Of a stretch of DNA of 64,000 nt, positions 1 through 64,000 are shown in pieces; the first letter of the stretch is position 1, and each line of letters opens with the position of its first letter. The notes below the pieces were generated by a model. It did no database searches. It had not been told where the DNA came from and saw nothing but the letters and a program-made list of their open reading frames with translations. A program made the position numbers and the translations under genes. The stretch comes from Chloroflexota bacterium (lineage in GTDB: Bacteria > Chloroflexota > Anaerolineae > Aggregatilineales > J027). Location: the NCBI GenBank assembly GCA_024434115.1, contig QMIT01000007.1, positions 124,001-188,000 on the forward strand, read 5' to 3'.

Positions 1-1
1 C

Positions 2-1363
2 TTTATGTTGAATTTCAATATCCAGAGCTATCGCATTCCGCATCCGGTGATTCTGCTGCAACTGGCAGTGGGTTTGGGGATTCCACTATTGGCCGCAGCC
101 TATCCGATTTACCGAGGGACACGCCTCACGGTTCGTGAAGCCCTCAGCGACTATGGGATTGCTCAAAGCCAATTTGGAGAAAGTTGGTTTGACCGCCTGT
201 TGGCAGGGTTGCGGGGTTTAGCCCGACCTTTGATGTTGTCTATCCGCAATACATTTCGCCGTCGCGCACGCCTTGTCCTCACTTTCAGCACCTTAGCGAT
301 AGGGGGTGCGGTTTTCATGGCAGCCCTCAATGTACGGGCTTCTTTGTTCAAGACGATTGATCTACGCTATGAAGGTCTCCACTATGACCTCAATCTCGCT
401 TTCGACAGGCCCTATCCAATGGATGAACTCGAAACCACTGCTGCCAATGTGCCGGGGGTAGCCTCGGCTGAAAGCTGGGGGCGTAGTTCGGCAGTTATCA
501 TTAACAACGATGGCACGGCAGGCAATGCCTTTGTTCTGCTGGCCCCTCCGGTGGAAACTAAGTTGATTGTCCCCATGTTGATTGAAGGACAGTGGCTATC
601 ACAAGAAAATGGGATCGTCCTAAATCACAACCTGTTGGTCGAATACCCTGATATACACATCGGTGATGAAATTACCCTCAGCCTCAATAACCAACCCAGT
701 ACGTGGCAGGTAGTTGGCTTTGTACGTGAGCCGATTGCCCCACCTCTCGCGTATGTCACCTATACCGATTTCGCACGTGTGACAGGTGAAACAGGCTATG
801 CCCAAAGCCTATATCTTGTCACCGAACAACATGATGAGGCCAGCCTTCAAAAGCTTAAGCAGCAGCTTGAAGACGCCTTTGCGACTCAAGACCTCTCGAT
901 TACGACCAATCAAAACAGCTTTGAGCGTCGCCAGATTATGGAAAACCATGCCATGTTGATCACGAGTTTTCTGTTATTGGCAACGGTGATGAGCACGATT
1001 GTCGGTGGATTAGGCTTGATGACCACCATGAGTATCAATGTTTTAGAGCGCACCCGCGAAATTGGCGTCATGCGAGCCATCGGTGCATCCAACGTGGCCC
1101 TACTCAAAATCATCCTCATCGAAGCCATACTCACGGGGATTCTGAGTTGGATACTGGCAGCAGTGATCGCCACCCCCATTAGCTATATCCTGTCCCAGTC
1201 GTTGGGCAAAACCATGCTGAACACCTCGCTGGATTTTGCCATCAGCCCGCTGGGTTTTGTGCTTTGGTTCGGGGTAGTTGTGCTTTTTTCAATTGCGGCA
1301 AGCCTGCCACCTGCTCGGAGCGCCGCCCGTTTAACTGTCCGTGACGTTTTAGCCTACGAATAA
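2..1363 (+). CDS. ABC transporter permease, FtsX/MacB type (5' end outside window)
   Basis: C-terminal part of a large lipoprotein-exporter or MacB-like ABC permease. The frame is open to the window edge, so the first ATG at 5 is probably internal. Visible order: end of a first FtsX domain (sequence IYRGTRLTVREAL), a hydrophobic segment around residues 90–115, an extracytoplasmic MacB-like region (about 120–310), then the second FtsX domain with three or more membrane segments and the typical ERTREIGVMRAIGAS cytoplasmic loop near residue 350. The end PPARSAARLTVRDVLAYE is characteristic of the family. The ATPase partner is not in the window and would lie upstream. The family is clear; the substrate is not. 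Confidence 0.9.
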   Translation, partial: FMLNFNIQSYRIPHPVILLQLAVGLGIPLLAAAYPIYRGTRLTVREALSDYGIAQSQFGESWFDRLLAGLRGLARPLMLSIRNTFRRRARLVLTFSTLAIGGAVFMAALNVRASLFKTIDLRYEGLHYDLNLAFDRPYPMDELETTAANVPGVASAESWGRSSAVIINNDGTAGNAFVLLAPPVETKLIVPMLIEGQWLSQENGIVLNHNLLVEYPDIHIGDEITLSLNNQPSTWQVVGFVREPIAPPLAYVTYTDFARVTGETGYAQSLYLVTEQHDEASLQKLKQQLEDAFATQDLSITTNQNSFERRQIMENHAMLITSFLLLATVMSTIVGGLGLMTTMSINVLERTREIGVMRAIGASNVALLKIILIEAILTGILSWILAAVIATPISYILSQSLGKTMLNTSLDFAISPLGFVLWFGVVVLFSIAASLPPARSAARLTVRDVLAYE

Positions 1364-1376
1364 TCTGGAGAATATC

Positions 1377-1499
1377 ATGACTCACACAAAAGCCGTTCGT
1401 ATTGGATTTATCCTCATTGCGGTTGTGCTCATCCTCTTGACGCTACATTTTGGCGGAGGTTGGTTGTTCGAAACTTTCAAAGAGATGCACGGTATGTAG
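1377..1499 (+). CDS. Small single-pass membrane protein, 40 aa
   Basis: Short frame 13 nt after the permease stop, starting with ATG preceded by a GGAG ribosome site (TCTGGAGAATATC). The product begins MTHTKAVRIGFILIAVVLIL: a positively charged N-terminus, one strong hydrophobic helix (about residues 8–24) and a short tail. It is probably co-transcribed with the permease and could be a small accessory subunit. No family is recognised; reality rests on ribosome site, spacing and composition. Confidence 0.55.
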   Translation: MTHTKAVRIGFILIAVVLILLTLHFGGGWLFETFKEMHGM

Positions 1500-1508
1500 T
1501 AACCCCAA

Positions 1509-1536
1509 GCACCACAGTTGGCAGCAATTGTGGTGC
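1509..1536 (+). terminator. Hairpin after the permease/small-protein pair
   Basis: GCACCACA and TGTGGTGC form an 8-bp stem around a 12-nt spacer, 10 nt after the small protein's stop. The tail is pyrimidine-rich (CCTACCCCCTCTTGT) rather than a clean T-run, so it is a weak intrinsic terminator candidate. Confidence 0.4.
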
Positions 1537-1630
1537 CTACCCCCTCTTGTATCTCACATACGCATGTGTGTAGCGAGTTACATGCGAGTTTCGACGGAAG
1601 GATAGATGGAATATCGGGACATTTTTGACT

Positions 1631-1650
1631 GTCAGGTTTCGTCAGGTTTC
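1631..1650 (+). repeat. Tandem 10-bp direct repeat upstream of the WD40 genes
   Basis: GTCAGGTTTC occurs twice head to tail and is followed by TGTCAA, a third partial copy. It lies about 125 bp before the first WD40 gene. Tandem copies at helical pitch are typical of response-regulator or other activator sites, so it may control the three-gene WD40 cluster; the regulator is unknown. Confidence 0.35.
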
Positions 1651-1773
1651 TGTCAATTCCTTATGAACTAGGCGTAGGCATAGTAGGGCAACCCTCTGAT
1701 TCGCGTTGATTGATTCCACATTTGAGCCATCCTAAAATTGAAATAGCAGCAATGATATTTAGGAAGGCCTCAG

Positions 1774-4700
1774 ATGCGAAAAATCATTAGCTTGTCAATT
1801 TTGGTGGCCCTTTTTTCAGTCTCTACTTTTTTTATTTTTACAGAGGGCACAACCGCCCAAAGTAATGATGCGTGGTCGCAGATTGTACCGCGTGCCAGTT
1901 TTGGATACGGCGGGTTGCTCTCGGTCTATTGGTCGCCGCTGAGTGGTCAATTGGCGGCAGCGAGTGAAACAGGCTTTCAATTTTGGAACGAAAACCTTGA
2001 ACTCGAAGGCGAACGGCGTTTTGATGAACCCGCTTTTGGGCCGGTACTCTTTAGCCCTGATATGCGATATGTGGCTGTCGAGCAAGATGGCGGCCTGATT
2101 ATCCGCCAAACCCGTGACTGGGCACCCGTGTTGGCGCTTGGTCAATTTGGCTCTCCCTCGTGGAGTCCGGACAGCCGTTATCTAGCGGTCTGGGCAGGCA
2201 ACACCCTGCGGTTTTGGGATGTGCAGCGAGCGGAGGTCACACTCGAAGTAGATGAATTAGTCAGCAATGGGGGGGCAGTGCAATGGAGTCCTGATAGCGC
2301 CGCCGTAGCTGTCGCTGGCCCCGGTGCGATTGTGATGATTCGTACCGATACGGGCGACATTGTGCGCATCCACCCCTTCGACACCATCCGCGACTTTGAT
2401 TGGAGTGCCGATGGCAAATGGTTCGCCATCATCGGGCTAAAAGATCCGCTGCCCCCGGATTTCGATTATGAACACGAACCTATCTTGTATGATCTGGTGC
2501 GGATGGACGCCATCACGGGGGAAATCGTCGCCACCTATGACACGTTCTCGGCAGGTATTCCCGGCAGTCGCTATGGTGCGGATAATTTTGTTGCCATCAG
2601 TCCAAACGGCCAGTATATTTCCGCCTACCTAAGGCGATGGGAGCCAGAATCCGATGGCACTTTAGTTGTTCAAGAAACCGCCCCAACGTCCACCCAATCC
2701 GATTCAGGGGCAGGCATGTCGGCAGAAGACGCCGAAGACCTTCAGATCATGCTTGATGAGATTGTGATGTGGGCGCTTGAGGTGGATGAGTCGGGCGAAC
2801 TGCTCAACAGCCTAGTGGATGTATTATTGGCGACGGAGGGTGATAATGTCGGCGCGGCCCTACGCCTTATTGAAGATATTTATCACGCCGCCCAAGCCAA
2901 TGATTTGGAACGCGCCCGCCAATTAGTTGAATCCTCTGGCACTTTAGCCGGAACGACCTCAAACGTGTCACCGACCAATCCGATTCAATCTACCGGCCCC
3001 ACACGAGAACGATGGGTAGAGGTGGGCATGGGGGTTTGGGATATGGAATCACGCCAGCCCATGCAGAATTTTTCCAATCAGGAACGCCCACTTCAGCAGG
3101 TTGGTTATGTTTCTTGGTCGCCGGATGGAGCTTATTTTGCGACCTCGCGGGATCGCACCCTAACCGTATTTGAAGCCGCCAATGGAGAAATTGTCAACAG
3201 CCTACGCGCCTATATCAGCAGCACCAACGAGACTTTCTGGACGGACGATGGCACGCAATTGGTGGCAGCGGGCGGTTTATGGGATGTCGCGGGGGTACTG
3301 CCCACTTATGTGAGCGTCGCCCCACGTCCTCCCTCACCGCCTCCAGTTGATCTTAGATTTTTGGAGCCAAACCCTGCCACATGGGATTATAATGCCCCGC
3401 CTTATGAGTGGCATGTCGAGCAGGTTTATGCTGACCGGGGGCTGGTGATTACCTACGAAATGGATATTGAGTATCCCGGTACTCCCGAATATGAAGACGA
3501 AGAGCCGCCAGAAGAACGTTATATCATCTGGGACATCCCCTCAAAACAGCGCTTAGAGGAACGCACCAATCTTGGTGAACAAACGGCATGGCTTTATGAC
3601 CTCGAAAACGCGAGTGAACGTGCCAATGGCAACACCTACTTTAATCTTTTACGGACAACCCGGTTCGTATCCATTGGGGATGATGAAATCATTGACCTCC
3701 GCAACCGCGAGATGACCCGCCTCGAAGTCAATCGCTATGAGTGGCGAGAAGTGTGGTTTGGCCCACATGGGGATCGGATTTATGCCTATGACACCGATCA
3801 GCGGTTTAAGGCGTTTGATCCGCTCACGGGTCGCCTGCTTTATGAAACCGTGCCTGCTGATCGCAATTCCATGCGCTACACCTCCGACAATTCCCGATTT
3901 ACGGTTGTGGATGGGACGGGCACGGTCTATGCCTATGATGCGGTGTCGGGGGAATTACTCTTGGAGGCGTACACGGGCAACACCTATCCGCTGATTTTGT
4001 GGAGTGATGACTACCAACGAATAGCGATTGGCGGCGACAATGATGCCATCCTAATCTATGACATCCCAACGCAGAAACGCTTGACCATTTTGCGCGGGCA
4101 TCACAATGATATTTTGAGTATGGATTGGAATCCCGCCTGCGATTATACAAACATTGCCGCCTGCCGCTATATGTTTGTTTCATCGGACGCGGATGGGCGA
4201 GTGGTGTTGTGGGGCGTGCCTGATGGAACGGAAGTGGTACTGAATCTGCCCGAATATCCTGCCGAAGCATCCTTAGATTTGCCTGTGGCGGCGATTGATT
4301 ACGGCGCTCTTGAACCCCTATGGACGTATGTTGCCGAAACCGAAACTTTTGGGCGATCAGCCGCTCGTTGGGTTTCGTGGGAAAAATGTGCCATCTCGGT
4401 CAGCGGTTATGTCTACGACGCAAATCTGAAGTTGCTCGATGAATACCCGGATGATGAAGGGTGTGCCGATACACAAGCCAGCGGTGAAAGTTATCCCTAT
4501 GTTGGGCGGGATACCGTGTACGATATAGCGGTCAGTGCCGATGGTAGACGCCTTTTCACCGCGGAAGGTATCGGCGAACCAAATACCAAAACGGGCTGGC
4601 TGCGTGAATGGAACAGCGAAAGTGGGCGATTTATCACCTATTGGGGTGGTGGCAATCCTCCCTATAATCAAATTGAAGTATCCCCGGATGGACAGTGGAT

Positions 4701-6054
4701 TGCGACGGCGACCATGAGTTATTACGGTTCGGGGGGGCGTGGTCAACTCTGGTCTGCTGATACACACATTCTCTATCACAGTTTAATTGGGCACACCGAT
4801 GACATCACCAGTCTGTTCTGGCATCCAATCACCGGGCAGATTATCACCACTAGCGATGATGGCAGTGTGCGGATGTGGAACACCGATGGTGAAGAAATTG
4901 CTCGATGGCAGCATGAAACCCGTGCCCCTATCCGTGCTTTACAATGGGGCACCCAGATTGATACCCTGCTCATCAGTGCAGGCAGTGATTTATATCTGCT
5001 CGATTCCTATACCCTGACCGAAGTGCGGCGATTCAACGGCGTCGGCGGGGGGGATTTCGACTGGTCGCCCGAACGAGACCAACTGGTGGTGATTGGCGCG
5101 GATGCCGTTGTGCGTATCCTTGATTTCGCCAGTGGGTCGGTATTGAAAGCCGAACGCCGCCATATGCCCTCCATTGCCTATCTTGCGTGGCATCCGAGTG
5201 GGGAATATCTCGCCGTTGCCCGCAGTAATGGCAGTGTGATTCTGTTGAATGCTCTGACGGGGAATGTCCGGGCCACTCTTCGAGCCACTGGGCCAGAAAT
5301 TCGCCAAATGAATTGGAGTCCTGATGGCGAAAAATTATTACTCGATTTAACTGAGGATGCCGTCGAAATTCTCAATGGCGCATCGGGTGAATTGATTACT
5401 CGCATTGAAAATCAGTGGAAACGGGCCGGGGCATGGTGGAGTCCAGATAACACCCGTATTGCCTTTGGCGCCTATCCTGATCCTAATATGGGCGTTTATA
5501 CCTCGACCTCATTGGTCTGGGTGTATGATGCGACGACTGGGGCAGCCCTGCAACAACTCTCCCTCGATTGGGATGATTACATTTGGTATTGGAATGTCAA
5601 ACCGTTTAACTTGTCATGGTCGGACGACAGCCAGCGCCTCGCTGCGTTTTATGGCGGACGCCTGCGTGTGTGGGAGCTAACTGGGTCAGAAGGCGTGATT
5701 TTGGCGACCCATACCAATATTGGGCGCGAAATGGCCCTGACTGTCTGGGGTGAGGATATGCTCAATTTTTGGACGACAACAGGGCACGGGACACTTGGAT
5801 TAAACAGCGGCGAACTGACCTATATCGAGCAGGGTGGCCTGCCAGCCGGAACGATCATGCGGTCTGATGGCAATGTCTTGCTGGCCCAGAGTCAGATTCT
5901 GGATTTCACTACCTTCTACCCCTTGCAGAATATCAACGGCTTCACCGACGCCGATTGGCATCCGACCTGCTGGACATCCGATTGCCCGGCGATTTTGGCA
6001 GTGGCCTCCGGTTCTAATGTGACGATGTATGGCTATAAGCCAGAGGAGGAATAA
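1774..6054 (+). CDS. Exported giant WD40 beta-propeller protein
   Basis: 1426 residues. Signal peptide at residues 1–28 (hydrophobic core, then TTAQS). The rest is a long series of WD40-like units marked by WSPDG/SPDSRYLAVW-type motifs, with clear copies near residues 125, 165, 440, 1000 and 1130. An acidic helical insertion (about 315–390) interrupts the first propeller, and a Pro-rich linker (PRPPSPPP) follows near residue 515. ATG with an AGGAAGG site 8 nt upstream fixes the start. It heads a set of three exported WD40 genes separated by 3 nt each. WD40 propellers are interaction platforms; no enzyme domain is seen. Probable role is extracytoplasmic scaffolding, partner unknown. Confidence 0.85.
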   Translation: MRKIISLSILVALFSVSTFFIFTEGTTAQSNDAWSQIVPRASFGYGGLLSVYWSPLSGQLAAASETGFQFWNENLELEGERRFDEPAFGPVLFSPDMRYVAVEQDGGLIIRQTRDWAPVLALGQFGSPSWSPDSRYLAVWAGNTLRFWDVQRAEVTLEVDELVSNGGAVQWSPDSAAVAVAGPGAIVMIRTDTGDIVRIHPFDTIRDFDWSADGKWFAIIGLKDPLPPDFDYEHEPILYDLVRMDAITGEIVATYDTFSAGIPGSRYGADNFVAISPNGQYISAYLRRWEPESDGTLVVQETAPTSTQSDSGAGMSAEDAEDLQIMLDEIVMWALEVDESGELLNSLVDVLLATEGDNVGAALRLIEDIYHAAQANDLERARQLVESSGTLAGTTSNVSPTNPIQSTGPTRERWVEVGMGVWDMESRQPMQNFSNQERPLQQVGYVSWSPDGAYFATSRDRTLTVFEAANGEIVNSLRAYISSTNETFWTDDGTQLVAAGGLWDVAGVLPTYVSVAPRPPSPPPVDLRFLEPNPATWDYNAPPYEWHVEQVYADRGLVITYEMDIEYPGTPEYEDEEPPEERYIIWDIPSKQRLEERTNLGEQTAWLYDLENASERANGNTYFNLLRTTRFVSIGDDEIIDLRNREMTRLEVNRYEWREVWFGPHGDRIYAYDTDQRFKAFDPLTGRLLYETVPADRNSMRYTSDNSRFTVVDGTGTVYAYDAVSGELLLEAYTGNTYPLILWSDDYQRIAIGGDNDAILIYDIPTQKRLTILRGHHNDILSMDWNPACDYTNIAACRYMFVSSDADGRVVLWGVPDGTEVVLNLPEYPAEASLDLPVAAIDYGALEPLWTYVAETETFGRSAARWVSWEKCAISVSGYVYDANLKLLDEYPDDEGCADTQASGESYPYVGRDTVYDIAVSADGRRLFTAEGIGEPNTKTGWLREWNSESGRFITYWGGGNPPYNQIEVSPDGQWIATATMSYYGSGGRGQLWSADTHILYHSLIGHTDDITSLFWHPITGQIITTSDDGSVRMWNTDGEEIARWQHETRAPIRALQWGTQIDTLLISAGSDLYLLDSYTLTEVRRFNGVGGGDFDWSPERDQLVVIGADAVVRILDFASGSVLKAERRHMPSIAYLAWHPSGEYLAVARSNGSVILLNALTGNVRATLRATGPEIRQMNWSPDGEKLLLDLTEDAVEILNGASGELITRIENQWKRAGAWWSPDNTRIAFGAYPDPNMGVYTSTSLVWVYDATTGAALQQLSLDWDDYIWYWNVKPFNLSWSDDSQRLAAFYGGRLRVWELTGSEGVILATHTNIGREMALTVWGEDMLNFWTTTGHGTLGLNSGELTYIEQGGLPAGTIMRSDGNVLLAQSQILDFTTFYPLQNINGFTDADWHPTCWTSDCPAILAVASGSNVTMYGYKPEEE

Positions 6055-6057
6055 GGC

Positions 6058-7638
6058 ATGAAAACCAAATTACTCCCCCTTATTTGCACCTTTATTCTGT
6101 CGTTGATGGTTGTGCCGCCGACTAGCGGTAGCCCCTCGCGTCAAAATGATGAGCGAGTACCGATTACGCCGGAAAATATCACGACGGTGAACCCCGTCCG
6201 GTTTTTCGAGGGAAATCGGGATGCCATTTTCGATATCGAGTTTGACCCAACCAGTATGTATTTATCTAGCCTGAGTTGGGCCAAAGATGGCAAGATATGG
6301 GACGTCACTTCAGGCACGGAATGGACTGAAGCAGAGGGTTATCCGATTGCCTTTGGGCCAAATGGATTGTTGGCTTATGGGGTTCTCGCCGAAGTTGTCA
6401 CAAATATAGAGCCACCCTACCCTGTTCTTAAAGGGCATCAAGGGAATGTCCTCAATATAGCCTTTAGTCCTATGGGTGATCTATTGGCAACCAGCGGCGA
6501 GGATAATACGGTGCGTATCTGGGAAGTCAATTCTGGAACTCAAACAATCACCCTGCGCGGCGCAATGGGCCTTCTGGATACACTTCGTTTCAGTCCAGAC
6601 GGCTCTGTATTGGCAATGACCAACTCACCCGCACAAGAAATTCGTCTTTGGAAAACCCAATCGGACTCGAATCGCCAATATCTCGTACCGGGGTTTGCTC
6701 CCATTGCTTTTGCTACGGATAGCTCAAAAATTGCCTTTGCTAATGAGGGATATGCCGTAACCATCAAGAGCATTCAGGGCATCTTAAATGAACAAGCTGA
6801 ACCGGAAATTACCCTCACAGGTCACCGTGCCCGCATCACGGATATTGAATTTAGCCCAGATGGTTTGCTACTTGCGACGGCGAGTGAAGATAGCACCATC
6901 AGTATTTGGGACGTAACCACTGGCGAGGAACTGAAAATCTTGTTAGGGCATACCGCTCCGGTAAATAGCCTCGCCTTTAGCCCAGACGGGTCTCTGCTTG
7001 TATCAGGCAGTGATGATCGAAGTCTTCGCGTATGGGATATAACGACAGGTGATACCCTAGCGATATTGAATGGGCATAATGCTCAAGTGGAAGATATATC
7101 CTTCAGTCCGGATGGGGCGTTTATCGGCTCTGGGGGGGCAGACCGTTATGTGATTATTTGGGGTATCGGGCAGGCAATTGCTTTGCCACCCGTTGAAGAA
7201 ATTGCTCCCCTACCATCTCCGCTGTTCCGCATCAATAATTACGAGGCCATCTGCGCTAACCCCGCCGAAAATGGGGATTGGCCCACAGGCAGTCTCCCCT
7301 ATACCGCCTACCCACCCGATAATTTACCCGCTGAAGTGCAATCCACCCTTGAAACGGGGATTGATGTCATCATCTGTCACGCCTATTCGACCCTTCGTAT
7401 CGAAAACTGCCACTATCTTGGCCCCGGCAACTATTCCTATATCTATATCCGTTATCGCACTGATGACACCGTGCAACTGGTCAATTACGCAACCGGACAG
7501 GTCATCACCCAGCGCAAATTTGAAGGGGCGGATCCGCCTGCCTGCCCTGACGAAATTATACGTGGCGAAATCTATGGCGACCCGCCTACCCCCGATGAAT
7601 GGTTGTTTTGGGTCTTGGATGAGTTATATCAAAGGTAA
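6058..7638 (+). CDS. Exported WD40 repeat protein
   Basis: 526 residues. Signal peptide at about 1–27. Seven or so WD40 units occupy residues about 45–375, including well-formed copies such as GHRARITDIEFSPDG and SEDSTISIWDV. The C-terminal 140 residues carry at least four cysteines (CANPAENGDW, IICHAYS, IENCHY, PPACPDE) in a compact domain I do not recognise, perhaps disulfide-bonded. The start is 3 nt after the previous stop and uses the GAGGAGGAATAAGGC site inside the end of that gene, so translation is coupled. Middle gene of the exported propeller operon. Confidence 0.85.
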   Translation: MKTKLLPLICTFILSLMVVPPTSGSPSRQNDERVPITPENITTVNPVRFFEGNRDAIFDIEFDPTSMYLSSLSWAKDGKIWDVTSGTEWTEAEGYPIAFGPNGLLAYGVLAEVVTNIEPPYPVLKGHQGNVLNIAFSPMGDLLATSGEDNTVRIWEVNSGTQTITLRGAMGLLDTLRFSPDGSVLAMTNSPAQEIRLWKTQSDSNRQYLVPGFAPIAFATDSSKIAFANEGYAVTIKSIQGILNEQAEPEITLTGHRARITDIEFSPDGLLLATASEDSTISIWDVTTGEELKILLGHTAPVNSLAFSPDGSLLVSGSDDRSLRVWDITTGDTLAILNGHNAQVEDISFSPDGAFIGSGGADRYVIIWGIGQAIALPPVEEIAPLPSPLFRINNYEAICANPAENGDWPTGSLPYTAYPPDNLPAEVQSTLETGIDVIICHAYSTLRIENCHYLGPGNYSYIYIRYRTDDTVQLVNYATGQVITQRKFEGADPPACPDEIIRGEIYGDPPTPDEWLFWVLDELYQR

Positions 7639-7641
7639 AAA

Positions 7642-9276
7642 ATGATGCTGACCTTTCAAAAATCCTGCATTATTGGAATCGCCAGTCTGCTTTTGATGGT
7701 CTTGACGCTGCCAGTCATGGCTCAGGGCGGGGGCAATAGTTCTCCGTATGACCCGACAGACTTTCGGCCATTGGGTCGTTTCACCATCAATGCGAATGAA
7801 TTGGTGTATAGCCCGGATGGCTATCACATCATCGGCCTTCAAGAAGTGTTGCAAGAACCAGCCGCCGAAGATGAGACTGCGGAAGGCACTTCGGATGAAA
7901 CAGACTCGGCTGACCAAGAACCTGTATATGTTCGAATGTTGACGATGTGGGATATACGTGGCGGCAAAATCGTGTGGAGTGTGCAACTGCCTGACCGTAA
8001 TTGGGAGCGTATTGAATTTTCGCCCGATGGTACCACGATTATGGCGCAAACGACCCTTCCTTACCCCAACGAAGAAGAAGTGCGCCTAACATTTTATGAT
8101 GCGGCGACAGGCGAGATCATTAGCCAGACCGGAAATATTGACATCATCAATGCGCCCATTATTCCCGGCGACCTACCGCAGGGCCTCTATGCTGAGTCGC
8201 ACTATACCGCCGATGGAGAGCATGTGGTGGTCAACTATTACCGCCGTACCGAAGCGCCCCAATGTGGCATCTGGGAGGTGGCCCCGGCAAATTTGTTGTG
8301 GGAAAAAGATACCTTCTGTGGGTCAGTTAGCGCTGATGGCCTCTATATGTTAGTTCCAGAGCCACACGCCAACCCAAACAGCGCCTACCGTCAACTGGCT
8401 GCCTATGACGTTCTGATGGGCGAACTCATATCCGTATCGGAGGATGAAGTTGCCGACTATGGCTGGCTGGATACGACCCATGTGTTGATTCACCGACCCT
8501 ATGGCGACCCGCCGATTGTGTGGGACATCCTGAGCAATACCCGCGCTGTGTTGGAATTACCCTCTCCAATGGGGATGTTCTGGCCTGATGTTTTGCAAGG
8601 GCAGTTGCTTTATCACAATGGCACGACCATGTTTGTGTGGGAGATGCGTACAGGCAAATTGCTGCGCGAGGTCAATCTTATGGGGCGGCCAGTGATCCAA
8701 CCGGATCGTGTTTTGTTCCTACAAACCGATGACAATTGGGTTGAGCTTGAACCTGAAGATCGCAATGAGGCATTTGTTGCTACAGATTTTGAAACAGGTG
8801 AGGTGATTTGGAAAGCGCGTTGGCAGCACGATTATCTGGAAATTAGCCCAGACGGATTGATTGCGGCGGCTTTCGACGGGGTATTGTACACCGTAGATAT
8901 TTTTGACCTGACCACCGGAAAACAATTGGGCAGCATTCCTACGCTCTCCGATTATTACTATCTCACGCCGGAATGGGATTGGCTGGTACAGCCATCATAT
9001 AATGTTTTTGTGGTTTGGGGGCCGCCTTCACAGGTAGGTCTATTTGAGGATCCGCCTTCTATAAAAACTGTTGCAGATACTGAACTGCGTTATGAACCTA
9101 TCGCGGGTTATTCCTCGGCTCGCACCTTACCTGCTGGTCAATATTTGTGGGCAGTTGGGCGGACGGGCAACAGCGCATGGATTCATGTGGAGGATGCGCG
9201 GGGTTCACGCTATTGGGTGGAAGCCGACACGATTGAACTCCTTGTTCCTATCGAAGAAATCCCAAGCGACGAATAG
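7642..9276 (+). CDS. Exported beta-propeller protein with C-terminal SH3-like domain
   Basis: 544 residues. Signal peptide 1–27 (ends VMAQGG). Degenerate WD40/propeller repeats fill residues about 40–460 (YSPDGYHIIGL, FSPDGTTIMAQ, ISPDGLIAAAF). The last 70 residues (ELRYEPIAGYSSARTLPAGQ … SAWIHVEDARGSRYWVEAD) look like a bacterial SH3b fold, which often binds cell-wall or peptide ligands. ATG comes 3 nt after the preceding stop, with AAAGG upstream; a second ATG follows at once, so the start could be 7645. Last gene of the three-gene operon; a hairpin follows. Confidence 0.8.
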   Translation: MMLTFQKSCIIGIASLLLMVLTLPVMAQGGGNSSPYDPTDFRPLGRFTINANELVYSPDGYHIIGLQEVLQEPAAEDETAEGTSDETDSADQEPVYVRMLTMWDIRGGKIVWSVQLPDRNWERIEFSPDGTTIMAQTTLPYPNEEEVRLTFYDAATGEIISQTGNIDIINAPIIPGDLPQGLYAESHYTADGEHVVVNYYRRTEAPQCGIWEVAPANLLWEKDTFCGSVSADGLYMLVPEPHANPNSAYRQLAAYDVLMGELISVSEDEVADYGWLDTTHVLIHRPYGDPPIVWDILSNTRAVLELPSPMGMFWPDVLQGQLLYHNGTTMFVWEMRTGKLLREVNLMGRPVIQPDRVLFLQTDDNWVELEPEDRNEAFVATDFETGEVIWKARWQHDYLEISPDGLIAAAFDGVLYTVDIFDLTTGKQLGSIPTLSDYYYLTPEWDWLVQPSYNVFVVWGPPSQVGLFEDPPSIKTVADTELRYEPIAGYSSARTLPAGQYLWAVGRTGNSAWIHVEDARGSRYWVEADTIELLVPIEEIPSDE

Positions 9277-9295
9277 CCTTATTCGCAAAAATGGC

Positions 9296-9325
9296 ATCGC
9301 CCTAGTGCAGCCACATTAGGGTGAT
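9296..9325. terminator. Bidirectional hairpin between convergent genes
   Basis: ATCGCCCTAGTG and CACATTAGGGTGAT pair (9 bp with one G·U plus an inner GTG/CAC), between the WD40 operon and the convergent AraC-type gene, overlapping the latter's stop codon. A run of A's precedes it on the plus strand, giving a T-run for the minus-strand transcript. Confidence 0.5.
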
Positions 9326-10161
9326 GTATGGGCCATAGCTGCAATTGCCTGTTGCGCAGTTCTAGTAGAAGGAATTCCATTCATTGCAGCAAATTCCTGT
9401 CTTTGGTTTTCCTTTGTTGATAAGCCAATGTTGGGGTCATGTTTCAACAAAGGGGGTACCATCTCATATTGAAGCGACAATCGTTCAATCCGATGGGTAT
9501 CCATGATTTTAGCGGGTGTTAACCCCGTGAGGTGTTTTAAAGATCTAGTCAGATGCGGTTGATCGAAATAGCCCGCCATGTAAACAGTATCGAGAATAGA
9601 TGCGCCTTGTTTGAGGAGGTTGGTGGCATATCGGGCACGCTCAATTTGCGTGATAGTGGTTTGGGTTAGCCCAGTCGCATGTACAAAGCGACGCTGCACG
9701 GTGCGCGGTGTTGCATCTACGGGCTGACCCTGTAACACGGCATCCACAAGTGGATCATATACTAGTAAACCATCCTGTACTAGCCAATCCACAAAAGTAT
9801 CGGCATTCTCAAAGTCGGGAAATTCCCACGCCGAGCCATTCAACCAAAAGGATTGACTGCTGGCTTCCGGCAAATTCACATCCTGCCGATCCATGACCCT
9901 CGCGGGTGGTAGATGGGGCATAAATGTGCCGGGCTTAAACACAATACCCATGAATTCTGCATCCGGGGGACAATAGGCAGGTGTTGCCTGCGTCTCTGGC
10001 CCGCGCACGGTGAAGATTGTTTTACCGCGATGCTTCGTTACCACCATGTTATAGCGAATTTCGGCCATCGAGATAAAATCGCCAGCATCTTCACTTCGAC
10101 TGCGCCAAATCGTTTCGACGAATGGCACATCGGATAATCTTTCCTCACCATTTAAGTCCAT
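9316..10161 (-). CDS. AraC/XylS-family transcriptional regulator
   Basis: 281 residues. The C-terminal 100 residues hold the two helix-turn-helix motifs of the AraC family (ATPRTVQRRFVHATGLTQTT, then the second helix region ILDTVYMAGYFDQPHLTRSLKHLTG). The N-terminal domain (about 1–150) resembles the ligand or sensing domains of short AraC regulators (FKPGTFMPHLPPARV) but gives no clue to the effector. It is monocistronic, convergent with the WD40 operon, and has 170 bp of AT-rich upstream DNA. The target is unknown. Confidence 0.85.
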   Translation of the reverse strand: MDLNGEERLSDVPFVETIWRSRSEDAGDFISMAEIRYNMVVTKHRGKTIFTVRGPETQATPAYCPPDAEFMGIVFKPGTFMPHLPPARVMDRQDVNLPEASSQSFWLNGSAWEFPDFENADTFVDWLVQDGLLVYDPLVDAVLQGQPVDATPRTVQRRFVHATGLTQTTITQIERARYATNLLKQGASILDTVYMAGYFDQPHLTRSLKHLTGLTPAKIMDTHRIERLSLQYEMVPPLLKHDPNIGLSTKENQRQEFAAMNGIPSTRTAQQAIAAMAHTSP

Positions 10162-10331
10162 GTTGTTTTGCTACCGTCCGTGTGTCTAAAAAACTGATGA
10201 GGGATGATTTAGGTTACTTGAAAAATTATTATAGCACAAATGTCCTATTTTTGACCTGATGATCCAATAGACGCAAAGAAGTTTTGATTATCTCTAGACT
10301 TCGAGTTCAAGAGCCGCTGGATTGACTCTAC

Positions 10332-10589
10332 TCAATACGCGGCGGCTACAACGCTTACAGTCTCGTTATCGGTGACAGGGGTCGTTTGGTCACTGTCAGC
10401 CGTCGCGGTATTGAGTACCTGCCCTGCGGTGATATCCGCCGTCACCAGCGTGTAGGTTCCGATACAGGCCTCGGATGCGCCAATTGCCAAGTTGGGGATG
10501 GGATTGCCACTGGAACAGGTGATGGTTGTGATCAATTGATATGGCGGCAAAAGTGGCAGCACTAGGGCAGTAAACTGAATATGTCTCAT
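10332..10589 (-). pseudogene. Fragment of a DUF11/DUF7507-like repeat surface protein
   Basis: An 85-codon frame whose residues 25–80 match the conserved repeat of DUF11-type surface proteins (ITCSSGNPIPNLAIG … GTYTLVTADITAGQVLNTATADSD). Such repeats normally occur in tandem within proteins over 1000 residues with a signal peptide and anchor. Here there is one unit, no signal and no anchor, so it is best read as the relic of a lost adhesin-like gene. No ribosome site is evident. An expressed micro-protein is less likely. Confidence 0.55.
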
Positions 10590-10635
10590 TTGTTTTAGTT
10601 GTGCATAGAGGTCAGGAAAAAGTGAGGTATTCCCT

Positions 10636-10661
10636 TTGCCGTATGAATTCCGGTCTATACT
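10636..10661 (+). promoter_or_regulatory. Possible promoter of the first kinase gene
   Basis: TATACT at 10656–10661 is a good -10 hexamer about 33 bp before the kinase ATG. The best upstream TTG-containing hexamer (TTGCCG, 10636–10641) is only 14 bp away, shorter than the usual 17, so an activator or a different -35 may be used. Confidence 0.3.
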
Positions 10662-10694
10662 GTAACTAATGTCAGAGCAAGGGGGATACTCTCG

Positions 10695-13600
10695 ATGGAA
10701 CCCATCACCGAACGATACATCAAGGGTTATGCGTTGCGTGAAAAATTAGGTGATGGTGGCTTTGGAGCAGTATATCGTGCCTACCAGCCAACTGTGGGGC
10801 GCGAAGTTGCCATCAAAGTCATCTTGCCAACAGTCGCCAACCACCCTGACTTTATCCGTCGTTTCGATACGGAAGCGCAAGTCATCGCGCAATTGGAACA
10901 TTTACATATCGTACCTCTCTACGATTATTGGCGTGACCCAACGGGAGGGTATCTGGTGATGCGTTGGTTAAAAGGCGGGAGTTTACGGGAAGCGTTAGGG
11001 AAAGAACCCTTTTCCCTTGAAGCCGTGATGCTGATGATGAATCAGATCACCTCTGCCTTGGAAGCCGCGCATCGGGCAGGGATTATCCATCGTGATATCA
11101 AACCAGCCAACATTTTGTTCGATGAGGATGGCAATGCGTATCTTGCCGATTTTGGTATCGCCAAAGATTTGACCAACTCACGGGGTAATAATACGGGTGA
11201 AGATGTTATTATCGGCACACTGGATTATATTTCCCCGGAACAAGGCCGCAGTGATCCCGTATCGCCGCGTACTGACTTATACAGCTTGGGAGTTGTTTTA
11301 TATGAGGCGTTGACGGGTCAACATCCCTTTCCCGGCCTGACCTCGGTAGAACGCCTCTACAAACATTTAAACGACCCGTTACCCCTCATTAACGATGACG
11401 GCATACCACCACCCGTCAATGACGTGATTCAAAAAGCGACCGCTAAAAATCCGGCACATCGTTACCGGGACGCCTTAGAGATGGTAGCAGCCTTTCGTGA
11501 AGCGGTCTCACTTGGGAATAAAACATCCGATAATCCCGTTGAATATCTAACCTTACGTGAACAAGAAATCTTGCTCCTGATTGTTAAGGGCCTGTCGAAT
11601 AAAGAGATCGCCCAGCGGCTTACCTTCACAGTTGGTACAGTCAAATGGTATATCACCCAAATTTACAAGAAATTGCATGTTCGCAGTCGGGTACAAGCGA
11701 TTGTGCGTGCGCGTGAGCTTGACCTTATCACCACACATGATTTCGAAGGCCAATCTACCATCATAGGCGCGATGGCGATTCCAACTAGCAAGTTTCAGCC
11801 AGAAAATCCCTACAAAGGCCTGCGGGCATTCAAGGCAACCGATCATGACGATTTTTTTGGTCAAGAGAAACTGATTGCCAAATTAATCAAGCGGCTGGGA
11901 GAGAGTGGCGAAAATAACCGTTTTCTTGCCGTTGTTGGGCCAAGTGGCAGCGGCAAATCCAGCTTGGTCAAGGCAGGCCTAATTCCCGCTTTATGGCGCG
12001 GTGAATTGCCCAACTCGGAACGCTGGTATGTAGTAGAAATGCTGCCGGGTCGCCATCCACTGGATGAACTCGAAGTAGCCCTTACACGGGTCGCGGCAAA
12101 TCAAGCAAGCAGCCTGCACGAGCATCTGACACGGGATGCACGGGGGTTGATTCGAGCAGCTCAGATCATTTTGCCAGATGATGCGAGTGATCTGGTCGTC
12201 ATAATTGACCAGTTTGAAGAAATGTTTACGCTTGTGGATGATGAGACAGCACGAACCGATTTCTTAAACTTGATTCATGCAGCCGTTACCGATGACCGCA
12301 GCCGTGTACGTGTGATTATTACCTTACGGGCAGATTTTTACGATCGTCCGCTGCAATACCCGCAAATTGGGGAGTTAGTTCGCAGCCGCATGGAAACGAT
12401 TTTGCCCCTCGCGGTGGAGGGCTTAGAGCGAGCCATTGTACGTCCGGCAGAACGGGTGGGGGTATCGTTTGAAGCAGGTCTAGTGGCCTCCATTATACAG
12501 GAAATCCATTATCAACCGGGTGCGCTCCCTCTGCTGCAATACGCCCTAACCGAACTCTTTGAGCAGCGTCAAGGTCGTATTTTAACCCATGAAGCCTATC
12601 AAGCTATTGGGCAAACAACTGGGGCATTGGCTAAACGTGCCGAACTAATCCACGCTGAACTGTCCCCTGAATTACAGGAAGCTAATCGCCAGATGTTTTT
12701 GCGGCTAGTTACATTAGGTGAAGGCACCGAGGATACGCGACGGCGGGTTACTCGGCGTGAAATCTTAACGATTACTGACACCCCAGATGCGATGGATGAG
12801 ATGATTGATACTTTTGCCGCCTATCGGTTGCTTTCCCTAGATCACGACCCTGCCAGCCGTGAACCGACAGTAGAGGTCGCCCATGAAGCGATTTTGCGTG
12901 AATGGGAGCGTTTACGGGCATGGCTGAACGAAAGCCGTGAGGAAATTAAGTTGCAGCGCCGCTTGGCTGAAGCGGTAGAGGCATGGGTGCAAAATCAACG
13001 CGAAATCAGCTATTTATTGCAGGGAGTAAGGTTGGGGCGCTATGAGAATTGGGCTAAAGAGACTACTCTCGCCCTGACCCCATTAGAGCGCGAGTTTCTG
13101 CAAGCTAGTATCACGGAACGGGAACGACACGAAGCAGAGGAACGGGAACGGCAGGCATACGAACGGCACTTGGAAAAACGATCCATTCGTGTCCTGCGGG
13201 CACTGGTGGGGGTGCTATTAGTGGCCTCATTTTTCGGCATCATCCTAACTTCGGCAGTGTTTTATCAGAGTCGTGTCGCCTCGGATGAACGGGATAAGGC
13301 CGAGCGGCAAGCCCAACTTGCCTTTGCCCGTGAATTAGCAGCGGCCTCGGTTAGCAATCTTGATATTGACCCCGAGCGCAGCGTCTTGTTGGCACTGCAT
13401 TCGCTGGAGCAAGCCTATACGTTAGAGGGCGAAAATGCACTGCATCGTGCTCTACCGGAATTACACATTATCCGCACACTCGAAGAATGTCCATCACTTG
13501 TTTGGGGTGTGGATTACAGCCCTGATGGAACACGCATCGCTGCTGGTTGTTGGGATGGCAATGTCTATATTTGGGACGCTCAGACGGGTGATTTGCTTCA

Positions 13601-15362
13601 TACCTTGAAAGGCCACACCGATAAGGTACACAGTGTTGCCTATAGCCCCGACGGCAAATACCTTGTAAGTGGGAGTTTTGATGCAACCGCGAAAATTTGG
13701 GACACCGAAACAGGACAAGTGCTATTTACACTTGCGGGTCACCAACCCCTGCGACAATCATGGGTACAGGGGATATTGAGTGTAGCTTTCAGTCCCGACG
13801 GGAAATTTGTTGCAACGGGTGGGAGTGATCATACCGCCCGTCTTTGGGATGCAGCAACTGGGAAAGAGCTATTGGTGTTATCTAATCACATAGGTGTTGT
13901 AGAATCGGTGGCGTTTAGCCCTGATAGCAAAGTACTAGCAACAGGAGACTATGATCAAGGTACCGTCCGCGTCTGGAGCTTGGTGTCAGGTGAATTACTT
14001 TTTGAATACGCTACCGCACTATTCCGAGGAGTCGATATCTATGCCCTTTCATTCAACATGGACGGAACGCGATTGGTTTTTGCCAATGGTTTCGGTCAAG
14101 TGAAGGCGTTAGATTCCGCAACAGGAGATGAGGTATTAGATTTTCGAAATACGTCCGGAGGCATTTGGCGTGCCAAATATAGTCCGGATGGGCAGTGGTT
14201 GGCTACAGGTGGTTTTGATGGGCGAGGCCGTATCTGGAATGCATCGAATGGGTATCCACAATTTGTGTTGTCCGGGCATCGCAGCGCCATACTAAACCTC
14301 GACTTTAATCCTAACGGAAATCAATTGGTGACAAGCAGTGGCGACCATACCCTCAAGATTTGGGATTTATCCGCTGGTCATGAGGTTTTTACAACGACTG
14401 GCTTACTTGGGGTGGGGGTTGATTACCACCCATCGGCGGGATTGTTTGCAACGAGTGAGATTGTTTTGTTGGACGGCCAAGCGACAGCAGTGGTATTGGA
14501 GAAAAATTGGGATGATAGAAGCTACCTTATGGGTGTGGCAAATATTCCAGATCCAGATTACGTTTGGAGTCTAGATTATAACCCCGCAGGAACACATATA
14601 GCTGTCGGTGTCTCAAATGGGAAGGTTGAGTTGTATGGCACTGACGGAAACTTGCTCTGGTCCCAGCAGGGCCATAGCACTTGGGTTAAAGACATAGAGT
14701 TTAGCCCGGATGGAAAGCACATCTTCAGTGGGAGTGTAGATGGAACAGCCATCTTATGGGATAGTGCAAATGGCGATCAAATTCTAGTGCTAGACAATCA
14801 TGATCAGATATGGGGAGTCGCCTATAGCCCTGATGGGTTACTATTGGCAACGGCAGATTACAACTATGGCGTAAGTCTATGGGATGCTGTCACCGGAGAG
14901 CGAAAGATGTTCCTCGAAAGTGACGATCTAGTATACGACGTGGATTTCAGCCCAAACGGGAATTGGATTGCTGCAAGCCGACAGGGTGGCTCTATTATTG
15001 TTTGGGATGCTCACACTGGTGAGAAGTATCGAACATTTTGTTGCCATACAGGGTTGGTTTTTGCATTGGAGTTTAGCCCAGATAGTGTTTTTGTAGGTTC
15101 TGCGAGCTATGACAAAACAGTCAAAATTTGGGATATGGTGACAGGTAATGAACGGCTGGCCTTAACAGGTAGCACGAATTCCGTTTTTGACCTCAGTTTC
15201 AGCCCCGATGGCAAGCATTTTGTCGCCGCAGACTATGGCGGTGCAATCCGGGGGTATACATTGGACTTGAATGAACTCATTAGTATTGCCAATCGTAGGG
15301 TCACACGCGATTTTACATTGGAGGAGTGTCAGAAATTTCTGCATCTGGAAACGTGCCCGTAA
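10695..15362 (+). CDS. Ser/Thr kinase – LuxR HTH – nSTAND1 NTPase – TM – WD40 protein
   Basis: 1555 residues. Eukaryote-type kinase at about 8–270, with Gly loop (LGDGGFGAV), Lys41, HRD at 132–134 and DFG at 152–154, all intact. LuxR-type helix-turn-helix at 283–345 (LTLREQEILLLIVKGLSNKE). nSTAND1 NTPase starting with NPYKGLRAF at 371, P-loop GPSGSGKS at 415–422, and Walker B-like VVIIDQFEEMF near 500. One membrane helix at about 834–857. WD40 propellers from about 930 to 1520. ATG follows AAGGGGGAT. With one membrane pass the kinase, HTH and NTPase would be cytoplasmic and the WD40 part external. This suggests a ligand-sensing signal protein; substrate and DNA target are unknown. The HTH between kinase and NTPase is absent from the paralogue at 19451–24457. 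Confidence 0.9.
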   Translation: MEPITERYIKGYALREKLGDGGFGAVYRAYQPTVGREVAIKVILPTVANHPDFIRRFDTEAQVIAQLEHLHIVPLYDYWRDPTGGYLVMRWLKGGSLREALGKEPFSLEAVMLMMNQITSALEAAHRAGIIHRDIKPANILFDEDGNAYLADFGIAKDLTNSRGNNTGEDVIIGTLDYISPEQGRSDPVSPRTDLYSLGVVLYEALTGQHPFPGLTSVERLYKHLNDPLPLINDDGIPPPVNDVIQKATAKNPAHRYRDALEMVAAFREAVSLGNKTSDNPVEYLTLREQEILLLIVKGLSNKEIAQRLTFTVGTVKWYITQIYKKLHVRSRVQAIVRARELDLITTHDFEGQSTIIGAMAIPTSKFQPENPYKGLRAFKATDHDDFFGQEKLIAKLIKRLGESGENNRFLAVVGPSGSGKSSLVKAGLIPALWRGELPNSERWYVVEMLPGRHPLDELEVALTRVAANQASSLHEHLTRDARGLIRAAQIILPDDASDLVVIIDQFEEMFTLVDDETARTDFLNLIHAAVTDDRSRVRVIITLRADFYDRPLQYPQIGELVRSRMETILPLAVEGLERAIVRPAERVGVSFEAGLVASIIQEIHYQPGALPLLQYALTELFEQRQGRILTHEAYQAIGQTTGALAKRAELIHAELSPELQEANRQMFLRLVTLGEGTEDTRRRVTRREILTITDTPDAMDEMIDTFAAYRLLSLDHDPASREPTVEVAHEAILREWERLRAWLNESREEIKLQRRLAEAVEAWVQNQREISYLLQGVRLGRYENWAKETTLALTPLEREFLQASITERERHEAEERERQAYERHLEKRSIRVLRALVGVLLVASFFGIILTSAVFYQSRVASDERDKAERQAQLAFARELAAASVSNLDIDPERSVLLALHSLEQAYTLEGENALHRALPELHIIRTLEECPSLVWGVDYSPDGTRIAAGCWDGNVYIWDAQTGDLLHTLKGHTDKVHSVAYSPDGKYLVSGSFDATAKIWDTETGQVLFTLAGHQPLRQSWVQGILSVAFSPDGKFVATGGSDHTARLWDAATGKELLVLSNHIGVVESVAFSPDSKVLATGDYDQGTVRVWSLVSGELLFEYATALFRGVDIYALSFNMDGTRLVFANGFGQVKALDSATGDEVLDFRNTSGGIWRAKYSPDGQWLATGGFDGRGRIWNASNGYPQFVLSGHRSAILNLDFNPNGNQLVTSSGDHTLKIWDLSAGHEVFTTTGLLGVGVDYHPSAGLFATSEIVLLDGQATAVVLEKNWDDRSYLMGVANIPDPDYVWSLDYNPAGTHIAVGVSNGKVELYGTDGNLLWSQQGHSTWVKDIEFSPDGKHIFSGSVDGTAILWDSANGDQILVLDNHDQIWGVAYSPDGLLLATADYNYGVSLWDAVTGERKMFLESDDLVYDVDFSPNGNWIAASRQGGSIIVWDAHTGEKYRTFCCHTGLVFALEFSPDSVFVGSASYDKTVKIWDMVTGNERLALTGSTNSVFDLSFSPDGKHFVAADYGGAIRGYTLDLNELISIANRRVTRDFTLEECQKFLHLETCP

Positions 15363-15380
15363 CAAGGCAACAAAAAAAGA

Positions 15381-15397
15381 GCAGGTCATTTGCCTGC
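15381..15397. terminator. Bidirectional intrinsic terminator
   Basis: GCAGG/CCTGC stem, followed on the plus strand by CCCTTTTCTTT and on the minus strand by CTCTTTTTTTG. It sits between the convergent kinase gene and the exported-protein gene and can serve both. Confidence 0.65.
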
Positions 15398-15428
15398 CCC
15401 TTTTCTTTGATGGAGATTGCTTGGGACA

Positions 15429-16262
15429 TTAGAAATCGGGTTCAGCGACCATATCGCCACAGAAACTGGTGAGTTCATCCAGCGCCGGGGTGGTGGTGGG
15501 CCAGCCTTCGGGATTGGGCCAGTCGGCAGGCGCACCATAGGCCGGGACTTCAGCGCCGATGGGGTTGGCATAGCCCACGCAGATTTGCGATTTGAGGGTC
15601 GTGCGCTGTTCGTCGGACAGATTGATCAGGCTACCGTCAAGGCTCAAGATATAGCGTTTGACCTGATATTCACGACCTGCCGCCCAACGCTCAGACTCGA
15701 CAATCGTGGTTACTTGGATGCGTTGACCCCCACGACCATTGGTTTCATAGAGGTATTCTTGCCACGAATGACCAGTTTCTTCAATGAAGGTCGCCAGTAT
15801 GTCATCGGCGCTGCGAATCACGACGGTTCCATCGTCCTGCCGGGTGGTAAAGAAGGAACGTCCAAACCGCACGGTGGGTTCTTGTGCCCAGAATTCGTTG
15901 GCACAGGTTTCCCTATCAATACCCACCTTAGCGTTTTTGCTGCCCGTGCAGGCGCTGGGTAATTCATCAAAATCAATGACCGCACCACGTATTTGACGCG
16001 ACATAAAGGGATCAAAGACCACTGTATCGCTTGGGGCGGGAGCAAAGTGGCCCAGTGCGTAGGCGACTTCACTGACCTGCGCGACTGCCGTTTGACCGTC
16101 ACCCTGCTCAACCATGTTTACCAACTCTTCGACATTGACGTCTTTGAGGTTTGGCCCGACTGCCATCACATTCAGTTGTTGTCCCGAAACGATGACGACC
16201 AACAAAACGAGAATCGCTTTCCAAATCAGGTGCTTGGTGTAGAATGTGTGAAACTGGTACAT
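15429..16262 (-). CDS. Exported protein of unknown function
   Basis: 277 residues. The N-terminus has a charged start and a hydrophobic stretch (LIWKAILVLLVVIVSGQQ, about 12–30), a signal peptide or membrane anchor. The mature part has Cys residues at SACTGSKNAK, DRETCANEF, SQICVGYA and TSFCGDMV, suggesting disulfides and an extracytoplasmic site. FIEETGHSWQEYL resembles the surroundings of a metalloprotease helix but lacks the HExxH pair. A clear GGAGGTCACC site precedes the ATG. Convergent with the kinase gene; divergent from the BTAD regulator. I do not recognise the family. Confidence 0.65.
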   Translation of the reverse strand: MYQFHTFYTKHLIWKAILVLLVVIVSGQQLNVMAVGPNLKDVNVEELVNMVEQGDGQTAVAQVSEVAYALGHFAPAPSDTVVFDPFMSRQIRGAVIDFDELPSACTGSKNAKVGIDRETCANEFWAQEPTVRFGRSFFTTRQDDGTVVIRSADDILATFIEETGHSWQEYLYETNGRGGQRIQVTTIVESERWAAGREYQVKRYILSLDGSLINLSDEQRTTLKSQICVGYANPIGAEVPAYGAPADWPNPEGWPTTTPALDELTSFCGDMVAEPDF

Positions 16263-16396
16263 GGTGACCTCCGCTCATTACTCAATGCTGAAAACAGCAT
16301 AGACAAGGGGCATTCGGTCACTGTGGAGAATGTGTACCAAAAACGTTCGAGAAATATTCGACCAGACCCAATATTTATTTGGCGGGGGATCGTGCT

Positions 16397-19339
16397 ATGG
16401 ATTCCGCTCAAATGGTGGTCAATACGCTGGGTGGCTTGCGGGTGTCTATCAATGGTCAGGAGGTGGCCTTTGAGACCCGTAAGGATGCGGCTTTATTAGT
16501 CTATCTGGTGGCGACAGGACGACCGCATCCGCGTGAGACACTGGCCGAGATGTTTTGGGAGGGATATTCCCAAGCAGATGCCCAACGCAACTTCCGACGA
16601 ATGTTGAGCAATCTGCGGCAGGCCTTTGGGGATTTCATTGTGGCTCCACGCGGCGACTTTGTAGCGGTGGATTTTGCCAAGTCGGTTCAGTTTGATTTCG
16701 CCGAATTGGAGTCGCAATTAGTGTCTGGGAGTGAACTGCTAGACGATGAAAAAGCGATTGAGCTTGAAGGGATTCTCAGGCGTTATCAAGGCAACTTCCT
16801 TGAGGGATTTTATGTAGATAGCCCAGAATTTGAGCGGTGGGTCACAGGGGAACGTGAACGCTTATTGCGCCGAGTCCTTAATGGCCTGCGATTATTGGTC
16901 AATTATCATCTTAAGCAAGGGCGACTTGAGCGGGGCATCGAAATCGTTAACGATTTATTGAAACTCGATGAGCTAGATGAAGAAGCCCATCGCCTGAATA
17001 TGATCTTCTTAACCCTTTCCGGTCAAAGAGCGGCGGCCCTAAAGCAGTATCAGAGCTGTCGTCAACTGCTCCTAACGGCATTTGGTATTGAACCTGACCA
17101 AACGACAACCGCCCTGTATGAACGTATTCGCGCAGGCGACCCGCTCACGGAATATGTAGTCCAGCCAACCAGCACCTCTCGTGCCTCCATTTCGAGCCTC
17201 ATCCGCAGCACTCCGAATAATCTACCCAGTCACTTAACACCCTTTGTAGGACGCGGAACCGAACGAGCAGAACTCCGGCAACTGCTTGAACAATCCGATG
17301 CACGTCTCATCACCATCATTGGGCTTGGGGGAATTGGTAAATCACGCCTAGCGCTAAAGGTCGCGGAGGAAGTGATAGCCTTGTTCCCGGATGGGGTCTA
17401 TTTTATTCGCCTAGCTGACTTGACGTCGGTCAATCAAATTGGGCCAAGTATCACTACTACACTGGGATTGGAATCGTATTCGGATGATCGGGTATCCGCA
17501 ACTTTGGGGGATTATGTCGCGGATCAGAGGATGTTGTGGATTCTCGATAATTTTGAGCATCTGTTGGATGGTGCAGAACTGGTCACGGAGTGGCTTGCCG
17601 ACATGCCCCACCTCCATATCATCGTGACCTCCCGCGAGATGCTGTATTTACGGGGGGAGACGCTTTTTCCTCTCGACGGCTTAAATTTCAGCCCACCAGA
17701 AAATGGCGTGACCAGTGATGCCGCAGAATTATTTGTGCAAAGTGCGCGACGTACCGACCCAGCGTTCCGGGTGGTAGACAGCCAAGAGACCGCGATTGAT
17801 GAAATTTGTCGTTTGGTGCGCGGAATGCCCCTCGCTCTCGATCTTGCCGCCAGTTGGGTGACTGTACTGACCCCCACTGAGATTTGTGACGAAATCCGAC
17901 AAAACCTTGACCTCCTTGAAGCACATCAAATGAACATCCCGGCGCGACATCGTAGTATCCGGGCGATTTTTGATAGTACATGGGGGCGACTTCATGAGAC
18001 CGAGCAGGAGACCTTGTTGCGATTGGTGGTTTTTCGCGGAGGGTTTACACGATCAGCCGCCCAACAAGTCGCTGGGGCTAGTCTGCGAATGCTGAATCTG
18101 TTATTGAGCAAATCACTTGTCTACCGCATTGGTCAGCGTTATGCCATCCATGAGTTGCTCCAGCAGTATCTTATCGAAAAGTTACAGGCAGACCCCGACT
18201 TTATCAGGCAACTCGAAATCATCCATTGTCAATATTTCGCGGGTTTCCTGATGGAACATGAATCCGAAATTGTCGGCGGAATGCCGCAGGTGGCGTTGGA
18301 AGATTTTGAGAATATTCAGCAGGCATGGCGGGTTGCACTTGCGCACCGCGATTTTGAAACGATGAATCGGCTGCGCGAGGGCTTGTGGGCACTGTTGGAT
18401 GCCCAGAGTTGGCTGCAAGAGGGAGTGAACACCTTTCGATCCGCCATGCAGGTCTTAGAGGGTCAAACCGAAGGCGAAGCTGGGATTAACCATGGACGGT
18501 GTTTGGCACTCTATGGCTATTTTCTAGGTCGGACGGGACAGCGGGAAGCGGGTTACAAAATGAGCCGCCAAGGCGTGTCGCTGTTGGCCGAACTCGATGC
18601 CCACGATGCCTATATCCTGTCGGCGGGGTTGTTAGCGGAACTGGCCTCTACCGATGCCCAGCGCCTCGAAGCCCGGCAGTTGATTGAAGTCAACGCACCT
18701 CTGTTGGATGAAGGCTCGATCTCGCGGATTGACAGTGTGATCTGGCGTTATGCCAAGTTGTTGAATGACATGGGCCATGAAGACCAAGCCGAGGATGTAC
18801 TGAAAAAGCTACCTGCGCAAGCACAAGGGGACATTCGTCCGCGGGGTCAAGCTAACCTTGATTGGCAGCAGGGGCAGTTGCACCAGCATCGCGGGCAGCA
18901 CATGCAGGCCCATGAACGGTTGCTCAAAAGCCTGCGGGAATATCAGGCTTTAAACTATGAGCAGGGTGTTGCGTGGGCGCAAGCCTCACTGGGCAATAAT
19001 GCCCTTCAGATGGGGCTTATGGATGACGCCACTTCATATTTTCTTGACGCACTAGATACGGCTGAAAATGCCAACTTGCCCCTCATTGCCCTTGATACGC
19101 TGGTCGGGTTAAGTGAAATTCTAAGCCAATCCAACCATCCGCGTGAGGCATTCATGATACTCGGTTTTGTGCTACATCAACGCACTCTTGCTCCCGAAAC
19201 AAGAGTCAAGGCCCAGACGCTATTGGATACCTACATGGCCCAATTTGAAAGCGATGCTGTTGAAGCGATGCAGACTCGTGGGCAAGCCGCGTCCTTCGCC
19301 GAAATGGTGGCCCTTGTGAAAAATATTCTGAAGGCATGA
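16397..19339 (+). CDS. BTAD–NB-ARC–TPR transcriptional regulator (AfsR/SARP-like)
   Basis: 980 residues from the ATG chosen here, which follows GGCGGGGGAT at good spacing; an in-frame TTG at 16379 is less likely. N-terminal winged-helix-like region (NTLGGLRVSINGQEV … TRKDAALLVYLVATG), then the bacterial transcriptional activation domain (about 100–245; RYQGNFLEGFY, LLKLDELDEEAHRLNM). NB-ARC/STAND ATPase follows, with P-loop GLGGIGKS near 310 and Walker B WILDNFEHLL near 380, then an MPLALDLAASW helix typical of GLPLAL-motif NTPases. The C-terminal third is TPR-like helical repeats. Such proteins activate transcription after ATP- and ligand-driven oligomerisation. The target is not evident. 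Confidence 0.85.
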   Translation: MDSAQMVVNTLGGLRVSINGQEVAFETRKDAALLVYLVATGRPHPRETLAEMFWEGYSQADAQRNFRRMLSNLRQAFGDFIVAPRGDFVAVDFAKSVQFDFAELESQLVSGSELLDDEKAIELEGILRRYQGNFLEGFYVDSPEFERWVTGERERLLRRVLNGLRLLVNYHLKQGRLERGIEIVNDLLKLDELDEEAHRLNMIFLTLSGQRAAALKQYQSCRQLLLTAFGIEPDQTTTALYERIRAGDPLTEYVVQPTSTSRASISSLIRSTPNNLPSHLTPFVGRGTERAELRQLLEQSDARLITIIGLGGIGKSRLALKVAEEVIALFPDGVYFIRLADLTSVNQIGPSITTTLGLESYSDDRVSATLGDYVADQRMLWILDNFEHLLDGAELVTEWLADMPHLHIIVTSREMLYLRGETLFPLDGLNFSPPENGVTSDAAELFVQSARRTDPAFRVVDSQETAIDEICRLVRGMPLALDLAASWVTVLTPTEICDEIRQNLDLLEAHQMNIPARHRSIRAIFDSTWGRLHETEQETLLRLVVFRGGFTRSAAQQVAGASLRMLNLLLSKSLVYRIGQRYAIHELLQQYLIEKLQADPDFIRQLEIIHCQYFAGFLMEHESEIVGGMPQVALEDFENIQQAWRVALAHRDFETMNRLREGLWALLDAQSWLQEGVNTFRSAMQVLEGQTEGEAGINHGRCLALYGYFLGRTGQREAGYKMSRQGVSLLAELDAHDAYILSAGLLAELASTDAQRLEARQLIEVNAPLLDEGSISRIDSVIWRYAKLLNDMGHEDQAEDVLKKLPAQAQGDIRPRGQANLDWQQGQLHQHRGQHMQAHERLLKSLREYQALNYEQGVAWAQASLGNNALQMGLMDDATSYFLDALDTAENANLPLIALDTLVGLSEILSQSNHPREAFMILGFVLHQRTLAPETRVKAQTLLDTYMAQFESDAVEAMQTRGQAASFAEMVALVKNILKA

Positions 19340-19359
19340 TTTGTGATCGTATACCGCAA

Positions 19360-19397
19360 ACAAAGGAGCGTGCCATCCAATCTACGTGCTCCTTTGT
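19360..19397. terminator. Hairpin between convergent regulator and kinase genes
   Basis: ACAAAGGAGC and GCTCCTTTGT form a perfect 10-bp stem around an 18-nt loop, 20 nt after the BTAD stop and 54 nt before the end of the convergent kinase gene. No strong T-run, but the position suits a bidirectional terminator. Confidence 0.55.
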
Positions 19398-19450
19398 GTA
19401 TTACGCCAACTCGACCTCGAAAACGCGAGACTGGCTCGATTTCCAAATGC

Positions 19451-22400
19451 TCAATCGGTAACATCGTTCACTATAAACACATATCTCCCCCCGACCCCTA
19501 AACTGCCCGGTTGCAGCAAAAATAGGTAAGTGCCCGTTTCAGGCAGGGTTATAGAGTCTATAGCGGATGTGCTTTCAACAAGCAAGTCCTGATTTGGAGT
19601 GTAAATAGAAATCAGCAGATCGAGATTATTGTTCATTATTTGGATGGTTTGACCAGCCGCACCTTCAAATGTCCAAATATCGCGTGACATATTATCTTGG
19701 GATCGCCCGGTGATTACCCCGTTCACCGATACCCCCAGTGTGATACTGCCTCTGGGAACAGGCGTCATGGTCGGAGCTATTGCGTTTACATTGGGGGTAT
19801 TTGTAGGTTGCAGCGTCCAAGTTGGTGTTAATGGTGTACGGGTGACATCTAAAGTTGGCGTTGCACTTGGAACATGGCTAGGGGTGAGGGTGGGATAAGG
19901 TGTGCGTGTAGGGAAATATCCTTGAGAATTGCACCGGGGGGCGACATCATAGCGCTCACGTTCAGTACAGGTCAAATCACGCACATAACGATTGTTTTGT
20001 GCCCAAGCGATAATCTCTTCAGCCGTATCTGACAGACGCCACAAAATTAATTCGCCGCGTTCACTACCAGACAGAGCATAGCGTCCATCGGGGCTGAAAG
20101 CGACATCTGTCACCCATCTCTCATGCCCTTCAAAACGGCGGATTTCTTTGCCTGTAGCAACATCCCATAGGATTAGGCGACGATCTTCTGAACTTGATAG
20201 GGCATAGCGTCCATCGGGACTGAATTCTACGTCACTGACCCGCATACTGTGACCTTCAAAACGGCGAATCTCGGTGCAAGTCGTTAAGTCGCGTAACACT
20301 ACGGAACGATCCCCTGAACCAGAGAGTCCATAACGCCCATCAGGACTGATGGCAACCCCCCAAACACTCCCCTGTTGGTCTTCAAAAACACAGAGCTGCT
20401 CCCCTGTTGACAAATCCCAATAACGAACGGAGTTATCTTCAGAGCCAGTCAGGGCATACCGCCCGTCGGGGCTTATATCTACGCCGTATATAAGGCTTGT
20501 ATGCCCTCTTAGAACCCGGACAATTTCGCCAGTTATCATATTGATATAAGCAGGAGAAACATCTGCTGGGGTCTGTACGACCGTGCCACTTCCAGCAGTT
20601 GCTGCTAATCCATAATGTCCTGCCGTGTCTATATCGCAACCCCAACTTCTGACGTCAATTGAGATTGGCTGCGCGATTTCATCACCTGTTACAGCATCCC
20701 ATTGTCTGAAAATGCCGCCATAATCTCCTGAAATGATGGTTTTGCCATCGGTGCTCAACCAAACACAATTCACGCCACTGGCATGTCCATATAGCCTTCG
20801 AATTTGGTCTCCTGTCTCAACATTCCAAATAAATAACTCACGTCCACTACCTCCCGAAACGGCTTGCCGTCCATCCGGGGTGAACTGAATGTCAATGACC
20901 CGTCCGCTGTGCCCCGCAAATTGTCGAACCTCGGCGCCGTTGCGAATGTCCCATAGGCGAATGGTGCCATCTGACGAAGCTGACAACAGATGCTCACCAT
21001 CCGGGCTAAACTTTGTGCTTGTGATATATGACGAGTGCCCTGATAAGCGTCGTACTACTTCTCCTGTTTCAACGTCCCAAAGGATAATCAACTGGTCCCC
21101 AGCCCCAGTGACGACCAAATGCCCATCGGGGCTAAATCCAAGGCCTGCAATAGGCATAAAACCATGCCGGAAGCGTCGGATCTCTTGCCCGGTTTCAAGA
21201 TCAAACAACATGGCGTAGGAGCTACTAAGCCCTTGACCAAATGTGTTCGGCATAGATTCAAATCCATCCAACAGCACATAGCGGCTGTCAACCGGATTGA
21301 AGGCAATATTGCGTATGGGCATACTCAAACTGAAGGCACGTATTACCTCGCCTGTCTGAAAATCAATGAGCTTAATACCACCGGAAGTGCCATAACCCAA
21401 TGGCCCCAATCCGATAGCGGTATAACGTCCATCAGGGCTAAACGCTATGCTCCAAACATAGTGAAAAGAAGTGGTTTCTTCAGCGAAGGTACTATATTCA
21501 TAGATCAGACGATTATTTGGGATATTCCACAGGGCAATAACATCCCGTTGTTCACCCGCCAGTATGTGTTGTCCATCGGGGCTAAAGGCTATGCTATAAA
21601 CTTTATGTACCGTGTCAAAGTGTCGAAATTGCTCGCCTGACTGAACATCCCATATAATCACAGATTTGTCAGACGACCCGGAGGCCACGTAGCGCCCATC
21701 GGGGCTGAACGCAACTGAAAAAATTGTATTGGTATGGCCGTCAAACTGCTGTATTTGCGCACCGGTTTCAAGATTCCATAGACGCAGACTATAGTCGTAA
21801 ACATTGTGGGGGAACAATATACTTACCCCCCTAACTTCGTCAAATGCCGCCCTTCCCCCGCCAGAAACCGCATATTTACCGTCTGGGCTAAAGGCGACAT
21901 CATTGACAGAATCCTCGTGGCCTGTCAAAACACGACGGGTGCCGGGTGCATAGACAGCAGCGGCCAGTGCCTGTTCTGCTTCGATAGGTGGATTTGGGAT
22001 AGCGATAGCTTCGAGAGCCAAAGCGATGGCAAGATCAGTGTCGTTACTCGCAAGGGCATCTTTGGCATTCGCAGCGAGAGCTAGGCTTCGTCTAACCTCG
22101 GCTGCCCGCTGGGCTTTATCCCGTTCTTGTTGTGCGTCTGAGCGTGCGTTCAGCGCCAATAGTGTCAGCACGGTCATAATCAAGGCAATTGCGGCAGATG
22201 CGACCATCAGCGCATTCCGTGAACGCCGTCGCTTGGATTTTTGGCGGTTATCCTCAAGAATACTGGTTTCTAGAAATCTGTGTTCATCTGGCGTCAAGGC
22301 GACATGGGTCTGCCCCATCCAATCTTCAAACTGGGCAAGGCGTGAGCCAGTCAGAAGGTAGCTCTTGTCGCATTTAACGCCATCCCACTCTTGTGCGGCA

Positions 22401-24457
22401 GCAGCAAGCAAGCGCTGCTGCCGGATGTCATAGCGGCTCTCATCCAGCCATGTGCGCAACCGCCCCCACTCTCGAATCAGGGCCTCATGCGCGACCTCAA
22501 CGGTGGGTTCACGGGTGATAGGGTCACGATCAAAGGTGAGCAATCGCGCCTGCCCAAAGCGTTGCAAGACTTCCAACAACGCAGGGGCGTCGTCAACAAG
22601 AGCCAGTAACTCAGATTGCCGTACCCGGCGGCGTGTATCTTCTACGCCCTCACCCAACGTCACGAGACGCATGAACAGTTGGTGAATCTGGTCTTGTTGG
22701 GGAGCGGGAAACTGCTCAAAAATCTGGTCGGCCCGCTGCACCAATGCCCCCGATAAGCCCCCCAACTGCTGATAGGTGGCTAAAGTCAAGACATGGTTGT
22801 CGCGTTGTTCAAATAGTTCGGTCAGGGTGTATTGTAGCAGAGGTAAAGCCCCCGGCTCATCCTGCACATCGGCCACAATCGCCGTCACCAAGCCTGTTTC
22901 GACCTGTAGCCCAACTTGCTCTGCCGGACAGGTAATAGCCTGCCCCAACTCAGCGGGGGACAACGGCAGCACATATTCAATGCGCTGTTTGAGCAAATCA
23001 CCGAACTCCAGATGTTGCAAAGGCCGATCCATGAAATCGGCTCGCAAGGTGATAATCACCCGCACACCGCTAGAAGCATCATTGACCGCTACCCGCAACA
23101 CATCCAAAAACTGGACCACTTCCTCCACATCCACGCTGGTCGTAAATAACTCCTCAAATTGATCCACCATCAACACCAGTCGCGCATCTGCACTCAATAG
23201 ACTCGCCACTGCCCAGATTAAGCCCCGCCGATCCGCCCGCAGTTGTTCGGAAATATGTGAAATCGGTTTGGTCGCTACCCGGTTGAGCGCGTTGGTGAGT
23301 TCTTGGAGGGGGTGTTCACCGGGAGACATCTCAACGGTAAACCATGCCTGCGACCCCGGTAGGCATCCAGCACGCAAGGCTGGCAGCAGTCCGGCTTTGA
23401 CCACACTCGACTTACCGCTACCACTTGGCCCCACGACTGCCAAAAAATGCTGATAGGGGTGATCGTCTTCGAGTCGGGTCAGAAGTTGGTTGACCAATGC
23501 CTCACGGCCAAAAAAGTCGCCCGCATCCATCAGTTCAAAAGCGTGCAAGCCTTTGTATGGATTTCGCAATACAAGATTGCCCATTGTCGTGGGCTGCTCT
23601 TCTACAATGGCACGCCCTACTCCACTGTTTGTCTCTTCCGCCATAGTCGGCACGGCAACCCGAAAGGCTTTAGCGAATTGCAGGGCATCGCTATAGCGGT
23701 CAATCGGGTGCTTGGCGGTGGCCTTTTGCAGAACGGCATTCAACTCGATAGGCAGTTTGAGCGATGTAGGCAAATCCGGCAGGGGTTCATTGAGATGTTT
23801 GACAATCATCTCGGCGGAACTAAGACCCTCCAACGGATGCCGCCCAGTCAACACCTCATACAGCATCACGCCCAAACTGTAAATATCGGTCTGCGGGGAG
23901 ACCACCTCCCCCCGTGCTTGTTCCGGTGCGATGTAGGCCACTGTGCCTTTCATGATATGGCTGCCCGTCATCGCCCGACTCAGCAAATCTTTGGCAATCC
24001 CAAAATCGGTCAAATAATAGTTGTTCTGGTCATCTAATAATATATTGCCCGGTTTGACATCCCGGTGAATCACCCCCTGCCGATGGGTGGTCGCCAGCGC
24101 CTCGGCGATCTGATCCAGTAAATGGAGGGTTTCGGTGAGCGTCAACGGGCCTTGTTGTAAACGAGTTTTGAGTGTATGAGGCAACCAGCGCATGACCAGA
24201 TACGCCCCATGCGGATCACGCCAGTAATCGTACACAGGCACAATATGGGGGTGTTCCAATCGTGCCACCCGCTGCGATTCGGCTTCAAAATTACGGACAA
24301 AGTCGGGTTCATTGGCAAAACGGGGTAGGATGAATTTGATGGCGACATCCCGGCCCAACAGCGGCTGAGTGGCCCGATAGACCACTCCGAAACCACCGCT
24401 TTCAATCTCCTCGTGGACGATATAGCCTTGAATGGTGGGGAGGATTGTCGTTCCCAT
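19451..24457 (-). CDS. Ser/Thr kinase – nSTAND1 NTPase – TM – WD40 – PPC-like protein
   Basis: 1668 residues from the ATG with GGAGGTCTTT upstream; an in-frame ATG 24 nt earlier lacks such a site. Kinase at about 10–265 with Lys41, HRD 131–133 and DFG 151–153 intact. nSTAND1 NTPase from NPYKGLHAF near 290, P-loop GPSGSGKS near 342 and a Walker B-like VLMVDQFEELF. One membrane helix at about 745–770. WD40 units from about 850 to 1500 with near-identical FSPDGRYALSGS blocks. A Thr/Pro-rich linker (about 1515–1570) and a final PPC-like beta-sandwich (ITLGVSVNGVITG … GTYLFLLQP). Paralogue of the protein at 10695, without the HTH. The membrane pass implies cytoplasmic kinase/NTPase and external propellers. 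Stimulus and substrates unknown. Confidence 0.9.
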   Translation of the reverse strand: MGTTILPTIQGYIVHEEIESGGFGVVYRATQPLLGRDVAIKFILPRFANEPDFVRNFEAESQRVARLEHPHIVPVYDYWRDPHGAYLVMRWLPHTLKTRLQQGPLTLTETLHLLDQIAEALATTHRQGVIHRDVKPGNILLDDQNNYYLTDFGIAKDLLSRAMTGSHIMKGTVAYIAPEQARGEVVSPQTDIYSLGVMLYEVLTGRHPLEGLSSAEMIVKHLNEPLPDLPTSLKLPIELNAVLQKATAKHPIDRYSDALQFAKAFRVAVPTMAEETNSGVGRAIVEEQPTTMGNLVLRNPYKGLHAFELMDAGDFFGREALVNQLLTRLEDDHPYQHFLAVVGPSGSGKSSVVKAGLLPALRAGCLPGSQAWFTVEMSPGEHPLQELTNALNRVATKPISHISEQLRADRRGLIWAVASLLSADARLVLMVDQFEELFTTSVDVEEVVQFLDVLRVAVNDASSGVRVIITLRADFMDRPLQHLEFGDLLKQRIEYVLPLSPAELGQAITCPAEQVGLQVETGLVTAIVADVQDEPGALPLLQYTLTELFEQRDNHVLTLATYQQLGGLSGALVQRADQIFEQFPAPQQDQIHQLFMRLVTLGEGVEDTRRRVRQSELLALVDDAPALLEVLQRFGQARLLTFDRDPITREPTVEVAHEALIREWGRLRTWLDESRYDIRQQRLLAAAAQEWDGVKCDKSYLLTGSRLAQFEDWMGQTHVALTPDEHRFLETSILEDNRQKSKRRRSRNALMVASAAIALIMTVLTLLALNARSDAQQERDKAQRAAEVRRSLALAANAKDALASNDTDLAIALALEAIAIPNPPIEAEQALAAAVYAPGTRRVLTGHEDSVNDVAFSPDGKYAVSGGGRAAFDEVRGVSILFPHNVYDYSLRLWNLETGAQIQQFDGHTNTIFSVAFSPDGRYVASGSSDKSVIIWDVQSGEQFRHFDTVHKVYSIAFSPDGQHILAGEQRDVIALWNIPNNRLIYEYSTFAEETTSFHYVWSIAFSPDGRYTAIGLGPLGYGTSGGIKLIDFQTGEVIRAFSLSMPIRNIAFNPVDSRYVLLDGFESMPNTFGQGLSSSYAMLFDLETGQEIRRFRHGFMPIAGLGFSPDGHLVVTGAGDQLIILWDVETGEVVRRLSGHSSYITSTKFSPDGEHLLSASSDGTIRLWDIRNGAEVRQFAGHSGRVIDIQFTPDGRQAVSGGSGRELFIWNVETGDQIRRLYGHASGVNCVWLSTDGKTIISGDYGGIFRQWDAVTGDEIAQPISIDVRSWGCDIDTAGHYGLAATAGSGTVVQTPADVSPAYINMITGEIVRVLRGHTSLIYGVDISPDGRYALTGSEDNSVRYWDLSTGEQLCVFEDQQGSVWGVAISPDGRYGLSGSGDRSVVLRDLTTCTEIRRFEGHSMRVSDVEFSPDGRYALSSSEDRRLILWDVATGKEIRRFEGHERWVTDVAFSPDGRYALSGSERGELILWRLSDTAEEIIAWAQNNRYVRDLTCTERERYDVAPRCNSQGYFPTRTPYPTLTPSHVPSATPTLDVTRTPLTPTWTLQPTNTPNVNAIAPTMTPVPRGSITLGVSVNGVITGRSQDNMSRDIWTFEGAAGQTIQIMNNNLDLLISIYTPNQDLLVESTSAIDSITLPETGTYLFLLQPGSLGVGGRYVFIVNDVTD

Positions 24458-24481
24458 AAAGACCTCCAATCCAGTCAACAT

Positions 24482-24943
24482 ATGTGCGACTCTCAGTGGA
24501 AGTGCGGTGGAATACTCTTCACACTAGACTTACCCAATCACCAACACAAGTGAAATTCATCCTGATTTCTAGTGATATTCCCTCCTCTGCAACGCACAGC
24601 CTGTCAACGACAGTGATGACAAACTAACTAATGCGGGGTTTGATTATAATGACGAATTAAAAAATGTAGATACAGGGCCTTGACGAAACGCTCGGTGTAA
24701 TTGACCTGACCACTTTCCGTACCCACCGACGATGGCAATTGGTAGCAAACACATGAGCATACACCTGCAAAATTCGCTAAATTGTGAGGCAGTGTGTGAA
24801 ACTTTCACCCGAAAAATCCCGTTAGGGCTTGCGTTAGGGACAGACTTCCAGATTGTGAAACACTTTAGAAATGAAATGATGTAGGAACTTTCTGGTTTGC
24901 AAAAAGATTTGAGAATCTAATGTTTTGAGCCACATAAGAGGTA
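24482..24943. other. Intergenic region between kinase gene and tRNA-Sec
   Basis: 462 bp without a gene. It should hold the promoter of the minus-strand kinase gene and the 3' end of the selenium operon transcript. The only distinct element is the partial copy of a repeated hairpin sequence at 24796–24831. No clear intrinsic terminator for the operon was found here. Confidence 0.6.
24796..24831 (+). repeat. Partial copy of a repeated hairpin element
   Basis: The sequence from GTGAAACTTTCACCC to CCCGTTAGGGCTTG matches the second half of the 97-bp repeats at 35589 and 39096, with one mismatch in the conserved tail (ATCCC for AGCCC) and a shortened first hairpin. It holds GTGAAA/TTTCAC and CCC/GGG inverted repeats. 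Confidence 0.7.
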
Positions 24944-25037
24944 CGGGAATACATGGGAGTCGAACCCACCACGGACAGGCACGCTGCCCGTCACCGGTTT
25001 TGAAGACCGGGAAGCCCACCGGGACTCATGCACTCCC
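24944..25037 (-). tRNA. selC: tRNA-Sec (anticodon TCA)
   Basis: 94 nt on the minus strand. An 8-bp acceptor stem (GGGAGTGC with GTATTCCC, two G·U pairs), a 6-bp D stem, a CCGGT/ACCGG anticodon stem with loop CTTCAAA (anticodon TCA), a long GC-rich variable arm and a T arm with loop TTCGACT. The long acceptor and D stems and large variable arm are the marks of selenocysteine tRNA. CCA is not encoded. It lies 18 nt after the selB stop, so it is probably processed from the selA-selB transcript. Confidence 0.93.
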
Positions 25038-25055
25038 ACACTTTATTATACAAAC

Positions 25056-26924
25056 CTAGCAAGGGCTTTCCAATGCTGCCCAGTCGGGGGATTTAAGTAT
25101 ATGACCGTCTGCGGTACGCCGCGTGGCTCCCTGCGCTTCCAGATAGTCTAGGAAGGGCATCGCAATACGCCGTGATGTTGAGAAGGCATCGCGTAATTCC
25201 CCGAGATTGACAACATCGTGGGCCTCAAGTTGATGGCGCACATAACACAGCATTTCTCGATAGGTCTGCCGCAGTAGCAATACATCCGGTTTCAAAAAGA
25301 CGAGTTCACAGTCCTCGATCAACATTCGCAAGACGCTCTCATCCACATGATGGAGGGCTTCTTTATGGGATGGTGGATTGTAGGGCTGATCTTCAAACAA
25401 CGCGATGAGGTGGGCAATATTTTTTTGTTGGGCCTTTGTGATGGCAAGTCGGTGATTAGGAAGATGAATCATCCCTTTTTCTTCGCCGAAATACCCCCTA
25501 CCGATGAGAGCACGTAGGATAAGCCCATTTTCGAGATTTATCCCCAAATGATCGAGCAGTTGTTCAGGCGACATACCCCGTTTGAGAGGGTGCGTTCGAT
25601 GAAATTCGGTCAGAATCGTTTGGGCGTCATCCGCAAAGCCTTGCAGCACCGCCGGATGGATAACATGGTCTTCAATGACGATCAGATTTTCTTGTGCAAC
25701 GGCCTGATCTAACAACGCTGGATTTTTGATGTCCCGGATGGCGATAAGTGCGTTTTTTTCGTAACACGCAAACACTAATTGTTCGAGTGGCGTTCCAGTG
25801 GATCGCACCTGAAAGCGTTCTATCACAGATGCCCGATTACGTTTCCACCGCTGTGAAGATAATGCCGAAAGCACCCGTCCCCCGCCGATGGTTTCAGCGG
25901 GCGAGGGAATGCGCATCACAAAACGATCCCCATCACGTAGCGGGAGCGGGTCTTGAAATTCCAGTTGGGCAAATCCCTCATGGCCGGGTGCTAATTCATC
26001 GCTATCAAGTAGACGAACCCGTGCTAAAGAACTTCCGGGGCCGATGAAAACTTTGACGGTTTCATTGTGACGCAGTGGCCGGGTCATCTGTGGCAGACAT
26101 CGCACCACAACATCAGCCCGACTGGTTGAAGCCACCACACCCGGCAGGCTCAATACGTTGCCCCGTCGGATGTCCTGCTTGGCAATCTTGGCAAGGTTCA
26201 CCGCTACCCGACGGCCCGGCTCAACGGTTTCCATCGCCAGATTATGCGACTGCAATCCCCGGATACGGGCTTTTAAGCCATTGGGTTGAATCTCAACCTC
26301 ATCGCCAACCGCTAGTGTCCCACCAGAAAGCGTTCCCGTCACCACCGTGCCGAATCCTTGCATCGTGAAAACCCGATCTATCGGCAAAATGGGGCTGTCC
26401 AGTGTGGTACGCAGTGGACAATTCGCCAAAACATCGCGTAGGGCGTCCAACAGGGTATTTAGGCCCATTCGCTGATGCGCCGAAACAGGCACAATTGGCA
26501 CATCGGCGAAACCACAGGTGACAAGCTCCTCTTGAATCAACAGTGTCGCCAATTCAATATCATCTGCATTTTGGATGGTGTCAATTTTGGTTAGGGCCAC
26601 CACACCACGCTGCATCCCCATCAATTGCAAAATCACAAGATGCTCACGGGTTTGGGGCATAATGCCTTCATTTACATCCACCACCAGCAAAAACGCATCT
26701 AAGTTACTGACCCCTGCCAGCATATTTTCGATGAAATCTTGATGACCGGGGACATCTACAATGCCAATAATCTCACCGTCTAGTTCAATCCATGCAAACC
26801 CAAGATCAATGGTCATGGCGCGTTTTTGTTCTTCAATCAGGCGATCCGGGTGTATGCCCGACAATGCCTCAACTAAGGCCGACTTCCCATGATCTACGTG
26901 TCCGGCTGTGCAGATAACGCGCAT
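25056..26924 (-). CDS. selB: Selenocysteine-specific elongation factor SelB
   Basis: 622 residues. Begins MRVICTAGHVDHGKSALVEA, the SelB G1 motif; DVPGHQDF is G3 and ALTKID is G4. The GTPase and EF-Tu-like domains take up the first 340 residues; the C-terminal part holds winged-helix domains that bind the SECIS hairpin (SRRIAMPFLDYLEAQGATRR near the end). The frame is open 90 codons further upstream but that stretch overlaps selA in another frame; the ATG chosen has AAGGGGGTTGCTT before it and fits the 614-residue E. coli protein. It starts 11 nt after selA and is followed 18 nt later by tRNA-Sec. It delivers Sec-tRNA to UGA codons. Confidence 0.95.
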   Translation of the reverse strand: MRVICTAGHVDHGKSALVEALSGIHPDRLIEEQKRAMTIDLGFAWIELDGEIIGIVDVPGHQDFIENMLAGVSNLDAFLLVVDVNEGIMPQTREHLVILQLMGMQRGVVALTKIDTIQNADDIELATLLIQEELVTCGFADVPIVPVSAHQRMGLNTLLDALRDVLANCPLRTTLDSPILPIDRVFTMQGFGTVVTGTLSGGTLAVGDEVEIQPNGLKARIRGLQSHNLAMETVEPGRRVAVNLAKIAKQDIRRGNVLSLPGVVASTSRADVVVRCLPQMTRPLRHNETVKVFIGPGSSLARVRLLDSDELAPGHEGFAQLEFQDPLPLRDGDRFVMRIPSPAETIGGGRVLSALSSQRWKRNRASVIERFQVRSTGTPLEQLVFACYEKNALIAIRDIKNPALLDQAVAQENLIVIEDHVIHPAVLQGFADDAQTILTEFHRTHPLKRGMSPEQLLDHLGINLENGLILRALIGRGYFGEEKGMIHLPNHRLAITKAQQKNIAHLIALFEDQPYNPPSHKEALHHVDESVLRMLIEDCELVFLKPDVLLLRQTYREMLCYVRHQLEAHDVVNLGELRDAFSTSRRIAMPFLDYLEAQGATRRTADGHILKSPDWAALESPC

Positions 26925-26935
26925 AAGCAACCCCC

Positions 26936-28309
26936 TTAATTCAACAATTGGCGCAGCGCCGCTGTAACGATTTCGATTTGAGATGGCAGGATCGTGCGCG
27001 GGTCGAGTACCAATTGACTTTCGGTGACACGGGCAATAATGGGGATGTCGTAGCCACGCAGAGCGATTTGGCCCTGTGCGTCGGACGCAACGGGAACAAC
27101 ATAAAGGGCTGTCGGTAGGGTATGTCCCGGTAAACTCCCCCCACCAACCACCGATTCGCCATCTACAATCGAGCCTCCAAACAACGTGACCCACTGCTCT
27201 GCAATCTGCCGAATCTGTGGCAGCGGTATCGCTATCATTGACCAGATCGGAATATGGGTGGTCGCATTGCCGCGCCGATAATGATCAAGCGTAGCGGCTA
27301 GGGCCGCAATGGTCATTTTATCTACCCGCAAAGCCCGTGCCAGAGGGTGTTCTTTGAGCCGATCCAACACCGCTTTTTTGCCGACGATAATTCCGGCTTG
27401 CGGCCCGCCTAGCAATTTGTCACCGCTGAATAAAACAACATCCGCCCCAGCCGCAAGGCTTTCTTGAACGGTTGGCTCATGCTCTAGTCCATAGACGGAG
27501 GTATCCAACAACGCGCCGCTGCCAAGATCGTCAATACATAAAAGATTGTGTTGATGCGCCAGTGTTGCTAATTCACTTAAGGGGACACACTCGGTAAAGC
27601 CGATAATACGAAAATTTGAGGGATGGACTTGCATCAGCATCGCAGTTTCGTTAGTGATGGCCCATTCATAATCGGTCAGGTGTGTGCGGTTGGTAGTTCC
27701 CACTTCCACCAATTTGACCCCACTTTGCAGCATGACATCCGGCATCCGAAACCCGCCACCAATCTCAACCAACTGCCCCCGACTGATGACGGCTTCTTGA
27801 CCATTTGCCAAGGCACTCAGCGTCAGCATCACCCCGGCAGCATTATTATTGACCACCATCGCGGATTCGGCCCCAATAACCTCGCTAACTAAATCCTCAA
27901 TATGCTGCTGGCGTTTCCCGCGTGTGCCTGTTTCCAAATCAAATTCCAGATTGCTATAACTTCCTGCAACCTGCTGCACCGCCTCTAGTGCTGCTTTGGA
28001 TAGTGGGGCACGCCCCAAATTGGTATGCAAAATCACGCCTGTCGCATTAATAACAGGCCATAGCGAAAGCTGAAATCTCTCGACAAGGTTTTGGCTAATC
28101 TGTTGAATCAGAGCATCCATCGAACTAGGGTCAAATTTCTCATTCTGTAGATGGGAGCGCACCTCTTGAAGTACATGCCGCACTTCAGTCAAAACAGTTT
28201 CACGACCATACACCTCGATTAAAAGTTGGATGGCCGATTCTTCCAATAGGCAGTTTACGGAAGGCAAATCGCGGAAGGTGAGGATAGGGATCGTTTTGTC
28301 ATGGGTCAT
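26936..28309 (-). CDS. selA: L-seryl-tRNA(Sec) selenium transferase SelA
   Basis: 457 residues, the usual SelA length. PLP-dependent fold-type I enzyme that converts Ser-tRNA(Sec) to Sec-tRNA(Sec) using selenophosphate. Family motifs: VINATGVILHTNLGRAP, SNLEFDLETGTRGKR, the VNNNAAGVML cofactor loop, DDLGSG, and the PLP lysine in FSGDKLLGGPQAG. Lies 39 nt after the NrfD-type gene and 11 nt before selB on the same strand, so it appears part of the cytochrome/ferredoxin/NrfD operon. Selenophosphate synthetase (selD) is not in the window. Confidence 0.96.
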   Translation of the reverse strand: MTHDKTIPILTFRDLPSVNCLLEESAIQLLIEVYGRETVLTEVRHVLQEVRSHLQNEKFDPSSMDALIQQISQNLVERFQLSLWPVINATGVILHTNLGRAPLSKAALEAVQQVAGSYSNLEFDLETGTRGKRQQHIEDLVSEVIGAESAMVVNNNAAGVMLTLSALANGQEAVISRGQLVEIGGGFRMPDVMLQSGVKLVEVGTTNRTHLTDYEWAITNETAMLMQVHPSNFRIIGFTECVPLSELATLAHQHNLLCIDDLGSGALLDTSVYGLEHEPTVQESLAAGADVVLFSGDKLLGGPQAGIIVGKKAVLDRLKEHPLARALRVDKMTIAALAATLDHYRRGNATTHIPIWSMIAIPLPQIRQIAEQWVTLFGGSIVDGESVVGGGSLPGHTLPTALYVVPVASDAQGQIALRGYDIPIIARVTESQLVLDPRTILPSQIEIVTAALRQLLN

Positions 28310-28348
28310 TGTTTTCTACTTTCCTACGCTCGATATGACTCCGCGCTG

Positions 28349-29584
28349 TCAGTGATCGTTATGCGGGAACATGGGCAGGAAGCGCAGTCCTAATGTGAGA
28401 GCCATCAACCCATAACCCAATACACCGACACCAACGCCCCATTCTGTCCAGTTGGGCCGATAGCTGTTGACGTGCAAGACCTCCGCCACCCCCGGCGACC
28501 AATCCAGCGGGACGATTAAGCCCGAAAGGGTTACATTCCAGCGATTCACTACAACACCAATGACCGCCAGCAGTGCCGCCGCCACAATCCACTTATCTTG
28601 TGCCCGTAGTTGCGGCGTTAGGAGGATAATGGCGGGAACAAGGCCACCCAGTAGCACTTCAATAATCCAAAAGGAACTGCCATAGGGGGCGATACGATTT
28701 AACAGATCCAAATCTTCTACCCGCGAGGGCAAGTGGCTGTAGTAGCTAGTCGCCAAGAAATCCCATAATTTCAAATAGAGATAGGCCAGCATGGTCAACC
28801 CAGCTAACATGGCGAGTTGCCGCCGCAGCTTGTCACTGATTTGACGTGTCCGAACGAGATTTTCATAGAAAATGGTCACGCCGAGTGTAAAGGTCACTCC
28901 CGCCGCGACTGCCGACAAAATAAACATGACCGGTAGCGATGGCTTAAACCAAATAGGCCGTGCCACCAAAACCCCATAGGTCGCCCCCAGCGAAGATTGA
29001 TGCAAAAGAGACAGCCCCAGCCCGATAATCGCTGCCAGAGGAGTGAATTGATGGATCACATGCCCAATACGGGGCGCTTTGGGGTAACGCTTGCTGATGA
29101 TTTTGCTTTCCATCAGGATTGGCGCGAATTCCACCACCAATACCGTCGAATACAAAATCACGCACATCGTGACTTCCCACAGGACGGAGTGGATATTCCA
29201 ATAGAGAACCGGGTGCCAAAACCGATCTGGACGACCAATATCCATTGCAAGGGCCAGCATCGCCGACGTATAGCCGACCAGCCCTACGAAAACCGCCATG
29301 CGGGCAATTTTTCGGAAGGACTCTACCCGCAGCAAATAAGCAACAGCGGATAGCGAAAATGCCCCTGCGCCAAGTGCGATGGCCGATAAATCCACCGTAA
29401 TCCATAATCCCCACGGGACTTGATTGGTAAGATTGGTAACTTCCAGCCCATGCCATAAGACCGAGGCCGCGCTTATAACCCCGATGGTCAGCAGGCCAAG
29501 CAGAAATCCTATCCACAGCCGGAAAACGGAGTGGGTACCGCTGACAGGCTGCTCAGTCGAGGTGGGGGCCGTAATCGTGGTCAT
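28349..29584 (-). CDS. NrfD/PsrC-family membrane subunit
   Basis: 411 residues with about nine to ten hydrophobic helices and no cofactor-binding Cys/His pattern, as in NrfD, PsrC and HybB quinone-reactive subunits. Opening FRLWIGFLLGLLTIGVISAA and later GRPDRFWHPVLYWNIHSVLWE are typical of the family. Its ATG overlaps the stop of the ferredoxin gene (ATGA), so the two are translationally coupled. With the exported ferredoxin and the octaheme cytochrome it should form a membrane complex moving electrons between the quinone pool and extracytoplasmic cytochromes. Direction and final partner are not shown by sequence. Confidence 0.88.
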   Translation of the reverse strand: MTTITAPTSTEQPVSGTHSVFRLWIGFLLGLLTIGVISAASVLWHGLEVTNLTNQVPWGLWITVDLSAIALGAGAFSLSAVAYLLRVESFRKIARMAVFVGLVGYTSAMLALAMDIGRPDRFWHPVLYWNIHSVLWEVTMCVILYSTVLVVEFAPILMESKIISKRYPKAPRIGHVIHQFTPLAAIIGLGLSLLHQSSLGATYGVLVARPIWFKPSLPVMFILSAVAAGVTFTLGVTIFYENLVRTRQISDKLRRQLAMLAGLTMLAYLYLKLWDFLATSYYSHLPSRVEDLDLLNRIAPYGSSFWIIEVLLGGLVPAIILLTPQLRAQDKWIVAAALLAVIGVVVNRWNVTLSGLIVPLDWSPGVAEVLHVNSYRPNWTEWGVGVGVLGYGLMALTLGLRFLPMFPHNDH

Positions 29585-30420
29585 AGCACCATCCCTTCCG
29601 GTGGAATGTAATATACATTAGGTTCGGTGCCGAGTTCCTCACGCAACCGGAAAGTTGGATGACTGGCGATGACCTGCGAAATCGGGCTAGTCGGGTCATT
29701 TAGATCACCAAAAACCCGCGCCTTGACCGGACAAATATTGACACAGGCGGGGGTGGCAGCACGGTCAATGCCGGGGATTAAGCCCAACGGAATACCCCGG
29801 TCAATCCGGTGTACACAGAAGGTGCATTTTTCAACAACCCCACGTGGACGACGCTCAACTTCCGCGCTACCCCATGCTTCTTGATAGCCACTGGCACGGG
29901 TACGTTTTTCCCAGTTAAAGCTGCGTGCGCCATAGGGACAGGCCACCTGACAATAGCGGCAGCCAATGCACACGTCATAATCCATCATCACGATGCCATC
30001 GTCGCGGACGTAGGTCGCTTGCACCGGACAAACCGCCACACACGGCGCATCTTGACAGTGCAGGCACGGGCGAGTCATGTGGAAAACTTCATCCGATTCG
30101 GTTTTATCCAGCAGATACACATTCCAACGCATATCATCGGGGACATCATTCACCGCTTGGCAGGCATACACACAATATTTGCAGCCAATACATTTGCTTA
30201 AATCTATGACCATGCCCCAACGATGTTTGCCTTTGGCGTGGGATTTTTCTTCTAGCGGGCCTTCCTGTAGGTCAATCGCCAATTCCTGCTGGATGAGGTC
30301 GTTCAAAGAGTCGAAGTCACTTAGGACAGCCGCAACCCCAAGACTGGCCCCCAAGCCTGTCAGCATCGTGATGAACTCACGGCGGGTGATGAATTTGTCT
30401 CCGGTGGGCGGCTTATTCAT
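29581..30420 (-). CDS. Tat-exported 4x[4Fe-4S] ferredoxin subunit (NrfC/PsrB-like)
   Basis: 279 residues. N-terminus ITRREFITMLTGLGASLG is a Tat signal (twin Arg, hydrophobic core), placing the protein outside the cytoplasmic membrane. Four cluster motifs: CIGCKYCVYAC, CLHCQDAPCVAVCP, CIGCRYCQVACPYG, and CTFCVHRIDRG with ACVNICP. The end LGTEPNVYYIP is common in TtrB/PsrB-type subunits. The start overlaps the cytochrome gene by 8 nt and its end overlaps the NrfD gene by 4 nt. It wires the cytochrome to the NrfD subunit. No molybdopterin catalytic subunit is adjacent, so this looks like an electron-transfer module rather than a complete Psr reductase. Confidence 0.93.
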   Translation of the reverse strand: MNKPPTGDKFITRREFITMLTGLGASLGVAAVLSDFDSLNDLIQQELAIDLQEGPLEEKSHAKGKHRWGMVIDLSKCIGCKYCVYACQAVNDVPDDMRWNVYLLDKTESDEVFHMTRPCLHCQDAPCVAVCPVQATYVRDDGIVMMDYDVCIGCRYCQVACPYGARSFNWEKRTRASGYQEAWGSAEVERRPRGVVEKCTFCVHRIDRGIPLGLIPGIDRAATPACVNICPVKARVFGDLNDPTSPISQVIASHPTFRLREELGTEPNVYYIPPEGMVL

Positions 30421-31429
30421 GGCGATCCTCGCGCTTCCAATCCAGCCATTTTTGGAGACGGGTCAGCACCAGCGTTGCTAAGACACCAAGCGCCCCGCCC
30501 ACAATGAGGCCTTGCATCAAGTGGGCTGCTGCCGAGTTTTCACCCTGAGCGCGTACTTCTGAGACCTGCGCTTCTAATTCTTCAATTTCGATCTTGGCCT
30601 CACCAAGGCTGACTGCGACACTGACGGGTTCAGGTGGAGTACCGTCAACCATCGTAGTTGGATTAGCGGCAAGTTCGGCATGGCAGGTGTTACAGGTTGC
30701 GGTGGTGACGTTCGCGTCATGTCCGGTGGGGAGCAGCACCCCGGTCAACAAATGCTCAGAATTATCGCTTGTCCCGCCATGCCAGTGACAATTGGTACAC
30801 GCTTCTTCGGGATGGGAGGCGTGCGCAAACGATTCCGCGTTATAGTCGGCCACATGACAATTTAAACATAGTTCGGAAGAGGTCTCAAAGCGCAGGGTTT
30901 GCGGATGTGGATTATGACAGGCCGTGCAAGCCAACTGCTGATCGCCATGTCCACTGCGCCGCCATTCCTGATAGGTTGCGATATGGCACGTCGTACAAAC
31001 CTCAATCCCCGGCTCAACCATCACGGCCTCATCATCAGGATGATTGGGAGGCGTTGTCCCATGACAGGCTTCACAAGTTACCCCGGCATGTTGATATTCA
31101 CCCGTCGCCACCGAAAATGCTGTAGTATGGCAGGTCAAACAATTCGGGTCTTGGCTCACATTGCTCCAAGCCGATTGAAACCCGTCACCCTGAAAAGCAA
31201 GGGCATGGGAGCTTGTTTGCCAATTCGCCGCCACATCTATATGACATTCCGCACAATCTTGTGGAATTAGGGTGGGTTCTAAGGTTGCAGTAGTCGGGGT
31301 GGCGACAGGAGTTCCGCCATCTTGGGCATACACTTGATAGCTAAAAAGAACCCCTATCCCCATCATAAAAAGAATAAGGCTAATGGCTCGAAGAAAAGAC
31401 CCTCTTTTTGAACTCATAGGCGGGTGCAA
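30413..31429 (-). CDS. Octaheme c-type cytochrome with C-terminal membrane anchor
   Basis: 338 residues. Signal peptide in the first 35 residues (ISLILFMMGIGVLFSYQVYAQDG). Eight CxxCH motifs: CAEC, CLTC, CEAC, CTTC, CTAC, CLNC, CTNC and CNTC, each followed by H. A short coiled-coil-like stretch (EIEELEAQVSEVRAQ) precedes a C-terminal membrane helix (LIVGGALGVLATLVL) and a charged tail. The frame opens with TTG at 31429, preceded by GAGAGG; ATG at 31417 is the alternative. First gene of the operon continuing to the ferredoxin, NrfD, selA, selB and tRNA-Sec. Probable role: electron exchange between the membrane complex and soluble or surface cytochromes such as the one encoded divergently. Confidence 0.88.
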   Translation of the reverse strand: MHPPMSSKRGSFLRAISLILFMMGIGVLFSYQVYAQDGGTPVATPTTATLEPTLIPQDCAECHIDVAANWQTSSHALAFQGDGFQSAWSNVSQDPNCLTCHTTAFSVATGEYQHAGVTCEACHGTTPPNHPDDEAVMVEPGIEVCTTCHIATYQEWRRSGHGDQQLACTACHNPHPQTLRFETSSELCLNCHVADYNAESFAHASHPEEACTNCHWHGGTSDNSEHLLTGVLLPTGHDANVTTATCNTCHAELAANPTTMVDGTPPEPVSVAVSLGEAKIEIEELEAQVSEVRAQGENSAAAHLMQGLIVGGALGVLATLVLTRLQKWLDWKREDRHE

Positions 31430-31533
31430 AATTACACATCCTCTCTAAAATCGGCGGATTATGTAAAACCGTAAAGATGTACCCCCATACGATGAGCCGC
31501 ACTACTGACTCAATCTAACCCATTCACGCTCCT

Positions 31534-31548
31534 ATTCCATAGTGGAAT
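31534..31548. promoter_or_regulatory. Palindrome in the divergent promoter region
   Basis: ATTCCA-TAG-TGGAAT is a perfect 6-bp inverted repeat in the 244-bp spacer between the two divergent cytochrome genes. A dimeric regulator site is possible; no regulator is known. Confidence 0.35.
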
Positions 31549-31562
31549 CTGGTGTGGTTTAT

Positions 31563-31580
31563 TCGTGACAAAAATCACTA
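31563..31580. promoter_or_regulatory. CRP/FNR-type operator candidate
   Basis: TCGTGA-N6-TCACTA, where the half-sites GTGA and TCAC are 6 bp apart exactly as in the CRP/FNR superfamily consensus TGTGA-N6-TCACA. It sits 94 bp before the plus-strand cytochrome start and about 135 bp before the minus-strand one, so one site could serve both divergent operons. Anaerobic regulators of this superfamily often control cytochrome and reductase genes; which one acts here is not known. Confidence 0.5.
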
Positions 31581-31673
31581 TCGCGCTTCACGAGAATTTG
31601 TTCTGATTATTAGGTGAAATTTGCTTTTTGCTTAAACAATCTATCCTCAGGGGAGGAGAGATAAATACCTCAG

Positions 31674-33362
31674 ATGCGTTCAATAGCAGGATCAATTCTC
31701 CTCATGGGTTTGTTCTTGGTCATGAGTGCTTTGGTGGCGAGTTGCGCCCCCGACAAAAGCGCCCCCGAACTAGAAATAGGTCAAGCGCCAACAGTTGGGG
31801 CGGAGGATGTACTCATTACGGATGCGGGCATCACGGCGGAGGAAATGGTAGCGGAAATTGAGCCATTTACCGATGTCGAATGTTTAGACTGCCACACTGA
31901 TGAAGTTGCCCTTCAAGAGCTTGCCAAACCAGAAGAGACAACCGAAAGCCTGTCCACAGGCCCGGGGTGAGGTGGCTCCGTGGCTCCGATGGAGCCATGG
32001 CAGCGCGTCTGGATTGACGCCAACACCTTCACAACCGATATTCATTCACTGATTAACTGTACAGACTGTCATCAGGGCCAATCTGTAGAAGATATGGATG
32101 TGGCGCACACCGACATGGTCGTCAGGCCGACTGATCAGGCCGATGTCACCTGTGCCAAGTGCCACCCCGCTATCACCGCCGCTGCCGCGAATTCCCTTCA
32201 CAACACCCTTGCTGGCTACGATACGGTGCTGCATGAGCGCAGTATCCCGGAAAATCATCTTGTGCTCGAAGAGATGGAGTCCTATCACTGCGATTCCTGC
32301 CATGCGAGTTGTGGTGATTGTCACGTCAGCCAACCCACCTCCGTTGGTGGCGGGTTCTTACAAGGCCATACCTTCCTTGAAGAACCGACCATGAGCCGCA
32401 ATTGCACCGCGTGTCATGGCAGTCGTGTCAAAGATGAATATTATGGCGCTCATGAAGAAATCCCCAGTGACGTACATTTCCGGGGTCGGATGGCTTGTAA
32501 TGATTGTCACACCGGCCAAGAAATGCACGGCATTACAACTGCCGACGCCGCCCATCGTTATGATGGCGCACAAGGGCCATCCTGTGAATCCTGCCACCAA
32601 GCCGAAATCGGTGCTGGCTCTGGCATTTTGCAGCATGAAATTCATGGCACCGAATCTATCGCCTGCCAAGTGTGCCACAGCGTCAGCTACACCAACTGCT
32701 CAAACTGCCACGTCGAACGCAATGAAGAAAATACACCGTTTTTCTCCGTCGAGGAAAACTGGCTGGGGTTTTATATCGCCCGCAATGAACTGCGAAACAG
32801 TGATCGCCCCTATGAATATGTTACTGTCCGGCATGTGCCAATTGATGAGAACTCGTTCAGCTTCTATGGCGAAAACCTACTGCCGAATTTTAACAATCGT
32901 TCGACATGGGCCTATACCACACCACACAATACCCAGCGCATTACGCCGCAGACCCAAAGCTGTAAATCATGTCATGGCAATGATGCCATCTTTTTGACAG
33001 CCGATAAGGTGGCCCCGGAGGAATTGGAGGCCAACACTAGCATTATTGTGCCTGCCGCGCCGCCACTACCTGAAGGCTACGAGGATGTCATCACGGGTGA
33101 AGCGACACCTACCCAAACACCTGCAAGCCATGAGGGTGATTTTTGGGGGGACGGTTCATCCGAGACCCAACCTACCGAACCCACTGATGGGGACTTCTGG
33201 GGGGACTCCGGCGCGACAACCCCTACGCCCGAAGGAGATTTTTGGGGTGGAGAGGCAGAACCCGCCACCCAACCCACTGAAGAAAGCAGTTTTTGGGGTT
33301 CGGATAACACGACCAATCAAGCGACCCCTTCGAATGAGGGTGGCTCATTTTGGGACAATTGA
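31674..33362 (+). CDS. Undecaheme c-type cytochrome lipoprotein, predicted selenoprotein (in-frame UGA = Sec99)
   Basis: One frame of 562 residues interrupted only by TGA at 31968, codon 99. The N-terminal part has a lipoprotein signal (hydrophobic core, LVASC lipobox, Cys24) and one heme site (CLDCH at 70). Downstream of the UGA, in the same frame, are ten more CxxCH motifs (CTDC, CAKC, CDSC, CGDC, CTAC, CNDC, CESC, CQVC, CSNC, CKSC). Without readthrough the last ten hemes would have no export signal and could not be matured. A hairpin fitting the bacterial SECIS pattern follows the UGA, and selA, selB and tRNA-Sec lie on the other strand nearby. A GTG at 31980 preceded by GAGGTG is a possible restart but gives a leaderless product. 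The C-terminal 110 residues are a Thr/Pro-rich tail with repeated DFWG blocks. The ribosome site GGGGAGGAGAG is 13–18 nt before the ATG. Alternative: a recent nonsense mutation. Confidence 0.8.
31968..32000 (+). promoter_or_regulatory. UGA selenocysteine codon with bacterial SECIS-like hairpin
   Basis: TGA at 31968–31970. CCGTGGCTCC (31978–31987) and GGAGCCATGG (31991–32000) form a 10-bp stem with one G·U pair and loop GAT. The loop starts with G and lies 17 nt after the UGA, within the spacing reported for bacterial SECIS elements (roughly 16–37 nt, a G at the start of the loop). GTGGCTCC is tandemly duplicated just before, so a second register with an 11-nt loop is possible. The predicted residue context is STGPG-Sec-GGSVAPMEPW. 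Confidence 0.7.
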
Positions 33363-33385
33363 GTACATATCAAAAAGGAATCTAT

Positions 33386-35011
33386 ATGAAAAAACTAACC
33401 CTCCTTATCCTTGTTGCTGTGATGGCGCTCATGTGGACGCCCGTCTTGGCACAGTCCGATTCTGTCAAGGCGGCCCTTGAAGCCTATAACCAAAACCTAC
33501 CGGAAGGCTATGGCACCATCTCGGCTGAAGACGTAGGTACGGCCCTCATCGAACGTACCCCGGTATTGCTGGACGTGCGGGAAGCTAATGAATATGCCGA
33601 AGGCCATATCGAAGGCTCATTTAATGTGCCAATTCGTGAATTGGGTAAGAATTTGAATTTGCTGCCCGATCTCAATGCCGAAATTATCGTCATCTGCAAA
33701 GGTGGCGGACGTGCGATGTTGGCTCAATCCTCTTTAAACGTCCTCGGCTATGTCAATGCCAAGACGATGAAGGGCGGCTTTAGTGCTTGGGTTGGCGAAG
33801 AATTTCCCGTTTCGACAGAACCCTTTGTACCCGAAGCTGGCACTGCCCCAGAATTTGACGCTGACGTTTTGGCCGCCGTTGATGGTTATCTCAGTTCGCT
33901 ACCCGAAGGCTATGGCCTTGTGGGTGTGGTGGCCCTCGCCGAAGAACTGGCTGAAAAAGAACTGGTTTTGATTGATGTTCGCAGCGAAACCGAATGGAAC
34001 GAACAGGGCTATATTGCAGGGGCGCAGCACATTTGGATTGATGAGTTTATGGCTCATCAAGATATGTGGCCTGCCGACAAGAATACCGAAATCGTGATCT
34101 ATTGTGCCAGCAGTTATCGCGGTGGTATCGCCATGACCATGCTCAAACTTATGGGTTATGCCAATGTCCGTAATGTGACGGGCGGGTTTAATGCGTGGGT
34201 TGCGGAGGGGCTGCCCTTTGAAGGCGGAATACCTGCCGCCGAGTTCGACCTACAAACCTATTTGACCGACTATGTTGCCGGACTGCCTGAAAATTATAAT
34301 GCCCTGCGTGTAGCCGATCTCGAAGCAGAAATGGCAGCGGGTGGTGATCTGTTCTTGCTCGATGTACGCTCTCCCGATGAATATGCCGAAGGCCATATCG
34401 AAGGTGCGGTGAATGTTCCCATTGAAACCGTTGCGGACAATCTGGCACTGCTGCCCACTCTGGATGCGAATATCGTGGTCTACTGCGGCAGTGGACACCG
34501 TTCCGCGATTGTGATGGAAGTCCTCAATCTGTTGGGCTATACCAATGTACGCAGTCTGTTGGGCGGCACCAAGGCTTGGATGACATCTGAATTACCCGTC
34601 ACTGATGTTCCCACCACTGTTGAACCCGGCACAATGCCAGCCGTGAATGCCGACGTACTCCCACTCGTCGCTGAATATCTCACCAACCTGCCCGCCGGAT
34701 ATTATACGGTTAAGGCGGAAGATTTGAGCGCCGAACTTGCCGAGAGTCCTATTGTTCTGATTGACCTTCGTACCGATGGTGAATATGCGGAGGGCTTCAT
34801 TGAAGGGGCGCTACACATCCCATTGGCCGACTTTATGACCCGTCTTAGCGAAGTGCCAACTACCGGGCCAGTTGTCCTCTATGATAATCCAACCCACCGC
34901 AGCACTATGGCGATGGTCATGCTGCAACTGCTGGGCCATACCGACATTCGTGTCTTAGCGGGTGGTTCCGGTGCATGGGCGAGTGCTGGACTACCATTCG
35001 TCACGGAATAA
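33386..35011 (+). CDS. Exported protein with four rhodanese domains
   Basis: 541 residues from ATG with AAAAAGGAA upstream; a TTG start inside the cytochrome gene is unlikely. Signal peptide MKKLTLLILVAVMALMW…VLAQ. Four tandem rhodanese modules of about 125 residues, each opened by a LPEGY/LPENY/LPAGY motif and a LLDVR or LIDLR strand. The active-site Cys is present in the first three (VICKGGGRA, IYCASSYRG, VYCGSGHRS) but is Asp in the fourth (LYDNPTHRS), so that one is probably non-catalytic. It follows the Sec-cytochrome by 23 nt and ends in a strong terminator, forming a two-gene operon. Rhodaneses move sulfane sulfur (or can carry selenium), pointing to sulfur or selenium compounds as partners of the cytochrome system. 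Confidence 0.93.
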   Translation: MKKLTLLILVAVMALMWTPVLAQSDSVKAALEAYNQNLPEGYGTISAEDVGTALIERTPVLLDVREANEYAEGHIEGSFNVPIRELGKNLNLLPDLNAEIIVICKGGGRAMLAQSSLNVLGYVNAKTMKGGFSAWVGEEFPVSTEPFVPEAGTAPEFDADVLAAVDGYLSSLPEGYGLVGVVALAEELAEKELVLIDVRSETEWNEQGYIAGAQHIWIDEFMAHQDMWPADKNTEIVIYCASSYRGGIAMTMLKLMGYANVRNVTGGFNAWVAEGLPFEGGIPAAEFDLQTYLTDYVAGLPENYNALRVADLEAEMAAGGDLFLLDVRSPDEYAEGHIEGAVNVPIETVADNLALLPTLDANIVVYCGSGHRSAIVMEVLNLLGYTNVRSLLGGTKAWMTSELPVTDVPTTVEPGTMPAVNADVLPLVAEYLTNLPAGYYTVKAEDLSAELAESPIVLIDLRTDGEYAEGFIEGALHIPLADFMTRLSEVPTTGPVVLYDNPTHRSTMAMVMLQLLGHTDIRVLAGGSGAWASAGLPFVTE

Positions 35012-35058
35012 ATTGGAATACATGGGTTCAACAGAATCCAGTAAAAAACGAATTTATA

Positions 35059-35088
35059 AAGGCTATCTGAAATCAGATGGCCTTTTTT
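35059..35088 (+). terminator. Rho-independent terminator of the Sec-cytochrome/rhodanese operon
   Basis: AAGGCTATCTGA and TCAGATGGCCTT form a 12-bp stem with one wobble and a two-base loop, followed by TTTTTT, 48 nt after the rhodanese stop. Confidence 0.9.
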
Positions 35089-35108
35089 CTGCAACTCAAA
35101 TCTGATGA

Positions 35109-35537
35109 TTAACCGTTATTTGGGTGAGTAGTTGGCAACGTAAACGTAAATGTCACAGAGTCCTCTGAGACTTCGACTTCCAGTGACCCGCCGTGCAGGG
35201 CAATGATTTCGCGGCTCATGGCTAATCCTAACTCACTGCCACCACTGTCCCGTTCACGAGCGGCTTCGGCACGCCAGAACGGTTGGAACACCCGTTTTGC
35301 ATCGGTATCACTAAGCCGACTGCCTGTATTGCTCACGCTGAAACGCCCCCTAGGCCCAGCCGCCACTTGAAGGGAGATTTCGCCCTCAGGGGTATGGCGC
35401 AGGGCATTGGTGAGCAAATTGGATAATACTTGACGTATGCGGGTCACATCGGCCTTTACTGATGGGAGATGGGAAGCAATTGTACAGGTGAGACGAATAT
35501 TGCTATCAAGCACAAGGGGTTCAAAGCCTTCTATCAT
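35109..35537 (-). pseudogene. 3' remnant of a sensor histidine kinase
   Basis: 142 codons containing only the HATPase_c part: N box VLSNLLTNALRHTPEG, a G1-like region (SVSNTGSRLSD) and SELGLAMSREIIALHGG as G2. Homology seems to continue a few codons upstream of the first ATG (to about 35560), where a stop appears. The dimerisation domain with the phospho-His, and any sensor region, are missing. The break lies next to the 97-bp repeat at 35589, consistent with truncation by the neighbouring insertion. The missing 5' part was not found on the other side of the element. Confidence 0.75.
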
Positions 35538-35588
35538 TTGGGTGACAAAGAGTGCGGGTTAAACGATACAAATTCAAGGGGCAGATCA

Positions 35589-35685
35589 TATACCCCCTCA
35601 AATCTTGGCGGTCAAGACTGCCAAGATTTGCAACTTGGTGAAACACCACGTAAAACTTTCACCCGAAAAAGCCCGTTAGGGCTTG
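35589..35685 (+). repeat. 97-bp structured direct repeat, copy A
   Basis: Contains three successive inverted repeats: CAAATCTTGGC/GCCAAGATTTG (11-bp stem, 10-nt loop), GGTGAAA/TTTCACC, and AAGCCC-GTTA-GGGCTT. Matches copy B at 39096 with 3 mismatches; the last third also occurs at 24796. Non-coding. Confidence 0.9.
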
Positions 35686-35792
35686 ATTCAACTTTTTGAA
35701 GACGCTGTAAGAATTTGATTGAAATCAAGTTACCCAACATTATTTGTATAGAGCCATTAGTTATTGTTTCGTTATCCCGGCTCTCCAATAGC

Positions 35793-35894
35793 GTTTCAGT
35801 ATCCTCTTCGGATCGGAATTGAGAAAACTCGCGGCGGCAGTGGGGGCGGCGGTATTGGCGTATGTTTCGGTATCCTCTTCGGATCGGAATTGAG
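35793..35894 (+). repeat. Pair of 31-bp direct repeats
   Basis: GTTTC(A/G)GTATCCTCTTCGG…GAATTGAG occurs at 35793–35823 and 35864–35894, one mismatch, 71 bp apart, in the non-coding stretch before the truncated recombinase. The stretch 35686–35926 otherwise shows no gene I can support. Probable local duplication left by insertion or repair. Confidence 0.8.
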
Positions 35895-35926
35895 CAAAAC
35901 AATTTCGCTGACCGAACACCGCGACA

Positions 35927-36945
35927 TTGCCCAAATTGCAACTAGCCTTCGATCTATACTCAACAGGCAGTTACAGTGACAGAGACATTGCCCGTGAGTT
36001 AAATGTGCGTGACTATAACTCCAAAACAGGCCGCCCATTTGACGCAGATTGTGTACGGGCGATTCTGCAAAATCGTACCTATCTTGGATTCGTCAAATAT
36101 CAGCAATATGACCCGCATTCAGACGGACCGCGATCATGGAAAAACCCTATCGAGTGGATCAAAGGGAAACACGATCCAATCATTGACGAGGAACTCTTTA
36201 ATCGCTGTCAAGAGATCCGTTACGCCAAAGCACAACACCACGAGTATTACCCAAAATATCGGTTCTATTTACTACGAGATGTTATCTACTGTGCCGAATG
36301 TGTTGCCAATATGCCAGACAATGTGGATGGTGATGCTTGGGGTAAGATGCGTTGTCAATCCTCTACTCAGGGGCGTAACCTTTACTATCGGTGTCGCGCT
36401 CGTGATTTTGGACGGGAATGCAGCCAAACTTATATTCGTGCGGAAAACGTAGAAGAACAGGTGATAAACATCCTAAAGAGTCTCAAACCACCGACTGACT
36501 GGCGGGACCGCATGATAGAAGCTATGGGCGAATTATTGGGGGACAATAACCTTAATGAACGCCTCACCGAAATCAAACAAGTGATAGAGCACATGGATTT
36601 TCGCTGGGATAATGGCTTCATCACAGAAAAAGATGAGTACCTTGAGCAGCGGGTGAAACTCCAACAGGAGCTAGAAAAGTTAACACCAATTCCTGAAGAC
36701 GAACTACGAATTGCCGCAGATGTTTTAGAGAATTTCGAGGCTCACTGGGACGCAACCAAAGGCGACCGAAAAGCACAGCAAGATTTGATTAATCTGATTG
36801 TGGCAAGAGTGTGGGTGAAAGATGGGGATGTGGTCGCAATGTCACTGAGACCCAATTACCACATCACAGTAGGCTTAGAAAACACAAAATCCACCGAACT
36901 CAGCTTGGATACGGTGGATTCTCCGTTGTTACACAGGCGGAAGCG
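35927..36945 (+). pseudogene. Truncated large serine recombinase lacking its catalytic domain
   Basis: The frame starts directly in the recombinase domain (LQLAFDLYSTGSYSDRDIARELN), followed by the DNA-binding part (AILQNRTYLGFVKY), a zinc-ribbon Cys pair (VIYCAECVANM, then CRARDFGRECSQT) and a coiled-coil region (about 200–300). The N-terminal resolvase domain with the catalytic serine is absent; an in-frame TGA lies at 35909, just upstream. The 3' end runs into the opposite-strand recombinase gene; similarity to the fragment at 39359 ends near DSPLLHRRK, about 36945, although the frame stays open to 37216. Not catalytically competent. Confidence 0.8.
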
Positions 36946-38651
36946 ACGGGTTCATGGTTGGATTCAGCCATCATTTCTACCTCAATACCCACGTCAGAAC
37001 CTATTGTATCACTTTTTGGTTCAGCAACCATCTGGTTTCTTTCAAAAGAGTCTTGGGTATGGAAAAAGTGGCCTCCTCCATCTGGGCCACCCGTCAGATC
37101 ATCAGGGTCAGGACGCTCAGGTAATCGGCAAACGTCCATCAGCACCTTCAAAAATGGTTTCGGTTCTATCGCCACCACCGGCCCACGCTTCCCGCTATCA
37201 AGATATACCGTTGTAAGTAACGCATGAAAAATATCTTCAAGCTCATCGGGTGTGGCTTGTTCAAGAAGCTCGCCTATGTTTTCCAGCATTAATGCTGCCG
37301 ACTCGAGATCAGGATCCTCCACTGGTCGGAGGGCGGCTAACTTGGCCGTAAGGTCAGTCCGGGCTTGTAGATATTCCGCTTCCCGCATATCTCCCATCAA
37401 ATAGAGTTTTTTCGAGCGTTCCAGTTGATTTTCAAGGCGCTGTCGTTTGGCTTCCAAATCGTTTCGTTCCTCTGAAGTGAGTCCTTGTGAGAGAATCCGC
37501 TCCCGCCAATCCTGTGGCAGGCGAATCCCAGATAAATATTGAACCACGGCTTGTTCGGCTTTCTCAGCTTGAACTTGGAGTTGGGTACAGGTGTGGTTAG
37601 AGCGACGTGGATCACGATAGTAACGACGATCCTGCCAATTCGGCTGACCGCGCATGGGTTTTTGACACCGCGCACAGATCACGAGTCCCGAAAGAGGATA
37701 AACTCGTTTGGTTGATTTAGCACGGACCGTTCGTCCACGCCGTTGGGCACGAATCGCTTGACACTGCTCAAATAGGCTTTCTGGAATGAGTGCAGGATGC
37801 CGCCCTTCAATCCACTCGCCTTGGGACTGTACTTTGCCCAGATAGAAGGGGTTTTTGAGCATGGGTCGCACCGTATCCCCTTCGAATAATCGTTCTCCCC
37901 AGTTCCCGGTGGTACGATAACCGGCTTCGTTCAGTGCAATCGCAATCCCATGATCCGAAATATTGCCATGTGCATAGAGGCTGAACGCCAGTTGAACCCC
38001 TTCAGCATTCTTGGGATGAGGCACAGCATCAGCATCCGTGCGGTCTGACCATTGATCTAGGTACCGCTCCAGCCTTTCTACCTGCTCGGAATATACGGCT
38101 TGCGGTAACACCCCCGACTCAAATTGCTCCGCTAATTTCCAGATTTGGCTCTTCAGCTGCTTGATGCTGATATAACCAAAGGACAGACTGCCATTCCAAT
38201 AACCGGCCCGTGCGCGGGCTGCTTTGCCTTTGGCGCTCTCCCGTGCACGGTTCTGGTTGTCCCATTGGGCCAAGAGCGCAAAGAGGTACAACATGAACTC
38301 CCCCTGTGGTGTGGTCGTATCCAACCAAGGCTCCGCCACCGACACTAAGCCCACTTTGGCTTCTTTCAGGCGGGCCACATTTCGGACGACATCGGCAAGG
38401 CTACGGCTGAACCGATCCAATTTGTGCACCACGATCACATCAAAGCGCTTGAGTTCAGCATCCCGCATCATGCGTTGGAATACAGGTCGCATGTCGGTTT
38501 TAGCGGAACGACCCGGCTCCAGATAGCCGGGTTCCATGTATTGCCATCCTCGTCGTTGGAGCAAGCCGACGCATTCGTCCTGCTGAGCATCCAAACTCCA
38601 CCCTTCAGTCTGCTCTTCCGTGGAAACTCGGGTGTAAATCGCCGCACGCAT
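36900..38651 (-). CDS. Large serine recombinase (site-specific integrase/transposase)
   Basis: 583 residues. Intact resolvase domain: AAIYTRVSTEEQ with nucleophile Ser10, then FDVIVVHKLDRFSRS with the catalytic arginines. Recombinase domain from about 150 (VQLAFSLYAHGNISDHGIAIALNEAG), zinc-ribbon Cys pairs (LVICARCQKPM … SNHTCTQLQ) and a C-terminal coiled coil (about 400–480). The start ATG shares its A with the stop of the 59-residue gene (TGATG), indicating coupled translation; a TTG one codon earlier is the alternative. Large serine recombinases integrate and excise phages and conjugative elements between short attachment sites. The C-terminal ~100 codons overlap the opposite-strand remnant and may be non-homologous tail. 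Confidence 0.92.
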   Translation of the reverse strand: MRAAIYTRVSTEEQTEGWSLDAQQDECVGLLQRRGWQYMEPGYLEPGRSAKTDMRPVFQRMMRDAELKRFDVIVVHKLDRFSRSLADVVRNVARLKEAKVGLVSVAEPWLDTTTPQGEFMLYLFALLAQWDNQNRARESAKGKAARARAGYWNGSLSFGYISIKQLKSQIWKLAEQFESGVLPQAVYSEQVERLERYLDQWSDRTDADAVPHPKNAEGVQLAFSLYAHGNISDHGIAIALNEAGYRTTGNWGERLFEGDTVRPMLKNPFYLGKVQSQGEWIEGRHPALIPESLFEQCQAIRAQRRGRTVRAKSTKRVYPLSGLVICARCQKPMRGQPNWQDRRYYRDPRRSNHTCTQLQVQAEKAEQAVVQYLSGIRLPQDWRERILSQGLTSEERNDLEAKRQRLENQLERSKKLYLMGDMREAEYLQARTDLTAKLAALRPVEDPDLESAALMLENIGELLEQATPDELEDIFHALLTTVYLDSGKRGPVVAIEPKPFLKVLMDVCRLPERPDPDDLTGGPDGGGHFFHTQDSFERNQMVAEPKSDTIGSDVGIEVEMMAESNHEPVASACVTTENPPYPS

Positions 38652-38830
38652 CAAGACTCCTCCTCATATTTCAAATCTTCAGATGGTTCGATACTTGCAT
38701 TATCCTCTGTGGAAGCACCCTGACCAAACAGGCGAGCAATGATGCGGGTGAGTACATCCAGAAAGGGCGAGGCCTCAATGAGGAGTTCCAAGTCGTCTTC
38801 TTGGGTTTCCGGGGTTGCGTGGTGGTTCAT
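38651..38830 (-). CDS. 59-residue acidic protein in recombinase cassette
   Basis: Begins MNHHATPETQEDDLELLIEA and ends in EDLKYEEES; strongly acidic with a central hydrophobic helix (FLDVLTRIIARLFG). Its ATG overlaps the stop of the RHH gene (ATGA) and its stop overlaps the recombinase start (TGATG), so the three are translated as one unit. This arrangement is the main evidence that it is real. It may be a recombination directionality factor or DNA-mimic partner, but that is speculation; no family is recognised. Confidence 0.7.
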   Translation of the reverse strand: MNHHATPETQEDDLELLIEASPFLDVLTRIIARLFGQGASTEDNASIEPSEDLKYEEES

Positions 38831-39036
38831 CCTTGACTCCCATCCTGTGGCTTGCGAGTCAGATGGAAGCGTACCGCCTGAATAACAAAATGGCGGGCAA
38901 GGGTTGAGGGGGCCACATTCAAATCCACGGCTAACCGTTCAATCCATTGTTTTTCCTCATTGGTCAGCCGGATGTTGAGTGAAGCGTTACGCTTGGCGGG
39001 GGGCTTGGGTAGGCTGAGTGGGTTTGGGTGGTTCAT
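38827..39036 (-). CDS. Ribbon-helix-helix DNA-binding protein
   Basis: 69 residues. NASLNIRLTNEEKQWIERLA followed by VDLNVAPSTLARHFVIQAVR gives the beta-strand, helix, helix pattern of CopG/Arc-type proteins. ATG preceded by GAGGAGTGTCCC. First gene of the cassette with the 59-residue protein and the serine recombinase; likely autoregulates the cassette or assists recombination. Confidence 0.8.
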   Translation of the reverse strand: MNHPNPLSLPKPPAKRNASLNIRLTNEEKQWIERLAVDLNVAPSTLARHFVIQAVRFHLTRKPQDGSQG

Positions 39037-39095
39037 GGGACACTCCTCAGTGTTGTTTGATTTGTTCTACAAAGGAGCTTACTCGAACAAATCTC

Positions 39096-39192
39096 TATAC
39101 CCCCTCAAATCTTGGCGGTCAAGACTGCCAAGATTTGCAACTTGGTGAAACGCCCCGTAAAATTTTCACCCGAAAAAGCCCGTTAGGGCTTG
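39096..39192 (+). repeat. 97-bp structured direct repeat, copy B
   Basis: Same orientation and three-hairpin organisation as copy A, with 3 substitutions. It lies 60 bp upstream of the RHH gene's start, so it may also contain or affect that cassette's promoter. Confidence 0.9.
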
Positions 39193-39317
39193 CGATATAT
39201 CCCCAAGCCTGTAGATAGACTTCAAAACAAACTGTTGAAAACGTGACCTCAAAAGGTTTAGAGGATAGTCACAGACGTGCACGAAGGGATATTAGTGCGT
39301 CGCGTTAACTCGAAAAA

Positions 39318-39342
39318 AACGAGTGGGGTATTCCCACTCGTT
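39318..39342 (-). terminator. Strong intrinsic terminator (minus strand)
   Basis: AACGAGTGGG/CCCACTCGTT, 10-bp perfect stem with 5-nt loop, followed on the minus strand by a run of T's. It lies below the kdpD operon and recombinase fragment, so it probably ends the K+ regulator transcript. Confidence 0.85.
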
Positions 39343-39358
39343 GGTGCAAGTCAAACGG

Positions 39359-39577
39359 CTACAGAGATTTGAAGTATTCACCTTCCCACCAAGAGCGTAA
39401 GGATGGGATAAGCGCTATTTTGTGCTCAGAAGGTCGTGATCCGTATTGCTTCCGTCTGTGTAATAATGGAGAATCCACCGTGTTTATGCTGACTTCGGTG
39501 GATTTTGTGTTTTCTAACCCCACAGTGATATGGTAGTTAGGCCTCAGTGACATTGCCACCACCTGATCGTCTTTCAC
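39359..39577 (-). pseudogene. C-terminal fragment of a serine recombinase
   Basis: The first ~45 codons (VVAMSLRPNYHITVGLENTK …) match the C-terminus of the truncated recombinase at 35927 closely in protein and DNA, then diverge after DSPLLHRRK. Only the tail of the gene remains. Opposite in orientation to the larger fragment, showing that at least two copies of a related recombinase entered this locus. Confidence 0.8.
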
Positions 39578-39623
39578 CCATACTCATGCCATCAAAGTTC
39601 TATCTTACGAACACGATATTGCC

Positions 39624-42290
39624 TTAGCTAATCGTATGTTGGGCAATGGGTAAAGTAAATCGAACAATCATGCCACCCCCATCCCGATTTTCCGCCCAGA
39701 TGTAACCTTTATGAGCCTCAATGATTCCGCGACAGATTGAAAGGCCTAAACCTGTTCCACCTGCCACTTGGGATGCTCCTTCTGAGCGATAAAACTTATC
39801 AAAAATTCGAGGTAACTCCTCTGGGGAAACGCCGCTTCCATGATCCATGACGGCGATGGTAATAAATCCGTTGGCACTGGCTTGAATCTCGATCAGCGAA
39901 CCGGGTGGGGTGTACTTTGCGGCATTATCCAATAGATTGACCATCACTTGCACAATCAGCACAAAATCGGCAGAGGCCAACGGCAGATCGGACGGAATAG
40001 TCACGTGAACTTTATGGTTGCGTAACCGCTCTTTCATATGAGACAACGCAACGCCAATCATTTCTTGGACATCAGACGGGGATTGACGCAGCGAAACTGC
40101 ATTGGCCTCCAAACGAGTCATATCCAGCAGATTCCCGACCAGTTGGTTTAACCGGGTTGTCTCCTCCCATGCACCTTCAATCAGCTCAGATTTGGCAGTT
40201 TCATCCAGAAAACTAGCCTGATCGCGCAGACTGCTCAACGCCCCTGCAATAGATACCAATGGCGTTCTTAGATCGTGCGAGATCGAATTGAGTAGTGCGG
40301 TCTGGAGCTTTTCAGCTTCATGCAGCAGTTGGGTTTGCTGGGCTTTTTCAGCTAGTAGGGTTGCATCAATACCCAGCGCAGCCTGACTTGCAAAAGCTTC
40401 TAACAGGCGGTTACGTTCAGGAGTAGAGTCTTCTGCCTGTTGAAAATGCACCCCCAGCACTCCAATTGTGCTTTGCGCCGTTTTGAGCGGTAAGTAACGA
40501 CCAGCGGCAGTCGGTAGCGTTGGTGTACCATGACCAGCGGGCTGTTTATGAGTATAAACCCACTGTGCAGCAATAGTCTCACTGGTCATCAAAGGATAAT
40601 GATCGGTCATAACCCTTAGTTCGAGTGTGCCGTGTTCGTATAACCAGATCGCCACATCGGCATCAAATGTCTGGCTCGTGTGAGCAAGCACGCCCTGAAG
40701 TACCACATTAAGCTCAACGCTGGCCGAAAGATCGCGGCTAAAAGCATAGAGTGCCATTGCCTGCAATTCACGTTGTTCCGCAACTCTGGCATGTTCCCGT
40801 ACCCGCGCCGCAAGCCTTGCGCTCACCAACCCTACGATTAGCAACCCCGCAAAGGTCAAAATATAGCCTGCATCATGAACTAGGAATGTCCAGCGCGGTG
40901 GGACGAAAAAAAAGTTAAATGCAAAAACGCTCAAGACTGCTGTCAGCGTCGCTGCCCCACGCCCATAACGAATGGCAGCAATCAAGACCGCCAATTGATA
41001 AGACATCACCAGATTGATAGGCGAAATGAAATGTGCAATAGGCAATCCCAAGAGGGAAGTGATACCTACGAGGCCAACCGCAGCCAGATAGTGCCCAAGA
41101 TGTAACCTACCAACGGGATGAATAAGAGGCGACGACCGTTCAACAGGAGCAGCGCTGCTAATCACGTAAATATCAATATTGCCGCCTTTACGAATAAGCT
41201 GATCCACGATTGAACCCTTAAGGAATTCCAGCCAGCGTGGTTTGAGCGGCTTGCCGACGATAATTTTAGTAATGTTATGGGTGTTGGCAAACTGCATCAA
41301 TGACTCAGCAATATTATCGCCGGGAAGTGTGACCACCTTCGCACCCAAGTCCTCTGCCAGTCGCAGGTTATTGACTATTTGGGCACTGTCTTCGGCGCTA
41401 AGTTGAGTGTCGGCGGGTGTTTCGATATAAACGGCATACCATTCGGCATCAAGTTCCTGTGCTAGACGTTTGGCAGTACGGATCAAGCGCTGGCTGAGAG
41501 GATTGGGGCTGATAGAAACGAGCAGGCGTTCCCCGGCTGCCCAAGGGCCGCTGATCGCCCGCTGCTGCATATAGGCATTCATTTGCTCATCCACATGCCG
41601 CGCTGTTCGCCGTAAAGCAATTTCACGCAAGGCGGTCAGGCTGCCTTGCCGGAAAAACTTCTGCGTGACTTGGGTAGCCTGTTCGGGGATATATACTTTA
41701 CCTTCGCGTAAACGCTGGAGTAGTTCTTCTGGCGGCAAATCAACCAGCACGATTTGATCGGCTAGGTCAAGAATTCGATCAGGTATTGTTTCTCGTACCA
41801 CAACCCCGGTAATCTGTGCAACTATATCATTCAAACTTTCAAGATTTTGGATATTGAGTGTGGTGTAGACATCAATCCCCGCATTCAAAAGTTCTTCCAC
41901 ATCTTGATAGCGTTTTGTGTGGCGCATCCCCGGTGAATTAGAATGTGCAAGTTCATCTACTAAGGCCAATTGCGGGAGACGCTTTAGAATGGCGTCCAGA
42001 TTCATCTCTGGGAGGGTGATACCGTGATACTGGATCATGTGGCGGGGGATAAATACGAGATCACGGGCAAGGAGATCGGTTTCAAAATACCCGTGTGTTT
42101 CGACATAGCCCGCTAGAACATCAATCCCTTCTTCAAGACGCTGTTGTGCGGCTTCCAGCATCGCATAGGTTTTCCCGACCCCGGCGGCATATCCTAGAAA
42201 GATTTTCAGTTTACCTCGTAAACGCTCCTCATCTTCCCGTTGCGTAGACTTTGGCATTGCGTCGGGGTCAGGGTGTAAAGACTTCATCAT
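39624..42290 (-). CDS. kdpD: Sensor histidine kinase KdpD
   Basis: 888 residues, full length. N-terminal KdpD domain with P-loop-like GYAAGVGKTYAMLEAA near 35, then a universal-stress-like domain (VSISPNPLSQRLIRTAKRLA). Four membrane helices at about 400–495 (including FFFVPPRWTFLVHD), a GAF-like region (about 510–645), the phospho-His in NSISHDLRTPLVS near 665 and HATPase_c motifs (NLLDNAAKYTPPGS, DHGSGVSPEE, GTGLGLSICRG). It senses K+ or osmotic stress and phosphorylates KdpE. It sits 71 nt after a KimA-type permease, with kdpE encoded divergently beyond; no kdpFABC pump is in the window. Confidence 0.96.
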   Translation of the reverse strand: MMKSLHPDPDAMPKSTQREDEERLRGKLKIFLGYAAGVGKTYAMLEAAQQRLEEGIDVLAGYVETHGYFETDLLARDLVFIPRHMIQYHGITLPEMNLDAILKRLPQLALVDELAHSNSPGMRHTKRYQDVEELLNAGIDVYTTLNIQNLESLNDIVAQITGVVVRETIPDRILDLADQIVLVDLPPEELLQRLREGKVYIPEQATQVTQKFFRQGSLTALREIALRRTARHVDEQMNAYMQQRAISGPWAAGERLLVSISPNPLSQRLIRTAKRLAQELDAEWYAVYIETPADTQLSAEDSAQIVNNLRLAEDLGAKVVTLPGDNIAESLMQFANTHNITKIIVGKPLKPRWLEFLKGSIVDQLIRKGGNIDIYVISSAAPVERSSPLIHPVGRLHLGHYLAAVGLVGITSLLGLPIAHFISPINLVMSYQLAVLIAAIRYGRGAATLTAVLSVFAFNFFFVPPRWTFLVHDAGYILTFAGLLIVGLVSARLAARVREHARVAEQRELQAMALYAFSRDLSASVELNVVLQGVLAHTSQTFDADVAIWLYEHGTLELRVMTDHYPLMTSETIAAQWVYTHKQPAGHGTPTLPTAAGRYLPLKTAQSTIGVLGVHFQQAEDSTPERNRLLEAFASQAALGIDATLLAEKAQQTQLLHEAEKLQTALLNSISHDLRTPLVSIAGALSSLRDQASFLDETAKSELIEGAWEETTRLNQLVGNLLDMTRLEANAVSLRQSPSDVQEMIGVALSHMKERLRNHKVHVTIPSDLPLASADFVLIVQVMVNLLDNAAKYTPPGSLIEIQASANGFITIAVMDHGSGVSPEELPRIFDKFYRSEGASQVAGGTGLGLSICRGIIEAHKGYIWAENRDGGGMIVRFTLPIAQHTIS

Positions 42291-42361
42291 GCCTCGCTAA
42301 AAGGTACTAGCTTATCTAGGCCCTAGTTTAGCAGTATTATTTGTTCATTCACGCTTGAAAC

Positions 42362-44404
42362 TTAAGATGAGGCATGAGAAACCTGATGATGGTGATCTGT
42401 CGAGTGTTCAAATGTAACTTTGAAACCCAGTGGTAGCGGCAAGCTATCCAGATTCACTTGCTTGATATTCAAGGCTATATTTTCGACTTCCATCATCGCA
42501 TCCCGCAGGAATCTATCGGTAGACATATGCAGCCAACTATAGGGGAAGTGGGTACGCAGCGCACCGATATAGACCTCAAAATAGACTGTTGGGTATTGTT
42601 GGCGGAGTTCCTGCAAAATACGGGCGACACTCGCATACAGATCACGGTAAGGTTCTTCCACAACTTGAGTAATCTGTGGATCCCAGCCATTTTTCGCCGA
42701 AATTTTGTCCGACCATTCCCGGAAGCCCGCTGCCCGTTTGGGATTCACGTTGACGTGGATGATATAGAGCGGTAGATCGCGCTGTAAAATGGCTTCTGTA
42801 ACGTTGACTGCCAACTTTGACCACGTATCGCAGAAGTAAATTGCCAGCTCCTTATGAATGGCAGGATCAAAGGTCTGTGCTTTCTCTTCAAAAACGGGAA
42901 CTTCATCCAGATGCAGCCGCGCAGCCGTCTCCTTATAATGGCGATGGATGCGGAAAAAGACCCAGACTAGTGAAGGGATTAGCAGGACAATAAACCATGC
43001 ACCGCTGGTGAACTTGGTGATAATGAAGACGCGCATCACAATGAAGGTTACACTTGCACCCGTACCGGAGATGAGCAGCTTGGGTAGCCAGCGCGGGTCG
43101 TAGGTGATGTCGGTCTCAAGCCCGTGTGCAATCTGACCCGGTTTAAGCCGACCTGACCGCCAGAAACGCCGTGTCATTCCGGCCTGACTGATAGTAAAAC
43201 CCAAAAACACCCCGATTGCGTAGAGTGGAATCAGCCGCGTTACAACTGCCTCGGTCACAAGCACAATAAAAATCGAGCAGATAGTAAGCGTCAGGATACC
43301 CCATGTAAACACGAGACGGCGACCCCGATAGGTCAGCTGGCGGGGCAAAAAGCCATCACCGCTGTGCAGTGCGGCAAGCTGGGGAAAATCGGCAAAGGGG
43401 GTGTTAGCGGCCATAAACAATACAGCAAAAGCGCCTGCAATGGTCAGGATATAGGCTACATAACCAATTCCCTGCTCACCGTAGATGGTGCGTGCCATCT
43501 GGCTAATGGCTGTCTCTTCATGGGATGGAACCGCTTTAATCGCGTTCGCAAGGATGGTAATGCTCAGGAACAGCGTGATCAGCAGAATACTCATCACGAC
43601 GAGTGTATTTGCCGCGTTTTTGGCTCTTGGCTGGCGGAACAACTGCGTGTCATTCGAGATCGCCTCAATACCCGTCAAGGCCGCGCACCCGGACGAAAAC
43701 GCCCGAAGGAGTAGGAGCAAGGTCACGGGGGTTAGAACATCATGCCGAATCGCTTCGACATCATGAACTGTATCCAAGGTGCCCGTTGCCAGCTTGAAAA
43801 AGCCTAGCCCAAGCATGATGAAGATGGTAATGAGAAAGAAGTAAGTGGGCATGGCGAAAAGGCGAGCGCTTTCCTTAACCCCACGCAAATTGAGGAAGGC
43901 CATGAGCAGGATAATGAGAATCGTCATCTCAACCCGATAGGTAACGAGCTTAGGGAAGACGCTAACTACGTTTGCCACCCCTGCGCTAATACTCACAGCG
44001 ACAGTCAGGATGTAATCGGTTAGGAGTGCCGCCCCTGTGATCTGGGCAAACTCTTCACCTAAATTTTCTTTGGCAACGCGATAGCCACCACCCCCGGCGG
44101 GGTTCGAGAAAATCGTCTGCCGATAGGAAATTGTCACAATCACGATCAGCGTAGCAATAGCCATAGCAATCGGAATGGAGATGGCATTGCCTCGAAATCC
44201 AAGCAACACAAATGAGCCAATTACCGCTGTATTTAGGATGATCAGGATTTCCTCGGTAGCATAGGCGACTGACGATAATGCATCACTCGCCAGCACCGCT
44301 AAGGCAATAAAATTGGGCGCGGTCTGGTGCTGGATCGCATCGGTTTCTAATTTTTGACCTAATAAGGTTTTCCCGACGCGCTCACGGACATTATAGAAAT
44401 TCAT
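42362..44404 (-). CDS. APC-superfamily permease, KimA-like K+ importer
   Basis: 680 residues, about 12 membrane helices over the first 480 and a cytoplasmic C-terminal domain. Signature ASDALSSVAYATEEILI and SYRQTIFSNPAGGGGYRVA are shared with the KimA/YdaO potassium importers and related APC proteins. ATG preceded by AAAGGGATC. It lies between a small membrane protein (23 nt upstream) and kdpD (71 nt downstream) in one minus-strand operon, which supports potassium as substrate. Paralogue of the permease at 45787. An amino-acid substrate cannot be excluded. Confidence 0.85.
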   Translation of the reverse strand: MNFYNVRERVGKTLLGQKLETDAIQHQTAPNFIALAVLASDALSSVAYATEEILIILNTAVIGSFVLLGFRGNAISIPIAMAIATLIVIVTISYRQTIFSNPAGGGGYRVAKENLGEEFAQITGAALLTDYILTVAVSISAGVANVVSVFPKLVTYRVEMTILIILLMAFLNLRGVKESARLFAMPTYFFLITIFIMLGLGFFKLATGTLDTVHDVEAIRHDVLTPVTLLLLLRAFSSGCAALTGIEAISNDTQLFRQPRAKNAANTLVVMSILLITLFLSITILANAIKAVPSHEETAISQMARTIYGEQGIGYVAYILTIAGAFAVLFMAANTPFADFPQLAALHSGDGFLPRQLTYRGRRLVFTWGILTLTICSIFIVLVTEAVVTRLIPLYAIGVFLGFTISQAGMTRRFWRSGRLKPGQIAHGLETDITYDPRWLPKLLISGTGASVTFIVMRVFIITKFTSGAWFIVLLIPSLVWVFFRIHRHYKETAARLHLDEVPVFEEKAQTFDPAIHKELAIYFCDTWSKLAVNVTEAILQRDLPLYIIHVNVNPKRAAGFREWSDKISAKNGWDPQITQVVEEPYRDLYASVARILQELRQQYPTVYFEVYIGALRTHFPYSWLHMSTDRFLRDAMMEVENIALNIKQVNLDSLPLPLGFKVTFEHSTDHHHQVSHASS

Positions 44405-44427
44405 CGTTTGTGATCCCTTTGGGGTGT

Positions 44428-44739
44428 TTAATGTGAAAGATCACTCAATTTTGAATCTTCGAGCGCCTCCTGATTCAAAGTTGCCTCATGCCGCTGTACC
44501 CAGCGCAAGATTGTCCTGTAGTAGAGTAGAACTAAGCCAACTTCCAAAATTTTCGTCGTACTGCTGCTGGTGATTAAGGACGGGATGGCGAATAGGGCGA
44601 TAAGGGAAATGGCCGTCAGCACATAAACCTGCCACCAAGGAGAGGCTTGATGGGATTTCTGCTTGATGGACGACTGTTGGTTGTTTTTTCGTCGCGAAAT
44701 CGAGATTAGTGCTTCATAGAGATCTTCATAAATAGCCAT
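44428..44739 (-). CDS. Small two-helix membrane protein in kdp operon
   Basis: 103 residues. Charged N-terminus, then two hydrophobic segments (VYVLTAISLIALFAIPSLI and ILEVGLVLLYYRTIL). ATG preceded by AAGGAGCCACTT at ideal spacing. First gene before the KimA-like permease and kdpD. It resembles CAAD- or YdaO-associated small membrane proteins only in general form; function unknown. Confidence 0.65.
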   Translation of the reverse strand: MAIYEDLYEALISISRRKNNQQSSIKQKSHQASPWWQVYVLTAISLIALFAIPSLITSSSTTKILEVGLVLLYYRTILRWVQRHEATLNQEALEDSKLSDLSH

Positions 44740-44855
44740 AAGTGGCTCCTTACATCATGCAACTGGCATACTCCGCGCATGTATCTAAATCAAAATTCAC
44801 TGCTTGCTAGTGTAGAAAATTCGGAGTCAAAAAGGTGGCAAGAATCAGCTGATAA

Positions 44856-44874
44856 GCATCAAGAAAGCATCAAG
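44856..44874. promoter_or_regulatory. Phased direct repeat, putative KdpE box
   Basis: GCATCAAGAAAGCATCAAGG holds ATCAAG twice, exactly 11 bp apart (44858 and 44869), in the spacer between the divergent small-membrane-protein operon and kdpE. The reverse complement (CTTGATGCTTTCTTGATGC) matches the repeats at 45671–45720. OmpR-family regulators bind such helical-pitch repeats. Confidence 0.45.
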
Positions 44875-44976
44875 GCTTTTCCGAGGGCTTTGGTTTGCGC
44901 TACTATGGAGACAATTGGCGATAAGGTGAAGTTTCAAATGCATCGGGTTGAAAGTAGCCTCTCGAGGGAAATTAGC

Positions 44977-45669
44977 ATGGATAAGCAGGGTGGTCATATT
45001 TTGATTGTCGATGATGAACGGGCTATCCGCCGCTTCCTACGGACATCGCTATCCGCACAGGGTTACCATATTACGGAGGCGGCCACTGGGGAGGAAGCGC
45101 TCACAGCCACTACCCAGAGCACACCTGATCTCATCATCCTTGATTTGGGATTGCCGGGGATGGATGGGGTGGAAGTCACACGTTGCCTGCGCGAATGGAC
45201 ACGGGTTCCTATCATTATTCTCTCTGTAATTCAGGATGAAGGAAACAAAATTCGAGCACTTGATGCCGGCGCAGATGATTACCTGACCAAACCTTTCGGT
45301 ATTGGGGAACTGATGGCAAGGATGCGTGCTGCAATGCGCCATGCCGTTACCACTGCATCCGATCCCATTTTCAAAAGCGGCGACCTCGAAGTTGATATGG
45401 TTAGTCGGATTGTAAAGGTGGCAGGGGAAGAAATTCAGCTTACACCAACCGAGTATGATTTACTGCGGGTGCTGGTGAATTATGCTGGCAAAGTGTTAAC
45501 TCATAGCCAACTCCTGCGGGAAGTTCGCGGCACAAATTATCAAGAGGACAGCCATCTCCTGCGGGTTCATATGAGCAACTTGCGCCGTAAAATTGAGCCT
45601 GATCCGAACCAACCGCGCTACATTATGACTGAACCGGGGGTTGGTTATCGCCTGCTGCTGGACGACTGA
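44977..45669 (+). CDS. kdpE: Response regulator KdpE
   Basis: 230 residues from the ATG preceded by CTCGAGGGAAATTAGC; the frame is open 66 codons further upstream but that part has no homology. Receiver domain: DDE acidic pocket in LIVDDERA, phospho-acceptor Asp in LIILDLGLPGMDG (near 55), Lys in DDYLTKPF. OmpR-type winged helix in the C-terminal 100 residues (IQLTPTEYDLLRVLVNYAGK … VHMSNLRRKIEPDPNQPRYI). Partner of KdpD, although the two genes lie in opposite operons separated by the small membrane protein and permease genes. Probable regulator of both KimA-type permeases. Confidence 0.92.
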   Translation: MDKQGGHILIVDDERAIRRFLRTSLSAQGYHITEAATGEEALTATTQSTPDLIILDLGLPGMDGVEVTRCLREWTRVPIIILSVIQDEGNKIRALDAGADDYLTKPFGIGELMARMRAAMRHAVTTASDPIFKSGDLEVDMVSRIVKVAGEEIQLTPTEYDLLRVLVNYAGKVLTHSQLLREVRGTNYQEDSHLLRVHMSNLRRKIEPDPNQPRYIMTEPGVGYRLLLDD

Positions 45670-45670
45670 T

Positions 45671-45720
45671 CTTGATATTTTCTTGATACCTTTCCTGATA
45701 TTCTTGACACTTTCTTGAAC
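45671..45720 (+). promoter_or_regulatory. Array of TTCTTGA repeats before the second permease
   Basis: Five TTGA/CTGA-centred repeats (at 45672, 45683, 45695, 45704 and 45715) spaced 9–12 bp apart, immediately after kdpE and 67–115 bp before the permease ATG. A TTGACA at 45704 and TATACT at 45731 could supply promoter hexamers, at non-ideal spacing, suggesting activation. The motif recurs at 44856. Confidence 0.5.
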
Positions 45721-45786
45721 TCCTCTCCTATATACTACGGCAAGGCTGCGTTGAGCAGCTTTTGTTATGTATTTGAGGGAGACATC

Positions 45787-47757
45787 ATGGCTATCAATGT
45801 CGGACGGATACTGATCGGTAAGCCACTGGAAACCAAGGAGCTACCGCATCAAGCAATCAATCGCCCGATTGGTCTGGCAGTTTTTGCGTCAGATGCGCTG
45901 TCCTCTAGCGCTTATGCTACCGAAGAAATTTTGATTATCCTCGCACTGGCGGGCGGTGGGGCAGCGATTTTTGCCCACTCAATTCCGATTGCCATTGCGA
46001 TTTCGATTTTACTGGCAATCGTCACGCTTTCTTATCGCCAGACGATTTATGCTTACCCCAATGGTGGTGGGGCCTATATTGTGGCGCGTGACAATTTAGG
46101 CGAAGCCCCTGCTCAAGTTGCGGGTGCGGCACTGCTCACTGACTATATTCTGACCGTTGCAGTGAGTATTTCGGCGGGTGTGGCTCAAATCACCTCCGCG
46201 TTCCCTGATCTATTACAATATCGTGTCCATATCGCGGTCGGAGTCATCATAATGATGACCATCGTGAATTTGCGTGGGGTTAAAGAGAGTGGTCGCATTT
46301 TTGCGGTGCCGACCTACTTCTTTCTGTCAGTAATGTTTCTAACCCTAAGTATTGGCGCATATCGCTATCTGACGGGAACTCTCCCCGAAATTGACCCCGC
46401 AACGGTAAAGTCAGTGCATTTTGGAACTACTGGAGTTTTGACGCTATTCCTTTTGCTGCGGGCCTTTTCCAGCGGATGTACTGCCCTGACCGGCATCGAG
46501 GCAATTTCTAATGGCATCACTGCTTTTAAGCAACCACGCAGCCATAATGCTGCTGTTACACTGATTTGGATGAGTAGTATTCTGATTATCCTGTTTGTCG
46601 GAATTACGCTATTAGCCCATCAAATTGCCGCTATTCCGAGCGAAGAAGAGACGATTATCTCCCAGATTGGACGAGCAGTGTATGGCGATAACAGTATTCT
46701 TCATCTGCTCACGCTGGCAGGCACGGCGCTAATTCTGCTGATGGCAGCCAATACCAGTTATGCAGACTTCCCCCGTTTGGCCGCACTTCACGCCGGGGAT
46801 GGCTTTCTACCGCGCCAGCTTACCTTTCGGGGTAGCCGATTAGTCTTTTCATGGGGAATTATGGCTCTGGCGGTTTGTGCCTCGCTGCTGGTCATTGTGT
46901 TTAATGCCCGTACCACCGCCCTCATTCCCCTGTATGCGGTTGGGGTGTTCCTGAGCTTCACCGTCTCTCAAGCTGGGATGGTGGTAAGAATGCGGAAAAT
47001 CAGCAAACTTAAGCCGGGTGAAGTTGTTAAGGGCATGGAAACTGAGCTGGTTTATGATCCGCACTGGCGGCGCAAAATGTTCGTCAGCGCCTTAGGCTCG
47101 GTTTGCACAGGCGTGGTGATGGTGGTTTTTGCGGTCACAAAGTTTATGCATGGCGCATGGTTTATTGTGATGCTCATTCCAATCTTGGTGCTCATTTTCT
47201 TCCGCATTCACCATCACTATAAACGGGTTGCAGCTGAATTAAGCGCGGAGAATGCCCAACCACTCATGCAGCGTTCTATCCAGAGCGTTATCTTAGTGGA
47301 TAACGTTCATGCTGAAACAATTCGGCTGGTCAACTTTGCAAGGTCAATGGGGCATCCCTGGCACGCCATTCATGTTGCCACAAATCCTGAGCGTGTAGAC
47401 GAGGTTCTCATGAAATGGCAGGAGCGCATTGGCGAAGGTGAACTCAAGCTCATTGACTCGCCCTATCGCCTGCTGGCTGAACCTGTCCAAGAATATATAG
47501 AAGGCTTACTGGCAAAGTATCCTGATACGTTTATCCACGTAATCATGGGACATCTGCAAATGGAAACTTTCTGGGAGCAAATTCTCCATCAGAATAGCGC
47601 CCTAATCTTCAATTTAGCACTCAGTCGGTTGGATCGCGTTATTGTAACTCAGGTGCCCTATCAGATTCACCATCATGAGGATGTGCCAACAGCAGCGAAC
47701 GTAGAGCCTGCAACTACACTTGCATACGCTAAGGTTGAGACAGGGGAGGTGCAGTGA
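45787..47757 (+). CDS. APC-superfamily permease, KimA-like K+ importer (second copy)
   Basis: 656 residues from ATG with GAGGGAGACATC upstream; an in-frame ATG 72 nt earlier lacks a site. Same organisation as the 42362 permease: ASDALSSSAYATEEILI, SYRQTIYAYPNGGGAYIVA, about 12 helices, and a cytoplasmic C-terminal region with a universal-stress-like pattern (LVDNVHAETIRLVNFARSMG). The two are homologous over their whole length. It follows kdpE by 117 nt, with the TTGA repeat array between, so it is likely a KdpE target. Confidence 0.86.
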   Translation: MAINVGRILIGKPLETKELPHQAINRPIGLAVFASDALSSSAYATEEILIILALAGGGAAIFAHSIPIAIAISILLAIVTLSYRQTIYAYPNGGGAYIVARDNLGEAPAQVAGAALLTDYILTVAVSISAGVAQITSAFPDLLQYRVHIAVGVIIMMTIVNLRGVKESGRIFAVPTYFFLSVMFLTLSIGAYRYLTGTLPEIDPATVKSVHFGTTGVLTLFLLLRAFSSGCTALTGIEAISNGITAFKQPRSHNAAVTLIWMSSILIILFVGITLLAHQIAAIPSEEETIISQIGRAVYGDNSILHLLTLAGTALILLMAANTSYADFPRLAALHAGDGFLPRQLTFRGSRLVFSWGIMALAVCASLLVIVFNARTTALIPLYAVGVFLSFTVSQAGMVVRMRKISKLKPGEVVKGMETELVYDPHWRRKMFVSALGSVCTGVVMVVFAVTKFMHGAWFIVMLIPILVLIFFRIHHHYKRVAAELSAENAQPLMQRSIQSVILVDNVHAETIRLVNFARSMGHPWHAIHVATNPERVDEVLMKWQERIGEGELKLIDSPYRLLAEPVQEYIEGLLAKYPDTFIHVIMGHLQMETFWEQILHQNSALIFNLALSRLDRVIVTQVPYQIHHHEDVPTAANVEPATTLAYAKVETGEVQ

Positions 47758-47775
47758 ATAGGCTGGGTTATCAGC

Positions 47776-47916
47776 TTAGACAAGTAGATCATTTGAATTC
47801 CCGATTGGTTCGTCTTCACTCTTGACCCACGCCTCAATAGCTTTTTTTTGAGCGTCTATACTGAAATTACCCACTTGCTCTTCTGAACTGATCTGAACAT
47901 ATGCTGCGTAACGCAT
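47776..47916 (-). pseudogene. N-terminal fragment of a serine recombinase
   Basis: 46 codons: MRYAAYVQISSEEQVGNFSI matches the start of resolvase-type recombinases, including the nucleophile region, but Arg before the ISS motif is Gln and the frame stops after DAQKKAIEAWVKSED. It could be the missing front of a gene related to the truncated recombinase at 35927. Confidence 0.7.
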
Positions 47917-48177
47917 GATCTGTTGACCCTTCGCTAAATGGACAGATGCCTCTGATTGTACAAGCGGTGTTTTTATTTCATCACCTCTGGGAGTGACAGA
48001 GTGCAAAATACGCGCCAATTGGGTGGGGAAAATACAGGACAGTGTTTGTTTATACAGCGTGATGCGCGGCTAAGGCAGGCACACCTGCCACAGGCGATGG
48101 CGTTGCTCAATACACCCTATACCGGACGGAAAATGTGAGCCGTGTGTATGGGAATAATCTCAAAAAAGAAAGTGTTC

Positions 48178-48415
48178 CGTTTTAGAGCCGTCAGACTTTT
48201 TTTCAGCACCCGGTTCTTGAGTGCCAACTCGGCCACCAACAGCTTGAGCTAGGCATTTTCTTCCCGTAGCTCGTCCACCTCCTCACTACTGGCCTGCCGC
48301 TTGGTATCGCCCGCTAAGCGCGACTTGCCTGCCTCGAGGAATTCTTTGCTCCGCTTGTAGTAAAGACTTTGTGCGATCCCTTCACGGCGACTGCGGGCGA
48401 GTGCAATTGATGGCT
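48178..48415 (-). pseudogene. Degenerate IS3-family orfA fragment
   Basis: Translation gives ARSRREGIAQSLYYKRSKEF, then LEAGKSRLAGDTKRQASSEE, then VDELREENA, a stop, and LKLLVAELALKNRVLKKSL. This is the C-terminal helix and leucine-zipper part of an IS3-group OrfA, with an in-frame TAG. It is not the same element as the intact IS3 next to it. The stretch 48019–48177 before it shows no gene I can support. Confidence 0.75.
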
Positions 48416-48668
48416 TTTACAGTATTGCCATATCCTAGATGGTGTTTCCAGCGCCTACTCCGAACATACTATTTAGCATATTGAAACGGTATCTGCCCTC
48501 AGCCATCTCCCTAATTTCCCAATCATCGCATTCAGTACAAGTTGTCTTCAAACATACTCAGAGCAGCTATAGCATCGAATCAACTCGATGAAGATTTCCA
48601 TTGGCTCTCACTTCATTAGTGAATCGCCAGATAACATCGTCAAAATAATCACCTTGCAAACCTTTGCC
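48416..48668. other. Non-coding stretch between transposon remnants
   Basis: No coding, RNA or repeat signal recognised; many stops in all frames. Probably decayed transposon or element DNA. Confidence 0.5.
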
Positions 48669-48733
48669 CTAAATTTCATGTGACAAATGGGACAGGTGTG
48701 ACAAGGTGACAGTGTGACAAAAGTTCTCCATAT
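48669..48733. repeat. Left arm of inverted repeat flanking the IS3 element
   Basis: CTAAATTTCATGTGACAAAT … GACAAAAGTTCTCCATA is the inverted counterpart of 50008–50079, identical apart from one substitution and one fewer 8-bp GTGACA unit. Contains four GTGACA motifs. Confidence 0.9.
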
Positions 48734-48771
48734 GGAATTGCTTGGAATTGCCCCTTTTGAGTGGACACGAG

Positions 48772-49632
48772 CTATGTCACACGGCGTGACAGTTCATATT
48801 GCTCAGGGCTAAGATAGCCCAATGAGGAGTGGCGGCGAAGGCGGTTATACCAAACTTCGATGAACTCGAAAATGGCTTGCCGTGCTTCGCTGCGGGTCGG
48901 ATAACGACGATCAATACACTCTGTTTTTAGGGTAGCGTAGAAACTCTCCATCGCCGCGTTATCATGGGGACTGCCCGCCCGACTCATGCTAAGTTTGATC
49001 TGGTGGCGTTTAAGCAAGGTGATGTAGCGCTCACTGGTATATTGACTGCCACGATCTGAGTGATGGAGCAGGTCTTCACCCGGCAGGCGGCGAGCAATGG
49101 CCATTTGTAGGGCATCCGAAACTAATTCCGCTTTCATGTGAGAGGCCATCGACCAGCCCACGACCTTGCGAGAGTACAAATCCAAGACGACTGCTAGGTA
49201 CAGCCAGCCTTCCTGAGTGCTGACGTAAGAAATATCTGCGACCCATTTCTGGTCAGGATGTGCCGCCGAAAAGTCCCGCGCCAGCACGTTCTCAGCAATA
49301 TAAGCGGGGCGACGACCCCGCCGCCTGACTTTGTAATGCCCTCGGCTCTTTGAACGCAGCCCTAAACGCCGCATTAGTCGAGCTACACGCTTGCGCGAAC
49401 AGCGGATCCCTAGGTGCTGCAAATCCGCCCAGATACGCGGGCTACCGTAAGTTTGCCGACTCCGTTGATGGAATTGTTGTATCTTCTCGCTCAAGTCACG
49501 GTTTTCACATGCCCATTTACTCGGTTGTCGCTTGCGCCACGCATAGTAGCCACTCCGCGACACGCCCAGCACATGGCACATGACCATGATGTCAAACTCA
49601 GCCCGATGTTGCTCCACAAAGGCAAACTTCAT
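48772..49632 (-). CDS. IS3-family transposase OrfB (DDE integrase)
   Basis: 286 residues. N-terminal HTH_21-like region (VLGVSRSGYYAWRKRQPSKW, YGSPRIWADL), then the rve integrase core with DDE residues: Asp in KWVADISYV, Asp in HHSDRGSQYTS, Glu in DNAAMESFYATLKTE. Ends LGYLSPEQYEL. Its ATG overlaps the orfA stop by 4 nt. The frame is open back to a slippery A7G at 49661–49668 in orfA, in the -1 register, so an OrfAB fusion by programmed frameshifting is likely the active transposase. Confidence 0.95.
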   Translation of the reverse strand: MKFAFVEQHRAEFDIMVMCHVLGVSRSGYYAWRKRQPSKWACENRDLSEKIQQFHQRSRQTYGSPRIWADLQHLGIRCSRKRVARLMRRLGLRSKSRGHYKVRRRGRRPAYIAENVLARDFSAAHPDQKWVADISYVSTQEGWLYLAVVLDLYSRKVVGWSMASHMKAELVSDALQMAIARRLPGEDLLHHSDRGSQYTSERYITLLKRHQIKLSMSRAGSPHDNAAMESFYATLKTECIDRRYPTRSEARQAIFEFIEVWYNRLRRHSSLGYLSPEQYELSRRVT

Positions 49633-49937
49633 CGTGGCTCCTGCGAGAAGATACTGATTGCTTTTTTTAGGATTTCGCGCTCCTGGCGCAGCAATTCGAC
49701 TTCCTTTTTCAAACGCAGTATTTCCGTTTGGGCTGCCTCCGGTGTTTGGGTACTCGTTTCTGAGTCGCCTTCTTCAAGATACCCCTTCTGCTGGCGCTCG
49801 ACCCATTTCCGAACTCGCCTAGCATCCAGCCCTAGCTCCTGCGCGATCTCCGAGATGGGGCGATTACTTTTGGCGATCATTCGCAACACTTCACTGCGAT
49901 ATTCGGGACTCACATTTTTGGCTCTTGTTCTTGCCAT
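49629..49937 (-). CDS. IS3-family OrfA (HTH protein)
   Basis: 102 residues. HTH_Tnp_1 motif (YRSEVLRMIAKSNRPISEIA, LDARRVRKWVER) and a C-terminal leucine zipper (ILRLKKEVELLRQEREILKK). Slippery AAAAAAAG lies within the ILKKAIS codons, 30 nt before the stop. Binds the IS ends and forms the N-terminus of the frameshifted transposase. Confidence 0.92.
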   Translation of the reverse strand: MARTRAKNVSPEYRSEVLRMIAKSNRPISEIAQELGLDARRVRKWVERQQKGYLEEGDSETSTQTPEAAQTEILRLKKEVELLRQEREILKKAISIFSQEPR

Positions 49938-50007
49938 TGTCCTCTTCCCATTTCGGTCAGTTTACACGACTTTTTTCGTGTCCACCAAACTGGGGTAATT
50001 CCACTGC

Positions 50008-50079
50008 TATGGAGAACTTTTGTCACACTGTCACACTGTCACATTGTCACACCTGTCCCATTTGTCACATGAAATTTAG
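50008..50079. repeat. Right arm of inverted repeat, with iteron-like TGTCACAC units
   Basis: TGTCACAC/T units at 50021, 50029, 50037, 50045 and 50063 in perfect 8-bp phase for the first four. It ends 4 nt before the stop codon of the primase gene. The reverse complement matches 48669–48733. Confidence 0.9.
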
Positions 50080-50082
50080 CGA

Positions 50083-52389
50083 CTAGTGGGTATGCTCGGC
50101 GGCAACATACCACTCGACGCCATCCAACCGCTGTTCAATTACCAACCCAGCGCGGACTAGGTCTTGGGCTAATTGACGGGCACGTTGCGCGGTGAGGTGT
50201 AGGGCGCGATACAACGTGCGTAGATTGCTGCCATCCTCACCCGCTCGTCGAATGGCATTCAAGAGGGCATCTTGCTGACGACGTTCGGTGATGGCCTCCC
50301 CACCCCGATCCATCTGGGTCAGCAAACGATGGGCACTCAAACGCCATGTTTCCGCTAAGGTCTCCCCCATCTGCCAATGGGTGGTGGTCAGGGTGGGCAT
50401 AGAGGCCTCGGTTTCGATCCAATCGAGGGCCGCCACCAGCGTGGCTAACTTGAAGGCTTGGATGTGCAAACGTCCGTAGACCCCCTTGAGCCGTTCATCC
50501 AGTTCGGTATCCTGATCGGGGGCACAGTGGCGGCGTAGTCGTTCTGAATAGGCTTGGCACTCTGGCCAACACTGTACCTGCATCTCAAGGGCGACGGGTG
50601 AGGTTAAGCCATGTTCGGTTTGTTGCGGTGGCGGCAAGCGTTCATGTAGGCGGCGCAGCCCTTCGACCAACAAAGCGGGGGGTTTGGGAAAGGTCACTGC
50701 GGGTTGGCGTTCGGTGTAATCAGGTTCAGGGGTGAGCAGCGCAAACCGCACCAATAGGCCATTGGCCCAATCGGCATCACTTACCGCAGTGGACAAGCCC
50801 GCCGGAGTAGTCACACCCAAAATAGATAAGGCGGCATTCTCCACAATGGTCACCCCGGCTTGAGTCTCTTTGTCGGAGTAATCCGGACAGTCAAAAAGTT
50901 CCATCAGCAGGTCTTTCATACCCACCATATAGTCGCGTTTGTTGATGGTGCCAAACAACCCCGCCACTTCATCCTTGAGCAGACCCCGCTGGGAAGCAAA
51001 GGGCAAAGCTTGGCGCATCCGAGTTTGTTGGGTTGGGGTGAGTTTATCGAAGTTGCTGGGCAATTGACCGGCCAGCGCTTCCTGAAAGCGTTCCGGCGAA
51101 CCGGGCGTGGGCATGAGCATATGCGGAATGGCATCACGAGCAATACGTTCGGCGAGTTTGTAGGCAGTGGATTTACGATAGTAGGTCGTACCAGCCACGA
51201 GCATGAGGTAGAGATTGGGGAAGATCTTGCTACCCCAGGGTGCTTCACCATAAAGACGCCGCCCAATGGCAAGCGAGAGCAACCACAATCCAGCCGCTTG
51301 ATGGAAGATGACCGGCGTCTGGTTACCCGCCGCACTGGCCCACTGCACATAGGTTCCCAACCAGCGTGGCAGTGACTCGCTTAGTGAATCACTAGGCGGT
51401 GGGACAGACGGTGGCGGTGGAGTAGCGGGCTGATCGGGAAGGGTTGCGATGATAGATGGTGTGGGCTGCGGCTGGGATGACGGGCGGGTGGGATGGGGTC
51501 GCGGGGGACGTGGGGTTGACTCAAATAAACCGCCAAACGCAGCTGGATTCACCCCCACTTGGGCACACAAGTCTTTCGCCAACAGCGTGCCACACACAAA
51601 ACAATGCCCATAACCAGTCAAGGTATTGAAGCCAAAACTTGGATTTTGGTCGCCATGCAGATGGCGTTCAGGGTAGACACACGGGCCGTGCAGCCATTCC
51701 CCATGCACCCCATAGCCTTTGGCTCGGAAATATTCAGCCAACGCGGCGAGAATGCGCGGGTTGAGACTGGTGGTGCCACCACTAGGGGGTAGATGGGGTG
51801 GCTGCCAGACGGTGGGCACGGGTTTGGGTCGGAAAGCCTCGACCCATTCGACCAAAACCTGCAAATCAGCGGGCTGCAACAGGTCGTGGGGGAGCGATAC
51901 CCGATAGGGTTGCTGTGTCTCAGGGTGGATGCTCGGCGGTAGGACAATCAGATAGCCATCTCCGCGTAGCTCGACATGCCCAATGGGGGTGTTCATGGCC
52001 CGTACCGAAGGCGGCAGAGTCTTAGGTCGGAAGTAGACATGCCGCCCCACTCCACCTCCAGTTGCGACAGTGTAGGTGTCGGCCAATTGTGGAAAGGTCG
52101 TGGCAAAGGTCGGATACCCGTCTTCACCATCTAAATCCAACACTATGAGGTTTTTGGACACTGGGCCACACACCACCCCAATATTTTCCAGCAGTCCCCC
52201 CTGCTGCCAACGCCGGATGATGTCGGGGCTGGCGGCCCGGTTGCGGTAAGGCAACCATGAACTGATGGCGGGTTGTTTGCCGCGCAGGGGAATGATGCTA
52301 AAACCAAGCGCGGCATAACGCAGCGCGGCCTGTAATAGGGTCTCAGATTGAGCGGCTTGCACGATGGCGGGCTGAGTCATGGTATTCAT
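50083..52389 (-). CDS. Prim-Pol/DUF3987-type replication protein
   Basis: 768 residues. N-terminal bifunctional primase-polymerase domain (about 20–190): GFSIIPLRGKQPAISSW, catalytic acids in VLDLDGEDG, and GRHVYF. A Cys-rich zinc-binding segment (CVYPERHLHGDQNPSFGF … HCFVCG, about 235–280). A DUF3987-like ATPase region (about 340–650) with a P-loop-like AGTTYYRKST and KDEVAGLFGTINKRD. A winged-helix-like end (LRTLYRALHLTAQRARQLAQ). ATG has AAGGAGCC upstream. Such proteins prime and unwind plasmid or phage replicons. The iteron-like repeats start 4 nt after its stop. Confidence 0.85.
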   Translation of the reverse strand: MNTMTQPAIVQAAQSETLLQAALRYAALGFSIIPLRGKQPAISSWLPYRNRAASPDIIRRWQQGGLLENIGVVCGPVSKNLIVLDLDGEDGYPTFATTFPQLADTYTVATGGGVGRHVYFRPKTLPPSVRAMNTPIGHVELRGDGYLIVLPPSIHPETQQPYRVSLPHDLLQPADLQVLVEWVEAFRPKPVPTVWQPPHLPPSGGTTSLNPRILAALAEYFRAKGYGVHGEWLHGPCVYPERHLHGDQNPSFGFNTLTGYGHCFVCGTLLAKDLCAQVGVNPAAFGGLFESTPRPPRPHPTRPSSQPQPTPSIIATLPDQPATPPPPSVPPPSDSLSESLPRWLGTYVQWASAAGNQTPVIFHQAAGLWLLSLAIGRRLYGEAPWGSKIFPNLYLMLVAGTTYYRKSTAYKLAERIARDAIPHMLMPTPGSPERFQEALAGQLPSNFDKLTPTQQTRMRQALPFASQRGLLKDEVAGLFGTINKRDYMVGMKDLLMELFDCPDYSDKETQAGVTIVENAALSILGVTTPAGLSTAVSDADWANGLLVRFALLTPEPDYTERQPAVTFPKPPALLVEGLRRLHERLPPPQQTEHGLTSPVALEMQVQCWPECQAYSERLRRHCAPDQDTELDERLKGVYGRLHIQAFKLATLVAALDWIETEASMPTLTTTHWQMGETLAETWRLSAHRLLTQMDRGGEAITERRQQDALLNAIRRAGEDGSNLRTLYRALHLTAQRARQLAQDLVRAGLVIEQRLDGVEWYVAAEHTH

Positions 52390-52472
52390 GTGAAGGCTCC
52401 TTCTTCCTTTTTCTCTTGAATAACTCGTGTGAAACAGGCGGTAAAACGGAAAGTGGACAGGGCCAGCGGGAT

Positions 52473-52510
52473 GATGTATCCTGAAGTTGCCAAACTAACA
52501 GGGATACATC
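52473..52510. other. Hairpin between RHH and primase genes
   Basis: GATGTATCC and GGATACATC form a 9-bp stem around a 20-nt loop, in the 143-bp gap between the two genes. It lacks a T-run; it may act as an attenuator or protein-binding site. Confidence 0.4.
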
Positions 52511-52532
52511 ACCCCGCCGCGCCGCCAGTAGG

Positions 52533-52943
52533 TTATTCGACTGGCGGTTCGTGCTTCTGGCGTTTGAGATTCGCTTCATGTAAGGCGGACTGCCAGTCAT
52601 CGGCCATCGCATAGGTGAGCATATAGCCCATAATGTCCTCTTCGGCAGGTTTCTTGCCCGTCTGGGCTTTGAGAACCACCGCCATCAGGTTACTTACCAA
52701 CCGAAACAGGACGGAGAACTGCCAATCCACATGATCCAGTCGGCGCTGGAAGGACTTGGCAAAAAACTTGCGACTACCCACTAAATCTTCCTGTTGATCC
52801 ATAAAGACACGTAGGGCTTCTCGGGTGAGTTCGGCTTTGGAAACGCCGCGTATCGTTGCCAGTTGCGCCAGACGCTCGTGCATGGCGTGGGTGACTTGGA
52901 TGTTCAGCCGATAGTCATAGACGAGTGGGGTTTTGTTGGACAT
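52533..52943 (-). CDS. RHH-type protein, probable relaxosome accessory (MobC-like role)
   Basis: 136 residues. YRLNIQVTHAMHERLAQLAT and GVSKAELTREALRVFMDQQE form a ribbon-helix-helix motif. The C-terminal half is helical (DHVDWQFSVLFRLVSNLMAV) as in MobC/MbeC-type accessory proteins. It lies between the structured spacer and the primase gene, on the same strand as the relaxase. The name MobC is inferred from position and fold only. Confidence 0.7.
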   Translation of the reverse strand: MSNKTPLVYDYRLNIQVTHAMHERLAQLATIRGVSKAELTREALRVFMDQQEDLVGSRKFFAKSFQRRLDHVDWQFSVLFRLVSNLMAVVLKAQTGKKPAEEDIMGYMLTYAMADDWQSALHEANLKRQKHEPPVE

Positions 52944-53086
52944 AGTGTTACTCCTTTGCTTAAAAATGATGTTGCGTAGCGGATCGCCCGACTTGGCAAG
53001 CGTGGCAAGACCGGGGCGATGGGTGGATCACGTGCCCCCGGACGACTCGGCCACGAGGCGTGCCCAGCCACCCCGGCGTGTGAGGG

Positions 53087-53238
53087 GCGAGTTTGCATTA
53101 AACTCGCTACCCATCCTACGGATCGGGTAGGGTGTCCGGGCGCAACTCCCGTGAGTGAACCACCATAGGGGTTCACTGGCCCGGACACCGCGTGCGTCGC
53201 GAGGACGCTCGCCTCAGGCGCAACCGACTGGGTCGGTT
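53087..53238. other. Highly structured spacer, oriT candidate
   Basis: Between relaxase and RHH genes. Inverted repeats in order: GCGAGTTT/AAACTCGC (53087–53107), GGTGTCCGGGC/GCCCGGACACC (53131–53189) enclosing AGTGAACC/GGTTCACT (53154–53177), and AACCGA/TCGGTT (53222–53238). Nested hairpins beside a relaxase and an RHH protein are the usual setting of a transfer origin. The 313-bp spacer 52944–53256 has no gene. Confidence 0.5.
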
Positions 53239-53256
53239 CGAAAAAAACACCGGGAC

Positions 53257-53949
53257 TCACCACTCGATCTCCCATGAACGTAGTGACTCGAGACCGAGAT
53301 ACTGCTCCAACGACACTTCCCGCAGGGGTTCGACTGGTGCCACTTCGCGTAAACGCCGCCAGTCGCGGCTCAGCGTGCGATCCAGTAAGGCCTCAAATTC
53401 CTGTCGGGCGATATGATGGAGATTGTCTGAGCGCTGCAAGCCACCGCGATCCGTACACACCTGCTCACGTTTGACCCGATGGGATTCCCGTTCGCCGGCA
53501 CTGTTTTCAATCGTGCCTGCCACAAAGATGTGTGAATGCAGGTGTTGGAGACCATGTTGATCGCTGGTATCTCGATCATGCAGGACATACGAATACTCAG
53601 GGATGTCCAAGCCACGCTCCAGATGCCACGTCTCAATCACTCGTTCGGTGACTTCCCGTACCAACTCAGCTCGCTGGGTTTCCGGTACCAAAGCCATGAG
53701 GTCCGGCGCTGGGGAGATGACCAGATGGTGGGCCAGCACATAGGGACCCGCCAGTTGGGAACAGTGTTCATACACCGTCCGCCAGTTCGCCCCCAACCCA
53801 ACATCTGTCCAGCGTTCCGCCAGCGGCAGCGGACGATGGTCGGGGGATTCACGATGGCTGACGTATTTCAGCAGTTTTTTCAAGCCGCGATGTCCACCTT
53901 TGTTCGGTTTTTGATAGTGCCAGTTCGGGATAATCGTTGGTTTTGGCAT
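53257..53949 (-). CDS. Relaxase/mobilisation nuclease
   Basis: 230 residues from the ATG; a TTG 18 nt upstream lies inside the end of the preceding small gene. N-terminus KPTIIPNWHYQKPNKGGHRG and LKKLLKYVSHRE; central metal-binding histidines in HGLQHLHSHIFVAGT, the His-hydrophobic-His pattern of HUH relaxases, and Tyr candidates at KYVSHR and SYVLHDRD. It is shorter than most relaxases, which usually carry a C-terminal helicase or primase domain. It nicks oriT during plasmid mobilisation. Family assignment within MOB types is uncertain. Confidence 0.75.
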   Translation of the reverse strand: MPKPTIIPNWHYQKPNKGGHRGLKKLLKYVSHRESPDHRPLPLAERWTDVGLGANWRTVYEHCSQLAGPYVLAHHLVISPAPDLMALVPETQRAELVREVTERVIETWHLERGLDIPEYSYVLHDRDTSDQHGLQHLHSHIFVAGTIENSAGERESHRVKREQVCTDRGGLQRSDNLHHIARQEFEALLDRTLSRDWRRLREVAPVEPLREVSLEQYLGLESLRSWEIEW

Positions 53950-53963
53950 GGCCCTTTTCACCC

Positions 53964-54080
53964 TCAAAAATGCGACACGAAACTCCGTTTGATGCGCTTC
54001 TCGCGCTGCCGTTTGGCTTTCTGTTTACACGACTCCCCACAATATTCACGGGGTCGCCCACCCAGCGTAGATGGGGTCAT
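53964..54080 (-). CDS. 38-residue basic Cys-containing protein
   Basis: Starts at an ATG overlapping the stop of the membrane-protein gene (ATGA) and ends 14 nt before the relaxase ATG. Sequence MTPSTLGGRPREYCGESCKQ then a very basic tail (KAKRQREKRIKRSF). The RPREYCGESCKQ block resembles small zinc-binding proteins with the pattern RPRKYCSxxCR. In-frame codons just upstream of the ATG read CAICGAEL, which would complete a four-Cys zinc site, but no standard start codon lies before them. Confidence 0.5.
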   Translation of the reverse strand: MTPSTLGGRPREYCGESCKQKAKRQREKRIKRSFVSHF

Positions 54081-54979
54081 GAGTTCGGCTCCGCAGATGG
54101 CACAGAACCGTTCCCTTTTGGGTAGTAAACCGACTCCTTATGATGCGTGGGCAGGGCCGGGAGTGGCGGTTCGGCTTCTAGAGTGATGGGGCTAGGTTGG
54201 CTTTCCACCTGTTCGTACCAGTGGTCATTTTGAAACTCACGGGTAATGAGCCAACGCCATTCTTGCAGGGTGAGTGCTTCCAATGTTTCTTTACGCCGGG
54301 TATTGGCTTTGCGCAGGGCATCGCGCAGGGTATTGGCATAAAACTGCAACCACTGGGCATGGCTTTCCGGGTCATAAGTGGCCTTGCGCCAATCCCCTAA
54401 AGCCGATTGATAAGCCACTTCGTTGGCATGGCGCTGTTGAATCGCATCCAACAGCTGCTCTTTGAGCACATAGGCGGTACTGAGCACCAACAAAGGCGGG
54501 GCAATGGCTTCCAACCATGCAAAGGGGCTGGTGATATGCTCGGGCAGGGCCAATTGCACATTCCCGACAAGGCTGATCGCGGTGGCAATCCCCATACTGG
54601 CATACAACAACCGGCGCGCATTCCGACTCGTGCCTAAGGTTGCCAGTGCCAAAGAGAAGACCACTTGTCCAACTTCGGCGGAAAGCACGGTGGCAATACC
54701 CACCGCTGTGCGTGCGGTCGTGCTGTCTACCGCTTGACCGAAGGTATGCGAACCGATCACATACAGCCGAATGGCGGAGGGGGTAAAGGCCGCTAACAAG
54801 AGCAGCAAACACAAACCCGAAATGAGGCGTGTGACCGATGCGGGGTAGCTGCTGGTAGCATGATGGTCAAACTCATCACGGGTTGGGCATTCCCCTATCG
54901 CCCGTTCCACCGCTTGGTAAGCAGCCAAGCGTGCCGTTTGGCGTTCATCCTGCGTCAGAGGTCGGATTGAGGTTAACAT
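54077..54979 (-). CDS. Membrane protein of the mobilisable element
   Basis: 300 residues. Cytoplasmic start, then about four to five hydrophobic segments from residue 50 to 170 (LISGLCLLLLLAAFTPSAI, SAEVGQVVFSLALATLG, PFAWLEAIAPPLLVLSTAYV), then a charged helical tail (about 170–260). First gene of the minus-strand mobilisation operon and coupled to the 38-residue gene by ATGA. It may link the relaxosome to the membrane; no family recognised. Confidence 0.7.
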   Translation of the reverse strand: MLTSIRPLTQDERQTARLAAYQAVERAIGECPTRDEFDHHATSSYPASVTRLISGLCLLLLLAAFTPSAIRLYVIGSHTFGQAVDSTTARTAVGIATVLSAEVGQVVFSLALATLGTSRNARRLLYASMGIATAISLVGNVQLALPEHITSPFAWLEAIAPPLLVLSTAYVLKEQLLDAIQQRHANEVAYQSALGDWRKATYDPESHAQWLQFYANTLRDALRKANTRRKETLEALTLQEWRWLITREFQNDHWYEQVESQPSPITLEAEPPLPALPTHHKESVYYPKGNGSVPSAEPNS

Positions 54980-55051
54980 GCGACTTCATTCTCCATCTTC
55001 ATTGACGTTCACCCGCTGGTTTTGTGGGGTGCTCAGACCCCAAAAAGCAAA

Positions 55052-55095
55052 ACACCCTCCCTTGTTCGCTGTGACTAGCGCGCAAGAGAGGGTGT
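55052..55095. other. Inverted repeat upstream of the mobilisation operon
   Basis: ACACCCTC/GAGGGTGT stem with a 28-nt loop, followed on the minus strand by TTTTGCTTTTTG. It would end minus-strand transcription from the tRNA-Asp side before the mobilisation operon. The 302-bp gap 54980–55281 has no gene. Confidence 0.45.
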
Positions 55096-55143
55096 GTTAC
55101 AATTCCCATCAACCTTGCGCTGGCGATATCAGCCGCTTGGTGA

Positions 55144-55180
55144 GACACCTCAACGGGGGCTAACAGTCCGTTGGGGTGTC
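55144..55180. terminator. Long-stem hairpin
   Basis: GACACCTCAACGG pairs with CCGTTGGGGTGTC (12 of 13) around an 11-nt loop, with GTTATTT after it on the plus strand. Lies between tRNA-Asp and the mobilisation operon. Confidence 0.5.
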
Positions 55181-55281
55181 GTTATTTCCAGCTTGATCGT
55201 CCGACGTGGGCGTATGGGAAAACAAAAAAACGTCATGCTCATGGAGCTTGACGCCGGGTGGAAGTATTAAGATGGCTCTTG

Positions 55282-55354
55282 CGGAAGCGACGGGATTCGA
55301 ACCCGCGGTCTCTGCCTTGACAGGGCAGCATGTTAACCGCTACACCACGCCTCC
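55282..55354 (-). tRNA. tRNA-Asp (anticodon GTC)
   Basis: 73 nt on the minus strand. GGAGGCG pairs with CGCTTCC; anticodon stem CTGCC/GGCAG with loop CTGTCAA (GTC); T loop GGTTCGAATCC; discriminator G. CCA not encoded. Its 3' end faces the mobilisable element, the usual orientation for tRNA-targeted integration, though no duplicate of the 3' end was found. Confidence 0.93.
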
Positions 55355-55483
55355 TAATTGTTAAAGCGAGTATAAGTATAACAAGAGCTAAACCCAATGT
55401 CAATATAGTTTTCGCATGGAAAGCGATTTCTATGGGGAAATGGCGGTGGAAAAACAGCCACAACCCCACCCGTCTCCTTAAGT

Positions 55484-57673
55484 TTAGCGCAAAAAGGCTT
55501 CGTGCAATCCACCATCCACGCTGAACACCTGCCCGGTTGTCTTGCTAAAAGCCGGGCTAATTAACAAATAGGCGACTTCGGCCTGATCTTCAGGCGTAAT
55601 GGCTTGTTTGGTCAGAGTGCGTTGGGCATAGAAATTGGCAAGTTTGGAGCGTAAAGCCTCCGTGCTTTCACTTTCCTCGTGGTCTATATTGTATTTGACC
55701 AATGAGCTAATCACTCGGTCACGCGGGAACATGGTACTGCCCTCCACCACCGTCGCTGGGGCAAGACCATTCACACGGATCAAGGGAGCTAATTCCATCG
55801 CCAGTTCGCGCACTAGATGGTTAGCGGCGGACTTGCTTGTATCATAGGCCAACGAACCTTTCTTAGAAACCGCTGCATTAACACTGGTGGTCAATACCAA
55901 CCCCCCCCGCAGCCCCTGTGCCTTCCAAATAGGCCATGCTTCATCTGCCGTGATATAGCCACCCATGACGTTGACATCAAACGTAAAGCGCCATTTTTCA
56001 TCCGGGATATGGCCTTCTTTATCTGGCGGAACAAACACCCCGGCAGTGACAATCACATCATCCACTCCACCGTAGGCCTGTAAAATGATTTGGTAGAATT
56101 GGCGTACATTCTCACGTTTGGTAATGTCAACCAGTAAGCCAATCGCTGGCCCACAGCCTGAAATCCCTGTGCCTGCCACTCCGATTCCCATGCCATATTT
56201 TGCGGTTAATTCGTTAGCGGTGGTTTCTGCCGAGGCTAAATCGAGGTCGGCACACACCACATGCGCCCCTTCTTTGGCGACCCGCTGCGCCACCGCCTTG
56301 CCGATACCGCTGCCAGCACCAACAACTACCACTACCCGCCGCGCTAAGGTGGCTTCGGGGGGCATCCGGCGCAGTTTAGCTTCTTCCAGTAGCCAATATT
56401 CAATGTCAAAGGCTTCTTGACGGGGCAGTGCCACATATTGACCAACGGCCTCTGCGCCACGCATGACATTGACCGCATTGCTATAGAATTCCGCTGTCAC
56501 CCGCGATTCACTCTTGTTTTTGCCCCATGCCACCGCTCCAATCCCCGGTATCAAAATCACACTGGGGTTGGGGTCACGCATAGCAGGGGAATCAAGCCGC
56601 TTGCAGGCTTCGTAATACGCGCTGTAATCCAGCCGATATTGCTCAATGCCCGCCGTCAATTTTTGCATCAAGGCGGCGGTATCTTCCGTTTGTGGATTCC
56701 AATCCACGTACAAGGGCTTAATCTTCGTCCGCAGGAAATGGTCGGGACAGGACGTGCCTAATTCAGCCAACCGTGCAGCATCGTGGCTGTTGACAAAACG
56801 AAGCATGGCATCGGTGGCCTGAATCGTGCCGATAAACCGATTTTTCTGCGAGACCAAGCCGCGCAGTTGAGGCAAAATTTCGCCAAGCACTTGATTGCGC
56901 CGTTCTTCGGTAAGGGGCTGATATTTACCTCCGCCAAAGACGGCCTTATCATGTTCGGCCAGATAACGGGCGGCCTTTTCAATCAGGGTCAGCGAGAGTT
57001 CATAACATTCCTTGTCATCATTAGCCCAATTAATCAGTCCATGCCCGCCCAAAATGATGCCCTTGATGCCGGGGTGCTGCGCGATGGTCGCCTGTAATTT
57101 CAGGCCCAAATCGAAGCCGGGGCGCTGCCAGTCTACCCACACCACCTCATCTCCATAGATGGCTTTGGTCAATGCCTTACCATCCCTGCACGCCGCAATC
57201 GCAATCACCGCATCAGGGTGGGTGTGATCCACATGTTTGTAGGGGACAAAGGCATGAAGCGGCGTGTCTATCGAAGTCGCTGCCGGGTTGAGATTAAAGG
57301 TCGTATGTGGATACATGCCGACTATTTGATCTTCAATCGCTGTCTTGACCCCTTTCACCTCCGCCGCACCATAGATGCCTTGCAGGGCCATCAATTTCGA
57401 CATATATAGCGAGGCAAAGTTGGTGCGTTTAGCGGTACGAAGATCGCCCCCCGATCCCTTCACCCACATCACCTCAACCTGTTCCCCGGTTAACGGGTCA
57501 GACATCATGATTTTAGAGGACGTGTTGCCACCCCCTGTATTGGTGATACGCTGGTCGCTGCCCAAAATATTGGAGCGATAAACTAGCCGATTCACTGGGT
57601 CAAGTGTGGCGGCGTGGGCATCATCCCACAGATAATTCACATGACGGTATTCATTAGGGCGATAAACAGACAT
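55484..57673 (-). CDS. Bifunctional rhamnulose-1-phosphate aldolase/short-chain dehydrogenase
   Basis: 729 residues. N-terminal class II aldolase domain (about 20–420) with metal-site histidines in DHTHPDAVIAIA and LGGHGLINW. C-terminal short-chain dehydrogenase with nucleotide motif VVVGAGSGIGKAVAQ near 450 and catalytic YDTSK (AYDTSKSAANHLV). Fusion typical of the RhaEW (YuxG-type) enzymes that cleave rhamnulose-1-phosphate to DHAP and lactaldehyde and oxidise the lactaldehyde. Ends the minus-strand rhamnose operon, 12 nt after the tandem aldolase gene. ATG start at 57673. Confidence 0.94.
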   Translation of the reverse strand: MSVYRPNEYRHVNYLWDDAHAATLDPVNRLVYRSNILGSDQRITNTGGGNTSSKIMMSDPLTGEQVEVMWVKGSGGDLRTAKRTNFASLYMSKLMALQGIYGAAEVKGVKTAIEDQIVGMYPHTTFNLNPAATSIDTPLHAFVPYKHVDHTHPDAVIAIAACRDGKALTKAIYGDEVVWVDWQRPGFDLGLKLQATIAQHPGIKGIILGGHGLINWANDDKECYELSLTLIEKAARYLAEHDKAVFGGGKYQPLTEERRNQVLGEILPQLRGLVSQKNRFIGTIQATDAMLRFVNSHDAARLAELGTSCPDHFLRTKIKPLYVDWNPQTEDTAALMQKLTAGIEQYRLDYSAYYEACKRLDSPAMRDPNPSVILIPGIGAVAWGKNKSESRVTAEFYSNAVNVMRGAEAVGQYVALPRQEAFDIEYWLLEEAKLRRMPPEATLARRVVVVVGAGSGIGKAVAQRVAKEGAHVVCADLDLASAETTANELTAKYGMGIGVAGTGISGCGPAIGLLVDITKRENVRQFYQIILQAYGGVDDVIVTAGVFVPPDKEGHIPDEKWRFTFDVNVMGGYITADEAWPIWKAQGLRGGLVLTTSVNAAVSKKGSLAYDTSKSAANHLVRELAMELAPLIRVNGLAPATVVEGSTMFPRDRVISSLVKYNIDHEESESTEALRSKLANFYAQRTLTKQAITPEDQAEVAYLLISPAFSKTTGQVFSVDGGLHEAFLR

Positions 57674-57685
57674 AAGATTCCCTTT

Positions 57686-58972
57686 TTAACGTTGCAGAAA
57701 TTTCTTTTCTAAGGCTTGAATATCGCGTTCCCCAATTGGCACTACACTGCCAATCGGCACAGCATAAATGAGTGAGCGGGCGGTAAATTCAACCACTTCG
57801 AGTCGGTCAAAGGCTTGCAGGATATTTTTACCCACTGTCAGTACACAGTCATTTTGCAGCAGCAGCACTGGATGTTGTTCCGAAATGGCTTCCGCGATGA
57901 TCTGCCGATCTGTAAACTGCACTCCATAAGGCAGTTTAGGAACATCTTGCAACAGAATATAGCTTTCGGGGATGGTTTTGGTATCAAAGGGATGCGGGCC
58001 AATGGCATAGGCGGTGGCGTAGGGGGATTGGGCGGTAATGATACAGTTTACATCGGGGTGATGCTGATAAATCTTGGTATGCAATTCAACCGCCCGACTC
58101 GGATTTTTGCCTTGTTCGCACTTTCCATTTTGGATCAAGACAATATCTTCATAGCCGATGCTGCGCCGATCCATGCCCGTCGGAGTAATTAAGAAGGTGT
58201 CACCCTCCACCCGTGCTGACATGACCCCCTCAGTGCTAATCATTAGATGCCGTTCGCAGGCTCGCCCGACTAAATCGGACATCTGATGGCGCAATTCCCG
58301 TTCGTGGCTACCGTGATAGCTCGGCGTAAATTCGGGCAAATGATCAGTCCAATTGTCAAATAAGGCAATCTGCTCGTCGGTCAGGGTAGATATGTCACCT
58401 AATGTTTGGGCATAGAGTTGGGTACGGGCGCAAAAATCGAGCGTTTCAAGACGCTGAAATGCTTCCAATAGAGTGCTGCCGGAGGTCGCCACACCATGAT
58501 TTTCAAGCAGCACCACATCAAACCCCTGTGCGAACGTACCCGCGATGTTCGCCCCCAAGATTTCGCTGCCGGGAAGAGCATAGGGTGCATACCCGACATG
58601 CCCACACACGCGGCGGGCCTGTGGAATCAAACGAGTGTCAGGAATTTGACGCACAATGCTAAACGCGACCAACGCTGGGGCATGGGCATGAACCACCGCA
58701 CGTACATCAGGTCGTTGGGCATAAATGGCTCGATGAAAGGGTAATTCCGATGAAGGGGGGTGTAATCCAATCGTGGTGCCGTCGGGCTGCACACACACCA
58801 TATCGGCAGGGGTCAGGTTGCCTTTATCAATACCCGCTGGCGTAATCCAAATATTACCCTCGTCATCCAATGTCGAGAGGTTGCCGCCAGAAAGCGTCGT
58901 TAAGCCACCATAGTAGATGCGGTTGATAATTTGCACCAATTGTTGGCGCGGATGTTGAAGTGTGAAGGTCAT
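57686..58972 (-). CDS. Tandem class II aldolase/adducin protein with degenerate second domain
   Basis: 428 residues from ATG with AGGATTTAC upstream; the frame is open to 59026 inside the kinase gene. Two homologous aldolase/adducin domains (about 1–205 and 215–428). In the first, the metal and active-site residues are present (VVHAHAPALVAFS, LLENHGVATSG, GGNLSTLD). In the second the equivalent positions read IITAQSPYATAYA and LLQNDCVLTVG, so both His pairs are lost. Between rhaB and the aldolase/dehydrogenase gene. The first domain may be a second rhamnulose-phosphate aldolase or epimerase; the second is probably structural. Confidence 0.85.
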   Translation of the reverse strand: MTFTLQHPRQQLVQIINRIYYGGLTTLSGGNLSTLDDEGNIWITPAGIDKGNLTPADMVCVQPDGTTIGLHPPSSELPFHRAIYAQRPDVRAVVHAHAPALVAFSIVRQIPDTRLIPQARRVCGHVGYAPYALPGSEILGANIAGTFAQGFDVVLLENHGVATSGSTLLEAFQRLETLDFCARTQLYAQTLGDISTLTDEQIALFDNWTDHLPEFTPSYHGSHERELRHQMSDLVGRACERHLMISTEGVMSARVEGDTFLITPTGMDRRSIGYEDIVLIQNGKCEQGKNPSRAVELHTKIYQHHPDVNCIITAQSPYATAYAIGPHPFDTKTIPESYILLQDVPKLPYGVQFTDRQIIAEAISEQHPVLLLQNDCVLTVGKNILQAFDRLEVVEFTARSLIYAVPIGSVVPIGERDIQALEKKFLQR

Positions 58973-59016
58973 GTAAATCCTATTCTCTCGATTCCCCTCA
59001 GGCAGAGGGGTAAATA

Positions 59017-60423
59017 CTAATGCCAATCGCCTGTATTTTGCGGCATATAAGTCTTGGTGAGGCCCATATTCGCCAATAATTGACGGGCTTCCTGTAGGCT
59101 ACCGATTTCGCCTTGTGCCATCAATTGAACGACTGCATTACCCAATACGGTTGCTTCAATTGGCCCACTCACCACTGGAATTCCTGTAGCGTCGGCAGTC
59201 AATTGATTAAGCAGTTCGTTTTGTGTCCCCCCACCCACTATATGAATCACTTCAACGGCCTGCCCTGAAATGGCCTGCAAGCGTTCAATCACGGTGCGAT
59301 ATTTCTGGGCCAAACTTTCCAATACACACCGTACTACCGCGCCAACCGAATCTGGCACGGGTTGCTGATATTCGACGCACCAATCCCGAATATGTTGGGG
59401 ATGGTCGCCGGGGGCCAAAAATCGCCCATCGTCTACATCAAATACCGAACGCAGCGGCGCAACTTGTCTCGCCATCTTAACCAATTCAGCATAGCTGTAC
59501 TCTTGACCCTGTGCCGCCCATGTCGCCCGACACTGCTGGATAATCCACAGACCCATCACGTTTTTCAACAAGCGATACGTCCCCGCTACCCCGCCTTCAT
59601 TCGTGACGTTGGCCGCAAAGGACTCATCGGTGATAACCGCCTGCCCAACCTCCAAACCGACCAAACTCCATGTGCCGCTGCTGATATAGGCATAATTCGA
59701 TTTTTGCGTAGGGACAGCCGCCACCGCACTGCCGGTATCATGGGTGGCCGGGGCAATCACAGGAATTCCCTCATAAGCCCCCAATTTTGTGCCCGGTGGA
59801 ACGATTTCGGGCAGTATCTTAGTCGGAATACCCAAGCGATTGAGCATGTCATTAGCCCACTGACCGCTGCGAGGATTCAGCATCTGTGTGGTGGTGGCAT
59901 TGGTAAATTCGCAGGCCTTGACCCCCGTCAGCCAATAATTCAGCAGGTCGGGGATGGTCAAAAACGTTTGGGCAATCTCCAGTACAGGTGATTGAGCCTC
60001 GACCAAACTCAACAATTGATACAGCGTGTTAATCGGCATAAATTGGATGCCCGTCTGCTCAAATATCTCACGCTGGGAAACTTTGGCAAAGGCGGCGTCC
60101 ATCATGCCATTGGTACGACTGTCGCGGTAACACACTGGATTGGCAATGAGGCTGCCCTGTGCATCCAACAAACCAAAATCAATCGCCCATGTATCCACAC
60201 CGAGACTGGTGGGGTGATGCTTTTTGCCTAGCTCAATACCCTGCTGAATACTTCGCCACAGATGCAAAATATCCCAGTGCATCGTGCCACGCACAAGCGT
60301 TACGGAATTGGTGAAACGATGTAACTCCTCTAAATGAAGCTGTGTCCCATCAAAATGCGCCGCCATTATACGGCCCGACTCTGCACCCAGATCCACTGCC
60401 AGCACCGTTTTTCGTGCGGTCAT
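59017..60423 (-). CDS. rhaB: L-rhamnulokinase
   Basis: 468 residues, FGGY kinase family. N-terminal phosphate motif AVDLGAESGRIMAAHFDG, central GTWSLVGLEV, and C-terminal adenine-site HIVGGGTQNELLNQLTADAT typical of rhamnulokinase. Starts 11 nt after the isomerase stop. Phosphorylates L-rhamnulose at O1. Confidence 0.95.
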   Translation of the reverse strand: MTARKTVLAVDLGAESGRIMAAHFDGTQLHLEELHRFTNSVTLVRGTMHWDILHLWRSIQQGIELGKKHHPTSLGVDTWAIDFGLLDAQGSLIANPVCYRDSRTNGMMDAAFAKVSQREIFEQTGIQFMPINTLYQLLSLVEAQSPVLEIAQTFLTIPDLLNYWLTGVKACEFTNATTTQMLNPRSGQWANDMLNRLGIPTKILPEIVPPGTKLGAYEGIPVIAPATHDTGSAVAAVPTQKSNYAYISSGTWSLVGLEVGQAVITDESFAANVTNEGGVAGTYRLLKNVMGLWIIQQCRATWAAQGQEYSYAELVKMARQVAPLRSVFDVDDGRFLAPGDHPQHIRDWCVEYQQPVPDSVGAVVRCVLESLAQKYRTVIERLQAISGQAVEVIHIVGGGTQNELLNQLTADATGIPVVSGPIEATVLGNAVVQLMAQGEIGSLQEARQLLANMGLTKTYMPQNTGDWH

Positions 60424-60434
60424 GGTTGCTTGCT

Positions 60435-61706
60435 CTATCCTCGCTGTGTCAAAACATTTTTCTCATACGCCGCGATTTTATCCATAAAGGCCATTCCAAC
60501 AAGCACATTCTGTTGATAGCAGTAATAGTCCCACACCGCCCCAAACGGCAGTCCTTTCAGTTCTTCCATCAACGCCAGCCGTGCCGCGAAATTACCCTCT
60601 TGTTCATATTGGCGGAGGAGGGGTCGAGGTTCTAATAGCGCCGATAAAAGGGCACGCAGCGCATTCCGTGTCCCAATCACCCACGCCGCAATGCGATTGA
60701 TACTGGCATCAAAAAAGTCGAGGCCAATATGCACCCGTTTCAAAAAGTCGCCCCGCACAATTTCCTGCATAATCGCGGCAAGGTCATCGTTCCAAATGAC
60801 CGCATGATCGCTGTCCCAACGCACTCCCCGACTGACATGCAGCAGGATTTCATCCAAATAGAGCAGGGTTGAAGAAATCTTATCCGCGATGCTTTCGGTG
60901 GGATGAAAATGGCCTGAATCCAAGCAGAGCAGCGTCCGATTGGTGACGGCATATCCCAAATAAAATTCGTGTGAGCCGACCACATAACTTTCCGACCCGA
61001 TGCCAAATAATTTACTTTCGACAGCATCAAGGTTATGCTGCGGATTTAATTTCTCAGCAAATACCCTATCCAGTGCATTTTTGAGCCGTTCACGCGGGGT
61101 CAGTCGGTCAGCAGGCAAATCTTTATAGCCGTCCGGTATCCAGACATTGGTAATACATGGCGTCCCTAATTCTTGACCAAAATACGCCCCAATGCGACGG
61201 GTGGCGATACAGTGGTCAATCCAAAATTGGCGGATGGTCGGGTCTGGATGCGCGAGCGTCAATCCATCATCTGCCAAGGGGTGCGAAAACAGGGTGGGGT
61301 TGAAATCAAGCCCGTGCCCATTGGCTTTAGCCCAATCCACCCAACCAGCAAAATGTTCTGGCCGAATATCGGTGCGCTCCACCTTTTGCGTCGTTTCCAG
61401 ATAAATCGCGTGCAGATTGAGGCGATGCTGACCGGGGATTAAGCTGTATGCCATGTCCAAATCACGGCGTAGTTCATCAGCAGTGCGGGCTTTGCCGGGG
61501 TAATTACCCGTCGTCATCAAGCCGCCCCCCAAGCCACGATCCGGGTCTTCAAAACCGCCAACATCATCGCCTTGCCAGCAGTGGAGGCTAATAGGGATGG
61601 TCTTCAATTGGGCCAGTGCCACGTCGGTATCTACGCCAAGCGCAGCATAACGTTCCTTCGCCAACTGATAGGCCTGTTCCAGTTGAGAATCGCTAGGAAT
61701 CATCAT
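60435..61706 (-). CDS. rhaA: L-rhamnose isomerase
   Basis: 423 residues. Motifs of the RhaA family: [48 protein letters not shown] and SDHAVIWND, which hold the metal and substrate residues. Starts 2 nt after the mutarotase stop. Converts L-rhamnose to L-rhamnulose. Confidence 0.95.
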
Positions 61707-61708
61707 GA

Positions 61709-62032
61709 TTAATCCAGATGGAAGACTTCTTCCAGTTCCATAAATAATTGATCGGGGTGTGCCCCTTCTGGAATTTCAAAATAGGGACTCATCATATCCT
61801 GCCAGCGTTGGTTGACCTCGGTTTGGGCCATCCCCGCCTGTGCTGCTTGTAAGGAAATTGGCGTCTCGAAATAACCAAATAACAGACCGTCTGGACGCAT
61901 GAATAAAGAATAATTGTGCCAACCTGTCGCCCGTAAAGCGGCTTGCATTTCGTCCCAGACGTGCTGATGGTGTTTTTTATAGTCTTCAATAAGTTCTTGC
62001 CGTACTTTTAAGACAAAGCCAACCCGTTTCAT
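61709..62032 (-). CDS. rhaM: L-rhamnose mutarotase
   Basis: 107 residues. Starts [20 protein letters not shown], then [13 protein letters not shown], which holds the catalytic His, and GWHNYSLF. Same length as E. coli RhaM. Interconverts rhamnose anomers. First catabolic gene of the block. Confidence 0.93.
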
Positions 62033-62072
62033 CAGAAGCCCCTTTGGTGATGTGGCATGTCCCTGATTTCAA

Positions 62073-62097
62073 ACCCCTCCCAACACACGAGAGGGGT
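62073..62097. terminator. Hairpin between binding protein and rhaM
   Basis: ACCCCTC/GAGGGGT 7-bp stem with 11-nt loop. No T-run on the minus strand, so it may act as partial terminator or mRNA stabiliser giving more transport than catabolic mRNA. Confidence 0.45.
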
Positions 62098-62153
62098 CTG
62101 AAGATAGATTTACCGCCCTCTCCAAAACAGGGAACGGTAAAAAGGATGGATAG

Positions 62154-63257
62154 TTAGTTCGCTTCTTCGGTGGCTTCGACCTCTGGCTCACCATTTTCAT
62201 CGCCACCCGCTGCCCATTCTTCGAGGTTATCGGCATTGTAAACGCTGAATGGCCCCATCAGAACACGCAGTCCATCTTCACGGTTCGGGTCAGCTTCGAT
62301 GGTATAGGTTCCCATGCGGCCTGCTTCAAACACAACACCTTCTTCGGCTTCCATTGCGCCAGAGGCCAGCAGATAGGACACATAGTAGGTCAGATAACCC
62401 AAATCTTTGAAGCTCCAGAGCGCGAATTCTTGGGAGCAGCCATTTTCAACGAATTCTTGCATTTCAGAGGGCAGACCGAGACCGGACACGGCAACTTCGC
62501 CGCACAGTTCTTCGTCTTGCATGGCCTTAGCCGCCGCCGCAATACCGACAGTGGTGGGGGCCATAATCAGTTCAAGATCGGGATAGCTGTCTACCAAGCC
62601 GAGCGCTTCGTTGTAGCTGTCGTCGGGGTCGTCATTGCCATACACAATATCAACCAATTCGAGGTTGGCATACTGTTCGTCTTCTTCCAACAGGGTCTGC
62701 ATGGCTTCAATCCACGCATTTTGGTTGGAGGCGTCGGGTGTCGCGGAGAGGATAGCAAATTGACCACCATCTTCGCCGAGAATGCTGAGGGCCATATTTG
62801 CCATAACGGACCCAACTTCGGTGAAGTCTACCTGAGCGATGAACAGGTCTTCACCTTCAGGGGAAACCGGGGAGTCCCATGTCACCACCGTGATGTCCTC
62901 TTCCATCGCCTTTGTGGTGGAGGGCAGCAGTTGTTCATAGTCGTTGGCAGAAATCATAATTGCATCCACTTCTTGGGTAATGGAGGCTTCAATGATTTCA
63001 ATTTGGCCGGGGATGGCATTATCGGGGGTCGGGGCGTTGAAAATCAATTCGCCGGGATTTTCCAATTCCTCATGGGCTTCAATTGCACCTTCATGCGCCT
63101 CATCAAACACGGCATTTCCCAGCGTCTTGGGCAGTAGCACCATATTGAGTTCAACACCGGGTTCTGCTTTGATGGGTTCGGGGTCTTGTGCCCGCACCAA
63201 TCCACCCGTCAGGGTCAACAGTACGAGGGCAACCAGCAACAATTGTAATTTTCGCAT
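62154..63257 (-). CDS. Sugar ABC transporter substrate-binding protein (rhamnose)
   Basis: 367 residues. Signal peptide ([21 protein letters not shown]). Periplasmic-binding-protein type 1 fold of the RbsB/RhaS class: [73 protein letters not shown]. Ends in an acidic tail. No lipobox. Upstream of rhaM and downstream of the permease gene; rhamnose is inferred from context. Confidence 0.9.
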
Positions 63258-63286
63258 TCGCTCTACTCCTGTGATTTATGATGTAT

Positions 63287-64000
63287 TTATTGGTGAACAC
63301 TGACCTGCGATTTTGGCTCTGTCGCACCTCCTTTACTTAAGAATCTAGACATAGCCGTAAACAGACGAGGTACTAATCGTTGGAGTATTTGAATTAGATT
63401 GGGTACCAATACCGATAGAATCAACAATAGGCCAATCACGCTTGTCTGAGTGTTACCGTCCACATTGGAAAGTGACATGCCGTTGCGTAAATTCAGCACC
63501 ACCAGTAGGGACAGACCCACACCAATCATCGTGCCTGTGCCACCAAAGATACTGACGCCACCCAACAGCACAATTGTGATGATGTCGAGTTCAAATCCTT
63601 CCGCAGCGTTGGCCCGGACATTGCCCAAACGGGCCGCATAAAACGCACCAGCGAGGGCTGCTATCAGACCGGATGCCATAAAGATGGTGACTTTAACCTG
63701 CTTGGCATTAATCCCGGCATATTCCGCTGCTGCTCGATTGTTGCCGATGGCATAGACATAGCGCCCAAATACGCTGTACTGCAAAATTACAAACCCTAAA
63801 ATGAATAGGGCGATGAATACAAATATCGTGAGGGGGAACGGCCCGATAATGCCATCTTGCCCTAGTGATGTGAACCAATTTGGGAAATCGCCCACTGAAC
63901 GATCTTCCAACAAGATGCGTGCCACGCCGCGATACCCAATCGAGCCAGCCAGCGTCACAATCAGGGAGGGAATGCCCATATAGGCTGCAAAAAGGCCATT
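63287..64000 (-). CDS. Sugar ABC transporter permease, RbsC type (5' end outside window)
   Basis: About 238 codons; the frame is open past 63979 to the window edge. Motifs [39 protein letters not shown] and [20 protein letters not shown] are typical of the ribose/rhamnose permease family (BPD_transp_2). At least six membrane segments are visible. It belongs with the binding protein 29 nt downstream; the ATPase and partner permease should lie beyond the window. Confidence 0.92.

What the first reader, a model, noticed from the sequence alone, without database searches (positions are those of the whole stretch)
31674..33362. Undecaheme cytochrome c with an in-frame UGA: predicted selenocysteine cytochrome
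A single reading frame carries a lipoprotein signal and one heme motif, then TGA at codon 99, then ten more heme motifs and the tail. The downstream part alone has no signal peptide, so it could not be exported and receive heme. A hairpin fitting the bacterial SECIS pattern (10-bp stem, G-first loop, 17 nt from the UGA) follows, and selA, selB and tRNA-Sec are about 3–7 kb away in the divergent operon. A selenol between heme 1 and heme 2 (GPG-Sec-GGSVAPMEPW) could be a heme ligand, a redox partner or a substrate-binding residue. I know of no well-described selenoprotein of this type.
Basis: partly seen in the sequence, partly recalled or inferred. Interest (0 to 1): 0.95.

Follow-up and report, generated by a model that had tools for sequence, protein, structure and literature searches.

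The report
Selenocysteine multiheme cytochrome paired with rhodanese
This gene from a Chloroflexota bacterium encodes an eleven-heme cytochrome interrupted by a UGA codon that nearly all relatives examined keep and that is predicted to be read as selenocysteine; in every such relative with enough sequence around it, a sulfur-transfer (rhodanese) gene lies beside it, so it likely couples selenium chemistry on sulfur compounds to respiration.

Summary
Confirmed and extended. Window 31674-33362 is one frame: lipoprotein signal, heme motif 1, TGA (codon 99), heme motifs 2-11. The UGA is a trait of a cytochrome family found mostly in class Anaerolineae: 75 of 80 fetched regions carry it, in a G-x-G-Sec-[G/A] loop. 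The hairpin behind it covaries across 72 distinct sequences. Members seen without UGA have Trp, Leu, His, Val or Gln there; no Cys form was seen.

Selenoprotein multiheme cytochromes are known (Geobacter ExtKL); this is a family I found listed nowhere, with a strict rhodanese partner. Likely a menaquinone-linked sulfane-sulfur oxidoreductase. Sec insertion is near certain by inference; mechanism and direction are untested.

The parts
31674..33362 (+). Undecaheme c-type cytochrome lipoprotein gene with in-frame UGA (Sec-MHC)
   Evidence: homologues
31743..31745 (+). Lipobox Cys24 (LVAS-C)
   Evidence: sequence
31881..31895 (+). Heme motif 1 (CLDCH, residues 70-74), upstream of the UGA
   Evidence: invariant in the 16-row alignment
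31968..31970 (+). UGA codon 99, predicted selenocysteine, in GPG-Sec-GG
   Evidence: UGA in 75 of 80 fetched regions
31978..32000 (+). SECIS-type hairpin, 10 bp here, loop GAT; inner 8 pairs tested family-wide
   Evidence: covariation score reached by 0 of 500 shuffles; slid controls far lower
32058..32975 (+). Heme motifs 2-11 (residues 129-434)
   Evidence: Pfam Cytochrome_C7 and Cytochrom_c3_2
33386..35011 (+). Exported-looking protein of four rhodanese domains; three keep the C-x4-R loop, the fourth has Asp in place of Cys
   Evidence: adjacency
30413..31429 (-). Multiheme cytochrome with C-terminal membrane helix (likely electron-transfer partner)
29581..30420 (-). Multi-cluster Fe-S protein, DsrO/QrcC type
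   Evidence: DsrO NF045797 217.9 bits, cut-off 200
28349..29584 (-). NrfD/QrcD-type membrane quinone subunit
   Evidence: PF03916 119.8 bits; QrcD 302 bits, below its cut-off of 570
26936..28309 (-). selA
   Evidence: TIGR00474 566 bits, cut-off 267.9
25056..27194 (-). selB (open frame given; GTPase domain begins at residue 91, so the real start is probably near 26930)
   Evidence: TIGR00475 317.4 bits, cut-off 242.25
24944..25037 (-). tRNA-Sec (selC), anticodon TCA
24941..35098 (.). Discrete block selC-selB-selA-nrfD-feS-cyt / Sec-MHC-rhodanese with its terminator-like hairpin; the same block lies at another site in a congener
35927..38654 (.). Two serine-recombinase genes (35927-37216 plus, 36900-38654 minus) beside the block

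Best explanation
The gene at 31674-33362 is an eleven-heme lipoprotein cytochrome whose conserved in-frame UGA is predicted to be translated as selenocysteine, and the protein likely works with the rhodanese encoded beside it as a menaquinone-linked sulfane-sulfur oxidoreductase outside the cell membrane. SHOWN by calls: one frame with a single UGA; UGA conserved over the family; covarying hairpin at a fixed distance; selA, selB and tRNA-Sec in the same block; rhodanese adjacent in every UGA locus whose contig reaches far enough, and not found in three lineages that lost the UGA (a fourth shows none in the 1.35 kb held upstream); no Cys form seen. INFERRED: SelB and the hairpin direct Sec insertion; the Gly-rich loop presents the selenol as a mobile arm; the rhodanese, charged by thiosulfate or polysulfide, hands its sulfane sulfur to the selenol as a Se-S bond; the hemes act as a wire that reduces (or oxidises) this bond, exchanging electrons with menaquinone through the NrfD/Fe-S/multiheme module or, in another clade, cytochrome b561 plus multiheme cytochromes. 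Direction is open: I favour reduction to sulfide at about 55:45. Partial confidences: Sec insertion 0.96; working partnership with the rhodanese in sulfur transfer 0.67 (lowered from 0.7 on re-check, as one of the four losses is cut by a contig edge); Sec as the sulfur-handling residue wired to the hemes 0.5.
For: UGA kept in 75 of 80 regions and in three loci of two genomes from other classes of the phylum. Hairpin: 91.1% of cells pair against 43.6-54.7% in slid controls; covariation 0.221 against 0.074 in shuffles, reached by 0 of 500. Same block as selA/B/C; the three congeners without the cytochrome also lack selA. Rhodanese adjacent in 70 of 76, the other six at contig edges; L111, L127 and G120, all non-UGA, show none within the 3.5 to 10 kb held on each side. 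Fold nearest to tetrathionate reductase 1sp3. Otr-like octaheme gene in the same operon in one clade. No formate dehydrogenase alpha over the cut-off in the own genome, so the block's Sec machinery has no user of that kind there; other selenoproteins were not sought.
Against: G037 (95% complete) carries the UGA gene with no selA found, as do two less complete genomes, G006 and G008. Four sampled genomes and seven database proteins keep the multiheme frame without Sec, so Sec is not needed for every role. Only three (four with L126) independent pairs bear on Sec and rhodanese; the sign test cannot go below p = 0.25 (0.125). Two of the five covariation measures are not unusual. Rhodanese adjacency does not prove direct transfer. 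AlphaFold confidence in the Sec loop is low (pLDDT under 50 at residues 100-105; 86-104), so no Sec-heme distance can be claimed. Substrate, direction and Se content are untested.
Confidence: 0.6

Rival explanations
1. Sec cytochrome for selenite/tellurite or metal reduction, like Geobacter ExtKL in the extHIJKL cluster, where the rhodanese handles selenium rather than sulfur.
For: ExtKL is a proposed Sec cytochrome in a cluster with a rhodanese (ExtH); loss of the porin ExtI of that cluster impaired selenite/tellurite reduction (PMC5877670, passages). Low-scoring ExtM profile match, 24.6 bits against a cut-off of 800.
Against: No ExtKL (NF040886) match at E up to 10. No porin among the window neighbours searched by domain. 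Heme layout differs (1+10 here; five hemes before the Sec part in ExtKL). Fold points to a tetrathionate-reductase-like protein.
Confidence: 0.2
2. Sec99 is the distal ligand of a heme (a selenolate heme), tuning its potential or forming a catalytic site as Cys does in TsdA or SoxA (recalled comparison).
For: Eleven heme motifs but ten non-motif His conserved in at least 85% of 81 rows, so one heme may lack a family-wide His ligand; no Cys replacement seen.
Against: Further His (294, 324) and a 95% conserved Met273 are available; most heme motifs persist in non-Sec members; the Sec loop is Gly-rich and of low model confidence.
Confidence: 0.15
3. UGA is a true stop: termination-reinitiation makes an N-terminal monoheme lipoprotein and a separate decaheme protein from the GTG/TTG just downstream.
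For: A GTG or TTG codon is the fourth codon after the UGA in most of the 72 sequences; gene callers start there (P0005, P0009, P0013, P0111).
Against: The downstream product lacks a leader and could not receive heme c outside the membrane; the codons between UGA and this start are protein-conserved ([G/A][G/A]x); covarying hairpin and sel genes fit Sec decoding.
Confidence: 0.02
4. Electron-transfer cytochrome in which Sec is a redox switch or protects against oxidants, with no sulfur-transfer catalysis.
For: About 4 kDa of polypeptide per heme in the core (408 residues, 11 hemes, my estimate) falls in the class that PMC7096707 calls electron-transfer proteins (passages).
Against: Does not explain the strict rhodanese adjacency and the missing rhodanese in non-Sec members.
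Confidence: 0.13

Closest known systems
ExtKL, Geobacter selenoprotein multiheme cytochrome (NF040886; GSU2937-2936)
   Same: UGA-containing c-type cytochrome; a rhodanese gene (extH) in the cluster.
   Different: No profile match; five hemes before the Sec part against one before and ten after; porin and bc-like partners against NrfD/Fe-S or cytochrome b561. No ExtKL sequence was compared directly.
Octaheme tetrathionate reductase Otr (PDB 1sp3; TIGR04315), including its Sec variant
   Different: 11 against 8 hemes; below the TIGR04315 cut-off; the Sec does not align with the NNFC Cys; the tail and the GxG-Sec loop are not seen in the Otr alignment.
Qrc / DsrMKJOP / NrfD-type menaquinone modules
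   Same: Neighbour Fe-S protein passes the DsrO cut-off; the membrane subunit is nearest QrcD.
   Different: No molybdoprotein-like QrcB/PsrA subunit among the window neighbours searched by domain; its place appears taken by the Sec cytochrome and the rhodanese.
NF041203 and TsoB, rhodanese-related selenoproteins
   Same: Rhodanese/selenium theme; the window rhodanese scores 135 bits on NF041203 (cut-off 115).
   Different: Here the Sec is in the cytochrome; the window rhodanese frame holds no UGA.

Membership tests
Bacterial selenoproteins | In-frame UGA conserved among homologues with coding sequence kept on both sides | tested here: met
   75 of 80 regions; heme 1 and the flanking motif conserved
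Bacterial selenoproteins | SECIS hairpin directly downstream with G in the apical loop | tested here: met
   G at loop position 1 in 70 of 72 sequences
Bacterial selenoproteins | SelA, SelB, SelD and tRNA-Sec in the genome | tested here: met
   for this genome; selA found in 22 of 25 genomes with the gene among 61, two of these below the cut-off as fragments
Bacterial selenoproteins | Cys homologues at the Sec position (usual, not required) | tested here: not met
   none seen; non-Sec forms have Trp, Leu, His, Val or Gln
Bacterial selenoproteins | Selenium in the purified protein | not testable with these tools
   needs mass spectrometry or 75Se labelling
ExtKL (NF040886) | Match to the NCBIfam model | tested here: not met
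   no match at E up to 10, (HMMER filters drop most matches above about 0.1)
ExtKL (NF040886) | Pentaheme N-terminal part followed by the Sec part | tested here: not met
   one heme before and ten after the UGA; ExtKL layout from PMC1914089 passages
Otr (TIGR04315) | Score above the curated cut-off of 375 bits | tested here: not met
   no match for the window protein at E up to 10; one family member (G185) matched at 22 bits
Otr (TIGR04315) | Fold of 1sp3 | tested here: inconclusive
Otr (TIGR04315) | Invariant NNFC Cys between hemes 1 and 2 | tested here: not met
   A4 shows NNFC invariant in 13 rows; this family has GxG-Sec in the same segment, not aligned residue to residue
Rhodanese (neighbour, PF00581) | Rhodanese domains with active-site Cys loop | tested here: met
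   four stretches, 270.8 bits; Cys loop in three of four domains

The most novel reading that the evidence does not exclude
A respiratory sulfur enzyme in which one selenocysteine, not a heme or molybdenum, is the sulfur-handling site: a dedicated rhodanese loads sulfane sulfur onto the selenol, an eleven-heme wire exchanges electrons with it, and Cys cannot stand in. The enzyme moves between genomes together with its own Sec-decoding genes as a self-sufficient cassette.
Probability: 0.35. Interest if true: 0.93.

Novelty: new variant of a known kind. Interest (0 to 1): 0.8.

Why it matters
Published screens usually recognise selenoproteins by Cys homologues (PMC13188914, passages); here none was seen, which points to chemistry that needs selenium. 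The family occurs in many families of Anaerolineae (77 of 396 genomes sampled), and the database proteins looked at (four of four that come from UGA genes) begin after the UGA, so annotation misses the signal peptide, first heme and Sec. It links selenium directly to a heme wire and to sulfur transfer, makes a testable case for a rhodanese-to-Sec-to-heme path, and shows Sec decoding genes in one mobile block with one user gene. Aggregatilinea lenta, a named Anaerolineae species, appears to carry it, so it could be tested.

Tried and rejected
Whole-PDB sequence search gave one hit (28pb, E 2.7e-05 over 71 profile positions), not followed; Foldseek gave nothing significant, and only the VIA re-alignment pointed to 1sp3. 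hhalign against the Otr family gave 99%, but repeated CXXCH motifs inflate such scores and no control with an unrelated multiheme family was run, so I did not file the family under Otr. A frameshift or sequencing error was rejected: the UGA recurs in independent assemblies. Reinitiation was rejected (see rivals). The phylum search matched 13 of 400 genomes, ten of them the own genome and others of the same class; of the other three, two have UGA and one partial non-UGA hit (G452) was not followed. Several rows list further stops; some lie beyond the gene's own end, not all were examined. Literature: search listings; passages; no paper was read whole. Within these searches and the NCBIfam scans I found no description of this family; the library lacks most subscription papers. 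Other phyla were not searched by genome. No coordinates of the AlphaFold models are available, so Sec-heme distances were not measured. L128 (position beyond the contig end) and L146 (distant partial relative) could not be scored; two rows (L128 and the second copy in L110) were dropped before the change count, and contig-edge loci before the pair tests. On re-check I found that L126, first counted among the losses of both Sec and rhodanese, has only 1.35 kb upstream and would be unscored by the rule used for UGA loci; the report now gives both counts.

Full report
Observation. The frame 31674-33362 encodes a lipoprotein-type leader with lipobox Cys24, CXXCH motif 1, a TGA at codon 99 and ten more CXXCH motifs. 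The own genome (5.28 Mb, 22 contigs) holds one copy.

The UGA is a family trait. Of 61 genomes (own plus 60 relatives) 26 matched the protein, one of them (G059) only weakly; of 396 genomes of the class 77 matched the family profile. I fetched regions from 80 of the 96 genomes so matched. 75 of 80 carry UGA in the loop G-x-G-Sec-[G/A]-[G/A]. The other five are Leu (L111), His (L126), Val (L127), one cut off before the position (L128) and one distant partial relative (L146). A further genome, G120, has Trp. Three loci from two genomes of other classes have UGA. On a tree of 83 rows, 77 Sec and 4 non-Sec rows need four changes. Among the 120 proteins listed in each, seven are full-length without a stop; at the aligned place they have Trp (4), Leu, Val and Gln, none Cys.

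SECIS. In 72 distinct sequences the stem columns 13-20/24-31 counted from the UGA form standard pairs in 91.1% of cells against 43.6-54.7% in slid controls; 33 cells have double changes; the covariation score was reached by 0 of 500 shuffles. The measure 'pairs with a change on both sides' was not unusual (3; 218 of 500 shuffles), nor were further pair types (8; 80 of 500). The outer two pairs are weak. Pair 16-28 swaps C-G (50) for G-C (20), which at protein level swaps Ala104...Pro108 for Pro104...Ala108: RNA pairing appears to dictate the residues.

Sec machinery. tRNA-Sec, selB and selA lie on the minus strand of the divergent cluster, selD elsewhere. Among the 61 genomes, selA was found in 22 of 25 with the cytochrome, two of these below the cut-off as fragments, and in 21 of 36 without (weak G059 counted as without; Fisher p 0.02, not corrected for kinship). 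The exceptions are G006 (81% complete), G008 (69%) and G037 (95%). Three congeners (G001, G002, G004; 96-97% complete) lack both. Of four non-UGA genomes, G120, G108 and G313 still have selA and G164 does not. No formate dehydrogenase alpha over the cut-off was found in the own genome.

A mobile block. Window 24941-35098, from the end of tRNA-Sec to a terminator-like hairpin after the rhodanese, matches G003 contig C271 at 90-91% with different neighbours. The two stretches that flank the block in the window (15429-24662 and 39619-45665) lie 0.2 kb apart on G003 contig C21 without it, the right one inverted. Window 35.1-39.6 kb, with the recombinases, is mostly absent there too. G003 is a large fragmented assembly (7.6 Mb, 370 contigs), so caution is due. 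Serine recombinases sit beside the block in the window. selA, selB or tRNA-Sec also lies near the cytochrome in L067 (G003 itself), L069, L074, L078, L084 and L086.

Rhodanese partner. A rhodanese gene is adjacent in 70 of 76 UGA loci (37 downstream, 32 upstream, 1 both); the other six stop at a contig edge. L111, L126, L127 and L128 show none by tblastn; ten neighbouring proteins of L111, L126 and L127 contain no rhodanese domain. In G120 the Fe-S, NrfD and cytochrome genes remain and no rhodanese is found, whereas its congener G087 (L096) has UGA and rhodanese. Sequence held around the position: L111 10.3 kb up and 3.5 down, L127 9.0 and 5.2, G120 7.5 and 7.5, but L126 only 1.35 kb up (6.6 down); the rhodanese of its relative L123 spans 0.49-1.58 kb upstream, so most but not all of such a gene would be in view. 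With L126 counted, 75 rows agree throughout (71 both, 4 neither) and four of four independent pairs go together, p 0.125; with L126 left out by the edge rule used for UGA loci, 74 rows (71 and 3) and three of three pairs, p 0.25. In both tests loci not at contig edges were entered as rhodanese-positive, and the window's own. These p values are the floors for so few pairs.

Membrane partners. In the order of the window the cytochrome/Fe-S/NrfD genes are usually divergent (tblastn hits in 34, 37 and 30 of 81 loci of all orders; the Fe-S hits include distant ones). In another clade the operon is rhodanese, Sec-MHC, nonaheme, cytochrome b561, Otr-like octaheme (Otr-like hits in 15 or 18 UGA loci by query, nonaheme and b561 in 19 each; L120).

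Mechanism (inference). Menaquinone module, heme wire, selenol on a Gly-rich arm, sulfane sulfur from the rhodanese. The low mass per heme (about 4 kDa for the 408-residue core, my estimate) fits a wire by the rule quoted in PMC7096707 (passages), which moves the chemistry to Sec and rhodanese. Direction is unknown.

Known context. The 2026 review PMC13188914 (passages) lists ExtKL, a GSU2204-family protein and a Sec form of TIGR04315 among its selenoprotein families. ExtKL lies in a cluster with a rhodanese and is proposed for selenite reduction (PMC5877670, passages). The present protein matches no NCBIfam model above cut-off.

Testability. P0085 is named Aggregatilinea lenta by its source and its longest contig has the length of the contig behind L086 of G052 (907116), so G052 is probably that species, placed in Anaerolineae; that it is in culture is recalled.

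Noticed in passing
L156 (genome G214, contig C603:6005-7366): An octaheme tetrathionate-reductase family gene with in-frame UGA exactly at the otherwise invariant NNFC Cys; the letters after it can form a 7-bp hairpin with a GGC loop (read by eye): a second Sec multiheme cytochrome in the class.
   Followed up: partly
window 31980-31998 and family columns 16/28: Ala104/Pro108 and Pro104/Ala108 exchange together across the family because the codons pair in the SECIS stem.
   Followed up: yes
window 33118-33359: C-terminal tail with repeated (D/G)xFWG-like motifs in low-complexity sequence, kept in many members; role unknown.
   Followed up: no
L106, L112, L118: By their letters, heavy-metal P-type ATPase genes, in places with regulator-like small genes, lie downstream of the Sec cytochrome on the other strand; not confirmed by a domain search.
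   Followed up: no
L097:10634-11782 and L104: A gene with a VKOR domain and a thioredoxin-like CGHC motif diverges from the Sec cytochrome.
   Followed up: no
window 19451-24481: 1676-aa protein kinase/nSTAND1/WD40 protein with many relatives in each congener.
   Followed up: no
window 35109-35537: Remnant of a histidine kinase (ATPase domain only) between the block and the recombinases; its DNA recurs beside the flank region in G003.
   Followed up: no
G037 contig C29 (L082): UGA cytochrome in a 95% complete genome with no selA found.
   Followed up: partly
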